From positions 1 through 44,449 of the forward strand of contig CAIKAW010000045.1 in the NCBI GenBank assembly GCA_903825575.1: a stretch of DNA of 44,449 nucleotides, in the 5' to 3' direction. The notes beneath the pieces were generated by a model. The model saw only the letters and a list, made by a program, of their open reading frames with translations, had not been told where the DNA came from and ran no database searches. This document shows, in pieces, positions 1 through 44,449 of the stretch. A program made the position numbers and the translations under genes. This DNA comes from an uncultured bacterium (GTDB lineage Bacteria > Actinomycetota > Actinomycetes > S36-B12 > CAIKAW01). Each line of letters starts with the position of its first letter. Position 1 is the first letter of the stretch.

Positions 1-1
1 C

Positions 2-97
2 CCCGAACGCAACTACCAAGGGCTAGGTCGCAAACCCGGACCACCCAAAGGCAGCCCACACCGCGGCGGACGAGGAAAGAAAGAACCCCAACAGTAA
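2..97 (+). CDS. C-terminal end of a probable transposase/integrase (partial)
   Basis: An open frame enters from the left edge and ends at TAA (95-97), giving 31 residues that begin PERNYQGLGRKPG and finish in a basic tail rich in Gly, Lys and Arg. The ERNYQGLG string resembles the ERNHQGLG-type motif found near the C-terminus of rve/DDE integrase-core transposases (IS481/IS3-like), where the last catalytic helix ends. It is followed at once by a terminal-repeat-like sequence, which fits the last gene of an insertion sequence. Family assignment rests on a short motif only; most of the gene lies outside the window. Confidence 0.45.
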   Translation, partial: PERNYQGLGRKPGPPKGSPHRGGRGKKEPQQ

Positions 98-100
98 ACA

Positions 101-141
101 AAGTCCCGGGACAGGGGTTAACGATGTCCCGAGACTTCACA
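101..141. mobile_element. Right end of an insertion sequence (terminal inverted-repeat region)
   Basis: Two 12-base arms, AAGTCCCGGGAC at 101-112 and GTCCCGAGACTT at 126-137, are inverted copies with one mismatch around a 13-base loop. Read inward from position 141 on the minus strand the end begins TGTGAAGTCTCGGGACATCG, with the TG...CA ends common in IS481/IS3-type elements. It directly follows the transposase-like C-terminus, and position 142 is already the encoded CCA of tRNA-Ala. The same hairpin could also terminate transcription. The left end and any target duplication lie outside the window. Confidence 0.45.
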
Positions 142-217
142 TGGTGGAGCTGAGGGGACTCGAACCCCTGACCCCCTGCATGCCATGCAGGTGCGCTACC
201 AGCTGCGCCACAGCCCC
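142..217 (-). tRNA. tRNA-Ala (anticodon GGC)
   Basis: The minus strand folds as a complete 76-base tRNA. The acceptor stem GGGGCTG/CAGCTCC contains the G3:U70 pair that identifies alanine tRNAs. The anticodon stem CCTGC/GCAGG encloses the loop ATGGCAT, so the anticodon is GGC. The T-loop GTTCGAGTC is present, and CCA is encoded at 142-144. It lies just downstream of the rsfS/phosphatase genes. Confidence 0.97.
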
Positions 218-294
218 GAACGAAGCCAGAGTGTATCCCGAGCGAGCGACCCAGCCCGCCGCCGCCCCCAGTGGCCAGGGTCGTACAGGACCGA

Positions 295-933
295 CTAGCG
301 GTCGTCGGTAAGTGGGGCCACAGGAAGTGAACCGGCGTTGTATTCGATCAGCCGGAATCGCGATTGACCTTCGGTAAGGACGGACCACGCGCAGTTGCTG
401 AGTACGCCAAGTGCGGTCCAGTGCTCGGGCGGCAATCCGATGAGCCGACCAATTGCAACCCGGGCCGACCCGCCATGAGTGACGACAACAAGCGTGGCCC
501 CAGAATCTAGTGCCGCAAGGCGGCGTTCGATGCTGGTCACTACCCGATCAGCGACTTCGATTCGAGTTTCGCCATCACCACCGGGCCGAACATCGGCCCC
601 GTCACCCCAAGCCGCCCACTCGGCGGGAAAGGTTGCGGTGATGTCTTCGCGCACCATTCCCTGCCAGGCTCCGGCATAGGTCTCGCGCAGTGCTGGATCA
701 AGATCAACCCCGAGCCCGGTCAGGTCACCCAAGGCTGCCGCCGTACGCGCTGCCCGGCTCAGGTCGCTACTCACGATCGCGGCTGGCTCCAAGCGAGCCA
801 ACAACTTCGCTGCCTGTTGAGCCTGCTCAACTCCGGTCGCATCGAGTTCAACGTCAAGCTGACCTTGAAATCGACCAGCCGTGTTCCACTGCGTCCGACC
901 ATGACGCCAGAAGACGACTCGACGCGAGCTCAG
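295..933 (-). CDS. Histidine phosphatase family protein (phosphoglycerate mutase-like), CTG start
   Basis: A 212-residue protein of the RHG superfamily. The N-terminal catalytic motif WRHGRTQWN (phospho-accepting His near residue 10) is followed by an FQGQLDVEL segment and, near residue 155, a VVTHGG motif carrying the second catalytic His. Members remove phosphate from sugars, nucleotides or phosphoproteins; the substrate here is unknown. The RHG motif lies upstream of the first standard start codon (TTG at 802-804). Between the upstream in-frame stop (973-975) and the motif the only plausible start is CTG at 931-933. It overlaps the rsfS stop as CTGA and has GAGG seven bases upstream. Last gene of the nadD-rsfS string. 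Confidence 0.85.
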   Translation of the reverse strand: MSSRRVVFWRHGRTQWNTAGRFQGQLDVELDATGVEQAQQAAKLLARLEPAAIVSSDLSRAARTAAALGDLTGLGVDLDPALRETYAGAWQGMVREDITATFPAEWAAWGDGADVRPGGDGETRIEVADRVVTSIERRLAALDSGATLVVVTHGGSARVAIGRLIGLPPEHWTALGVLSNCAWSVLTEGQSRFRLIEYNAGSLPVAPLTDDR

Positions 934-1322
934 AGTTCGCCCTCGGCCGCTGCAATACCTGCCGGCTCCAGATCAAGTGGAATGGTCGGACAGTCCTTCC
1001 AGAGTCGCTCGATGGCGTAGAAGGCACGCTCTTCACGGTGCTGCACATGCACCACGAGTTCGCCGAAGTCCAGCAGCACCCACCTACCATCGCGCAAACC
1101 TTCGCGGCGTCCGGACTTCACGCCAAGTTGGTGCAGCCGCTCCTCAATGGCATCTACCACCCCGCGCACCTGACGTTCATTGGCCACGGAAGCAATCAGA
1201 AAGACGTCGGTGATGACGACGTGCTCGCTGACGTCGATTGCAATGACGTCAGTCGCCAACTTGTCAGCAGCTGCGCTCCCGGCCGCGCGGGAGAGTTCAA
1301 CGGCACGTGCAGATGCAGTCAC
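930..1322 (-). CDS. rsfS: Ribosome silencing factor RsfS
   Basis: A 130-residue RsfS/Iojap/DUF143 protein. The family binds ribosomal protein L14 on the 50S subunit and blocks subunit joining when nutrients are scarce. Typical segments are IDVSEHVVITDVFLIASV near residues 29-46 and the core GRWVLLDFGELVVHVQHREERAFYAIERLW (given here in two parts: GRWVLLDFGELVVH and REERAFYAIERLW). Length matches the family. It follows the LytR_C gene by 44 bases and overlaps the downstream phosphatase by four bases, so the two are probably translated in a coupled way. Confidence 0.95.
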   Translation of the reverse strand: MTASARAVELSRAAGSAAADKLATDVIAIDVSEHVVITDVFLIASVANERQVRGVVDAIEERLHQLGVKSGRREGLRDGRWVLLDFGELVVHVQHREERAFYAIERLWKDCPTIPLDLEPAGIAAAEGEL

Positions 1323-1366
1323 GAGAGCCTTTCGGATTCAGAAACGCCGGGTATTCACCCACCAGC

Positions 1367-2566
1367 CTACGGGTGGTAGTCCGATCCCAGAATCACCTGA
1401 ACGTCTCCCCCGACGATCGGGTGCCCCACCGATCGAACATCCCAGGCGGGAAGCCCCAACGCCTTCGTGACGGCATCGCCCCAACCACGGGCCGCCGCCG
1501 AATCGTCTGGCACGAGCACTTGGGAGGCGGCGAACCCGATTCCGCTCGCCGCAGCGCCGTTGATATATGCCAATCCGGCGCTAGCCAGTCGATCCGCCAC
1601 ACCGCTTGGCAATCCGGGAGTCGCTGCGCCATATTGCACCAAGACCCGAACCGGCGAGGTCTCACCTGGAGTTCGGACGGCCAGTGGCAGCGTCGCGGCG
1701 AACAGCTTGGTGCTACGACCAGCATCAATGCGAACCGCAACAGGTTTACTGCCAATGACCGGAAGCGTCGGAATTGCGTCGAAGGTTGAGTTTCCCGAAA
1801 CCAAGTTTGATCTCGTATGGGCCAAGTAGGCCGCGAGTACCTCGGTGCTGGCCGTTGACTCGGACGTAGCGCCAAGCGAACCGAGGATCGCCCGAATCCG
1901 CGCGGCCTCGATAGGAAGTGACATGACTAGTTGCTGAAGCACCGTGACCATCCGGGCGGTGCGAACCGCTTGCGGCTCGCCGGGCGAAAGCGCAATCACG
2001 TAGCGCGCGGCTGCGTCTCCCTGCAAATGATCAATGCCGGCAGGCAGGACCAGCTTTGCTGTCCCCGAGCTTGAACCAAGTGTCACGGCGGTGGGTACAG
2101 CGACAGTGACACCGCCAACCGCATCGACCAGTCCGGCGAATGCGAGCCGGCCTAGCCGCCAACTGCCATCTATCTGCACTCCTGCGACGTCGCTTAACGC
2201 AGATTGAGCAACATTCAGGCTCGGGTCGCTAACTGCCTGCGCCAAGGTTGACGTACCGAGGCCCGACACCTCGACGAGCAGTCGCGGATCAACGCTAAGC
2301 CACACCGACCGGTCAACAGAGCCGCCGACGCCGGTCAAGATGCTTCCGGCCGCAGTGTTGTCGTCGGCCCGAAGTTCGATCAGCACGGTGGACTGAGTTG
2401 GCTTGGCAGGCAATGTGGTGGTCGGGCTTGGCGAAGGCTTTGGGTTCACCGTGCTGCTCTTTGCGGGACGCGTGGCGTTACCTAAAACAACGGCAAGCGC
2501 CAGCACTAGCAGCAAAACGCCGACGCCAACCTCAAGCGCCCGGCGACGTTGACGAATACCGCTCAA
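1367..2566 (-). CDS. Membrane-anchored LytR-type protein (LCP-like plus LytR_C domain)
   Basis: A 399-residue protein with a short basic N-terminus, one membrane helix (about residues 13-30), a Pro/Thr/Ser linker, an LCP-like region (about 60-270) and a C-terminal LytR_C domain (about 305-397, [20 protein letters not shown] onward). LCP enzymes attach teichoic acid or other glycopolymers to peptidoglycan. GGVTVAVP and [17 protein letters not shown] match LCP landmarks, but the arginine pair expected after the ALAYVR position is replaced by IALSPGEP, so catalysis is doubtful. The TTG start overlaps the nadD stop by four bases. The nadD-LytR_C-rsfS order is common in Actinobacteria. Confidence 0.82.
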
Positions 2567-3162
2567 CTCAAATTCCGATACAACCCGCGCTTGGCAATGA
2601 ACTCGACTACTCCATGCGGCACTAGGTACTCAATCGATGAACCGCGACCAACCCGCACCCGGCAATCGGTGGACGAAATCGCCAAGGCTGGCACCTCAAC
2701 GAACGTCACTGAACCATCCGGTAGCCCCGGATCAGCTAGGCGATGTCCAGGTCGCGTGACGCCGATCAAATGGGCAAGTTTGAGCACTTCATCGTGCTGA
2801 TGCCAGGTCAATATCGCACCGAGCGCGTCGGCTCCCGTGATAAAGAAGAAATCCGTCTGCTCATCGTAGGCGGCGTGTAAGTCGCGCAGCGTGTCGACCG
2901 TGTAGGTAGGGCCAGCCCGATCAAGATCGACTCGACTGACAGTAAAACGCTCGTCGGCTGCGGTCGCAATCACGGTCATCAGATAGCGATCCTCGGGATC
3001 GGAAACCAAGTAGTCCGACTTCTGCCAAGGCCGCCCCGTCGGGACGAACACCACCTCGTCTAACTGAAAGCTGTCGGCTACCTCGGAGGCGGCAACTAGG
3101 TGTCCATGGTGAACGGGGTCGAACGTTCCGCCCATAACTCCGATGCGTGCCCGAGGATTCAC
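2563..3162 (-). CDS. nadD: Nicotinate-nucleotide adenylyltransferase NadD
   Basis: The enzyme joins nicotinate mononucleotide to AMP from ATP, the penultimate step of NAD synthesis. The nucleotidyltransferase motif [11 protein letters not shown] lies near residue 11, FITGADAL in the middle and ISSTDCR near the C-terminus, the ISSTxxR signature that binds ATP phosphates. With the GTG start at 3160-3162 it has 199 residues, a normal length. An in-frame TTG at 3181-3183 would add seven residues; neither has a clear ribosome binding site. Its stop overlaps the LytR_C start (TTGA). Confidence 0.93.
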
Positions 3163-3217
3163 AGGACGACGATACGCGCCCAAGTAAATTCGACGTTCGG
3201 GCCGGCTGGGGCCGAGG

Positions 3218-3349
3218 TCAGCGTTTGGCGTTGAAGCGGGTCGTCAGGAACAGCAGCAGCATGAGTACCGCCCAGGCGCCAACCCCGACTAGGTAATGGT
3301 TCGGCCCGCCCCGGACAACCTCGGTAGCGATCAAGTTGGCCCCGCCCAT
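3218..3349 (-). CDS. Small single-pass membrane protein (43 residues)
   Basis: An ATG at 3347-3349, preceded on the minus strand by a strong GGAGGGG ribosome binding site, opens a 43-codon frame. The product begins [12 protein letters not shown], has one hydrophobic helix ([15 protein letters not shown], about residues 21-36), and ends TRFNAKR, a positively charged tail expected to stay in the cytoplasm. It fills the gap between proA and nadD and is co-directional with both. I do not assign a function. The match of good ribosome binding site, spacing and a clean transmembrane segment makes it a likely real gene. Confidence 0.7.
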
Positions 3350-3432
3350 CACCCCTCCATTTCAACCACCCGACAAGCGGGCGATTCGGCCATTGCGGCC
3401 TACGACTGCTGGACTCTAGCGGGTATCCCAGG

Positions 3433-4728
3433 TCACGATCGAACCTGACCCTCGCCCGTCACGATGAACTTGGTCGAAGTCAGTTCGGTTAGTCCCATAG
3501 GCCCGCGCGCATGCAACTTCTGAGTGGAGATGCCGATCTCGGCTCCGAAGCCGAACTCGCCGCCATCGGTGAATCGGGTCGACGCATTTACCATTACAGC
3601 TGCCGCATCAACCTCGGCGACAAAGTGCTCGGCCGCACTTAGCGAATTTGTCACGATGGCTTCAGTGTGCGAAGTGCCGTACCGGCGGATGTGATCTATG
3701 GCGGCATCAACCGAGTCCACGATGTGCACTGCGAGATCGAGCGACAAGTACTCGGTGGCCCAATCGTGTTCGGTGGCCGCGGCGAAGCCAACCCCGCCCA
3801 CCGCGTACTTCGCCGCTTCGGGATCACCGTGAATCGTGACATCACGCTCGGCAAGAGCCGCGAAGGCAAGCGGAAGGAACCGAGCCGCAATCGCCTCGTG
3901 GACGAGCAAAGTTTCGGCGGTATTGCACACGGTCACGCGCTGAGTCTTAGAGTTGACGATGATGTTCACGGCCATATCGAGGTCGGCGGATTCGTCAACG
4001 AAGACATGGCAGTTTCCAACACCAGTCTCAATTACAGGCACTCGTGAACCTTGAACAACGCGCTGAATTAGCTCTGCTCCACCCCGCGGCACCAGCACGT
4101 CGACAAGGCCGCGAGCTTGCATCAGGTGGTCAACGGTCTCGTGGCTGACGTCTGAAACTAACTGCACGACATCAGCGGGCAATCCGGCCATAACAACCGC
4201 GTCCCTGATGACTTCAACGAGGATCCGGTTGGAGTTCGACGCCGAAGATGAGCCGCGCAACAAGGCTGCATTGCCACTCTTGAGACACAGGGCCGCAGCA
4301 TCGACTGTGACATTGGGTCGCGCTTCGTAGATCATCCCCACGACGCCCATTGGTACCCGGACCTGACGCATCCGCAGTCCATTGGCCAAGGTCGCACCGC
4401 GAACGATCTCACCCACGGGGTCGGCTAGATCGGCAACCTCGCGCGTTGCGGCCGCAATTGCGTCGATCCGCTGGGAGGTGAGCGTCAGCCGATCGATCAT
4501 GGCTGGCGCTGTGCCGGCCTGCTCAGCCGCGGCCACATCCAGAGCATTCGCTTCCAGAATGGCGTCCCGGGCGCCAACTATCCCAGCGGCAATTGCCCTA
4601 AGTGCAGCATCCTTGCTACCGGTTGGCGTGGTGGCGAGGACTCTGGCGGCCACGCGAGCCCGTTCGGCCATCGCCCGCACCTCAGCTCGCAGGTCGGCTG
4701 ACACTTCGGTGGCTACGGTGGCGGTCAC
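3433..4728 (-). CDS. proA: Gamma-glutamyl phosphate reductase ProA
   Basis: An NADPH-dependent aldehyde-dehydrogenase-fold enzyme that reduces gamma-glutamyl phosphate to glutamate semialdehyde, the second step of proline synthesis. Seen: [31 protein letters not shown], and the nucleophile region [11 protein letters not shown] with the catalytic Cys. The GTG start at 4726-4728 gives 431 residues, the usual family length. An in-frame GTG at 4852-4854 would add 42 residues with no recognised domain and overlap the upstream gene by 62 bases, so the shorter form is preferred. Downstream of proB and one small gene. Confidence 0.93.
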
Positions 4729-4792
4729 TGGGTCAGGGTAGCCGAGACCAACGTCGTCGGCCGCCAAGATTGTCCCCGGATCTGGCTCGGAC

Positions 4793-5167
4793 TCAGCGAA
4801 CCGGGTTGAAGGGAGTGAACGTCGGATGGGCAAGTACGCGGGCGTCGCGGTCACCCGGCCGGATCCGAGACCGGAAAGTTTCTTGATCTAGAACCTCAAC
4901 CCCGACCACGGTCCAAGGTGGCAGGTCACCAATCTCGCGATGCTGCTCCCATAGTTGTAACGCCGAGGCCAGCACACTCGCCGGTGCGCTGCCTTCATCC
5001 CAATACCGAAGTTCGACCCGGGTCCCAGCGAAGCGACCGGAAAGCAGGAATGGGTGCACGACCGCTAGGTATTCAAGGCCTAGGCGGATTCTTTCGGGGG
5101 GCACTGGCTCGCCGGCCAGAGTCACAGTGACATGCCACATGGTGCTTGACAGTGCCAGTGCGCTCAC
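4793..5167 (-). CDS. Hypothetical protein between proB and proA
   Basis: A 124-residue frame in line with proB and proA, with 17 bases separating it from proB. The sequence [20 protein letters not shown] followed by an [18 protein letters not shown] segment and a VELRYWDEG strand reads like a compact cytoplasmic alpha/beta domain; there is no signal peptide or membrane helix. Start may be the first Met or the Met at residue 10 (before WHV). I do not recognise the family. Position suggests co-transcription with proline genes, which does not prove a role in that pathway. Confidence 0.72.
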
Positions 5168-5184
5168 CGCTGTCTCCCCCCCGC

Positions 5185-6324
5185 TTACCCCCGCACGATG
5201 ACTAGGTCGTCGCGGTGCACAACTTCTCGCTCATACGCCGGCCCCAATTCGCGCGACAGGTCCTTAGTTGAGCGCCCCAAGAGGCCAGGAAGTTCTGCTG
5301 CATCAAAGTTGACCAGTCCGCGGGCCACCGTGTGACCACTTTCGTCAATTAGGTCAACCGGATCGCCGGCCTGGAAGTGCCCATCGACCGCCGTGATGCC
5401 GGCCGGCAAGAGGGACGCACCCCGCCCCACCACGGCGGCGACAGCGCCCGCATCTAGGTGCAGTCGGCCCTGGGTTGCCGTGGCATGCGCCAGCCACAGC
5501 AAGCGGGTCGGCAACGAAACGGCGTCAGGCTCGAAATAAGTACCGGTCTGAGCGCCGGACAATGCCTGACTCGCGAGCAGTGCTGAAGCCAAGACGACCG
5601 GGATCCCGGCACTAGTTGCAATCCGGGCTGCCTGCAATTTAGTAACCATGCCACCGCGGCCGACACCAGCGGCGCCGATCCCGCCCACGTCAACAACGTT
5701 TAGATCAAAACCGCTGGGTACTTCGCGAATCAAGGTCGCGCCAGCCCGACTGGGCGGCCCGTCGTAGAGCCCGTCAACGTCCGAGAGCAACACGAGCAGG
5801 TCGGCCCGCACCAGATGTGCCACCAGGGCCGCAAGGCGGTCGTTGTCGCCCAGTCGAATCTCGTCAGTCGCGACGGTGTCGTTCTCATTCACAACCGGGA
5901 GCACTCCGAGTTCAAGCAGTCGCGTCAGAGTTCGTTGCGCATTTCGGTAGTGGGCGCGACGGGTCATGTCGTCGGCAGTCAGGAGAACCTGGCCGACGGT
6001 AATGCCATGGCGTTCAAACGCTGCGGTGTAGTTGGCCATCAGCAGGCCCTGACCAACGCTGGCAGCGGCTTGCGACGTGGCTAGGTCACGCGGGCGACGG
6101 GTTTGACCCAAGGGGCGCAGCCCGGCAGCAATCGCGCCACTTGAGACCAGCACGACTTCGACGCCCGCAGCGCGCCGGGCCGCCAGCGTTTCGGCTAGTC
6201 GGGCAACCGCGGTTACATCGATCCCCTCGACGCCGGTGGTCACCGACGACGAGCCGACCTTGACGACCAGTCGACGAGCTGCAGTCACGGCTGAGCGCGG
6301 GCCCAGCTTCACTACGCCGCTCAT
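5185..6324 (-). CDS. proB: Glutamate 5-kinase ProB
   Basis: Phosphorylates the gamma carboxyl of glutamate with ATP, the first and feedback-inhibited step of proline synthesis. The amino-acid kinase domain (about residues 15-270) shows [35 protein letters not shown] and [16 protein letters not shown]-terminal PUA domain (about 285-370) starts near [13 protein letters not shown]. At 379 residues the full two-domain form is present. Its ATG start overlaps the obg stop by four bases (6321-6324), tying proline synthesis to the ribosomal/GTPase gene string. Confidence 0.96.
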
Positions 6325-7676
6325 CTGCCCTCCAGTCGGACGTCACTTCCGCGTGGACCCGAATCAGGCGCCACACCAGCTGCGACGCTCGGAACCCAAT
6401 CGAACACCACGGCGTCGTCTTCGTCGCCGATCACGACTTCAGCACCAGCCGTGGCGCCCAGTCGCAGCAACTCAGCTTCGATGCCGATGCGAGCCAGGCG
6501 GTCAGCTAGGTAGCCGACCGCCTCGTCGTTGCTGAAGTCAGTCTGGCGAACCCAACGGCGCGGCCGCTCACCGCGAACCCGGTAGCGCCCGTCCTCCAAC
6601 GCCACGGTGAAGCCAGAATCGTCAATTGCCACCGGCCGAATGATTTGGCGAACTCCCTCGGCGGGCGCGGCCGCCTTGCGGGCTGCTTTAACTACTTCAG
6701 CCAGAGCGAACGTAAGCGTCCGCAGGCCTTCGTGGCTCACCGCCGAAACCTCGTAACAATCCAGCCCACGCGCCACAACGTCAGCTTTGATCAACTCGGC
6801 GAGATCGCGAGCTTCAGGCACGTCAATCTTGTTAAGTACAACAAGTCGCGGTCGATCCGAGAGACCACCGTAGGCGGCCAACTCGGCTTCGATGACGTCC
6901 AGATCGTGCAAGGGGTCGCGGTCTGATTCCAAGGTGGCGCAATCGATTACGTGGACCAGCACCGAGCAACGTTCGACGTGCCGCAGGAACTCCAGTCCGA
7001 GGCCCTTGCCTTCGGCCGCACCGGGGATCAGCCCAGGTACGTCAGCCACGGTGTAGATGGTGCTGCCGGCGGATACCACGCCGAGATTAGGGACCAGTGT
7101 CGTGAACGGGTAGTCGGCGACTTTGGGTCGGGCGGCCGAGATTGCGGCGATCAGACTGGACTTTCCGGCACTGGGGTAACCAACTAGGGCGACGTCTGCA
7201 ACCGTCTTGAGTTCGAGCACGACCTCAAGCGAGTCCCCAGACTCACCTAAAAGCGCAAAGCCCGGCGCCCGGCGCCGTGGTGAGGCCAAGGAAGCGTTGC
7301 CCAATCCACCGCGACCGCCCTTTGCCAGCACAAAGCGAGTGCCTGCACCCACAAGGTCGGCTATTTGCTCACCGTTGGGGAGGCTCACCACGGTCCCATC
7401 GGGGACGGTTAGAACTAGGTCGTCCCCAAACGCACCGTTGCGGTGCCCACCTTGGCCTTGACGACCAGAACCAGCCCGCCGGTGCGGGGAATGGTGAAAC
7501 TCGAGCAAAGTCGTGGTCGAAGGATCAACCACGAGTACAACGTCGCCACCGCGTCCGCCGTTGCCTCCGTCAGGGCCGCCTAACGGCTTGAACTTCTCGC
7601 GGTGGATCGAGGCGACGCCATGTCCGCCGTCACCGGCGGCCGCGTAGACGACTACGCGGTCTACGAAAGTGACCAC
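6321..7676 (-). CDS. obg: GTPase Obg (CgtA), 50S subunit assembly
   Basis: A 451-residue Obg with all three family domains. The glycine-rich N-terminal Obg fold (about 1-158) includes [14 protein letters not shown]. The G domain (about 159-335) has G1 [10 protein letters not shown]3 DVPGLIPGA and G4 LNKIDV. The C-terminal OCT domain (about 355-435) covers [16 protein letters not shown]. Obg binds late 50S intermediates and links ribosome assembly to growth state. GTG start with an AGGAGG site just upstream. Follows rpmA after a strong hairpin (7697-7726), and its stop overlaps proB. Confidence 0.96.
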
Positions 7677-7696
7677 GGGTCAGCCTCCTAGAAAGC

Positions 7697-7726
7697 AGCG
7701 AGGGCGGGCCGAAGCCCGCCCTCGCT
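7697..7726 (-). terminator. 13-bp hairpin with UUCG-type loop between rpmA and obg
   Basis: Arms AGCGAGGGCGGGC (7697-7709) and GCCCGCCCTCGCT (7714-7726) pair perfectly around four bases that read TTCG on the transcribed minus strand. The following RNA contains only a weak U run (CTTTCT), so full termination is uncertain. Its position, 24 bases after rpmA and 20 bases before the obg start, suits a partial terminator that lowers obg expression relative to the ribosomal protein genes, or an mRNA-processing or stabilising structure. Confidence 0.65.
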
Positions 7727-7749
7727 GAGAAATCGATGCGTGCTCGACG

Positions 7750-8004
7750 CTAGCCGCCGACCACGATGTTGACGACTCGCCGACCGCGGCGGGTACCGAA
7801 CTCAACGGCGCCAGCCGCGAGCGCGAACAACGTGTCGTCCTTGCCACGGCCAACATTGAGGCCGGGGTGGAAGTGGGTTCCACGCTGGCGAACGATGATC
7901 TCGCCGGCGTTCACAGCCTGGCCACCGAAACGCTTGACGCCAAGGCGCTGGGCGTTCGAGTCGCGACCGTTACGAGAACTAGAAGCTCCCTTTTTGTGAG
8001 CCAT
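7750..8004 (-). CDS. rpmA: 50S ribosomal protein L27
   Basis: An 84-residue bL27. It starts [16 protein letters not shown], the N-terminal arm that reaches toward the peptidyl-transferase centre, and continues with [10 protein letters not shown] and [10 protein letters not shown], both classic L27 segments. There is no Firmicutes-type N-terminal cleavage extension. It lies three bases after rplU, the usual rplU-rpmA pair. Confidence 0.98.
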
Positions 8005-8007
8005 GGG

Positions 8008-8331
8008 TCACTTCCCCGTTTCGATGGCGGTGATCCGGACCTGTGTGAGCCTGGAGCGGTGCCCCTGGCGACGGCGGTATCCGGTCTTGTTCTTGTAGCG
8101 CAGGATCTCGATCTTGGGACCCTTGGTGTGGTCGAGCAGCTCGGCGGTGACAGTGACGCCGGCAAGGATCGCCGCATCAGAGGTCACGGCAGCGCCGTCC
8201 ACGAGCAAGAGTGCTGGCAGGGTGACCGTGGAGCCGGGCTCGCCGATTAGTCGGTCGAGCTCGAACACATCGCCTACGGCGACTTTCTCCTGGCGGCCAC
8301 CGGCACGGACAATCGCGTACACCGGGGTCAC
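8008..8331 (-). CDS. rplU: 50S ribosomal protein L21
   Basis: A 107-residue bL21 with the N-terminal [17 protein letters not shown] and the basic C-terminal [20 protein letters not shown], a signature of the family that binds 23S rRNA. GTG start with a TTGAGGAG ribosome binding site. The gene follows rne on the same strand after a 118-base gap holding a possible terminator (8408-8433), so it probably has its own promoter for rplU-rpmA. Confidence 0.98.
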
Positions 8332-8407
8332 TCCTCAACGTTTTCTTGGTCCCGACGGACGCGCCGGAACATGGCACACAAGGTGCCGAAGGACAAGGGT
8401 ACGGAGC

Positions 8408-8433
8408 GGGGCGGGCTGGGGTCAAACCGCCCC
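8408..8433 (-). terminator. Possible hairpin after rne
   Basis: GGGGCGG (8408-8414) and CCGCCCC (8427-8433) can form a 7-bp GC-only stem with a 12-base loop, 17 bases downstream of the rne stop on the minus strand. There is no clear U tract after it. It could separate rne from the rplU-rpmA transcript. Confidence 0.35.
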
Positions 8434-8449
8434 CTGAAGTAGCGCTCGT

Positions 8450-11116
8450 TCACGCTGAATCAGGTGCAGCCGGGGCGAGGACCCCAGCAGTAATCGGTCC
8501 GGACGTCGTCGCTCGACGCGGCCGCCGGACGACTGGAGCCGTGGGTTGCGCAGTTGCCTGAACTGGCTCGGCTACCACCTTGGCCGGCCCGGTTGAGCTC
8601 ACCTCGGTCTTTGGCGATTCGGGGGAAGTTTCACTAACCCCACCGTCCCGAGGTTCGGAACCGGCAGCTGCAGCCTTCCTACCTCGACCACGGCGCGACT
8701 TTGCCGCCCGCTCGCCGGCATCACCGGCCGTTGAATCCGAAGTCGCAGTTTCCCTCGCCGCAGGTTCCGCCTGGCCAGCTTCCCCGTTCGCGGCTTCCCC
8801 GTTCGCGGCTTCCCCAGTCGCGGCTTCCCCAGTCGCGGCTTCATCGGACAGCGAGTGCGCGGCAGCCCGAATGGCGTCGACTGGATCGAGTCCCGTTTTA
8901 ACTTGGACCGGGGCCGCTGGGGCCGTACGCCTGCGCCGACCCTTGGCCTCGCTCGGTTCGTCAGCGATGGCGATCGCTGCGTTCGGCTGGGTCAGGATGT
9001 GCAGACCGCGGCCGTTGCAGTGCTCGCACGGTTCGCTGAACACATCAAGCAGGCTCTGCCCGATTCGCTTACGGGTCATCTGTACCAACCCAAGCGAAGT
9101 CACCTCAGCGACTTGGTGCTTGGTTCGGTCACGACCGAGGCATTCGGTAAGTCGTCGCAGCACCAGATCGCGGTTGCTTTCCAGAACCATGTCAATGAAG
9201 TCGATCACGATGATGCCGCCGATATCGCGCAGACGTAGTTGTCGCACGATCTCTTCGGCCGCTTCGAGATTGTTGCGAGTAACAGTCTCTTCTAGGTTTC
9301 CGCCTTGGCCGGTGAACTTGCCCGTGTTCACGTCGACAACGGTCATCGCTTCGGTGCGATCAATGACCAGTGAGCCACCACTTGGAAGCCAGACCTTTCG
9401 GTCAAGCGCCTTGGCCAGCTGCTCATCGATCCGGAACGAAGTGAACATATCCTTTGGCTCGACCCACTTTTCGAGCCGCTGGGCCAAATCTGGGGCCACA
9501 CCTTCGACATATTCGGAGATGGTGTCCCAAACTGTTGCTCCCGACACGATCAACTTTGCGAAGTCTTCGTTGAAGATGTCGCGCACGACTCGGATAGCAA
9601 CATCAGGTTCACCGTGCAGCAACGCAGGGGCATCTGCAGTAGCAGACTTGGTCTTGATGTCTTCCCACTGCGTCGCCAGCCTCGTGACATCGCTGGTCAG
9701 TTCTTCTTCGCTGGCACCCTCAGCCGCAGTACGCACGATGACGCCTGCGTCCTCGGAAACTAGGTCGCGCAAGATCGACTTGAGGCGGTTGCGCTCCGTG
9801 TCGGGCAGCTTTCGGCTGATGCCCGTCATTGAGCCTTCCGGCACGTAGACGAGGTAGCGCCCAGGCAGCGAAATCTGACTAGTTAGGCGCGCACCCTTGT
9901 GGCCAACCGGGTCCTTGGTGACCTGCACCAAGACTGGATCGCCGGATTTGAGCGCAAGCTCAATACGTCGAGGTTGGCCTTCCATTCCCGCGGCGTCCCA
10001 ATTGACTTCACCGGCATACAGGACGGCGTTTCGGCCGCGGCCGATGTCGACGAAGGCCGCCTCCATCGAAGGAAGAACGTTCTGCACTCGACCCAGATAC
10101 ACGTTTCCGGCCATCGACGTGGACCCGCTGCGGTTGACGTAGTGCTCCACAAGGACGCCGTCTTCCAGCACCGCGATCTGAGTGCGATCGCCATCCTGGC
10201 GCACGACCATCACGCGGTCCACGCTCTCGCGGCGGGCCAAGAACTCAGCCTCGGTCAGAATGGGGGCCCGGCGCCGTCCGGCTTCGCGACCCTCGCGACG
10301 ACGCTGCTTCTTGGCTTCGAGTCGGGTGGAGCCACGCACCCCAGCTGGGGCATCGTCGCGGCGAGGTTCGCGCACTCGCGGGGTTGGCGCGGCGCCATCC
10401 TCGGATCCTTCGCCGGGTCGGCGCCGACGTCGGCGCCTGCGGCTGCCAGTCCCGTCGCCTTCATCTTCATCTTCAGCTTCCGAAGTGGCGCCAGCGGCGG
10501 TTTCCGTTTCGGCGACCTCCGCGTCATCTTGGTCGTCGGTCTCGCTGCCGCCCGCTGCACCTTCGGGACGACGACGGCGGCCACGACCACCCCGACGGCG
10601 ACGCCTACGAGTTGCGGCCGCAGCTTCCGAATCGTCGTCGTCAGCTGGCTCAGCGCCTTCGAAGTCGGCGTCGACATCGGCTACCGCTTCTGCCGGAGCA
10701 GGCTTGGCGGTTTTGGCAGGCATGGCGGTTTTGACAGCCTTGACAGCCTTGGGGCGGGCCGCCACTCGCTCTGGGGCCTGGAAGAGCGGGACCGGAATCG
10801 CGCGAGCCGTAGCCGCCGCCTTTGGCGATATGTCGGCCGCCGGCCCGGCTGGGACAGCCGCCACCTTGCGGGCGCGAGTGACCCTGGCTGCCGTCGGCTT
10901 GGTCTGGCCGGCATCTTCGGTGTTCAGCTCAGGAGCCGGGGCAGTGGGAGCACTAGCCGCCACCTTGCGGGTGCGCTTGGGCTTTGTGGCCTCGGCGTCG
11001 ACCGGCGCTGCGGCGGGCACCTTCGGCGGTCCGGCGGCGCGTGAAACTGCCCGTCGTCGCTTGGGAGCGCCCTGGGAGTCGTCAGAAGTGCTGATGTTGG
11101 GCTCGTCGTCGAGCAC
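8450..11116 (-). CDS. rne: Ribonuclease E/G with long basic/acidic N-terminal extension
   Basis: An endoribonuclease for rRNA processing and mRNA decay. With the GTG at 11114-11116 (GGAG four bases upstream) it has 888 residues. The first ~275 are low complexity: Ala/Pro/Lys-rich, then acidic, with Arg runs such as RRRRRRGGRGRRRRP. The catalytic half follows: S1 domain (GNVYLGRVQNVLPSMEAAF), the DNase I-like site with metal-binding Asp in VVDVNTGKFTG and IIVIDFIDM, and the zinc-link motif CEHCNGRG. The C-terminal ~190 residues are again disordered. Actinobacterial RNase E commonly has such arms flanking the core; here they probably bind RNA or degradosome partners. Confidence 0.93.
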   Translation of the reverse strand: MLDDEPNISTSDDSQGAPKRRRAVSRAAGPPKVPAAAPVDAEATKPKRTRKVAASAPTAPAPELNTEDAGQTKPTAARVTRARKVAAVPAGPAADISPKAAATARAIPVPLFQAPERVAARPKAVKAVKTAMPAKTAKPAPAEAVADVDADFEGAEPADDDDSEAAAATRRRRRRGGRGRRRRPEGAAGGSETDDQDDAEVAETETAAGATSEAEDEDEGDGTGSRRRRRRRRPGEGSEDGAAPTPRVREPRRDDAPAGVRGSTRLEAKKQRRREGREAGRRRAPILTEAEFLARRESVDRVMVVRQDGDRTQIAVLEDGVLVEHYVNRSGSTSMAGNVYLGRVQNVLPSMEAAFVDIGRGRNAVLYAGEVNWDAAGMEGQPRRIELALKSGDPVLVQVTKDPVGHKGARLTSQISLPGRYLVYVPEGSMTGISRKLPDTERNRLKSILRDLVSEDAGVIVRTAAEGASEEELTSDVTRLATQWEDIKTKSATADAPALLHGEPDVAIRVVRDIFNEDFAKLIVSGATVWDTISEYVEGVAPDLAQRLEKWVEPKDMFTSFRIDEQLAKALDRKVWLPSGGSLVIDRTEAMTVVDVNTGKFTGQGGNLEETVTRNNLEAAEEIVRQLRLRDIGGIIVIDFIDMVLESNRDLVLRRLTECLGRDRTKHQVAEVTSLGLVQMTRKRIGQSLLDVFSEPCEHCNGRGLHILTQPNAAIAIADEPSEAKGRRRRTAPAAPVQVKTGLDPVDAIRAAAHSLSDEAATGEAATGEAANGEAANGEAGQAEPAARETATSDSTAGDAGERAAKSRRGRGRKAAAAGSEPRDGGVSETSPESPKTEVSSTGPAKVVAEPVQATAQPTAPVVRRPRRATTSGPITAGVLAPAAPDSA
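8779..8838. repeat. Four tandem 15-bp repeats inside rne
   Basis: Four head-to-tail copies of a 15-base unit: CTTCCCCGTTCGCGG twice, then CTTCCCCAGTCGCGG twice. On the minus strand they encode repeated A-T-G-E-A and A-N-G-E-A blocks in the disordered C-terminal arm. Unit length is a multiple of three, so copy changes keep the frame. Confidence 0.9.
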
Positions 11117-11171
11117 GTTGCTCCGTTCACGGCTCCGGGCCCTGGGGGCACACACGGAACCAGTTGGTCGT

Positions 11172-11187
11172 CCCGGGCGAGCCCGGG
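11172..11187. other. Hairpin in the short leader of rne
   Basis: CCCGGG (11172-11177) and CCCGGG (11182-11187) pair around CGAG, 56 bases upstream of the chosen rne start. It may be a 5'-leader structure of rne mRNA or part of the end of the preceding transcript. Confidence 0.3.
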
Positions 11188-11203
11188 GCGAAAGCCTGTG
11201 GGC

Positions 11204-11233
11204 GGTTAGCCGCCGCGATCAGCGCGTCTAACC
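11204..11233 (-). terminator. Possible hairpin at the end of the DUF2344 gene
   Basis: GGTTAG (11204-11209) and CTAACC (11228-11233) are perfect inverted copies, with inner CGC/GCG pairing possible. The structure includes the stop codon of the upstream gene. No U run follows, so rho-independent termination is only possible, not shown. Confidence 0.3.
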
Positions 11234-11992
11234 GGATCCGGCAACGAACTCACGGTCGGCAACCAAGGGATCGCCAACCGATCGGCCGTCCGGCATCAAC
11301 GGCCCCTGCGCCAGCCGGGTCACCACGGGTGGGACCAGCGGCACGAGGTCGGCCACCTGCCGGAGGGCAGAAAGCACGTCATCGGGTCGTACAGCGGGGG
11401 TGCAATGTCGCACCACCACTTGGAGTATGCCACAGCCAGCGGGATTTGCTTGCTCCCCGCCTAGGTGCACCAGAGCCGATCTCGCGTCGAACGTGCGTAA
11501 TCCCGATTTGGTCATCCGTGACACCTCGACCTGGTCGGCTGCCCATAACAGTTGCCCGGCCGCCTCCACCTGATCCCGCGCCAAGTCAGGAAGTTCGATC
11601 AACCACGAACTGACTTCCAGACGGGCAACGAAGTCGGACGTCGCGGCCTCAACAACCTCGATCACGTCGAATCCGGGAGGCAATGCTGCGTCCAATGCGA
11701 GGGCCAGTTGATTTGGATCGACGTGTTGCGAAAGTGCCAATTCGAGGTATTCAGCCTCACTGGCCACCCCAGTCGGGGCTGCACCGGCGTACGAGATCCG
11801 AGGATGCGGACTGAAACCGGCCGAAAATGCAATCGGAACACCCGCTCGACGAATCGCGCGTTCGAGGGCTCGCTGGAAGTCCCGGTGACTGGAGAAACGC
11901 AGTCGTCCACGCTTGGCATGGTGGACCCTTACCCGTTGGACTACCGGTGCGACCTCGCGGTCAGGCTGACGTTGGGGTCGGCCGGCGCTCAT
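11228..11992 (-). CDS. TIGR03936-family radical-SAM-associated protein (DUF2344)
   Basis: A 254-residue DUF2344 protein. Recognised from the N-terminal block RVRVHHAKRGRLRFSSHRDF and the SAGFSPHPRISYAGA segment near residues 55-70. The family is nearly always next to, or fused with, a TIGR03960 radical SAM protein, as here; the reaction is unknown to me. The ATG at 11990-11992 overlaps the stop of the radical SAM gene by four bases (ATGA), which decides the start over a longer in-frame extension that would run inside that gene. Confidence 0.9.
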   Translation of the reverse strand: MSAGRPQRQPDREVAPVVQRVRVHHAKRGRLRFSSHRDFQRALERAIRRAGVPIAFSAGFSPHPRISYAGAAPTGVASEAEYLELALSQHVDPNQLALALDAALPPGFDVIEVVEAATSDFVARLEVSSWLIELPDLARDQVEAAGQLLWAADQVEVSRMTKSGLRTFDARSALVHLGGEQANPAGCGILQVVVRHCTPAVRPDDVLSALRQVADLVPLVPPVVTRLAQGPLMPDGRSVGDPLVADREFVAGSG

Positions 11993-13914
11993 CGTGGCGT
12001 CAGAGGCAGCAAGGTTCTTCCCGTGGGCCCGATTTGAATCGATGTGCCAAGTTGATCGCACACTCCGCAATCCGAGCATGGAGACCAACGGCAGTCATCG
12101 ATTTGCTCGTCGTTTAGCGCCGACTGCCAGTCATCCCAGAGCCAGTCGCGGTCCAGCCCTGAGTCAAGGTGATCCCAAGGCAGCACTTCGGCTTGCTCGC
12201 GTTCGCGGGTAGTGAACCACGCGATGTCGATGCAGTCAGCTGCCCAAACTTCAGCTGCCGCCTGTACCCACCGGTCGTACGAGAAGTGCTCACTCCAGCC
12301 GTCAAATCGACCTCCGTCCTCCCACACTTTCCGGATTACGGCGCCGACCCTGCGATCGCCCCTCGACAGCAATCCTTCGATGGAACCTGGTTGGCCTTCG
12401 TGGTAGCGCAGCCCAATTGCCTTGCCATATTCGCGATCAGCTCGGATCGCATCACGCAATTTGTACAACCGCGCGTCAATTCCTTCGGGGCTGAGTTGAC
12501 CCACCCACTGGAACGGCGTGTGTGGCTTGGGGACGAAGCCGCCAATCGAAACGGTACAACGAATATCGCGGCGCCCAGACGCCGCTCGCCCGGCCTTGAT
12601 TACTTCTGCGGCCAGCCGCGCAATCTGCAATACGTCGTCGTCAGTCTCGGTAGGCAGACCGCACATGAAGTACAGCTTTACCTGTCGCCACCCCGCAGCG
12701 AAGGCAGCAGTAACAGTACGGATTAAGTCTTCCTCGCTCGCGTTCTTGTTAATCACCCGACGCAGTCGTTCACTACCGCCTTCGGGAGCGAAAGTCAGAC
12801 CGCTGCGACGGCCGTTGCGCGAGAGTTCGTTCGCTAAGTCGATGTTGAAAGCGTCAACCCTTGTGCTGGGCAACGACAAAGACGTTTCGGTGCCTTCGTA
12901 GCGATCGGCCAAACCTCGGGCAACCTCCAGGATCTCCGAATGATCAGCGCTCGATAGCGACAGGAGCCCGACTTCCTCGAACCCGGTGGCTTTGAGCCCC
13001 TGTTCGACCATGTCTCCGATAGTTGTGATCGAGCGTTCACGCACGGGACGAGTGATCATTCCAGCCTGACAGAACCGGCAGCCGCGAGTACACCCGCGGA
13101 AGATCTCGACACTCATTCGCTCGTGGACCGTCTCAGCCAAAGGCACCAGCGGTGTCTTTGGATACGGCCACTGGTCGAGGTCCATGACCGTGTGCTTTGA
13201 GACTCGCCACGGAACTTCGGGGTGATTCGGAATGACTCGCCGGATCCGACCATCGGGTAAGTACTCGACGTCGTAGCGACTCGGGACGTACACAACACCG
13301 GAGATCGCAAGTCGTAGCAACAGGCCAGCTCGACCGTCCGGTTCTCCGTCCGACTTCCACAAACGTACGAGTTCGCTGACCCGGATTGCGGCTTCTTCGC
13401 CGTCGCCGATCACAACAGCGTCGAGAAAGTCAGCCATCGGCTCGGGGTTGAAGGAGGCGTGGCCACCACCGACGACAATTGGGTGCTCATCGCCGCGATC
13501 TATCGCATGCAATGGGATCCCTGCGAGGTCAAGAACGGTCAGCAGGTTTGTGTAGCCCAACTCGGTTGAGAACGAAACACCAAGAATGTCGAACGCGACG
13601 ACCGGACGATGAGTGTCGACGGTGAAGAACGGAACTTCACGCTCGCGCAACAAGGCTTCAAGGTCCGGCCAGACTGCGTAGGACCGCTCGGCAAGCACAT
13701 AGTCCTGATCGTTGAGCACCTCATAGAGGATCTGCACGCCTTGGTTCGGTAGTCCGACCTCATAAGCGTCCGGATAAAGCAAGACCCACCGGACGTCGAC
13801 CGAGTCCCACTCCTTCTGCCGTGAGTTCAGTTCACCGCCGACATATTGAATTGGCTTAGCCACAAGTGGAAGCAGCGCTTCCAACTGCGGGAAGACCGAA
13901 GCCGGACCAGTCAC
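11989..13914 (-). CDS. TIGR03960-family B12-binding-like radical SAM protein
   Basis: A 641-residue protein. The N-terminal part (about 25-210) has a cobalamin-binding-like fold, with VVGGGHASFNPEPMADFLDA as a landmark. The radical SAM core (about 245-480) carries FRGCTRGCRFCQAG, whose three cysteines bind the [4Fe-4S] cluster that cleaves S-adenosylmethionine. The C-terminal tail has a second Cys cluster, CRWSPCSDCGVC, which could hold another metal site. Substrate unknown. Forms a translationally coupled pair with the DUF2344 gene and precedes rne, a frequent actinobacterial arrangement. Confidence 0.92.
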   Translation of the reverse strand: MTGPASVFPQLEALLPLVAKPIQYVGGELNSRQKEWDSVDVRWVLLYPDAYEVGLPNQGVQILYEVLNDQDYVLAERSYAVWPDLEALLREREVPFFTVDTHRPVVAFDILGVSFSTELGYTNLLTVLDLAGIPLHAIDRGDEHPIVVGGGHASFNPEPMADFLDAVVIGDGEEAAIRVSELVRLWKSDGEPDGRAGLLLRLAISGVVYVPSRYDVEYLPDGRIRRVIPNHPEVPWRVSKHTVMDLDQWPYPKTPLVPLAETVHERMSVEIFRGCTRGCRFCQAGMITRPVRERSITTIGDMVEQGLKATGFEEVGLLSLSSADHSEILEVARGLADRYEGTETSLSLPSTRVDAFNIDLANELSRNGRRSGLTFAPEGGSERLRRVINKNASEEDLIRTVTAAFAAGWRQVKLYFMCGLPTETDDDVLQIARLAAEVIKAGRAASGRRDIRCTVSIGGFVPKPHTPFQWVGQLSPEGIDARLYKLRDAIRADREYGKAIGLRYHEGQPGSIEGLLSRGDRRVGAVIRKVWEDGGRFDGWSEHFSYDRWVQAAAEVWAADCIDIAWFTTREREQAEVLPWDHLDSGLDRDWLWDDWQSALNDEQIDDCRWSPCSDCGVCDQLGTSIQIGPTGRTLLPLTPR

Positions 13915-13970
13915 ACGCCACCCCTAACTAGTTGTCGGTGGACAGGGTAACTGCAGGGCTGAATCTGCGC

Positions 13971-15146
13971 TCAGGCGTCGCTACCCAAGTGGACGTTCTG
14001 TAGCAAACCGATCGCCAGCCAGCCGGCAAACATCGATGTCCCGCCATAGGACACAAACGGGAGAGGCACACCAGTCACAGGCATGATGCCCAGGTTCATT
14101 CCAATATTCTCAAAAGCCTGGAAGCCAAACCAGCAAACAATGCCTGCAGCCACCAGCCGCCCGAATAGGTCTCGAGCGCGGAAAGCTATTCGGGTCCCGC
14201 GCCACAAGATCACCCCCAGCAGCAGAACTATCACTGACGATCCGGCGAATCCGAGTTCTTCGCCCGCGACCGAATAGATAAAGTCCGATTGCTGCTCCGG
14301 CACGAAGCGACCATTCGTTTGCGGGCCCTTGAACAGCCCGGTCCCCCACATCCCACCCGACCCGATGGCAATTCTTGCCTGCTGAGAGTTGTAGCCGATT
14401 CCGCTCGGATCAGCCTTGGGATCCGCGAATGCAACCAGCCGATTTACTTGATGGGGCTTAAGGAATCCGAACTGCACCGCACCAAACCCGGCAAAGACTA
14501 CGGCGATCAAAAGCCCCGCTACCCACCTACTCGAAGCACCGGACACCGCGATGATTCCGATAACCATTGAGATGATCACCAGAGTTGATCCAAGGTCGGG
14601 CTGCAACATAATCAAACCGACGCAGACAGCAGCGATTGTTCCGGCAATGATGATGTCCCGGTGGTGCGGAATGTTCTCCGCGTCGCGCTTCTCGGCGAGA
14701 ATCATCGACATGCCAAGGATGATTGCCAACTTCGCAAACTCTGATGGTTGGACAGTGAATCCACCCGGCAGGATGATCCACGCGTGTGAACCGTTGATCG
14801 TCCCACCTAAGGGACTGAGTACCGCAATTAATCCGAGGAGAGACAAGACGTACAGGATCGGGGTGTAGGCGCGCAGCAGTCGATAGTTGAACCGCGAAAC
14901 AACCCACCCAAGGACGACGCCGATGCAAAAGTCCAGGACGTGCTTCTTAAGGAAGCCACTCGGGTCCAGTCCCCGGTCGATTTGCCACTGTCGAGTTGCA
15001 GACCAGACCAAGAGGGCGCCGATAACTGAGAGCGCACCGCCAGCTGCGATGAGGACCCAATCCAAACGTCGAACGTAAGCCAGGCTCGCCGAATTGCTGT
15101 CGTTGGGCTTTGAACGCGCAAAAGTGACCGGGTAGCCATGAGTCAT
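13971..15146 (-). CDS. rodA: Rod-shape peptidoglycan glycosyltransferase RodA
   Basis: A 391-residue SEDS-family polymerase with about ten membrane helices. It extends glycan strands from lipid II together with a class B penicillin-binding protein during side-wall growth. Landmarks: the first helix DWVLIAAGGALSVIGALLVW, WVSRFNYRLLRAY, GWGSGLFKGPQ-like GMWGTGLFKGPQTNGRFVPE and FSVAGEELGF-like YSVAGEELGFAGSS, then VTGVPLPFVSYGGTSM near the C-terminus, the SEDS signature. The start overlaps the mrdA stop by four bases, matching the functional pairing with PBP2. Confidence 0.95.
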   Translation of the reverse strand: MTHGYPVTFARSKPNDSNSASLAYVRRLDWVLIAAGGALSVIGALLVWSATRQWQIDRGLDPSGFLKKHVLDFCIGVVLGWVVSRFNYRLLRAYTPILYVLSLLGLIAVLSPLGGTINGSHAWIILPGGFTVQPSEFAKLAIILGMSMILAEKRDAENIPHHRDIIIAGTIAAVCVGLIMLQPDLGSTLVIISMVIGIIAVSGASSRWVAGLLIAVVFAGFGAVQFGFLKPHQVNRLVAFADPKADPSGIGYNSQQARIAIGSGGMWGTGLFKGPQTNGRFVPEQQSDFIYSVAGEELGFAGSSVIVLLLGVILWRGTRIAFRARDLFGRLVAAGIVCWFGFQAFENIGMNLGIMPVTGVPLPFVSYGGTSMFAGWLAIGLLQNVHLGSDA

Positions 15147-17395
15147 GAGGGCACCACGCGCCTACGGCGTAGCCGGGCAAGCCAGCCAACGAGACCCAGG
15201 AATGGAACTGCCACCAAACCAGAACTCGGGGATGGACTCGCACTCCCAGTGGGGTTGGCCCCCGGCGCGATCTCGGATACTCCGGTTCCGGAGATCTTGG
15301 GCAGAGCTGCAATCGGATGACCCAGCGGGAAGATCGCGTTCTTAGGGTTCACGCTCATCCCGGTTACACCAAATAGGGCTTCGTAGATTCCGCGGACGCT
15401 CGGCGCAGAAGTGCCTGCACCAGTGTCACCCTGCGAGACCATGACAACCACTGCGTACTGCGGGTTGTCCGCCGGTGCAAAAGAGGCGAACCAGGAGGTC
15501 GGCTGCATCGTGCCAGGCATCTGCGCCGTGCCGGTCTTACCGGCGACCGGAATCGTTCCAAGCGGGAAGTTAGAAAACACACCCGACGCAGTCCCGCTCG
15601 TTACAACTCCGCGCATCGCAGACTGCAGGTAACCAATCTGTCCAGCAGTGATTGGCAAGTGCCCTACAACTTTCGGGGCAAAAATTGCGGCGACGGATCC
15701 GTCCGACTTAAGCGCACCTTTGCCAACCTGTGGGGCGTAGAGCGTTCCGCCATTGGCAACCGCGGAGAACGCCACGGCCAACTGCAACGGCGTCGCGAGT
15801 GTGCCACCCTGACCGATGGCGAAGTTCACGGCGTCACCACCTCGGTATAGCGCGCCGTTTGCACAATTGTCACTGGCAACGGCCTTTAGATACGCCGCCC
15901 GCGTGGGATCTGTCTTGGCCACTTCGGGATAACCGTTCTTTGCCCGCGAGCAGTAGATGTCCTTCATGTTCTTATAGGTAGAAGCCAACAACGCGCGGGT
16001 CTCAATCCGACCGCTGCTTTCACTTGGCAAATCGATGCCAGTCTTGCGGCCAAAACCGAACGCGAGTGACATGTTGATCAAATAGTCATTCGGGTGCGCG
16101 ATTGGGTGGTTGCCTCCGTCCCGCAGCCAATTGTCATAGGCGATCTTGTAGAAGACCGTGTCACAAGACACGACGATCGCCTGGCTCAATGGAATCGGAC
16201 CGTAGGACTCGGACTCGAAGTTGGAGAAGTAACGGTTACCAATCTGCAAGGACGACGGACAAGGAATTGCGTCAGTCTCGCTAATTCCGGCCTTCAGAGC
16301 GGCCGCGGCACTGGAGATTTTGAAAGTAGAACCAGGTGGGTACCCGCCCTGCATCGCTCGCGAAGTGAGCGGTTCGCCATTGGCTGGATCGAGCAGCTGT
16401 TTGAGTTCGGCAGTTGTGATACCCCCGACCCAGAGGTTCGGGTCATAAGTGGGGTAGGACGCCATCGCGAGCACAGCCCCAGTCTTGACATCAAGAACGA
16501 CGGCGGCACCTGAATCAGCCTTGAAATGGACTCCGGTCTTGTCCGACTGTGATCTTCCCCGATAGATCGCCGCTAGCAACTGTTGCTCAACCACTGCTTG
16601 CAAACGCGCGTCGATATTGGTAACCAGATAATCGCCCGGCGTGGCCGCAGTAGTGCTGGCAATCCCGGTGACGATTCCAGCGCGGTTAACGATGACCTTC
16701 TTCAGGCCTGGAAAGCCCCGCAACAAGGTGTCGTACTTAGACTCAAGACCTGACCGGCCCACCAAGTCCGTGCGCTGCAGCTGGGAGGCAGCAGGGAGTT
16801 TCTGATTGGCTTGAGCGGTCAACTCAGATTGAGTGACTGGACCGAGATAGCCAAGAATGTGCGCTGCATTGACGCCGTAAGGCGCCGGATACGCCCGGAT
16901 GGTCTCTACATCCGCGGATACGCCGGGGAAGTCAGCCCGATGCTCCATGATCTGCAACGCCAACTTCGGTGTTACGTCCTTAGCAATTGGGATCGGCTGG
17001 TATGGCGAACCGTTCCAGCAGATCGGGGGCTTCTTCGCTCCCTTGGTGCCGCACAGTTGCAGCCGGTCGTAGAGGGCAGCGTAGGTGGTGCTCAGCGCCC
17101 TTGCCAGACGAGTCAGAATCGCCGGCCCGTGGAGTTTCTTGCTAAGCATTGTCGTCCGGTCAACCGAAATCACCAACGAAGTTCGATTCGAAACCAATGC
17201 CCGGCCTGCATCGTCGAGGATCAACCCTCGCACTGCTGGCGTCAGGATCGGATGGGTCCGGAGTCCGATGGCCGCGGATTGATAACTCGCCCCAGTAACG
17301 ACCTGCATGTAGAACAGTCGGCCCACCAACGTCACCAACAGAGATGCCATGAGAACCCGGAGCACAATCAGGCGCAGCGTCGACTTCTCACTCAT
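15143..17395 (-). CDS. mrdA: Penicillin-binding protein 2 (class B transpeptidase)
   Basis: A 750-residue class B PBP, partner of RodA in cell elongation. One N-terminal membrane helix (about 8-30), a dimerisation/pedestal domain, then the transpeptidase domain. The active-site SxxK is in PPGSTFK with Ser356 and Lys359; KTG lies in AGKTGTAQM at Lys620. A Ser-Cys-Asp (VVSCDT) sits where the SxN motif is expected, as in other PBP2 proteins. The C-terminus has an unusual low-complexity stretch (SASPSPSSG), a hydrophobic segment and an Arg-rich end (RLRRRRVVPS). ATGA overlap with mreD upstream and rodA downstream. Confidence 0.95.
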   Translation of the reverse strand: MSEKSTLRLIVLRVLMASLLVTLVGRLFYMQVVTGASYQSAAIGLRTHPILTPAVRGLILDDAGRALVSNRTSLVISVDRTTMLSKKLHGPAILTRLARALSTTYAALYDRLQLCGTKGAKKPPICWNGSPYQPIPIAKDVTPKLALQIMEHRADFPGVSADVETIRAYPAPYGVNAAHILGYLGPVTQSELTAQANQKLPAASQLQRTDLVGRSGLESKYDTLLRGFPGLKKVIVNRAGIVTGIASTTAATPGDYLVTNIDARLQAVVEQQLLAAIYRGRSQSDKTGVHFKADSGAAVVLDVKTGAVLAMASYPTYDPNLWVGGITTAELKQLLDPANGEPLTSRAMQGGYPPGSTFKISSAAAALKAGISETDAIPCPSSLQIGNRYFSNFESESYGPIPLSQAIVVSCDTVFYKIAYDNWLRDGGNHPIAHPNDYLINMSLAFGFGRKTGIDLPSESSGRIETRALLASTYKNMKDIYCSRAKNGYPEVAKTDPTRAAYLKAVASDNCANGALYRGGDAVNFAIGQGGTLATPLQLAVAFSAVANGGTLYAPQVGKGALKSDGSVAAIFAPKVVGHLPITAGQIGYLQSAMRGVVTSGTASGVFSNFPLGTIPVAGKTGTAQMPGTMQPTSWFASFAPADNPQYAVVVMVSQGDTGAGTSAPSVRGIYEALFGVTGMSVNPKNAIFPLGHPIAALPKISGTGVSEIAPGANPTGSASPSPSSGLVAVPFLGLVGWLARLRRRRVVPS

Positions 17396-17910
17396 GAGAT
17401 CCGCGCCTCCCCTGCTGGGGTCAGTCTCCGCGCCAGAACGACGACAACTGGAAATACGAGCGTTGCCAACACGAAGCAGTAGAACAGGTCAGTAGTCAGC
17501 AACGTCGGGACGGACTGCCACACCACCCTCGAATCGCCCAGAAGTCCGCCGAGAAGAAGACGAATCAGTGCTGCTACCGGCCCAGCCAAAGCCACTTCAG
17601 CCACTGTTGCTGTTCGGGACCTTGTGAGCAGGCTGTACCGAGATCCGATCACGTAGCCCACCAACGTCAGGCCCACGGCCCACACCCCGACGGTCCCGTC
17701 TGCCGGGGGCACTAAATCGAGCAACATGCCGGCCACAAATCCAGCGATCGAGCCGACGCCAGCCCCGCAAGTTGCAGCGAGGGCACCCACCAGCACCGCA
17801 ACTAGATCGGGCGTCGCCCCCGGCAATCCGAGCCGACTTAGGACTGCCATCTCAAAGGCCACCGCAGGAACTATCAGCGCCAAGGCAAGCAGCAGTTGCC
17901 GCCACCTCAT
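17392..17910 (-). CDS. mreD: Rod shape-determining protein MreD
   Basis: A 172-residue multi-pass membrane protein (about five to six helices) starting MRWRQLLLALALIVPAVAF. Family traits are the GLPGATPDLVAVLVGALA helix and the GSIAGFVAGMLLDLVPPADG loop. MreD joins MreC, PBP2 and RodA in the elongasome. The ATG at 17908-17910 starts one base after the mreC stop; a longer frame would run into mreC and adds only a non-hydrophobic stretch. Position between mreC and mrdA confirms the call. Confidence 0.9.
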   Translation of the reverse strand: MRWRQLLLALALIVPAVAFEMAVLSRLGLPGATPDLVAVLVGALAATCGAGVGSIAGFVAGMLLDLVPPADGTVGVWAVGLTLVGYVIGSRYSLLTRSRTATVAEVALAGPVAALIRLLLGGLLGDSRVVWQSVPTLLTTDLFYCFVLATLVFPVVVVLARRLTPAGEARIS

Positions 17911-17911
17911 C

Positions 17912-18862
17912 TCAACCGCCCGATGCGCTTGGGCTGGGGCTGATCGTGGCGGACCCACCGGCCAGCGGGCTGGCGGTGACCGTCACGGTCACCGTTGGAG
18001 TGGCCACGGGCGTAGGCAGGACAGAGTCGCGTGGGTCCGTCCGCGGCGGTTCGATGACGACGCCTACCAAATCCAAACTGAAGACGTCCACAAATGGCTT
18101 GATGAATGCGATCCGCCCGCTTTGGCCCTTCACGCCTTGGACGGACGTCACGGTCCCAATTGGAACACCGGGAACGAACGGACGGTAGTTCGCCGAACCG
18201 AACGTGACGATCCGCTCCCCCACCTTCATGTCAGCAAAGGGATCAAACAGCTGCATCTGCAGCGAGAGCGGGTGTAGCCCATCGCCTGAGGTCACCCCGA
18301 TCGACAAGGTTCCGGCGAGGCGACTGCCAACACTGCTTGTGTCGTCGACCAGGAGCACGACTGTGCAGGTAGTCGCCGATACTGCGGACACTCGCCCGAC
18401 CAGTCCGTTGCCACTTAATACCGTTTCGTCAATTTGGATTCCATCCGTGGTCCCGACATCCAGAGTCAAGGTCCACGCCAAACTCTGGGCAATATTGACG
18501 GCAACTACCTGCGCTGGGACAACTCGATACCTACCCAAAGCCGCGACTCGAAGCAGGTTGTCGAGTTCGGCAGCGCGGTTTGCTTGATAGCCGCCGTTAG
18601 CCAGTTGTTGGTTGAGGGAAGCCACTTGATCGCGCAAGCGTGCCAATTCGCGATCCTTGGAGTTGATGCTGGTCAATCCAGTGATAAACCGGCCAATCGG
18701 CGAGAAGACGCTGTGCATACCGCGTTCGAGTGGCCCAAAGACTGCGGAAGCGCCGTGGTTGGCCGAACGCACAGCCCCACCTTGGAGTCCCAGAACAGCA
18801 ACACTCAGCGCCACGACGAGCAACACCGCCGCAATTATCCGCGATCTGCGGCTATTCCTCAT
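17912..18862 (-). CDS. mreC: Rod shape-determining protein MreC
   Basis: A 316-residue protein with a basic N-terminus, one membrane helix (about 9-27), a coiled-coil segment (about 65-100, LARLRDQVASLNQQL), and the beta-rich MreC domain (about 110-265, VVAVNIAQSLAWTLTLDVGT and VLLVDDTSSVGSRL). It spans the membrane and connects MreB inside with PBP2 outside. The C-terminal Pro/Thr/Ser tail is low complexity. Seven bases downstream of mreB. Confidence 0.95.
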   Translation of the reverse strand: MRNSRRSRIIAAVLLVVALSVAVLGLQGGAVRSANHGASAVFGPLERGMHSVFSPIGRFITGLTSINSKDRELARLRDQVASLNQQLANGGYQANRAAELDNLLRVAALGRYRVVPAQVVAVNIAQSLAWTLTLDVGTTDGIQIDETVLSGNGLVGRVSAVSATTCTVVLLVDDTSSVGSRLAGTLSIGVTSGDGLHPLSLQMQLFDPFADMKVGERIVTFGSANYRPFVPGVPIGTVTSVQGVKGQSGRIAFIKPFVDVFSLDLVGVVIEPPRTDPRDSVLPTPVATPTVTVTVTASPLAGGSATISPSPSASGG

Positions 18863-18869
18863 GCTGAGG

Positions 18870-19901
18870 TCAGCGGCGTGGTTCGGAGATCAGAACCTGC
18901 TGCAATGCCTCGAACTCCTCTACGCACTTGCCCGAACCAAGCGCCACGCAATCAAGCGGCGATTCGGCGATAACGATTGGCATTCCGGTCTCGTGGCGCA
19001 GTCGTTCGTCGAGGCCCTTAAGCAATGCGCCACCACCGGTGAGCACGATGCCGCGATCCATGATGTCGCCCGAAAGTTCAGGAGGTGTGCGATCCAAGGT
19101 GGTCTTAACCGCATCGACGATCGCATTCACCGGTTCGTCGATCGCGCGACGAATCTCTTCGGCGGTTACGACAACAGTTCGCGGCAGCCCTGTCACTAGG
19201 TCACGGCCTCGAATTTCGGCGTGCGGTTCATCCGGGCTTGGGAATGCCGAACCGATCGCCATCTTGATTTCTTCAGCGGTGCGCTCGCCCAGCATCAGCG
19301 AGTATTCCTTCTTCACGTAGTTGATGATCGCGCTATCGAGTTCATCGCCGCCGACGCGAATCGAAAGACTCGTTACGATTCCGCCAAGCGAAATCACCGC
19401 AACCTCAGTCGTTCCACCGCCAATATCGACGACCATGTTTCCGGTCGGCTCATGCACCGGCAGGTTCGCTCCGATTGCGGCGGCCATTGGCTCTTCGATG
19501 ATGTAGACCTTGCGGGCACCAGCTGCATAACCAGCATCCTTGACCGCACGCTGCTCAACGCCAGTGATCCCACTGGGTACGCAGATAACAAGTCGAGGCT
19601 TAGCAAGATGGCGACGCTTGTGCACCTTCTGAATGAAGTAGCGCAACATGCGCTCTGTGGTGTCGAAGTCTGCGATGACGCCATCTTTAAGTGGGCGGAT
19701 CGCCACGATGTTGCCGGGCGTTCGTCCGATCATCTTCTTGGCTTCGGATCCGACAGCCAGAATTCCGCCGGTGTTCTGGTTGATCGCAACTACCGATGGC
19801 TCATTCAGGACGATGCCCCGCCCGCGCACGTAGACCAACGTGTTCGCCGTCCCAAGATCGACCGCCATGTCGCGGCCGATGAACGCCATATTGTTGGTCA
19901 T
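18870..19901 (-). CDS. mreB: Actin-like rod shape protein MreB
   Basis: A 343-residue bacterial actin. The nucleotide-binding phosphate loops are visible as [17 protein letters not shown] (phosphate 1) and [18 protein letters not shown] (phosphate 2), with [14 protein letters not shown] as the adenosine motif. Filaments guide the RodA/PBP2 machine along the inner membrane. First gene of mreBCD-mrdA-rodA; the 88 bases upstream (19902-19989) before the end of the previous gene (20008) probably contain its promoter. Confidence 0.97.
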
Positions 19902-20007
19902 GCCTCGGGCCTTTCGTAGGATCGTGCTGGGCGGCGGTACCGAGCGCCCATGGTACGCGGTAAGTGCCCCAAGCCCGGAATGTCCGATTTAACTCTGCAG
20001 GTGGTGT

Positions 20008-20781
20008 TCAGGCCAGGCCGGGAAAGAACAGCGCGATTTCCTTCGCTGCCGACTCCGGGGAATCAGACCCGTGCGACACGTTTTCGCCCATGGTTGCTGC
20101 CAAATCGCCACGGATCGTGCCTGGAGTGGCATTGACCGGGTTGGTCGCACCCATCAAATTGCGCCACCCAACGATCACGTCCGGGCCTTCGACAACAGCC
20201 GCAACGAGCGGCGAGGAGGTGATGAAATCGACCAGCTCACCGAAGAAGGGCTTGCTGGAATGCTCGCCGTAATGCGCTTCGGCTGTCGCTCGATCCAAGG
20301 TCCGCAATTCGAGTGCGACGATGCGCCAACCCTTGCGTTCGATCCGGCCAAGCACCTCGCCGACCAAGTTTCGGGCCACGCCATCCGGCTTGATCAGGAC
20401 AAGAGTGCGCTCTGCCACGACTGCTCCACTTCGATTATTGGGATGATCCGATGTTACCTGCGCCAGCCTGAAGGCTCGCAACGCCTCCCCTCGCCGGCCG
20501 ACGACGAGCGCAATAACCCACAGCGCTGCGAAGACCGCGCCAATGACCGCTAGGGCCGGCGCCACGAGTCCGGCCGCCAGAATCGCAACCTGCAGACCGG
20601 AGCCAAGGATTAGTCCGCCCGGCCGTCGGACCATCCCGGCCGAAATCACTGCCGCCACAGCTAACCCCGCCAGCAACCACACAGCTGAAACGCCCTGGTG
20701 GTTGACGTGGGTGGCAACCGGAAGCGCGAGCAGAATGACCAACGCCTCAAATGCCAGCACAGCCCGAGTCAGGATCGACAT
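20008..20781 (-). CDS. ndk: DUF4233 membrane domain fused in frame to nucleoside diphosphate kinase
   Basis: A 257-residue frame with two parts. Residues 1-100 hold four hydrophobic helices of the DUF4233 type. Residues 122-257 are a full NDK, from [17 protein letters not shown] to the active-site His in [13 protein letters not shown] and FFPGLA. NDK moves the gamma phosphate between nucleoside triphosphates. In many Actinobacteria folC, DUF4233 and ndk are separate neighbours; here no stop lies between the last two. A GTG at 20416-20418 with GGAG five bases upstream could start a free 136-residue NDK, so both a fusion and a soluble kinase may be made. Start ATG 20779-20781 has GGGG upstream; a TTG at 20797-20799 is an alternative. 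Confidence 0.9.
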
Positions 20782-20795
20782 TTCAGTACCCCTTT

Positions 20796-22175
20796 TCAAC
20801 CATTGCGGCTGAAAAGAGCACGGGCCTCGCCGGCAGTCGCGACGGACCCGGTGATGAGCACGCCGGCGCCGCCAACTTCGCCAGCTTCTTCGGCGAGCGC
20901 GACCGCAACATCAATTGCATCGATGAGTCGCGGCACCTGAGTTACACGATCGAACCCAAAGACCTCTCCGGCAAGTTCAAATAGCGCAGCAACAGCCAGC
21001 GCCCGAGGCGACGAGCTGGCTGTCACGACCACCTGATCCAAGACCGGCTCCAGCGCCTCAAGTACCCCGCGGGCGTCTTTGTCGGCAAGAATCGCGACAA
21101 CGCCGATCAATCGATCGAAGGCGAAAGAGTCGGCCACTGCCTCGGCTAGCGCCAGGGCCCCTGCCGGATTGTGGGCAGCATCTAGCAAAACAGTCGGGGA
21201 CCTTCGCACGACTTCCAGTCGTCCCGGCGATGTGGCCTGAGCAAAACCGGCCCGAACCACGTCCGGGTCCAAAACCCCGCGACCCCCACCGAGGAACGAT
21301 TCAACAGCCACCAAAGCCAGTACGGCGTTGTGGGCCTGATGGGCTCCATGTAGTGGAAGAAAGATGTCCTCGTAGTTTCCGCCCAGTCCCTGCAGGGAAA
21401 TGAGTTGCCCACCTACCCCAACGTCGCGGCGAATAACACCGAATTCGACGCCCTCCCGCGCAACGATGGCCTCGACTCGTAGGGCCTCGCGCAGCAGCAC
21501 CTCGGCAGCAGCCAGCTCCTGCTGGCCGAGCACCGCGATTGATCCGGGCTTGATGATGCCGGCCTTCTCAGCGGCAATGCCGGCCAAATCTGATCCAAGG
21601 TATTCCACGTGGTCGATTGAGATCGGTGTAACGACCGCAACTTGCCCGTCGACAACGTTGGTCGCATCCCAGCGTCCACCCATGCCCACTTCGATGACAC
21701 TGACTTCGACGGGTGCATCGGCAAAACACACATAAGCCAGCGCTGTCATGGCCTCGAAGAACGACAACGGCGGGCCACCGGCGGCCGCACTGCGATCATC
21801 GACAAGTTGCAAATACGGCGCGATCTCTTCGTAGCCGGCCACAAATCGATCCTCCGGGATCGGCTCGCCTTCGAGCAGGATCCGCTCCCTCGGAGTGATC
21901 AAGTGCGGACTCGTGTAGCCCCCCGTACGAAGTCCGAAAGCTCGCAATAGGGATTCGATCATTCGCGAAGTAGATGTCTTGCCGTTCGTCCCCGTGATGT
22001 GAATGGCTGGGGCCGAGTGCTGCGGGTCGCCCAGAAGCGAAACCAGATCGGTCATCCGGGTCAACGTCGGCGCGATGATCGATTCAGGAACCCGGCGCAG
22101 AAGAGCCGCCGCCGCAGCCGCGAAGGCCGGGTCGGTGGTCTGGTTTGATCCGGGAGCACCGGGCACGTCGGCCAC
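20796..22175 (-). CDS. folC: Folylpolyglutamate synthase / dihydrofolate synthase FolC
   Basis: A 459-residue Mur-ligase-fold enzyme that adds glutamate to dihydropteroate and folates. Seen: the ATP loop [14 protein letters not shown] near residue 60, [24 protein letters not shown], and SIDHVEYLG. The [12 protein letters not shown] motif starts the C-terminal domain. GTG start. Divergent from valS with a 29-base gap, so the two promoters must overlap or lie within the gene ends. Downstream it leads into the DUF4233-NDK gene. Confidence 0.95.
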
Positions 22176-22204
22176 GGGTCGGGAGTCTACGCGGGATCTC
22201 TAGA

Positions 22205-24787
22205 ATGGCGCCCATGACGCAGGCCAGCCCGACCCCACGCATCCCCGATGCTCCGACCATCGAGGGGATCGAGGAACGGTGGTCCCAGACTTGGGAACGC
22301 GAAGGAACATTCCGATTTGATCGCACTGCAACGCGCGAGCAGGTCTATTCGATCGACACTCCCCCTCCCACGGTCAGCGGATCGCTCCACGTTGGACACG
22401 TGTTCTCCTATACGCACACCGACTTGATCGCCCGGTTCCAGCGCATGAATGGCCTGGAAGTCTTCTACCCAATGGGCTGGGACGACAACGGATTACCCAC
22501 CGAGCGTCGAGTGCAGAACTACTACGGCGTGCGCTGTGAGCCGTCTTTGCCTTACGACGCAGGATTCGAACCACCGGCCGAGCCAGGCAAAGATCAAATC
22601 GCAATTAGCCGTCGCAACTTCGTGGAACTATGCGAACGGCTAACCGTTGAGGACGAGGTTGCGTTCGAACAACTTTGGCGGCGCCTTGGCATCTCGGTCG
22701 ACTGGACGATGACCTACCAAACGATCGACTCGACGGCCCGGGCCGCATCCCAGCGCGGCTTCTTGCGCAATTTGGCGCGCGGCGAGGCGTACCAGTCCGA
22801 GGCACCAACTCTTTGGGATGTCACGTTCCGCACTGCAGTTGCACAGGCTGAACTCGAGGACCGGGAGCGACCAGGGGCATACCACCGCGTCGCCTTCCAT
22901 CGCGCTGGCGATCCGATCCACATCGAAACCACCCGGCCCGAACTGTTGGCTGCGTGCGTCGCGCTGGTTGCGCACCCTGACGACGAGCGCTACCAGTCGT
23001 TATTCGGAACCACGGTGCGCACGCCGCTGTTCGACGTCGAAGTTCCGATCGTCGCGCACCGATTGGCTGATCCCGACAAGGGCTCGGGGATCGCCATGAT
23101 TTGCACATTTGGTGATCTGACCGACGTCATCTGGTGGCGCGAACTTAACCTGCCAACTCGTCCAATTTTGGGCTGGGACGGAAGAATCCTGCCCGAAACC
23201 CCTGCTTGGATCACGTCGGATTCGGCGATCACGGCGTACACAACCATCGCCGGTGCAACGACATTCACTGCACGCGAACGCACTGCCGAAATGCTGCGGA
23301 CGTCCGGCGACTTGATCGGCGACGTGCGCGAAATCATGCACCCGGTTAAGTTCTTCGAAAAGGGCGACAAACCGCTCGAGATCGTCACCACCCGCCAGTG
23401 GTACATCACCAATGGCGGCCGCGACGAAGAACTGCGAAAGAAACTCCTCGCACGGGGTTCCGAACTGCAGTGGCATCCGGCGCATATGAAGGTGCGATAC
23501 GAGAACTGGGTGGAAGGCTTGAACGGCGACTGGCTGATTAGTCGCCAGCGTTTCTTTGGAGTACCAGTCCCGCTTTGGTACGGGGTCGATGCCGACGGCA
23601 ATCCGGACTATGCAAAGCGACTAGTGCCCAACGAATCTGACCTTCCGATCGATCCGTCTTCTGAAGCACCCGACGGCTATGACTCAACTCAGCGTGGAAA
23701 GCCAAACGGCTTCATTGGTGACCCAGACGTGATGGATACCTGGGCAACCTCCTCTCTGTCGCCCCAAATTGCCGGCGGCTGGGAACGCGATCCCGATCTT
23801 TGGGCTCGCATCTACCCAATGGACCTGCGCCCGCAAGCCCACGAGATCATCCGCACTTGGTTGTTCTCATCCGTCGTGCGGGCACATCTAGAAGATGGCC
23901 AGCTCCCGTGGAAACATGCGGCCATCAGCGGCTGGATTTTGGACCCGGACCGAAAGAAGATGGCCAAGTCCAAGGGCAATGTAGTCACGCCGCTTGACTT
24001 GCTCGAAGAGCACGGCTCCGATGCGCTGCGCTATTGGGCCGCAAGCGGACGTCCCGGCACGGATACGGCATTTGACATCGGGCAGATGAAGACCGGCCGG
24101 CGCCTTGCCATCAAGATTCTCAACGCCAGCCGCTTCGCACTGAGTTTTGGCACAGTTGGTGGCCCGGTCACCGAACCCTTGGACCAGGCGCTACTTGCAG
24201 ACCTTGCCCGGGTCATCACTGATGCCACCGCGGCACTGAATGACTACCAATACACCCGGGCGATGGAAACCACGGAGTCGTTCTTCTGGCGCTTCTGCGA
24301 TGACTACCTCGAACTGGTCAAGGAACGGGCCTACGGCGCCCGCGGCGAGGACGCGGCGAACTCCGCAATCACCACTCTGACGACAACACTTACTGTGCTC
24401 CTCAAACTTTTTGCACCGTTCTTGCCGTTCGTGACCGAAGAGGTTTGGTCCTGGTGGCAGGAGGGCAGCATCCATCGCGCGAGTTGGCCGAAACCCACGG
24501 ACGCCGTTGATGTGGCCTTGGCGGACTCTGGGCAACTTGGTTCGGTGCCAGTGGGCGACCCGGCACTGTTAGCGGACGTCGCACTGGTTCTCTCCGGGAT
24601 CCGCAAGGCAAAGTCCGAGGCCAAGGTGTCTATGCGCACCGATGTGGTGAGCGCACACGTAACGGGTCCGGCCGATGCCCTAGCTCGAATCTCAGCGGCC
24701 AGCGCCGACCTAATAGCTGCCGGCCGAGTGCTGGATCTGCAACTGAGCCAAACCACCGGCCCACTCTCGGTCGAAGTCCAGCTTTAG
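22205..24787 (+). CDS. valS: Valyl-tRNA synthetase
   Basis: An 860-residue class I synthetase charging tRNA-Val. The HIGH motif appears as [15 protein letters not shown] and KMSKS as [11 protein letters not shown]. An editing (CP1) domain lies between them, with a [20 protein letters not shown] segment typical of Ile/Val/Leu enzymes. The C-terminal anticodon domain includes [17 protein letters not shown]. The long C-terminal coiled coil of E. coli-type ValRS is missing, as in the shorter actinobacterial form. Start is ATG 22205 or 22214; no clear ribosome binding site, so a leaderless transcript is possible. Confidence 0.95.
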
Positions 24788-24875
24788 ACGCCTTCCCAGA
24801 GGGATTGACGCGCCTGGGCTTTCACCCGATTGGCTCAACGTCGGTTAAGCCCACCCCAAGAACGACCGAATCTGC

Positions 24876-25304
24876 GTGAGTACCGACCCAGATCGGTACG
24901 TCGATCGGCTCTTCGCCGCTCGGCGGGGACGTTCCGGGGGGAATGTGATGGGCAGGTTACGAGTAGTGGTTGATCCAGCCTCACCAGGTCCCGGCAGCAC
25001 CGTGCTCCCTGGAGTTCCGTTACCGGAATCCCATTGGCGAAACACCGAGCACTCGGGGTGGTCAGTGCCGAGCCCCCGCGGAGCAAGTCCGTTACCGGCC
25101 GCTTGGTCGGTCGTACCGCTTCCGGACATGAAGGAAACTGGCGCCGATACCGGCGAGTCCTTCGAAGTATCCGCGCTCCCACTGGAGCCGCGCGAACTCT
25201 TGAGCGTGCTAACTATCGAGCCGGCTCTAACTCTTGAGGCAGAACCGACAGCCAAGACTTTGCCCGCAAACGCCCGCGGGCGACACCGACGACTTTCGGC
25301 CTAG
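24876..25304 (+). CDS. Hypothetical protein downstream of valS
   Basis: A 142-residue frame starting GTG (STDPDRYVDRLFAARRGRS), 88 bases after valS on the same strand and convergent with clpX, whose stop is five bases away. The first 20 residues look structured; the rest is rich in Pro, Ser, Leu and Glu, with no membrane segment. I recognise no family. A frame on the opposite strand (24845-25255) overlaps it. Direction and fit between valS and clpX favour the plus strand, but the coding signal is modest and the start may be the ATG at 24948. Confidence 0.45.
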   Translation: MSTDPDRYVDRLFAARRGRSGGNVMGRLRVVVDPASPGPGSTVLPGVPLPESHWRNTEHSGWSVPSPRGASPLPAAWSVVPLPDMKETGADTGESFEVSALPLEPRELLSVLTIEPALTLEAEPTAKTLPANARGRHRRLSA

Positions 25305-25308
25305 GCGC

Positions 25309-26592
25309 TTAAGCGGACTTCTCTCGACGCTCCCGACGGGGCGGAGCCGCTTCGCGGGGCACGAGAGTGGGGCTTGCGCTATTGCGGACAACATCGCCGC
25401 TGACGATCACGCGCGCCACATCTTGGCGACTAGGCACGTCGTACATCACGTTTAGCAGTACTTCTTCCAAGATGGCACGCAGGCCACGGGCACCGGTTCC
25501 CCGCAACAAGGCTAGATCCGCCACGGCCGATAAAGCATCGTCGGAGAACTCCAACTCGACACCATCGAGGTCGAACAGTCGCTGGTACTGGCGCACCAAA
25601 GCATTCTTAGGCACCGTCAAGACTTCGATAAGCGCAGTTGCGTCGAGCGCCGTGACTGACGTGAAGACCGGAAGCCGGCCAACAAACTCAGGGATCATCC
25701 CGAACTTCAGCAGATCCTCAGGCATCACGCGGCTGAAGATGTCGCCCGGGTTCGTGTTTCCGTCCGGCTTCTCCATCGCTGCGGTGAAGCCAATCGACTT
25801 CTTGCCCACGCGATCCTCGATGATGCGATCGAGTCCAGCGAAGGCACCTCCGACGATGAATAGCACGTTGGTCGTGTCGATCTGAATGAACTCCTGGTGC
25901 GGGTGCTTGCGCCCGCCCTGCGGAGGAACGGACGCAGTTGTGCCTTCGAGGATCTTAAGTAGGGCTTGCTGAACACCCTCGCCAGAAACATCGCGGGTGA
26001 TCGATGGGTTCTCACTCTTGCGAGCAATCTTGTCAATCTCGTCGATGTAGATGATTCCGGTTTCGGCCTTCTTGACGTCGTAGTCGGCGGCCTGAATCAA
26101 CTTGAGCAGAATGTTCTCGACATCTTCACCGACATAGCCGGCCTCCGTCAGCGCAGTCGCATCTGCGATCGCGAATGGCACGTTGAGCATGCGCGCCAAG
26201 GTTTGCGCCAACAGCGTCTTGCCTGAACCAGTGGGGCCAAGCAGCAAGATGTTCGACTTGGCGAGCTCAACCTGATCTTCGCGAGCACGCTCGCCGCCGG
26301 ACTGAACTCGCTTGTAGTGGTTGTACACCGCAACGGCCAAGGACTTCTTGGCAAGATCTTGTCCGATCACATACTGATCGAGGAACTCAAAGATCTCGCG
26401 CGGCTTGGGCAGTTCGTCCCATTGCAAATCGGATGCTTCGGTCAGCTCTTCTTCGATGATCTCGTTACACAGGTCAATGCATTCGTCACAAATGTAGACA
26501 CCGGGGCCGGCGATCAGTTTCTTGACCTGCTTCTGACTCTTTCCACAGAAGGAACACTTGAGCAGGTCGCCGCCTTCACCGATGCGCGCCAC
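25309..26592 (-). CDS. clpX: ATP-dependent Clp protease ATP-binding subunit ClpX
   Basis: A 427-residue AAA+ unfoldase feeding proteins to ClpP. The N-terminal zinc-binding domain has Cys13, Cys16, Cys35 and Cys38. The AAA+ module has Walker A GPTGSGKT (near 118-126), Walker [10 protein letters not shown], the pore loop GYVGEDV, and the ClpP-contacting IGF-type loop represented by KSIGFTA. The C-terminus is short and basic (RRERREKSA). It follows the two clpP genes after 116 bases, so the tig-clpP1-clpP2-clpX order is complete. Confidence 0.97.
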
Positions 26593-26708
26593 TGCTGTTC
26601 CCCTCGCTAGTGGAGCGGCCCATTCGCCGTCCTCGCGAGACGCTACCCCGCGAAAAGCCTTCGGGGCCCGTCTTTGGTCCTCAGAACGTTATGCCCTCAG
26701 CGGACGCG

Positions 26709-27359
26709 TTAAGCGACTACGCCAACCCGTGTCGTGAGCACCTCGTCGATGATCCCGTACTCCTTAGCCATTTCGGCCGTGAGGATCTTGTCGCGTTCGA
26801 TGTCGCGGCGGACGTCTTCGACGGCCTTGCCGGTGTGTCGAGCGAGGATGGATTCCATTTCGTCTCGCATGCGAAGAACCTCGTTGGCCTGAATTTCAAT
26901 GTCAGATCCTTGGCCACCGCCCTCGGTGTACGGCTGGTGGATCAAGATTCGCGCGTGCGGCAGAGCGAATCGTTTGCCCGGTGTGCCGGAGGCGAGAAGT
27001 AGCGCTGCAGCCGACGCCGCCTGCCCCAAACAAACCGTCTGGACGTCGGGCTTTACGAATTGCATGGTGTCGTAGATCGCAGTCATCGCAGTGTAGGAGC
27101 CGCCCGGGCTATTGATGTAGATCGAGATGTCGCGATCCGGGTCCATGGATTCGAGGACCAGCAACTGCGCCATCACGTCGTCCGCTGAGGCGTCATCAAT
27201 CTGGATACCCAAGAAGATGATTCGCTCTTCAAACAACTTCGCGTATGGATCCATGAGACGTCGCATGCCATCGCGTCCGCGCTCTTCGAACTGCGGGAGA
27301 ATGTAGCGAGCGTTTGGCGACGAAACGGTGCGCCCCGAAGGAAGTCCAGTAGTAGACAC
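26709..27359 (-). CDS. clpP2: ATP-dependent Clp protease proteolytic subunit (ClpP2)
   Basis: A 216-residue serine peptidase subunit. Landmarks are [29 protein letters not shown], catalytic Ser in [13 protein letters not shown], catalytic His in ILIHQPY, and the Asp region VRRDIERDK. Start chosen as GTG 27357-27359, with GAGGAG seven bases upstream; the open frame continues further upstream only as overlap with clpP1. Actinobacteria have two ClpP proteins that form a mixed ClpP1P2 tetradecamer. Gap to clpP1 is 22 bases. Confidence 0.95.
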
Positions 27360-27381
27360 GATTTTGCTCCTCGGTGCCGGA

Positions 27382-28011
27382 TCAGTTGGTTCCGCTGTCG
27401 CCCGCGACATCGCGAGCGCTGCGTACGACGTGGTCAACGAACCCGTACTCAAGGGCCTCGTCGGCAGTGAACCAGCGATCGCGATCTGAATCGTGTTCGA
27501 TGGTTTCGATGGTTTGACCCGTATGCGAAGCAATGAGTTCGGCCATCTTCTTCTTCGTGTAAAGCATCTGCTCGGCCTGAATCCGAACATCCGACGCGGT
27601 TCCGCCGATGCCGCCCGACGGTTGGTGCATCATGATGCGCGCGTGCGGCAGTGCGTAGCGCTTACCGGCCGTACCGGCCGACAACAAGAACTGCCCCATC
27701 GAAGCGGCCAGGCCCATTGCGAAGGTGGCAACGTCGTTACGCACGTATTGCATCGTGTCGTAGATGGCCATTCCGGCCGATACCGATCCACCCGGCGAAT
27801 TAATGTAGATCGAAATATCGCTGTTGGGGTCCTCCGCCGACAGCAACAACATCTGCGCGCATATCGCATTCGCCATTGAGTCTTCGACCTGCGAACCCAA
27901 GAAAATGATTCGCTCGCGCAGGAGCCTTTGATAGACCGAGTCGTCAAAGCCCGGCGCACCTTGCTGTGGGCCGCGTGCGACGGTCAGGCCAGGAACTTCC
28001 AACCCGGTCAC
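27382..28011 (-). CDS. clpP1: ATP-dependent Clp protease proteolytic subunit (ClpP1)
   Basis: A 209-residue ClpP with [36 protein letters not shown], the catalytic Ser in [11 protein letters not shown], the catalytic His in IMMHQPSGG and the Asp region in [10 protein letters not shown], all three residues of the triad. First of two adjacent clpP genes, in line with ClpP1P2 complexes of Actinobacteria. 131 bases separate it from tig, room for a promoter of the clp operon. Confidence 0.95.
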
Positions 28012-28142
28012 GATGTCTCCTTGTTCCGCAAAGCCTTCGCTATGAAGGACGCCTTGGTGACCCTAACCCCGAAGGGGCAGCGGACGTTCCCGTACTGACC
28101 AGTGTTCGCTCACGGCTTTACGCCCAATCGAACATTCCGCAC

Positions 28143-29519
28143 TCAGTCGTGGTCGTGACCCTCGTGGTCGTGACCCTCGTGGTCGTGACCCTCATGGTCG
28201 TGACCCTCGTGGTCGTGACCCTCATGGTCGCCGAAGCCACTTAGTCCGGTCGGAGCGGCCATTTCATCCAACGCCGACAGCTCCACAGGGCGCCCGGACT
28301 CGTCGGTGACCTTGGCGTGCTCGAGCACCCAAGCCATGGCCTTGCCTCGACGCACGTCGGAAATCGCCGCGGGGATGTCCCCGTTCTGCGCCAACGCCTG
28401 AGCAAAAGCGTCGGGGCTCAAGTTGTAGCGCGGGGCCTGCTGGATCAGCCAGGTGCTTAGGTCAGCCTCGCTCACCGTCAGCGTTTCGACGTCAGCAATC
28501 CGGTCAAGCACGAACTGACTCTTGAGTGAATCACGAGCCTGGTCGGCAACCTCAGTGCGATGTGCGTCATCACCGTGGCCGTCAGCGAAATGCTCGTCGA
28601 CCTGGGCGGAGAGGAAGTTCTCCGGCATTGGTACTTCAGCTATCGCAAGCAACTCGGCGATTACCTTGTCGCGGGCTTCGTAGCCCTGTTCTAGTAACCG
28701 AACCTTGGCCAAACGGGTGCTGATGTCGGCGCGCAATTCCTCGATCGTGTCGAACTCGCTTGCCAATTGGGCGAATGAATCGTCGGCCTCGGGCAGCGCG
28801 CGCTCGCGGACCGAAGTAATCGTGGCAGTGACCTGGAGGTCCTTGCCCTCCCACTCACCAGCATCAGGAACGAAGGTGAAGGTACGTGACTCGCCGGGAG
28901 TCGCGCCGGCCACTGCGGCGTCGAAGCCAGGGAGCAGCCCGTCCGTGCCAAGTTCGTACGACAACGCACTGGCCGTTAGGTCGTCGACCGGCTGGTCGCC
29001 ATCGGCCCCGGCGAGATCAACCAACAGCACGTCACCGTCGACGGCTGCGCGCTCGACCGGAGTCAGGCTGGCGAAGCGCTTGCGCAAAGCGTCGAGTTGG
29101 TCAGAGACCTGCTCCTCGGAAACCACCGAATCTGCGACGCTGACTTCGATACCGTCGTAGCTGGGCAGTTCGAATTCGGGCCGGATGTCGACCTCGGCGG
29201 TGAAAGCTAGATCGGCTCCATCGGAAAGTTCGGTGACGTCCAACTCAGGGCGGCCGATGACGACGATCCCGGCCTCGCGTACCGCCTGGTCATACGCCCG
29301 CGGAACCGCCTCGTTGATGGCCTCTTCGAGAACGGCGCCCCGACCTACACGCTGGTCGATGACTCGCTGCGGAATGTGTCCCTTGCGGAAACCCGGGATG
29401 GTCACCTGTGAGGCGATCCGCTTGTAGGCGGCGTCCAGGCTCGGCTTTAGTTCGTCGGCGGGAACCTCAATAGTGAGTTTCACGCGGGTCGGCGACAGGG
29501 TCTCGACTGCGCTCTTCAC
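28143..29519 (-). CDS. tig: Trigger factor with a histidine/aspartate-rich repeat tail
   Basis: A 458-residue ribosome-associated chaperone and prolyl isomerase. The N-terminal ribosome-binding domain shows the FRKGHIPQRVIDQRVG signature near residues 44-59. A PPIase (FKBP-like) domain follows at about 155-245, then the C-terminal chaperone arms. The last ~28 residues are a repeated DHEGH unit ending HDHD, encoded by a 15-bp tandem repeat. His-rich tails occur on some trigger factors and could bind Ni or Zn ions; here that is inference. First gene of the clp group. Confidence 0.96.
   Translation of the reverse strand: MKSAVETLSPTRVKLTIEVPADELKPSLDAAYKRIASQVTIPGFRKGHIPQRVIDQRVGRGAVLEEAINEAVPRAYDQAVREAGIVVIGRPELDVTELSDGADLAFTAEVDIRPEFELPSYDGIEVSVADSVVSEEQVSDQLDALRKRFASLTPVERAAVDGDVLLVDLAGADGDQPVDDLTASALSYELGTDGLLPGFDAAVAGATPGESRTFTFVPDAGEWEGKDLQVTATITSVRERALPEADDSFAQLASEFDTIEELRADISTRLAKVRLLEQGYEARDKVIAELLAIAEVPMPENFLSAQVDEHFADGHGDDAHRTEVADQARDSLKSQFVLDRIADVETLTVSEADLSTWLIQQAPRYNLSPDAFAQALAQNGDIPAAISDVRRGKAMAWVLEHAKVTDESGRPVELSALDEMAAPTGLSGFGDHEGHDHEGHDHEGHDHEGHDHEGHDHD
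28149..28230. repeat. Tandem 15-bp repeat in the 3' end of tig
   Basis: About five and a half copies of GTGGTCGTGACCCTC, some with A as the first base, run head to tail. On the minus strand they encode repeated D-H-E-G-H units. Near-identity between copies suggests recent expansion, and the unit length keeps the frame. Confidence 0.92.
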
Positions 29520-29579
29520 GAACTATCTCCTCGGCTTGAACGACGGCCCCGACGCTGTTGTCGGATCCCGGGCGTTGAG

Positions 29580-29652
29580 TCGGGGCGGGGAGAGTCGAAC
29601 TCCCGATCTCCTGCACCCAAAGCAGGCGCGCTAGCCACTACGCTACGCCCCG
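29580..29652 (-). tRNA. tRNA-Pro (anticodon TGG)
   Basis: The minus strand starts CGGGGCGTAGCG and folds with acceptor stem CGGGGCG/CGCCCCG, anticodon stem CCTGC/GCAGG with loop TTTGGGT (anticodon TGG), and T-loop GTTCGACTC. CCA is not encoded. It lies 60 bases upstream of tig on the same strand. Confidence 0.96.
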
Positions 29653-29741
29653 CGGCGCCCGGCAGAGTCTAGAGGATGAGCGGGTAGACTCCGAGCGCAC
29701 CCGGTGGTCGTCCCCGAAACGGACCACGTTCATCGGGGTCT

Positions 29742-29815
29742 GCGGGTGTAGCTCAATGGTAGAGCCCCAGCCTTCCAAGCTGGCCATGCCGGTTCGATCC
29801 CGGTCACCCGCTCCA
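29742..29815 (+). tRNA. tRNA-Gly (anticodon TCC)
   Basis: Starts GCGGGTGTAGCTCAATGGT; acceptor stem GCGGGTG/CACCCGC, anticodon stem CCAGC/GCTGG with loop CTTCCAA (anticodon TCC), T-loop GTTCGATCC, and CCA encoded at 29813-29815. Its 3' half has a decayed direct copy at 32865-32897, suggesting it served as an integration site. Confidence 0.97.
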
Positions 29816-29988
29816 ACGAGTAGATCCCTGCTGAGCAGCTGGGGTCCCACGCCCGCACCTGATCCATGACTGCTTCAGCCGAATCACGTAGTCGAATTCC
29901 TAGCTGCGGTTGAACCATCGCGAGGCCACATCCGTTTGATGCAGGGAGACCCCCGTTTGGGTGCTTCCGACCAGAGGTGAGGTAGCAG

Positions 29989-30468
29989 ATGTCAGCCTTC
30001 GCTAAGGGAAAGTTCGTTCTTGGGGCCGCATGCGCCACCGCCCTCGTCGTGACCCTAGCCGGGTGCGGCAGCAGTTCAGCCGCCGCGAACCCCGCGGCGG
30101 GGAGCGGGCCAGCCACCACGCTGAAGACCATGTCAACTTCTATCGGCACCGTGCTCGTCAGCGCCTCAGGGCTCACGGTGTACGAACTCGTCGGGGACAC
30201 GGCAGCCGCCCAAACCTGCACCGGTGACTGCCTAGCCGCCTGGCCACTGGTGCTAGCAAACGGCAGTCAAATGATCGTGAACGGCCACCCCGCATTCACC
30301 TTTACCGGCGACCGATCAGCCGGCGAGACCAACGGGCAGAACGTCACGGATCAATGGGGCCGGTGGTTGGCCCTGGACGCCAACGGCAACCCGATCAGCG
30401 CCTCGGCCGCGACTAGCCCGCCGGCAGCGACCACCACGGCTCCCGCTGCCGGGGGCGCAGCGTTCTAG
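29989..30468 (+). CDS. Secreted-repeat lipoprotein (COG4315/PF03640-like)
   Basis: A 159-residue lipoprotein. A signal peptide (KGKFVLGAACATALVVTLAGC) ends at a lipobox, LAGC, with lipidated Cys near residue 26. The mature part has TVYELVGDTAAAQTCTGDCL followed by AAWPLV, the Tyr...Asp...Cys-x3-Cys-x3-WP pattern of the secreted repeat of unknown function, and a weaker second repeat near FTFTGD. The C-terminus is Ala/Thr/Pro-rich. Ribosome binding site GAGGTGAGG. First gene of a four-gene string after tRNA-Gly. Function unknown; homologues are often near membrane redox genes. Confidence 0.85.
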   Translation: MSAFAKGKFVLGAACATALVVTLAGCGSSSAAANPAAGSGPATTLKTMSTSIGTVLVSASGLTVYELVGDTAAAQTCTGDCLAAWPLVLANGSQMIVNGHPAFTFTGDRSAGETNGQNVTDQWGRWLALDANGNPISASAATSPPAATTTAPAAGGAAF

Positions 30469-30484
30469 CGGGGGGAGTCAAACA

Positions 30485-31564
30485 ATGATGCAAAGGACCA
30501 TCGGCGTCGCTGCGCCGACGCAGAACATCGCGAAGCCTGGCGCAGATCGTGCTGCCGATAGGACGGTCTGGTCCAAGGTCTCTTCCCGCGTCTATCTCCC
30601 GGCGGTGCTAGTCCCGGCGCTTGGACTGCTGCTAGTCGGGGCCGGCTGGGCGAATCGGTGGGGTGGGGTGGATTTCGCCGGGTCGCTTACGAGCCTGCGT
30701 TTGGTAACGATCGGTCCGCTTGCGGCCGCGCTGATCGGACTGTTCCTTGTCTTGGAACGAGTGCGTCCGGCCCAGGTGCGACCACTCGTCGCCCGTGGCC
30801 ACCGCCATGACGTGCTCTTCGTTGCAATCAACGCTGTCGTCGTCCTGCCCCTGGTGACCGCACTCACCCTGTCGCTGGCCGACGTCGTACGACGAGTCGC
30901 GCCTTGGGTAATCCTTCCCAGGTTTGGGGTGATCCCACGTTGGGTTGCAATCATCGTGATCCTGGTGGCGATGGATGCCTGCAACTGGATGGTGCATTTG
31001 GCAAATCATCGGGTGCGGATGCTGTGGCGATTCCATGAGCTTCACCATTCACAAGAAGACATGAATGTCTTGACGGTATTCCGAACCCATCCACTGATCC
31101 ATGTCTCGTATGTGCTGGCCGTAGTTCCTGCATTGGTGCTGCTCGCCAACGGTGAACTGCCCGCGCTACTGCTCGTGATCTACGGCGGTGCTGTCGCATT
31201 TGCGCACTCGAACACCAACTTGGCATTCGGACCGCTGGGACGAGTGTTTGTCAGTCCGAACTACCACCGAATTCACCACAGAGTGGACGGTCCCCAAGAT
31301 GTGAACCTCGGATTTGTGCTGAGCATCTGGGACCAGATCTCCCATCGTGCTGTGTTTCCCACACCCGAGACCATCAGGGCCGACACTGGATTGCCGCAAC
31401 GACCCCTCAGGGTCGAACAGCAGGGATCTCGTGCGCAGCACCTCACGGTCCTCGCTGCGCAACTCCTAGGACCGTTTCGCCCGCTGAAGGATCCCGCCGC
31501 GCTCGTATCCGTCAGGGAACCCGCTGGATCCCTACCGGACAACAGCCCGGCGGAACCGTGCTGA
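30485..31564 (+). CDS. Fatty acid hydroxylase / sterol desaturase family membrane protein
   Basis: A 359-residue membrane protein with about five hydrophobic segments. The di-iron histidine boxes of the superfamily are present: HLANH near residue 172, HELHHS near 187, and HRIHH near 261. Such enzymes use O2 to hydroxylate or desaturate lipids; the substrate is unknown. Sixteen bases after the lipoprotein gene; its stop overlaps the doxX start (GTGCTGA). The C-terminal ~60 residues are hydrophilic and not part of the fold. Confidence 0.88.
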   Translation: MMQRTIGVAAPTQNIAKPGADRAADRTVWSKVSSRVYLPAVLVPALGLLLVGAGWANRWGGVDFAGSLTSLRLVTIGPLAAALIGLFLVLERVRPAQVRPLVARGHRHDVLFVAINAVVVLPLVTALTLSLADVVRRVAPWVILPRFGVIPRWVAIIVILVAMDACNWMVHLANHRVRMLWRFHELHHSQEDMNVLTVFRTHPLIHVSYVLAVVPALVLLANGELPALLLVIYGGAVAFAHSNTNLAFGPLGRVFVSPNYHRIHHRVDGPQDVNLGFVLSIWDQISHRAVFPTPETIRADTGLPQRPLRVEQQGSRAQHLTVLAAQLLGPFRPLKDPAALVSVREPAGSLPDNSPAEPC

Positions 31565-32091
31565 CGTCGCCCGGCAGACGTGCGCCAACGTGGCTTTACC
31601 GCCTGTTCCAGGCAACATCAGCTGGGCTAGCGGTGGACGTCACGCAGCTCATCGTGCGGATTGTCCTCGCCTGGATCTTCATCTACTACGGTGCCGCGAA
31701 ACTGTTCGGGGCGTTCCCGGGCGGAGGCCCTCACGGCCTTCACCAGACAGCGCTCTACATGTCGCAGGCCGCGCAGCTGCGACCCGGACAGTTCTTTGCT
31801 CTTCTTGCCGGCCTGATCGAGTTCGGCGGTGGAATCGCGATGGCTGTCGGCTTCTGCACACGCGTGGCCGGGTTGGCGCTGGCCGGCGACATGGTGATGG
31901 CGATGGTCACCGTCACTTGGGCTACCGGACTCAGTTCGGCCAGCTCCCCTCCCGGTTACCAGCTCAACCTGGCCTTAGCCGCCCTGGCACTCACCGCGAC
32001 GCTTACCGGCGCCGGCCGATTCAGCATCGACGCCTGCATCTCCCGCGCCGTCGGCCAGGAAACCTACGAACCGCCAATGGTCAATACCTAA
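31558..32091 (+). CDS. DoxX family membrane protein
   Basis: A 177-residue protein with four predicted helices, starting at a GTG that overlaps the previous stop. DoxX traits are IVRIVLAWIFIYYGAAKLFG near residues 28-47, FFALLAGLIEFGGGIAMAVG and the GLALAGDMVMAM helix. Family members are small integral membrane proteins linked with thiol stress, quinone or sulphur metabolism; no catalytic residues are known to me. Third gene of the island string. Confidence 0.88.
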   Translation: MLTSPGRRAPTWLYRLFQATSAGLAVDVTQLIVRIVLAWIFIYYGAAKLFGAFPGGGPHGLHQTALYMSQAAQLRPGQFFALLAGLIEFGGGIAMAVGFCTRVAGLALAGDMVMAMVTVTWATGLSSASSPPGYQLNLALAALALTATLTGAGRFSIDACISRAVGQETYEPPMVNT

Positions 32092-32117
32092 ACGAACCAG
32101 CCGCCGGGAGGCTCGCA

Positions 32118-32813
32118 GTGCCCTCAGATGCCATCTCGCCAGACGCGGGATCGGCTAGCTCCGGGATCCCCTCACTCATCACGTCTTCCACCGCACAAAC
32201 AACGCCCACCCAACGGCTGCTGAGGGCGGGTGCCAACCTTGTCGGCGCAGGCAGCGCTGCGCTGTTCTCCTACTCGTTCTTGCACTTCTACCTCGAAACT
32301 CACCGCCCGATCGGCATCATCTTCTTCACCCAACAAACGCTCGTGGCTCTGGCTTTTCTCATCCGTCGGCCCGCGCGATTGGTGACCCGCCGGCTAGCGG
32401 ACTGGCTCCTGGCATTCGCCGGAACATTTATCGGCGTCCTCTTCCGGCCGGCAGGTGCACATCTGAAGTGGGGGATTTGGACGGGCACCGCCTTGCAGCT
32501 CGTCGGCGCCACCATCGCGGTGGCATGCATCCTTACCCTTGGCCGCTCCTTTGGCTTCGCCGCAGCGGACCGAGGTGTTGTGACGCGCGGCGCGTACACC
32601 GTCGTTCGACACCCCATGTATGCGGCGTATCTGTTGCTCGCATCGGGCTACGTGCTGCAAAGCCTGTCCATTTGGAACGCCGCCATTCTCGTGATCGGCA
32701 CAGCCTGCAACGGCGGTCGGGCACTGGCTGAGGAACGCTTGCTTGCGAACAACAAGGACTACCTTGCGTACCGGCGCCGGGTTCGCCGAAGGATCATCCC
32801 AGGCATTTGGTGA
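32118..32813 (+). CDS. Isoprenylcysteine carboxyl methyltransferase-like membrane protein
   Basis: A 231-residue protein with about five helices and a C-terminal ICMT/PEMT-like cofactor region: GAYTVVRHPMYAAYL near residues 160-175 and EERLLANNKDYLAYRRRVR near 205-223. These motifs bind S-adenosylmethionine in membrane methyltransferases. In bacteria the substrates of this family are mostly unknown and may be lipids or isoprenoids. Start GTG 32118, with GGGAGG six bases upstream; an in-frame longer reading overlaps doxX without support. Last gene before the tRNA-like fragment. Confidence 0.85.
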   Translation: MPSDAISPDAGSASSGIPSLITSSTAQTTPTQRLLRAGANLVGAGSAALFSYSFLHFYLETHRPIGIIFFTQQTLVALAFLIRRPARLVTRRLADWLLAFAGTFIGVLFRPAGAHLKWGIWTGTALQLVGATIAVACILTLGRSFGFAAADRGVVTRGAYTVVRHPMYAAYLLLASGYVLQSLSIWNAAILVIGTACNGGRALAEERLLANNKDYLAYRRRVRRRIIPGIW

Positions 32814-32864
32814 CCGTCTCTAAGTGCGATGCGAGTCAAGCTGAGCACACGCGAACGGCACGCC

Positions 32865-32897
32865 GCCATGCTGGTTCGATCCCTTTCACCAGCTCAA
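32865..32897 (+). repeat. Decayed copy of the tRNA-Gly 3' half (putative att site)
   Basis: This 33-base stretch matches tRNA-Gly(TCC) 29783-29815 at 28 positions without gaps, in the same direction. It includes the T-arm block GGTTCGATCCC and the acceptor end. The 5' half of a tRNA is absent. A direct repeat of a tRNA 3' end at the far side of a gene block is the usual trace of an integrated element. It also covers the 3' end of the hutD-like gene on the other strand. Confidence 0.6.
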
Positions 32898-33500
32898 AAG
32901 TTGCCACAGGCTTATTACAGCCACAACTGATTCGGCAGCCGGCTGCACCACGGGTATGGCATCGAGTACGACAGCGTCTAGTGCCTCCAACGCCCAACCT
33001 TGGCTGCCAAGGCGCACCTGCGTCGGTCCGGCCAACGCGAGGAGTAAGCAGAGCGACGGTGCGGTGCCAGTGACCCGATCGCCGGGAGTCGCTGGCGAAT
33101 CAGCGCTTCCGCTTTGCAAAGGCCCCTGGTGCCCCAGGATTTGAACCTCGGACGCCCACCGCCCCCGGCGGACCATGACGTTCAGATCAGCAGTCGGGCC
33201 GGCCGCAAGGAATGCTTCGGTCGCCGCCTCTCCCGGAAACCTGAACGGTTCCCAGCGCACCAGTTCCCGTTGGTCACCTTCGATCTGGAGCACCATCCCG
33301 GCTGCGGAAAGCAGCACAATCGTCCGATCGACTTCCGGGAAGACCGAGAAGGGGCCTGGCTCCTCCACTTCGGCCAGACTTACCCGCCAGCCGAAATCAC
33401 CTCCCGCGCCCGAGCCAGCGGCCACCTCACGGGTGAGGCCCCCGCCGTTGCGCCAAGGCTGGGCGGCTCGGCCCGAAGCGGGCAAGAAGACTGGGTCCAC
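32886..33500 (-). CDS. HutD/Ves family protein
   Basis: A 204-residue cupin-like protein. The N-terminus QPWRNGGGLTREVA matches the PWKNGGGxTREI signature of HutD/Ves (DUF886), and FGWRVSLAEVEEPGPFSVFP plus DRTIVLLSAAGMVLQI follow the family order. HutD is tied to histidine utilisation in some bacteria and Ves to cold response, with no proven reaction; no hut genes are nearby. GTG start. The last codons (LLSW and TGA) lie within the tRNA-Gly-like fragment, so the C-terminus may have been remade by that junction. Confidence 0.82.
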   Translation of the reverse strand: MDPVFLPASGRAAQPWRNGGGLTREVAAGSGAGGDFGWRVSLAEVEEPGPFSVFPEVDRTIVLLSAAGMVLQIEGDQRELVRWEPFRFPGEAATEAFLAAGPTADLNVMVRRGRWASEVQILGHQGPLQSGSADSPATPGDRVTGTAPSLCLLLALAGPTQVRLGSQGWALEALDAVVLDAIPVVQPAAESVVAVISLWQLLSW

Positions 33501-33603
33501 GCCCGCAGCCTGCCAGAAACCAGGTCGGCAAGAATTGCCGCAGTCGGGCCCGGAATCACTATTCTCGGTCCGTTCGCTTCCTACACCTCAGGAGACGCCC
33601 CAA

Positions 33604-34581
33604 ATGACTGCCGCCGTTAGCGCCGTTGAGGAGCCGCTGACCATCAGTGTCGATCCTCGACGCCGCCTTGCCGGCCGACTAGCGGTAGCAGCCTGGGCAA
33701 TCGCCCTACTCACCTACTGCGTCAATATTGGGATCCCGTTTGACCGGGCCGGTCAAACGCTTTGGATCTTCGGCGGATTCATTGCGGTGGCGATCGGCCG
33801 TCCTTGGCGCCGGATGGTCTTGGTCGTCCGAGACTGGGCAGCTTTCCTAGCTGTGCTCTACATCTACGACTACTCCCGCGGAGCCGCCAAACTATTCGGA
33901 AGCACAGTTCAGGTCGTTGGTCCGATTGCTTGGGACAAGGCATTGTTCGGCGGGGTCCTCCCAACTACCTGGCTGCAGCACCGGTACTTCGACCCGACTC
34001 ACGTCCACTGGTACGAGGTCGTTGCCTCCCTTGTCTACATAACCCACTTCATAGTTCCTTGGGTTATCGCAGCGGTTCTATATGTGCGCAACCGGACCTT
34101 GTGGTTCAAGTGGGCGCGAGCCTTAGTGGTGTTGTCGTTCGCTGCATTGGTTGTCTTCATGGTGATGCCAGCTGCGCCGCCTTGGTACGCGGCCAATCGA
34201 GGACTGATTCCGCCGGTAGTACGAATCGCTACGCGCGGCCTTGATCCGATCGGCCTGCGAATGGCGAACCAACTGATTCAGCAGGGACGCGCGGTAGCGA
34301 ACGACGTAGCAGCAATTCCAAGCCTGCATACGGCGTTCGCGGTCATGGCCGCCCTATTCTTCATACCGCTCGTTCGAGGCAAATTGCGCTGGTTCCTCTG
34401 GCCGATTCTGACGCTATATCCGTTTGTAATGCTTGCAGCGCTGGTCTACTCCGGCGAGCACTATGTGATCGACGGAATAATCGGGGCGATCTTCGCTGCC
34501 GGCAGCTACTTTGGGCTGGGGGCTTGGGACCGACGCCGTGCCCGACTGAGTCAGTCGCCGTCGCGCTTAGCAGTTGGGTGA
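33604..34581 (+). CDS. PAP2 superfamily integral membrane phosphatase-like protein
   Basis: A 325-residue protein with about six helices. The acid-phosphatase signature is split as SLHTAFAVMAA (near residue 239) and GEHYVIDGIIGA (near 281), as in PAP2_3/inositol-phosphoceramide-synthase-like members. These act on lipid phosphates or transfer phosphoinositol head groups at the membrane; the substrate here is unknown. ATG at 33604 with AGGAG upstream. Its last 31 bases overlap the 3' end of moaB on the other strand. Confidence 0.85.
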   Translation: MTAAVSAVEEPLTISVDPRRRLAGRLAVAAWAIALLTYCVNIGIPFDRAGQTLWIFGGFIAVAIGRPWRRMVLVVRDWAAFLAVLYIYDYSRGAAKLFGSTVQVVGPIAWDKALFGGVLPTTWLQHRYFDPTHVHWYEVVASLVYITHFIVPWVIAAVLYVRNRTLWFKWARALVVLSFAALVVFMVMPAAPPWYAANRGLIPPVVRIATRGLDPIGLRMANQLIQQGRAVANDVAAIPSLHTAFAVMAALFFIPLVRGKLRWFLWPILTLYPFVMLAALVYSGEHYVIDGIIGAIFAAGSYFGLGAWDRRRARLSQSPSRLAVG

Positions 34582-35054
34582 CCACCGCCGTGTATTTGAT
34601 CCACCGCGTGACCCAATACCTCACCTAGCACGCCGACCGCATCTTTGGCCGCCCCGGGCGACCCAGCTACGTTAATGATCAAGCAGCGCCCGGCGATCCC
34701 GGCCACTCCGCGCGACAACATAGCGGTGGCGACTCCCGCTGAAATCCCGCGGGCGCGCAGCGTTTCAGCGATTCCGGGCAATTCGCGCTCGATCACTTGG
34801 CGCGTCTGTTCGGGGGTCAAATCATCCGGCGTGAGTCCGGTGCCGCCGGTAGTGATGACGAGGTCATACCCGGCCCCCACCGCGGCGCGTAGCGCTGCGG
34901 AAACCGGTCGCCCGTCGGCCACCACTTCTGGCCCGGCTACATCAAATCCCAACTCGGCGATGCCAGCGACCAAGATTGGCCCGGACGCGTCTGTCGCACC
35001 GCCCGCTGCCGCACTAGTCGACACGGTCAGGACCAAAGCTCGATGCGAGTTCAC
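34551..35054 (-). CDS. moaB: Molybdenum cofactor biosynthesis protein MoaB/Mog
   Basis: A 167-residue MoCF-domain protein that adenylates molybdopterin or aids metal insertion. Seen: ALVLTVSTSAAAGGATDASG, VITTGGTGLTPDDLTPE (the TTGGTG molybdopterin-binding loop), and INVAGSPGAAKDAV (the PGxP-like region). Length fits single-domain MoaB/Mog. Divergent from moaD with only 39 bases between starts. Confidence 0.92.
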   Translation of the reverse strand: MNSHRALVLTVSTSAAAGGATDASGPILVAGIAELGFDVAGPEVVADGRPVSAALRAAVGAGYDLVITTGGTGLTPDDLTPEQTRQVIERELPGIAETLRARGISAGVATAMLSRGVAGIAGRCLIINVAGSPGAAKDAVGVLGEVLGHAVDQIHGGGHPTAKRDGD

Positions 35055-35093
35055 GACCTCACCTTACTTAAGCCAACACAATAGGGTCGGGGG

Positions 35094-35351
35094 ATGAGTT
35101 CGTCTGTGATCGTCAGGTTCTACGCTGCGGCGCGGGCCGCGGCTGGGGCTCCCGAAGTGGCCGTCCCCGCAGGCACCCTGGCCGAGGTTCTTACCAATTG
35201 CACCGCCGGCCCGACTGGCAAGGCGCTGGGTCAAGTCCTCGAACGTTGCAGTTTCCTTGTCGACGGTGCAGCCGTCCACGGGGAACACGGCGACATCCTG
35301 ATCTCTGCAGGATCGACGCTGGATGTGCTTCCACCGTTCGCAGGCGGCTAG
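35094..35351 (+). CDS. moaD: Molybdopterin synthase small subunit MoaD
   Basis: An 85-residue ubiquitin-like sulphur carrier. It begins SVIVRFYAAARAAAG and ends PPFAGG; the C-terminal Gly-Gly carries the thiocarboxylate donated during dithiolene formation. With MoaE it forms molybdopterin synthase. It lies tail to tail with moaE, so the two subunits are on opposite strands. Confidence 0.9.
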   Translation: MSSSVIVRFYAAARAAAGAPEVAVPAGTLAEVLTNCTAGPTGKALGQVLERCSFLVDGAAVHGEHGDILISAGSTLDVLPPFAGG

Positions 35352-35361
35352 CCCAACCCGG

Positions 35362-35787
35362 TCAGGCGCAGTTCACCCACTCGCTCGTGCCATCGACGAA
35401 CACCTGCAACTTCCAAATTGGCAAGCAACGCTTGATTTCGTCGACTAAGGAACTACAAACGTCGAATGCCGCACCACGATGTTCGGCGCCGACCGCCACA
35501 ACAAGAGCGGCTTCGCCAATCGCCAGCGGTCCTACCCGGTGGGCCGCAGCCACCACCACGTCTGGTCCGGCCGCGGCCGCTACGCGGCTAACCACCTCGG
35601 CGAGTACCGCCCCAGCGCTCGGGTGCCCCTCGTATTCCAATCGAGCGACCGACCGACCATGGTCGACGTTCCTTACATCACCGCTGAACACGACGACTGC
35701 CCCAGATCCGGGCCCAGAAACTGCCGACGCCAACTCGTCACGGTCCAATGGCCCAGATTCAATGGCAGCCAGTCGCATTTCGCCCAC
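35362..35787 (-). CDS. moaE: Molybdopterin synthase large subunit MoaE
   Basis: A 141-residue MoaE. Family blocks are GAVVVFSGDVRNVDHGR, LEYEGHPSAGAVL, AAAHRVGPLAIGEAALVVAV, and the active-site region IKRCLPIWKLQ with the conserved lysines near residues 121 and 128. It converts precursor Z (cPMP) to molybdopterin using sulphur from MoaD. Convergent with moaD; 154 bases upstream of its start lead to the divergent sensor kinase gene and include an 18-bp palindrome. Confidence 0.93.
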   Translation of the reverse strand: MGEMRLAAIESGPLDRDELASAVSGPGSGAVVVFSGDVRNVDHGRSVARLEYEGHPSAGAVLAEVVSRVAAAAGPDVVVAAAHRVGPLAIGEAALVVAVGAEHRGAAFDVCSSLVDEIKRCLPIWKLQVFVDGTSEWVNCA

Positions 35788-35826
35788 TTGCGGATCATCT
35801 CAGGCTCGACCCGACAGGGCGCAGCC

Positions 35827-35844
35827 ATGTGCCGATCGGCACAT
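35827..35844. promoter_or_regulatory. 18-bp perfect palindrome between moaE and the kinase gene
   Basis: ATGTGCCGATCGGCACAT is a perfect inverted repeat without a spacer. It lies 40 bases upstream of the moaE start and 98 bases upstream of the kinase start, in the only shared regulatory region of the two. Such symmetry fits an operator for a dimeric regulator. The regulator is unknown. Confidence 0.5.
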
Positions 35845-35941
35845 ATCAGGTGCCTAATGGCCCACATTTCAGGGACTCACGACCGGCGAGCCACCGTTCT
35901 GATTTCCCTAAGGTCAGGAAGACGGAATACAAGGAGGCTCG

Positions 35942-37708
35942 GTGCGCCCTTTGGGTGATCGCAATATCAGTGCTGGACGCCCGCTTCGGCGGCTGCGCCT
36001 AATCGGGATTCTGCTACCCATCGCATTCTTGCTGGCAATCGAACTGGCCCGCCGAACGGTCGTTGAAGCTGAGAAGCCATTGGAGTGGGGCCACCTGCTG
36101 CTCTCAGCGATCGAGATGATCGCAGTGGTGGGTTTTTCGACCGTCATGTTCGACCTGGTCGAACGCACCCAACGTGAGAAGGAACGGCGCAACCGTGAAC
36201 TGGCCGCCACGAATGCCGTTTCGACTGCTCTTCGCGAGCCTCACGACCTCGACGGCATTGTCGACGCCGCCCTCGACAGCATCTTGTCAGCCACGGGTGC
36301 ACTCGTAGCGACGATCGTCATGCACGACCGAGCTACTCGGTGGTCCGCCGGAAGTAAGGCAAGCGGACGAATCAACCCACTTGTAACTCCGGCACCGGAC
36401 GCAGAACGCGAAGTCATAGATGTTCCGCTAACTACCGGAACCGCCGTTCTCGGCACCTTGCGCCTGACTTTCGTCGTAGGCCACGCAGAATCCCAGATCC
36501 TTGCGCACGACACCTTGCAGAACATCGGTCAACAGTTGGCGAACACGATTCAGAACGTAACGCTGATCACCGACCTGCAACGCGGCATGAAGGAAGGGCA
36601 CGCGTTCTACGACGTACTTATCCGAATCTCAAACGTGAACCCGCTAGCCGACACATTGACCGCAGTTGTCGACCACGCTGCCGCCCGCCTATCGGCCGAC
36701 GCGGCGGTCCTGCACTTGAATGAGAAGACGACTCGACTCCTAGCGGCCGATGGTCAATTGGCAGCCACTCCCGATGGCACAGACCACACCATTTGCTTCT
36801 GCACCGAACCTGATCATCCAAGCAACGCGCATCCGGCGGGCGACGATTGCCCGGTTCGCACCGATCCGAAATTCGCCTCCACTGTGGCGGTCCCGTTGCG
36901 CGGACCTGACGGCCCGATCGGGGACCTTTGGCTTGGTCGGACCAGTGAGCAGGCATTCGAAGACGGCGATGGCAGATTCCTGGCCACCTTGAGCGAACTG
37001 ATCTCAATCGCCATCACGAACGCCCGAATGCAGGAGCACGAGCGGCACGCTGCGACCATTGCAGAACGCGAACGGATAGCCCGCGAGATGCACGACGGAA
37101 TGGCGCAAGTGCTTGGGGTTACTCATCTTCGGCTGCGAGCACTCGAAGCTCGGCTGGCCGACACCGACATAGATTCCAGTCGCGCCGAGATCACCGCGTT
37201 GGCCGACTTGTGCCATGAAACATACGCCGATGTGCGCGAGGCCATTGTCGGGTTACGCGAACTCAACCGCGGCGACCAGAGCCTGGTCGAAGGTCTGCGC
37301 GCCTATGTCGATAAGTACACGCGGCAGAGTGGGATCCACACTCGCGTCAGCTGTGAAGTCCCCGGTGACATTCTGCTAAGTCCGCGCGCAGAGTTACAAC
37401 TGCTTCGAGTCGTGCAAGAAGCACTGACAAACGTGCGCAAGCATTCCGAAGCCACGGAAGCCAGCGTTGTCATTGCCGATTCACCCGAAGGTCTTACCTT
37501 CACCGTCCGCGACAACGGACACGGCTTTGACGCCAGCGATTTGACGCGCGAAGGTATCGGACTGCACTCAATGCGCGAACGCCTCGCGCTCATCGGCGGT
37601 ACGCTCACAGTTGAGTCGACGCCAAGCAGCGGCACGCGCATCGTTGCATTGGTTCCCGGATCGCACGGGCGAGCACAACAGGGGGAGGTCGCTGGTGTCC
37701 GCATTTGA
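35942..37708 (+). CDS. Sensor histidine kinase with two GAF-like domains (NarL-system type)
   Basis: A 588-residue kinase. Two membrane helices (about 20-37 and 50-68) precede a short coiled coil, a GAF-like domain (about 95-210) and a second GAF-like domain (about 220-365). The latter contains CFC (near residue 283) and a third Cys about 18 residues on, in GDDCPVR. The HisKA_3 box REMHDGMAQVLG puts the phospho-accepting His at 384; the ATPase part has EALTNVRKHS, RDNGHGFD and GIGLHSMRERL. GTG start with AAGGAGG. Overlaps the response regulator gene by 14 bases. The cysteines could sense redox state or bind a cluster (inference). Confidence 0.9.
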   Translation: MRPLGDRNISAGRPLRRLRLIGILLPIAFLLAIELARRTVVEAEKPLEWGHLLLSAIEMIAVVGFSTVMFDLVERTQREKERRNRELAATNAVSTALREPHDLDGIVDAALDSILSATGALVATIVMHDRATRWSAGSKASGRINPLVTPAPDAEREVIDVPLTTGTAVLGTLRLTFVVGHAESQILAHDTLQNIGQQLANTIQNVTLITDLQRGMKEGHAFYDVLIRISNVNPLADTLTAVVDHAAARLSADAAVLHLNEKTTRLLAADGQLAATPDGTDHTICFCTEPDHPSNAHPAGDDCPVRTDPKFASTVAVPLRGPDGPIGDLWLGRTSEQAFEDGDGRFLATLSELISIAITNARMQEHERHAATIAERERIAREMHDGMAQVLGVTHLRLRALEARLADTDIDSSRAEITALADLCHETYADVREAIVGLRELNRGDQSLVEGLRAYVDKYTRQSGIHTRVSCEVPGDILLSPRAELQLLRVVQEALTNVRKHSEATEASVVIADSPEGLTFTVRDNGHGFDASDLTREGIGLHSMRERLALIGGTLTVESTPSSGTRIVALVPGSHGRAQQGEVAGVRI

Positions 37709-38393
37709 TGCTCCGCCAGCGCAGCCGATCCGCGTCCTCCTAGTTGATGACCAACCACTGTTTCGCACCGCGATCGCAACGCTGATCGAATCACAGGACG
37801 ACCTGACGGTGGTCGGCGAAGCCGAGAACGGGCTGATCGGAGTCGAGCGTGCCAAGGAACTGCGTCCGGACCTGATCGTTATGGATGTCGAAATGCCGGT
37901 GATGGATGGCGTCGAAGCCACCCGACTCATCCACGAGCAGGTGCCGGACGTGAAGATCCTGATGCTCACCGTTTCCGAGTCCGAAGAGCACCTGTTCGAA
38001 GCGATCAAGTACGGCGCCCATGGCTACCTGCTGAAAGATCTACGTCCGGACCAGTTGTTCGACATGATTCGAGGCGTAATGCGCGGGGAATCCCCGATCT
38101 CTCCTGCCGTGGCCGGCCTGTTGCTCAACGAATTCCGCGGCGGCAAGTGGAGCCGAACCGAAGCGCCAACGGCCAATGCCGCGCCGCCGATCACCGCGCG
38201 CGAGTTGGAGATCCTGCAGCATGCCGCCGAAGGGTTAAGCAACAAGCAGATTGCTCGCCGGCTTTCGATCACCGAGGGCACGGTCAAGAACCATGTGCAC
38301 AATGCCCTCGAAAAGTTGCACCTAGACAACCGGATCCAGGCGGCCTCGTACATCCTGCGCCAGGGCTTGAGTCGTCCGGTGGACCCCTCTTGA
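37695..38393 (+). CDS. NarL/FixJ-family response regulator
   Basis: A 232-residue regulator. The receiver domain (about 12-130) starts RVLLVDDQPLFRTAI and has the phospho-accepting Asp64 in IVMDVEMPVMDG and Lys in YLLKDLR. The LuxR-type helix-turn-helix (about 168-225) reads ITARELEILQHAAEGLSNKQ, then IARRLSITEGTVKNHV. GTG start at 37695, preceded by GGGGAGG; it overlaps the kinase gene, so the pair is one two-component system. Probable targets are the downstream cytochrome genes or the moaE/kinase intergenic site, but no binding site is proven. Confidence 0.94.
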   Translation: MSAFDAPPAQPIRVLLVDDQPLFRTAIATLIESQDDLTVVGEAENGLIGVERAKELRPDLIVMDVEMPVMDGVEATRLIHEQVPDVKILMLTVSESEEHLFEAIKYGAHGYLLKDLRPDQLFDMIRGVMRGESPISPAVAGLLLNEFRGGKWSRTEAPTANAAPPITARELEILQHAAEGLSNKQIARRLSITEGTVKNHVHNALEKLHLDNRIQAASYILRQGLSRPVDPS

Positions 38394-38396
38394 ACA

Positions 38397-38410
38397 GTAC
38401 CTTCGGGTAC
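38397..38410 (+). terminator. Short UUCG-loop hairpin after the response regulator
   Basis: GTACC (38397-38401) and GGTAC (38406-38410) pair around TTCG, directly after the regulator stop. The stem is only five pairs and no U run follows, so it may be a weak terminator or an mRNA 3'-end stabiliser that separates the two-component genes from the cytochrome group. Confidence 0.35.
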
Positions 38411-38508
38411 ATCCCTTGGGACCAAAGTTGTGCCAGTGCGGGGATACCGGCCAGGTCCAAGTCCGCTTAGCGTCGAATCCAATCGTTCTGCAGCGCTAGG
38501 GGGCCAAC

Positions 38509-38856
38509 GTGCCGCACAAACACCCAGTTGTCCTGCTTTACGTCCATCCCCTGCTCGGGCAGGGAATCGCCAGCCATGTTCAGGCCGAAACTGGGGTTGA
38601 GGTACAAGCCGTCTCCGCGATTGACCTGCCTGGGATCCGCCGAGCCCTGGCCGGCGACCCGCGGGTCATCATCTTTGAACGCAGCCCGGTAATAGACATC
38701 CTTGACTTGCCAGCCTTGGCACCCCACGCGGTGCTGATCGATGTGACCGACACGGTCGGTTTGGGACCAGTCCCGAAGGCGCCGTTTGTTCCGACGAGCG
38801 CCGAATCACTGCTAGCCGCAGTGCAGCCGGCATTGGCGCACTTGTCTCGGTCATAG
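38509..38856 (+). CDS. Small receiver-like protein of unknown function
   Basis: A 115-residue frame starting GTG with AGGGGG upstream. The pattern VVLLYVHPLLGQGIASHVQA, then GIRRALAGDPRVIIFER and AVLIDVTDTVG, alternates beta strands and helices like a CheY-type receiver. The acidic pocket and phospho-Asp positions are not intact: V-I-I-F-E-R stands where the phospho-Asp strand is expected, and no conserved Lys is visible. It may be a degenerate receiver or an unrelated alpha/beta protein. Its place between the regulator and the TPR gene suggests a role in this locus. Confidence 0.6.
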   Translation: MPHKHPVVLLYVHPLLGQGIASHVQAETGVEVQAVSAIDLPGIRRALAGDPRVIIFERSPVIDILDLPALAPHAVLIDVTDTVGLGPVPKAPFVPTSAESLLAAVQPALAHLSRS

Positions 38857-39036
38857 GCCGCACCAGTCGCATTAGTGAGCCAGATCACACGTATTTGCCC
38901 CAAAACTGAGCGTAGGGGTACCTCGCATGTACCTCATATCTACCTGCCGACGGATGGGATCCACGAGGCGAAACTCCAAGAATTGCCTTAGGCCAAAACA
39001 AGGCCAAGTCGGACTCATGCAGGGGGTAGGTGCCAG

Positions 39037-40014
39037 GTGACCATGACACAGGATCGCCAGGCTCTTGAGAGTCAGCCGAAAGTTTCTGATCGCGCGCTCA
39101 AGCGCTTGGTTATGTGGGGCGGGATCGCCCTCGTAATCCTTTTCGCAACCTTCTGCGTCATCTACTACCTCGGCCAGCACAAGAACATGGGCCCGTCGAT
39201 GGTCGATCGTCAGATAACGGCCGGAGAGGCCGCTGTCCGGGCAGATCCCAACAACATCGGCGACCGACTCTCCCTTGCACAGCTATATGCAGCCAGCAAT
39301 CGACAGGCCGATGCACTGCAGCAGTACACGGTCGTCCTCAAGGCACTACCTAAGAACGAAGCTGCTCTCTTCGGCAAGGCCTCAATCCTCTTCGCCCAAA
39401 ACAAGCTCAACGAGGCCAGGGACGCGTACAACGCGCTGATCACGGTTGCAGCCACCGGCGAGATGGCCGGCGCCGACCCCAAACTTCAGGGGGCGCGCTA
39501 CTTCTTGGCCGTCATCGCCTACAAGCAGAGCGACTTTGCCGGTGCGGCAGGCCAAGTCAAGGAAGCCCTGCGGCTGGACCCGACGGATTCAGACGCTTGG
39601 TATCTGACCGCTCAAGTCGCAATGAAGCAGAACGCGCCACAAAGCGCCGCAGCAGCAGTTGAGAAGGCGCTCATGTTCGTGCCCTCCGGGTGGTGCGACC
39701 CGTATGCCTTGGCGATCAACGCCTACACACAACTGAAGCAGGCAAGCCAGCTCGCCTTCGCTCAGGCTCGTGAGTCGATGTGCAACGGAGATGTGGCGGC
39801 CGCAACGACAGGCTTCCAGAGCGTTGCCAACGGCGGCGATAAGACTCTGGCAACCAAGGCGCTCCTTCAACTCGCTGCCGTCTCGATCAATGCCGGGGAC
39901 ACAAACACTGCGCGAGGTTGGCTCAACAAGATCCTCGCTATCGACCCGAAGAACGCGGCTGCCAAGGCTGGCCTAACCCAACTTGGCACCCCTAGCCCGA
40001 GTGCGACGAAGTAG
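39037..40014 (+). CDS. Membrane-anchored tetratricopeptide-repeat protein
   Basis: A 325-residue protein with a cytoplasmic N-terminus, one helix (about 25-46, MWGGIALVILFATFCVIYYL) and an outward-facing domain of helical repeats. TPR-type units are visible at IGDRLSLAQLYAASNRQADA, NEAALFGKASILFAQNKLNE, ARYFLAVIAYKQSDFAGAAG, and DAWYLTAQVAMKQNAPQSAA, followed by weaker ones to DTNTARGWLNKILAIDPKN. GTG start (39037) or ATG 39043. First gene of the TPR-NHL-cytochrome string; 15 bases from the NHL gene. Probably a scaffold or assembly factor for surface complexes (inference). Confidence 0.85.
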   Translation: MTMTQDRQALESQPKVSDRALKRLVMWGGIALVILFATFCVIYYLGQHKNMGPSMVDRQITAGEAAVRADPNNIGDRLSLAQLYAASNRQADALQQYTVVLKALPKNEAALFGKASILFAQNKLNEARDAYNALITVAATGEMAGADPKLQGARYFLAVIAYKQSDFAGAAGQVKEALRLDPTDSDAWYLTAQVAMKQNAPQSAAAAVEKALMFVPSGWCDPYALAINAYTQLKQASQLAFAQARESMCNGDVAAATTGFQSVANGGDKTLATKALLQLAAVSINAGDTNTARGWLNKILAIDPKNAAAKAGLTQLGTPSPSATK

Positions 40015-40029
40015 CGACGGGGGAATGAC

Positions 40030-41106
40030 ATGAGCACAGTCGACGAGGCCCAGAAGACGGTGGAAGCCACTTCGTCTTCGGACGGTGCGAACGGGGCTGG
40101 AGAAGGCGTAATTGCCACAGCGGGAACGCCGGACAAGCAAAGCCGCTGGACGCGCAAGCGCCTATTAATAGCAGCCGGCCTCGTCGGCGCACTCTTCGTT
40201 CTTATCGGTGCGGTGTTTGTCTGGTATTTGATCACACACAAGCCAATCAGTTCTCTGCCTGGCCTCACCGACAATGCCACCCCGCACTACCGCTACAGCG
40301 TCTATGGCGTGAACCAGCCGTTGGGCGTCGCCGTCAACTCGGATGGATCGCGCATCTATGTAACACAGAGCGGCGGAACTCAGAAGGCACTGGTCTTCGA
40401 CGGCGATGGCAAACAGATCCAGGTACTCACCCCGCCAGCTACGACGGGCGCCAATCACCTTCCCGTCTACGTCGCCCTTGACCCCAACACCGGTGAGGCC
40501 TACGTATCTGACCGCCTCGCGGGCGCCATCTACGTGTACTCCGCAACTGGCAAGTACGAGCGCGCCTTTACGCATGTCGGCGTCACCGGCGTGTGGGCGC
40601 CGCTAGGAATGACGTTTGACTCCAAGGGTCAGTTGTACGTCACCCAAGCGTTCGCCTCGACCAAGAGCATCTATGTATTCAGCACTTCAGGAAACCTAGT
40701 TCGCACGATCACGACATCCACCGCGATGAGTTTCCCGAACGGAGTGGCGGTCGACGCCAAGGGAAACATTGTCGTAACTGACGGGAACAACGGCCGGGCC
40801 CTGTTCCTCAACGCCGCCGGCAAAGAGGTTTCTCAGGTGCACGCAGGCTTAGCGAAGGGCGATCTTGGCCTCCCGCGTGGAGTGGCATTCGATTCTGAGG
40901 GGCACGTCCTGATTGTGGACGCGACAGATCAAGGCGTCCGGGTTTACGGCTTCGCTGGCGAAACCGTCAACTACGTCGGAACCTTCGGCGACCAGGGCGT
41001 CGGCGATGGACTGTTCCAGTACCCGAATGGGATCGCTGCTGACACCCGCGCTCACGTATACGTCACGGACCGGGTCAACAACCGAGTCCAGGTCTGGAGT
41101 TACTGA
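40030..41106 (+). CDS. Membrane-anchored NHL-repeat beta-propeller protein
   Basis: A 358-residue protein: a hydrophilic N-terminus of about 45 residues, one helix (about 46-68), then a beta-propeller on the outer side. NHL-type blades recur as QPLGVAVNSDGSRIYVTQ, APLGMTFDSKGQLYVTQ, FPNGVAVDAKGNIVVTDG, LPRGVAFDSEGHVLIVD, and YPNGIAADTRAHVYVTDR, ending NNRVQVWSY. Such propellers bind protein or ligand and do not carry haem. It lies between the TPR gene and two multihaem cytochromes, so it may hold or position them at the cell surface (inference). Confidence 0.9.
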   Translation: MSTVDEAQKTVEATSSSDGANGAGEGVIATAGTPDKQSRWTRKRLLIAAGLVGALFVLIGAVFVWYLITHKPISSLPGLTDNATPHYRYSVYGVNQPLGVAVNSDGSRIYVTQSGGTQKALVFDGDGKQIQVLTPPATTGANHLPVYVALDPNTGEAYVSDRLAGAIYVYSATGKYERAFTHVGVTGVWAPLGMTFDSKGQLYVTQAFASTKSIYVFSTSGNLVRTITTSTAMSFPNGVAVDAKGNIVVTDGNNGRALFLNAAGKEVSQVHAGLAKGDLGLPRGVAFDSEGHVLIVDATDQGVRVYGFAGETVNYVGTFGDQGVGDGLFQYPNGIAADTRAHVYVTDRVNNRVQVWSY

Positions 41107-41140
41107 TCGATCAGTTTCCTCGGCCCCGGGTCGCGGAGAA

Positions 41141-41200
41141 GGCACGGCAAGGACAGGCAAGGCACGGCAAGGCAAGGCAAGGCAAGGCACGGCAAGGACA
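41141..41200. repeat. Twelve-unit pentamer repeat before the cytochrome gene
   Basis: Twelve consecutive 5-base units: GGCAC, GGCAA, GGACA, GGCAA, GGCAC, four GGCAA, GGCAC, GGCAA and GGACA. It ends 45 bases upstream of the first cytochrome start and begins 34 bases after the NHL stop. Non-coding, and each unit gained or lost would shift spacing by half a helical turn. Confidence 0.9.
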
Positions 41201-41245
41201 ACTCGAGTTAGTCCATAACTTCACAAGCGAAGGGAGGTGGAGACC

Positions 41246-43105
41246 TTGAAGAGAATGGTGTTCCTGATAGCAGGAACCACCGCCATTCTGTCAATGGGGG
41301 CGATGCCGGCTTTGGCCGACAACGGACCCCACGTCTCCTCCGCATTCGGCGCTGGCGTGGCAGGTTCTGTCACTACCGGTGTCAACACTGACCGGTGTGC
41401 GGGATGTCACCGCGCTCACACCGGCCAGGGAGCTTTCCTGCTCACCGCCACTGACGAGACACAGCTTTGCTACACGTGTCACGGCGAGTCCGGGACGGGT
41501 GCCACAACCAACGTCATGGACGGCATCAAGTACTCCGCCGGTACCACCGGTGCCAATAAGGCGCTGACGGCCGGCCAGCCCTCAAATAACAGCGTGATCG
41601 AGGGCGCACTGCGTGGCGGTGGGTTCGTCAAGGCTGCCATCGGAACTGGTCACATGTTCCAGTACTACAACACGACCGTCGCCAGCACCTGTACTCGCAC
41701 CGAGGGTACGGCTGGTGGCTGCAAATTCGCTGAGTTGATCCCCCCGCTCTACACCAGCTACACGGGTGACACCTCATCTAGTACGGCCGCATCCGGTGCC
41801 ACCGGAGTCACGAACAGCGGCACCTACGTACTAGAGGCGGCGACGTCCGCTCACTCAGTGGACAGCAGCACTCAGATCGCGTGGGGCAGTGGCACATCTG
41901 GCTCGTACACGAATGACGCAACTGTCAATCTGTCGTGCGTGTCATGTCACGACCCACACGGCAACGGTAACTACCGGATTCTCCGCCCAATTCCGACGGG
42001 CGCCGCATCCGGGACACCTGCGGTGACAATCGCAGATTCGGGCACGAAGACCTACACCACCAGTAACTACTGGCTGGTTGACGACCCGAACTCAACGCAG
42101 ATCACCGTAGCTACCGCTGCAACATCGGTATACGCCTCAAGCAACTTCCTGTTCAATATCTCGGCGTGGTGCGCAACCTGCCACAACCGACTGTTCGACG
42201 GATCTAGTTCTTGGGCAAATGCGTTGCAGAACCCGGTCGCCACCTCAGTGACGCTCGCTAAGGGCGCTGGAACGGCGGCAGGGACCTACGCAACTCAAGG
42301 TGGAGTGCAATTCGCCACGGTTCTTTCACCGTTGCCGGCTGATGGGACTCCGGTCCTGTTCACATCTTTCGGCACCGGAGTTGGCCCGAGCCTGCGCACG
42401 ATGTATTACCTCAAGGGTTGCGCAGTGGTAACGACTACAACCCAGTGCATGCTCACTACGGATGTTGCTGGTACGACCTACTTGGCGATCACGACAGCCG
42501 GAACGGCCAACATTGTCGCTGGAACGCGGGTGACGTGGACCGCGGGATCGTCAACCATCACGCAGTCGGCTGGCACGGTGCCAGTGGCTGCTAGTCAGCT
42601 CGTCATGCTTGCTGTGACGGCTGCCGTTGCCGCAAACAACCCGAACCTGGGCATCTACACAGGCCGGAACTACAAGGTAGTTGCTCTAACCAGCACCACC
42701 TTCAAGATCCAGAGTTATGACGCCCACAGTGGCGGTGCTTGGAGCGATGTAAAGCCAGGTATCGCAGGTAGCGGCATGTACGTCGTCGGTACCGACAACC
42801 TTGGCGCCGCAACTGGCGCTGTGACGCAGGATGGTTCGTACATGTTCCGGCACACCTCCGACAAGGGCTACGTATCCAGCACCAGTGGTGCAACCGGAAC
42901 CCTTGGCGTGGGAACTCGTGATGAATGGGACAACAACCCGAACTGCATCACGTGTCACGTGGCACACGGTTCGAACGCCAGCATGACCGGTGACGTTAAC
43001 TCGACAACCTCGGGCGCAGTCACCTTCCCCGACGCATCGACGGGCGACAGCTTCTTGCTGCGCGTCGACAACCGGGGAACCTGCAGGTCCTGCCACAACT
43101 ACTGA
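41246..43105 (+). CDS. Secreted multihaem c-type cytochrome (six CXXCH sites)
   Basis: A 619-residue protein. A signal peptide (KRMVFLIAGTTAILSMGAMPALA) ends near residue 24. Haem sites: CAGCH 51, CYTCH 75, CVSCH 231, CATCH 309, CITCH 567 and CRSCH 613. Three are of the CxxCHxxH (doubled CXXCH) form: CHRAH, CHDPH and CHVAH. Eight further His residues could serve as distal ligands. Between sites four and five lies a haem-free stretch of about 255 residues rich in Thr, Ala, Gly and Val that looks beta-rich. The TTG start at 41246 is eight bases after GGAGG; an upstream GTG lies inside that site. Likely an electron carrier outside the membrane; partners are unknown. Confidence 0.92.
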   Translation: MKRMVFLIAGTTAILSMGAMPALADNGPHVSSAFGAGVAGSVTTGVNTDRCAGCHRAHTGQGAFLLTATDETQLCYTCHGESGTGATTNVMDGIKYSAGTTGANKALTAGQPSNNSVIEGALRGGGFVKAAIGTGHMFQYYNTTVASTCTRTEGTAGGCKFAELIPPLYTSYTGDTSSSTAASGATGVTNSGTYVLEAATSAHSVDSSTQIAWGSGTSGSYTNDATVNLSCVSCHDPHGNGNYRILRPIPTGAASGTPAVTIADSGTKTYTTSNYWLVDDPNSTQITVATAATSVYASSNFLFNISAWCATCHNRLFDGSSSWANALQNPVATSVTLAKGAGTAAGTYATQGGVQFATVLSPLPADGTPVLFTSFGTGVGPSLRTMYYLKGCAVVTTTTQCMLTTDVAGTTYLAITTAGTANIVAGTRVTWTAGSSTITQSAGTVPVAASQLVMLAVTAAVAANNPNLGIYTGRNYKVVALTSTTFKIQSYDAHSGGAWSDVKPGIAGSGMYVVGTDNLGAATGAVTQDGSYMFRHTSDKGYVSSTSGATGTLGVGTRDEWDNNPNCITCHVAHGSNASMTGDVNSTTSGAVTFPDASTGDSFLLRVDNRGTCRSCHNY

Positions 43106-43191
43106 TCCAACTGGCAGAAACGGTTTGACCGATGGCGGGGCGCGTAACAACCGCCCCGCCATCGAACTGAAGCAACAGCTAAGGAGTCACC

Positions 43192-44449
43192 GTGCGACGG
43201 CCAGCAGATTCGATGCGCAGCATCGGAACTCTGGCCGTCGCCGCACTTCTGCTGCTTGTGGGCTGGCTGCTCGCCGCGGCCGTACAAGCCACCGCTGCAC
43301 ACGCGATCACCAGCGCCCCGAATGCGCTAGTCCGATCTGGCAGCGGCCCAACAACCAACCCGCACCAGTCGACGGCCTTTGGCGCTGGCCCGGTGGATGG
43401 AACAACCGTCGGCGTCAATAGCGATCGTTGCGCCCTGTGCCACCGAGTCCACACGGCATCACAACCAGCGCTTCTCGCCTCAGGTGCCACGCAGAGCGAA
43501 CTGTGCTTTACCTGCCACAGTTCCGCCGGGCTCGGCTCGAGCACACCAGTTCAGAGCGAATACACGGACGTCACCCAGACTAATAATCCGGCCACCGGTT
43601 TGTACTACTCACACACCGCGTATTACTCGCCCAGTCCGTCGATGCCACACCTCGTCGAATCTTCCGACGAGTTCTCCGGCGTGCTGAACCGCCACAGCGA
43701 GTGCAGCGATTGTCACAATCCCCACCAGTCTTTCGGAACCACAATCGCCGCTTCAACTGGCTCAAACGCCTGGACGCCGTCCTTCCGGTTGAGCGGTGTC
43801 TCCGGCCTCTCCGTCGTGAACGGGCCTGCCGGGGCGGCGCCCGCCTACACCTTCGTCAACGGCACCGACAGCCCGGTCACGTACGAGTACCAGGTGTGCC
43901 TGAAGTGCCACAGTGGCCGCACCGTGTTACCGCCGAACGACAGTGGCCTGCCGTCGCGTGACATCCTCGACATCGGTATCGAGTTCAACCCGAACAACTA
44001 CTCGACCCACCCGATCGAAGCAGCGGGAACGAACGCCACCCCGGCGATGAACGTCAGCCTCGCAGGTGGCACCAAGTGGTCAACGTTCACGTCGAGCAGC
44101 ACCATCCGTTGCACCAACTGCCATGCCAATGGCGCGGCTCTGGCGTCGGCCACCGATGCTGGATCGAATCTTGCACCACACGCCTCTGCGTACAAGGGCA
44201 TCCTCATCGCCAACTACAACAACGGCGATCCGGCGCTGCCCGCTCAAGGTGCTGCGTACGCTGCCACCGATTTCACGTTGTGCTACTTGTGTCACGCCGC
44301 CAGCGCCTACTCCCCCGGCGGGGGCGCCCCCGGCGACGCTGCAACGAACTTCAAACTTGTTGGCGGTTCAAACTTGCATCGGCTCCATGTTTCAGGACTC
44401 TTCAACAAAGGTGGCGAGTCTGGCGCCGGAACGAGTATCGACGTCCTCG
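43192..44449 (+). CDS. Second secreted multihaem cytochrome (partial, runs off the window)
   Basis: A GTG with AAGGAG five bases upstream opens a frame that stays open to the window end (419 codons seen). The N-terminus has a signal or anchor helix (RSIGTLAVAALLLLVGWLLA, about 10-30). Haem sites: CALCH 80, CFTCH 105, CSDCH 171, CLKCH 236, CTNCH 307 and CYLCH 364, with CHRVH and CHNPH doubled motifs. The STAFGAG...GVNSDRCALCHRVHT start parallels SSAFGAG...GVNTDRCAGCHRAHT in the previous gene, so the two are paralogues. No haem-free insert of similar size is seen. 86 bases separate it from the first cytochrome, so the genes are probably co-transcribed. Confidence 0.9.
   Translation, partial: MRRPADSMRSIGTLAVAALLLLVGWLLAAAVQATAAHAITSAPNALVRSGSGPTTNPHQSTAFGAGPVDGTTVGVNSDRCALCHRVHTASQPALLASGATQSELCFTCHSSAGLGSSTPVQSEYTDVTQTNNPATGLYYSHTAYYSPSPSMPHLVESSDEFSGVLNRHSECSDCHNPHQSFGTTIAASTGSNAWTPSFRLSGVSGLSVVNGPAGAAPAYTFVNGTDSPVTYEYQVCLKCHSGRTVLPPNDSGLPSRDILDIGIEFNPNNYSTHPIEAAGTNATPAMNVSLAGGTKWSTFTSSSTIRCTNCHANGAALASATDAGSNLAPHASAYKGILIANYNNGDPALPAQGAAYAATDFTLCYLCHAASAYSPGGGAPGDAATNFKLVGGSNLHRLHVSGLFNKGGESGAGTSIDVL

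Follow-up and report, generated by a model that had tools for sequence, protein, structure and literature searches.

A cluster of seven genes at one end of an uncultured actinobacterium's contig probably encodes a regulated respiratory branch that exports electrons from a monoderm cell. The genes fill positions 35942 to 44449 of the window (the whole 44,449-nucleotide stretch analysed, contig C45), all on the plus strand, in the order histidine kinase, NarL-type regulator, degenerate receiver, TPR protein, NHL protein, hexahaem cytochrome and truncated second cytochrome; gene calls, Pfam matches and hydropathy agree on this inventory, which a sequence-only reading had already proposed. In the pathway that we envisage, electrons would pass from menaquinol to a decahaem membrane cytochrome, then through octahaem and hexahaem cytochromes across the monoderm wall to an acceptor outside the cell. 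The assignment to electron transfer, made earlier from the window itself, is strengthened by a NapC/NrfH-type decahaem cytochrome on a second contig, by maturation genes in relatives' loci and by conserved linkage. A more specific proposal is put forward tentatively and may well prove wrong: that OmcS-family hexahaem wires span the monoderm wall in an otherwise aerobic order, and that the TPR-NHL pair is a dedicated phylum-wide device for assembling or docking secreted multihaem cytochromes, its TPR part split from or fused to CcmF.

Secreted cytochromes and a quinol-side partner

Cytochrome 1 (41237..43105, plus strand) is a secreted, OmcS/CwcA-like hexahaem protein with exactly six CXXCH motifs, at residues 54, 78, 234, 312, 570 and 616 (Paired_CXXCH_1, 3.3e-17), and, like cytochrome 2, has a signal-peptide-like stretch at its N-terminus. 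An imperfect 10-bp tandem repeat (GGCACGGCAA-like; 41141..41195, plus strand), found by repeat search, occupies the gap between its gene and the NHL gene. The six haem sites are invariant across all 14 members of the family (alignment A7), and six histidines outside the motifs are conserved with them (H61, H206, H241, H539 and H577 in 14/14, H32 in 13/14). All six haems are predicted to be bis-histidine coordinated and, since the conserved distal histidines match the haems in number, no open catalytic haem would be left.

Compared with the PDB, the wide 14-member profile A7 finds OmcS as its top solved match (E 2.4e-13), with haem motifs 1-5 in register. The score of 62.5 bits exceeds the maximum of 35.6 among 500 shuffles in which every haem motif and every histidine was held fixed (0/500 as good). 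The narrow profile A2, built from four members of the order only, reaches 5.3 bits against OmcS, a score that the top one of 500 shuffles also attains, and the order-only profiles of both cytochromes give local motif matches only in the PDB, as do comparisons of the cytochromes with MtrC/DmsE models. For cytochrome 1, AlphaFold applied to the one sequence gives an uninformative model (pLDDT 31). Judged by the wide profile, cytochrome 1 is a remote OmcS/CwcA relative with full-length homology beyond the haem motifs. OmcS H16, which we take to be the inter-subunit ligand, aligns with the invariant H61 of cytochrome 1, and the haem-5 residue H332 with H574; the CXXCHxxH motif is common elsewhere. 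In the OmcS filament, one ligand of haem 5 is supplied by the neighbouring subunit (PMC6584659), an arrangement that the published model of CwcA shares (PMC7911101). Cytochrome 1 resembles the Geobacter sulfurreducens filament protein (PDB 6EF8) in its six CXXCH sites, which are in register wherever the two were compared, in CHxxH at haem 1 and in a conserved haem 5 motif, whereas identity is low, cytochrome 1 is longer (622 aa against 407) with long inserts, and a filament, known for OmcS, would here be a prediction from sequence. The relationship supports the filament suggested by the sequence-only reading, and the hexahaem protein may, more speculatively, stack into short wires.

The most serious competing explanation, with an appreciable though limited chance of being right, is wall-associated respiration of a soluble acceptor (a flavin shuttle, chelated Fe(III) or humics), in which the cytochromes would be separate carriers and form no polymer; apart from the acceptor and the missing wire it coincides with the best explanation. 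It draws on the SmhB homologue, a soluble-Fe(III)-specific cytochrome, in Dethiobacter alkaliphilus cluster 1-Fe-T (PMC10376724), and on the frequency of the inter-subunit ligand motif CXXCHxxH among unrelated multihaem proteins such as MtrA (PDB profile matches). However, the predicted lack of an open catalytic haem in cytochrome 1 argues against it, and the full-length OmcS homology favours a wire-like role.

Cytochrome 2 (43213..44449, plus strand) runs off the end of the contig; the 5' part that is present holds six CXXCH of the eight haem sites of a secreted octahaem family (Paired_CXXCH_1, 1.7e-17). A complete 510-aa homologue, 88% identical and with seven CXXCH plus one CX3CH, lies on C99, another contig of this draft genome (L004:11-1543). 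The earlier count of at least six haem sites in each cytochrome therefore becomes exactly six for the first and, going by the C99 homologue of the truncated gene, eight for the second. On C99 the homologue is followed by a second TPR gene, TPR2 (L004:1733-2629), the decahaem gene (L004:2637-4274) and a thioredoxin gene on the reverse strand (L004:4810-5325), the order that the relatives G052 and G061 show downstream of cytochrome 2. C99 would, by synteny rather than by reads, continue the window contig. The decahaem protein combines an NNT domain (Cytochrom_NNT PF03264, 8.5e-11, above cut-off; PDB NrfH 2j7a_C, 2.6e-9) with an N-terminal membrane helix (residues 27-45), as in the NapC/NirT/NrfH family. 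By this homology it would be the quinol-oxidising cytochrome missing from the window, drawing electrons from menaquinol at its one-helix anchor; the octahaem and hexahaem cytochromes, in which all or nearly all haems can be histidine-paired, would then form the route through the wall.

The two versions of cytochrome 2 share 85% DNA identity at a dS of 0.77, too distant for strain variation, and their dN/dS of 0.105 indicates purifying selection between them. Stretches of 79 and 98 bp that are identical in both suggest recent exchange between the copies. C99 could be a mis-binned contig from a sister species or, alternatively, its cytochrome 2 could be a tandem second copy.

TPR and NHL proteins, haem maturation and linkage

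TPR1 (39037..40014, plus strand; TPR_2, 1.7e-16) and the NHL protein (40030..41106, plus strand; NHL, 2.9e-24) each have a single N-terminal membrane helix (residues 24-42 in TPR1) with positive charges on its inner side, which places the TPR domain and a six-bladed NHL propeller outside. The NHL repeats and propeller fold are seen both in Pfam and in the predicted structure (pTM 0.68), whose top PDB matches are NHL domains, including that of PknD. TPR1 has orthologues in five genomes of the order and matches TPR_CcmH_CycH at 3e-8, under the Pfam cut-off, with generic TPR families scoring higher. TPR2 aligns over about 170 aa (55% and 61% identity) with the C-terminal tail of the G035 CcmF protein and is thus homologous to a haem-lyase-associated TPR domain. 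Because of this homology TPR2 is more likely to be a factor in cytochrome maturation or hand-over than the scaffold that had been supposed, and by analogy the same is more likely for TPR1. The membrane-anchored TPR proteins would offer apocytochromes to the haem-attachment machinery, a role that in TPR2 is suggested by the CcmF-tail homology and in TPR1 is conjectural, while the NHL propeller on the outer membrane face probably serves the secreted cytochromes in docking or hand-over, as its constant linkage to them suggests.

Within the order the NHL gene occurs in 6/148 genomes (G000, G017, G020, G035, G052 and G061), and the decahaem gene in all of these except G020 (5/166), as does the hexahaem gene. 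Multihaem genes are rare in the order; across the phylum, for which rarity had been supposed, the NHL family that accompanies them was found in 49 of the 397 genomes sampled. Among the closest relatives of the NHL gene, from the phylum's deep families and other classes, a gene with at least five CXXCH lies within 3 kb in 19/20 loci, and a TPR gene adjoins on the same strand in 16/20, so that linkage recurs where its absence had been named as an outcome that would refute the earlier reading. Generic NHL loci from other phyla have a cytochrome nearby in 6/35 cases (best locus 34% identity), and generic NHL homology is for this reason uninformative.

The homologous loci of G052, G061, G017 and G035 run on into maturation genes, and relatives' loci contain CcmE, CcmA/B, CcmF or CcdA/ResB. 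In this genome a ResB gene lies away from the locus and CcmE was not found; System I maturation was rejected because CcmE is absent. A porin partner, which the earlier reading had proposed to look for, did not appear: the homologous loci hold no porin-like or unassigned long gene, unlike those of a porin-cytochrome conduit (MtrCAB, Pcc), where a beta-barrel porin is encoded together with the periplasmic decahaem that it encloses. Neither a surface anchor nor a terminal reductase was recognised for the locus.

Regulation, genomic context and direction of flow

The first gene (35942..37708, plus strand, alternative start 35951), whose position is kept in G061 and G017, encodes a NarX-like sensor histidine kinase with hydrophobic N-terminal stretches and GAF, HisKA_3 and HATPase domains (GAF_2 8.1e-10, HisKA_3 1.3e-12, HATPase_c 3.7e-15; Pfam/NCBIfam and hydropathy). 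Its end shares 14 bases with the gene for a NarL/LuxR-type response regulator (37695..38393, plus strand; Response_reg 8.7e-30, GerE 1.8e-18), whose longest frame opens at 37611, the start at 37695 being likelier, and whose top NCBIfam model is NarL, at a score under the model cut-off. Such a pair would sense a redox or electron-acceptor signal and turn the genes on. The third gene (38509..38856, plus strand) encodes a 115-aa receiver-like protein with no matches in Pfam or NCBIfam; judged by eye it reads YVHP where ordinary receivers have VDDHP and is without the acidic pocket, and positional counterparts occur in G061 (50% identity) and G017 (38%).

The genome has two haem-copper oxidase genes, and the host is probably oxygen-breathing. 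Given these oxidases, the likely terminal acceptors, Fe(III), Mn(IV), humics or an electrode-like partner, would be used when oxygen is short. The same oxidases could instead serve an inward flow, which we consider unlikely, in which the machinery takes electrons from Fe(II), minerals or other cells to the quinone pool or oxygen. NapC-type cytochromes can in principle work in either direction, but NapC/NrfH-type cytochromes are classically quinol oxidases, which counts against uptake. NHL genes are also present in the Gallionella Uet electron-uptake cluster (PMC10734462), a point in favour of inward flow.

An ordinary terminal reductase (nitrite, tetrathionate or sulfite) with its catalytic gene off the contig is very improbable. 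The regulator does resemble NarL, a nitrate/nitrite regulator, and NrfA-like matches exist, but at E 0.6-1.1 only. Every cytochrome 1 haem has a distal histidine, Paired_CXXCH has no further match in this genome, and in G052, G061, G017 and G035 the locus leads on to maturation genes without any nitrite or tetrathionate reductase, the kind of ordinary enzyme that, in the sequence-only reading, would have explained both cytochromes. Cytochrome 1 itself was considered as an NrfA-type nitrite reductase and rejected: it has six CXXCH and six distal histidines, and the open, Lys-ligated catalytic haem of a pentahaem subunit was not seen in it. That the cluster is foreign, a binning or assembly artefact, is scarcely credible: the assembly is a draft of 108 contigs, presumably metagenomic, with cytochrome 2 in two versions, but the contig that carries the cluster also carries tig, clpX, valS and genes of the mreB region, and the cluster matches clpX, valS and tig in codon composition. 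Five further genomes of the order have the cluster, and in the NHL tree the order's sequences group as a single clade (100% SH-aLRT).

Known systems and wider meaning

The combination of NHL, TPR and multihaem genes is already described for Gram-positive bacteria, in Dethiobacter (PMC10376724), and a similar Thermincola cluster is published. In Thermincola, a Gram-positive Fe(III) and anode reducer, the pathway runs ImdcA - PdcA - CwcA - OcwA (PMC7911101). Going by the published description, both combine a decahaem protein of the inner membrane with an OmcS-like hexahaem cytochrome of the cell wall in monoderm cells; here, in another phylum, an octahaem protein replaces PdcA, no OcwA is recognised, and TPR, NHL and two-component genes are linked. 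The electron-transfer clusters of D. alkaliphilus (1-Fe-T to 3-Fe-T and 2-Fe), whose cytochromes are up-regulated, are alike in gene content, with a CymA-like cytochrome, secreted multihaem cytochromes and NHL/TPR repeat proteins (PMC10376724); they have flavoproteins and MtoA-like cytochromes, in contrast to the NarX/NarL pair, degenerate receiver, CcmF-tail-like TPR2 and fixed compact order here. Within the phylum, the Anaerosomatales (OPB41) have multihaem clusters with maturation genes and a Fe(III)-reducing isolate (PMC9686372), but are anaerobes of another class, and that paper makes no mention of NHL/TPR linkage. Locus L068 resembles, by gene content only, the Anaerosomatales cluster with Rex and cytochrome biogenesis genes. 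In the Uet cluster of Gallionella and Tenderiales, NHL units (UetHI) adjoin multihaem cytochromes (PMC10734462), but unlike the locus here it is Gram-negative, with a beta-barrel porin, a prolyl isomerase and presumed inward electron flow.

Very few model systems, most of them Firmicutes, are available for the open question of how electrons cross the thick Gram-positive wall. With a regulator, the TPR-NHL pair, hexahaem and octahaem cytochromes, a maturation TPR protein and the decahaem protein on the quinol side kept in one order, the compact locus amounts to a defined list of parts, and the deep families of the phylum through which it has spread offer many natural variants for comparison. 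The locus allows direct tests of polymerisation by an OmcS relative outside a monoderm cell, and of the need for NHL and TPR genes in cytochrome export or maturation. For the organisms themselves, the prediction is that seemingly aerobic actinobacteria may dispose of electrons by this route under anaerobic or micro-oxic conditions.

Gene content and continuation of the locus

All seven plus-strand genes claimed by the sequence-only reading exist, and their domains were confirmed by family searches. The kinase carries NarX-like signature domains together with a GAF domain, and the regulator is of NarL type. Between this regulator and the first TPR protein (TPR1) lies a gene for a degenerate receiver of 115 aa (38509-38856), conserved in three genomes, this one and two relatives that keep it in position; no family model matches the protein, which by eye resembles a receiver whose acidic pocket is gone. 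TPR1 and the NHL protein have one N-terminal helix each and, because positive charge is greater before the helix than after it, their repeat domains are predicted to face outward. The locus genes equal tig, valS and clpX of the same contig in GC and third-position GC. An imperfect 10-bp tandem repeat (41141-41195) occupies the gap preceding cytochrome 1. Molybdenum cofactor genes (MoCF_biosynth/MogA-like, MoaD/ThiS-like and MoaE; 34551-35787) stand immediately upstream of the kinase and are probably unrelated to the locus. At least six haem sites had been assigned to each cytochrome, which holds for cytochrome 1, with exactly six CXXCH, and for the six visible in cytochrome 2 (43213-44449), a gene cut by the contig end and incomplete in the window.

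The source genome is a 2.2-Mb draft in 108 contigs, of which the window is contig C45. Another of these, C99 (5370 bp), opens with a complete cytochrome 2 homologue (L004:11-1543; 7 CXXCH and one CX3CH), followed by a second TPR protein (TPR2), then by a cytochrome of 545 aa that has 10 CXXCH and an N-terminal NapC/NirT domain (PF03264, 8.5e-11), and, on the opposite strand, by a thioredoxin. Two relatives from the same order (G052, G061) have TPR2, the decahaem cytochrome, thioredoxin, CcmE and CcmA/B immediately after cytochrome 2, and in a third (G017) the genes after it are those for TPR2, CcdA, ResB, a CcsA-like protein, a thioredoxin-like protein and then a decahaem cytochrome. From this gene order, C99 most probably continues the locus. 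The two cytochrome 2 copies are 88% identical in protein and 85% in DNA (dS 0.77, dN/dS 0.105), and they have identical stretches of 98 and 79 bp in common, which point to recent exchange between them; no second copy of any other part of window 30000-44449 was found. The pair may be either a tandem duplication with gene conversion or the result of C99 being a sister-species contig. Taken as the continuation of the locus, C99 carries the reading past 44449 and adds the quinol-side decahaem missing from the window, and maturation genes, which the first reading looked for beyond 44449, stand in the homologous loci of the three relatives. This genome itself has ResB and two haem-copper oxidase genes, lacks CcmE and contains no Paired_CXXCH proteins besides those of the locus.

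Distribution and linkage

A search among 148 relatives placed the NHL protein in six genomes, including this one; the decahaem profile matched 5 of 166 genomes, and the hexahaem profile the same five plus one weak sixth. Within the order, NHL, decahaem and hexahaem carriers are the same genomes, and in a class-wide sample (395 genomes) the decahaem was found in this order only. Phylum-wide, the NHL profile matched 49 of 397 genomes, namely this one and 48 from other classes, most of which are small. The TPR-NHL-cytochrome linkage, sought elsewhere in the phylum, does recur: among the 20 best NHL loci of other classes, 19 have a gene with five or more CXXCH no further than 3 kb from NHL (in the twentieth the distance is 3.8 kb), and 16 have a TPR1-like gene as the same-strand neighbour of NHL (at most 300 bp away in 15, 432 bp in one). 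Of 35 loci with generic NHL relatives in other phyla, 6 have a linked multihaem gene. In the NHL tree the members of the order group as one clade (100% SH-aLRT) among deep families of the phylum, adjoining G522, G551 and G537 with 91% support; this single clade fits either one acquisition by the order or patchy retention in it.

Three deep-family loci (L100, L101, L102), each with a 14-haem gene, TPR, NHL and two tandem hexahaem genes resembling OmcS, the Geobacter filament cytochrome, are a good comparison set. In another class of the phylum, L068:9023-14579 carries closely packed multihaem genes, NapC/NrfH-like and others (5-12 CXXCH), together with a Rex-like regulator, near a TPR-NHL-cytochrome group and a CcdA-like gene. 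Four Nitrospira loci (L026:11011-13338, L033:11011-13332, L030:7853-10141, L041:5832-8318) encode, adjoining NHL, a very haem-dense protein of 763-829 aa with 30-33 CXXCH in regularly repeated modules.

Haem attachment, docking and kinship to OmcS

Over ~170 residues, the TPR2 proteins from this genome and G052 share 55% and 61% identity with the C-terminal TPR extension of the G035 CcmF haem lyase (L015:2263-5094, reverse strand); in other genomes TPR2 is free-standing. Since the domain is lyase-fused in one genome and free beside cytochromes in another, there is a good probability that TPR2 is a maturation factor, tied to haem attachment by this natural fusion. The scaffold-type role first given to the TPR protein is thus less likely for TPR2, and for TPR1 a maturation role is suggested only by analogy. 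The NHL protein is modelled as a six-bladed propeller behind one membrane helix, its best structural matches being NHL domains, including the PknD extracellular domain. That its gene is constantly linked to cytochrome genes speaks for a part in docking secreted cytochromes or handing them over, similar to the role in secretion and orientation proposed for Dethiobacter (PMC10376724).

Hexahaem relatives of cytochrome 1 occur, one or two each, in 8 of 20 deep-family loci. Across the 14-member alignment the six CXXCH and five further histidines are invariant, and one histidine is present in 13. Against the PDB, the top match of this profile is OmcS (E 2.4e-13, residues 6-347, haem motifs 1-5 in register), other multihaem proteins matching by short paired motifs only. 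When OmcS was shuffled between haems with haem motifs and all histidines kept, none of 500 shuffles (maximum 35.6 bits) reached the real score of 62.5, whereas a four-member order-only profile gave no separation, its 5.3 bits equalling the shuffle maximum of 5.3; the case for homology of cytochrome 1 to OmcS, as judged from profiles, therefore depends on the wider family. OmcS H16, which we take to be the inter-subunit haem-5 ligand, is matched in the alignment by invariant H61, and H332, the histidine of haem 5, by H574. As the motif is widespread, this match is compatible with polymer formation and no proof of it. In OmcS a neighbouring subunit supplies one haem-5 ligand (PMC6584659). This kind of argument from OmcS has been published for Thermincola CwcA, which an OmcS-based model puts in the wall (PMC7911101).

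A proposed variant route for electrons

The mechanism proposed here builds on the directly observed gene content, order, co-inheritance, haem counts, histidine conservation and homologies of the locus. The decahaem cytochrome would oxidise menaquinol and pass electrons to the octahaem and hexahaem proteins, from which they would cross the wall to an outside acceptor, with a redox cue regulating the locus. Outward flow is assumed because the entry protein is of a quinol-oxidising type and published monoderm analogues are reductive; filament formation is the weakest part. The original call of an electron-transfer locus is largely right, its genes being real, and to it are now added the quinol-side decahaem, a maturation link, kinship to OmcS, a conserved order and phylum-wide linkage. 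The locus has published precedents: the kind of system is already known, and the variant is new.
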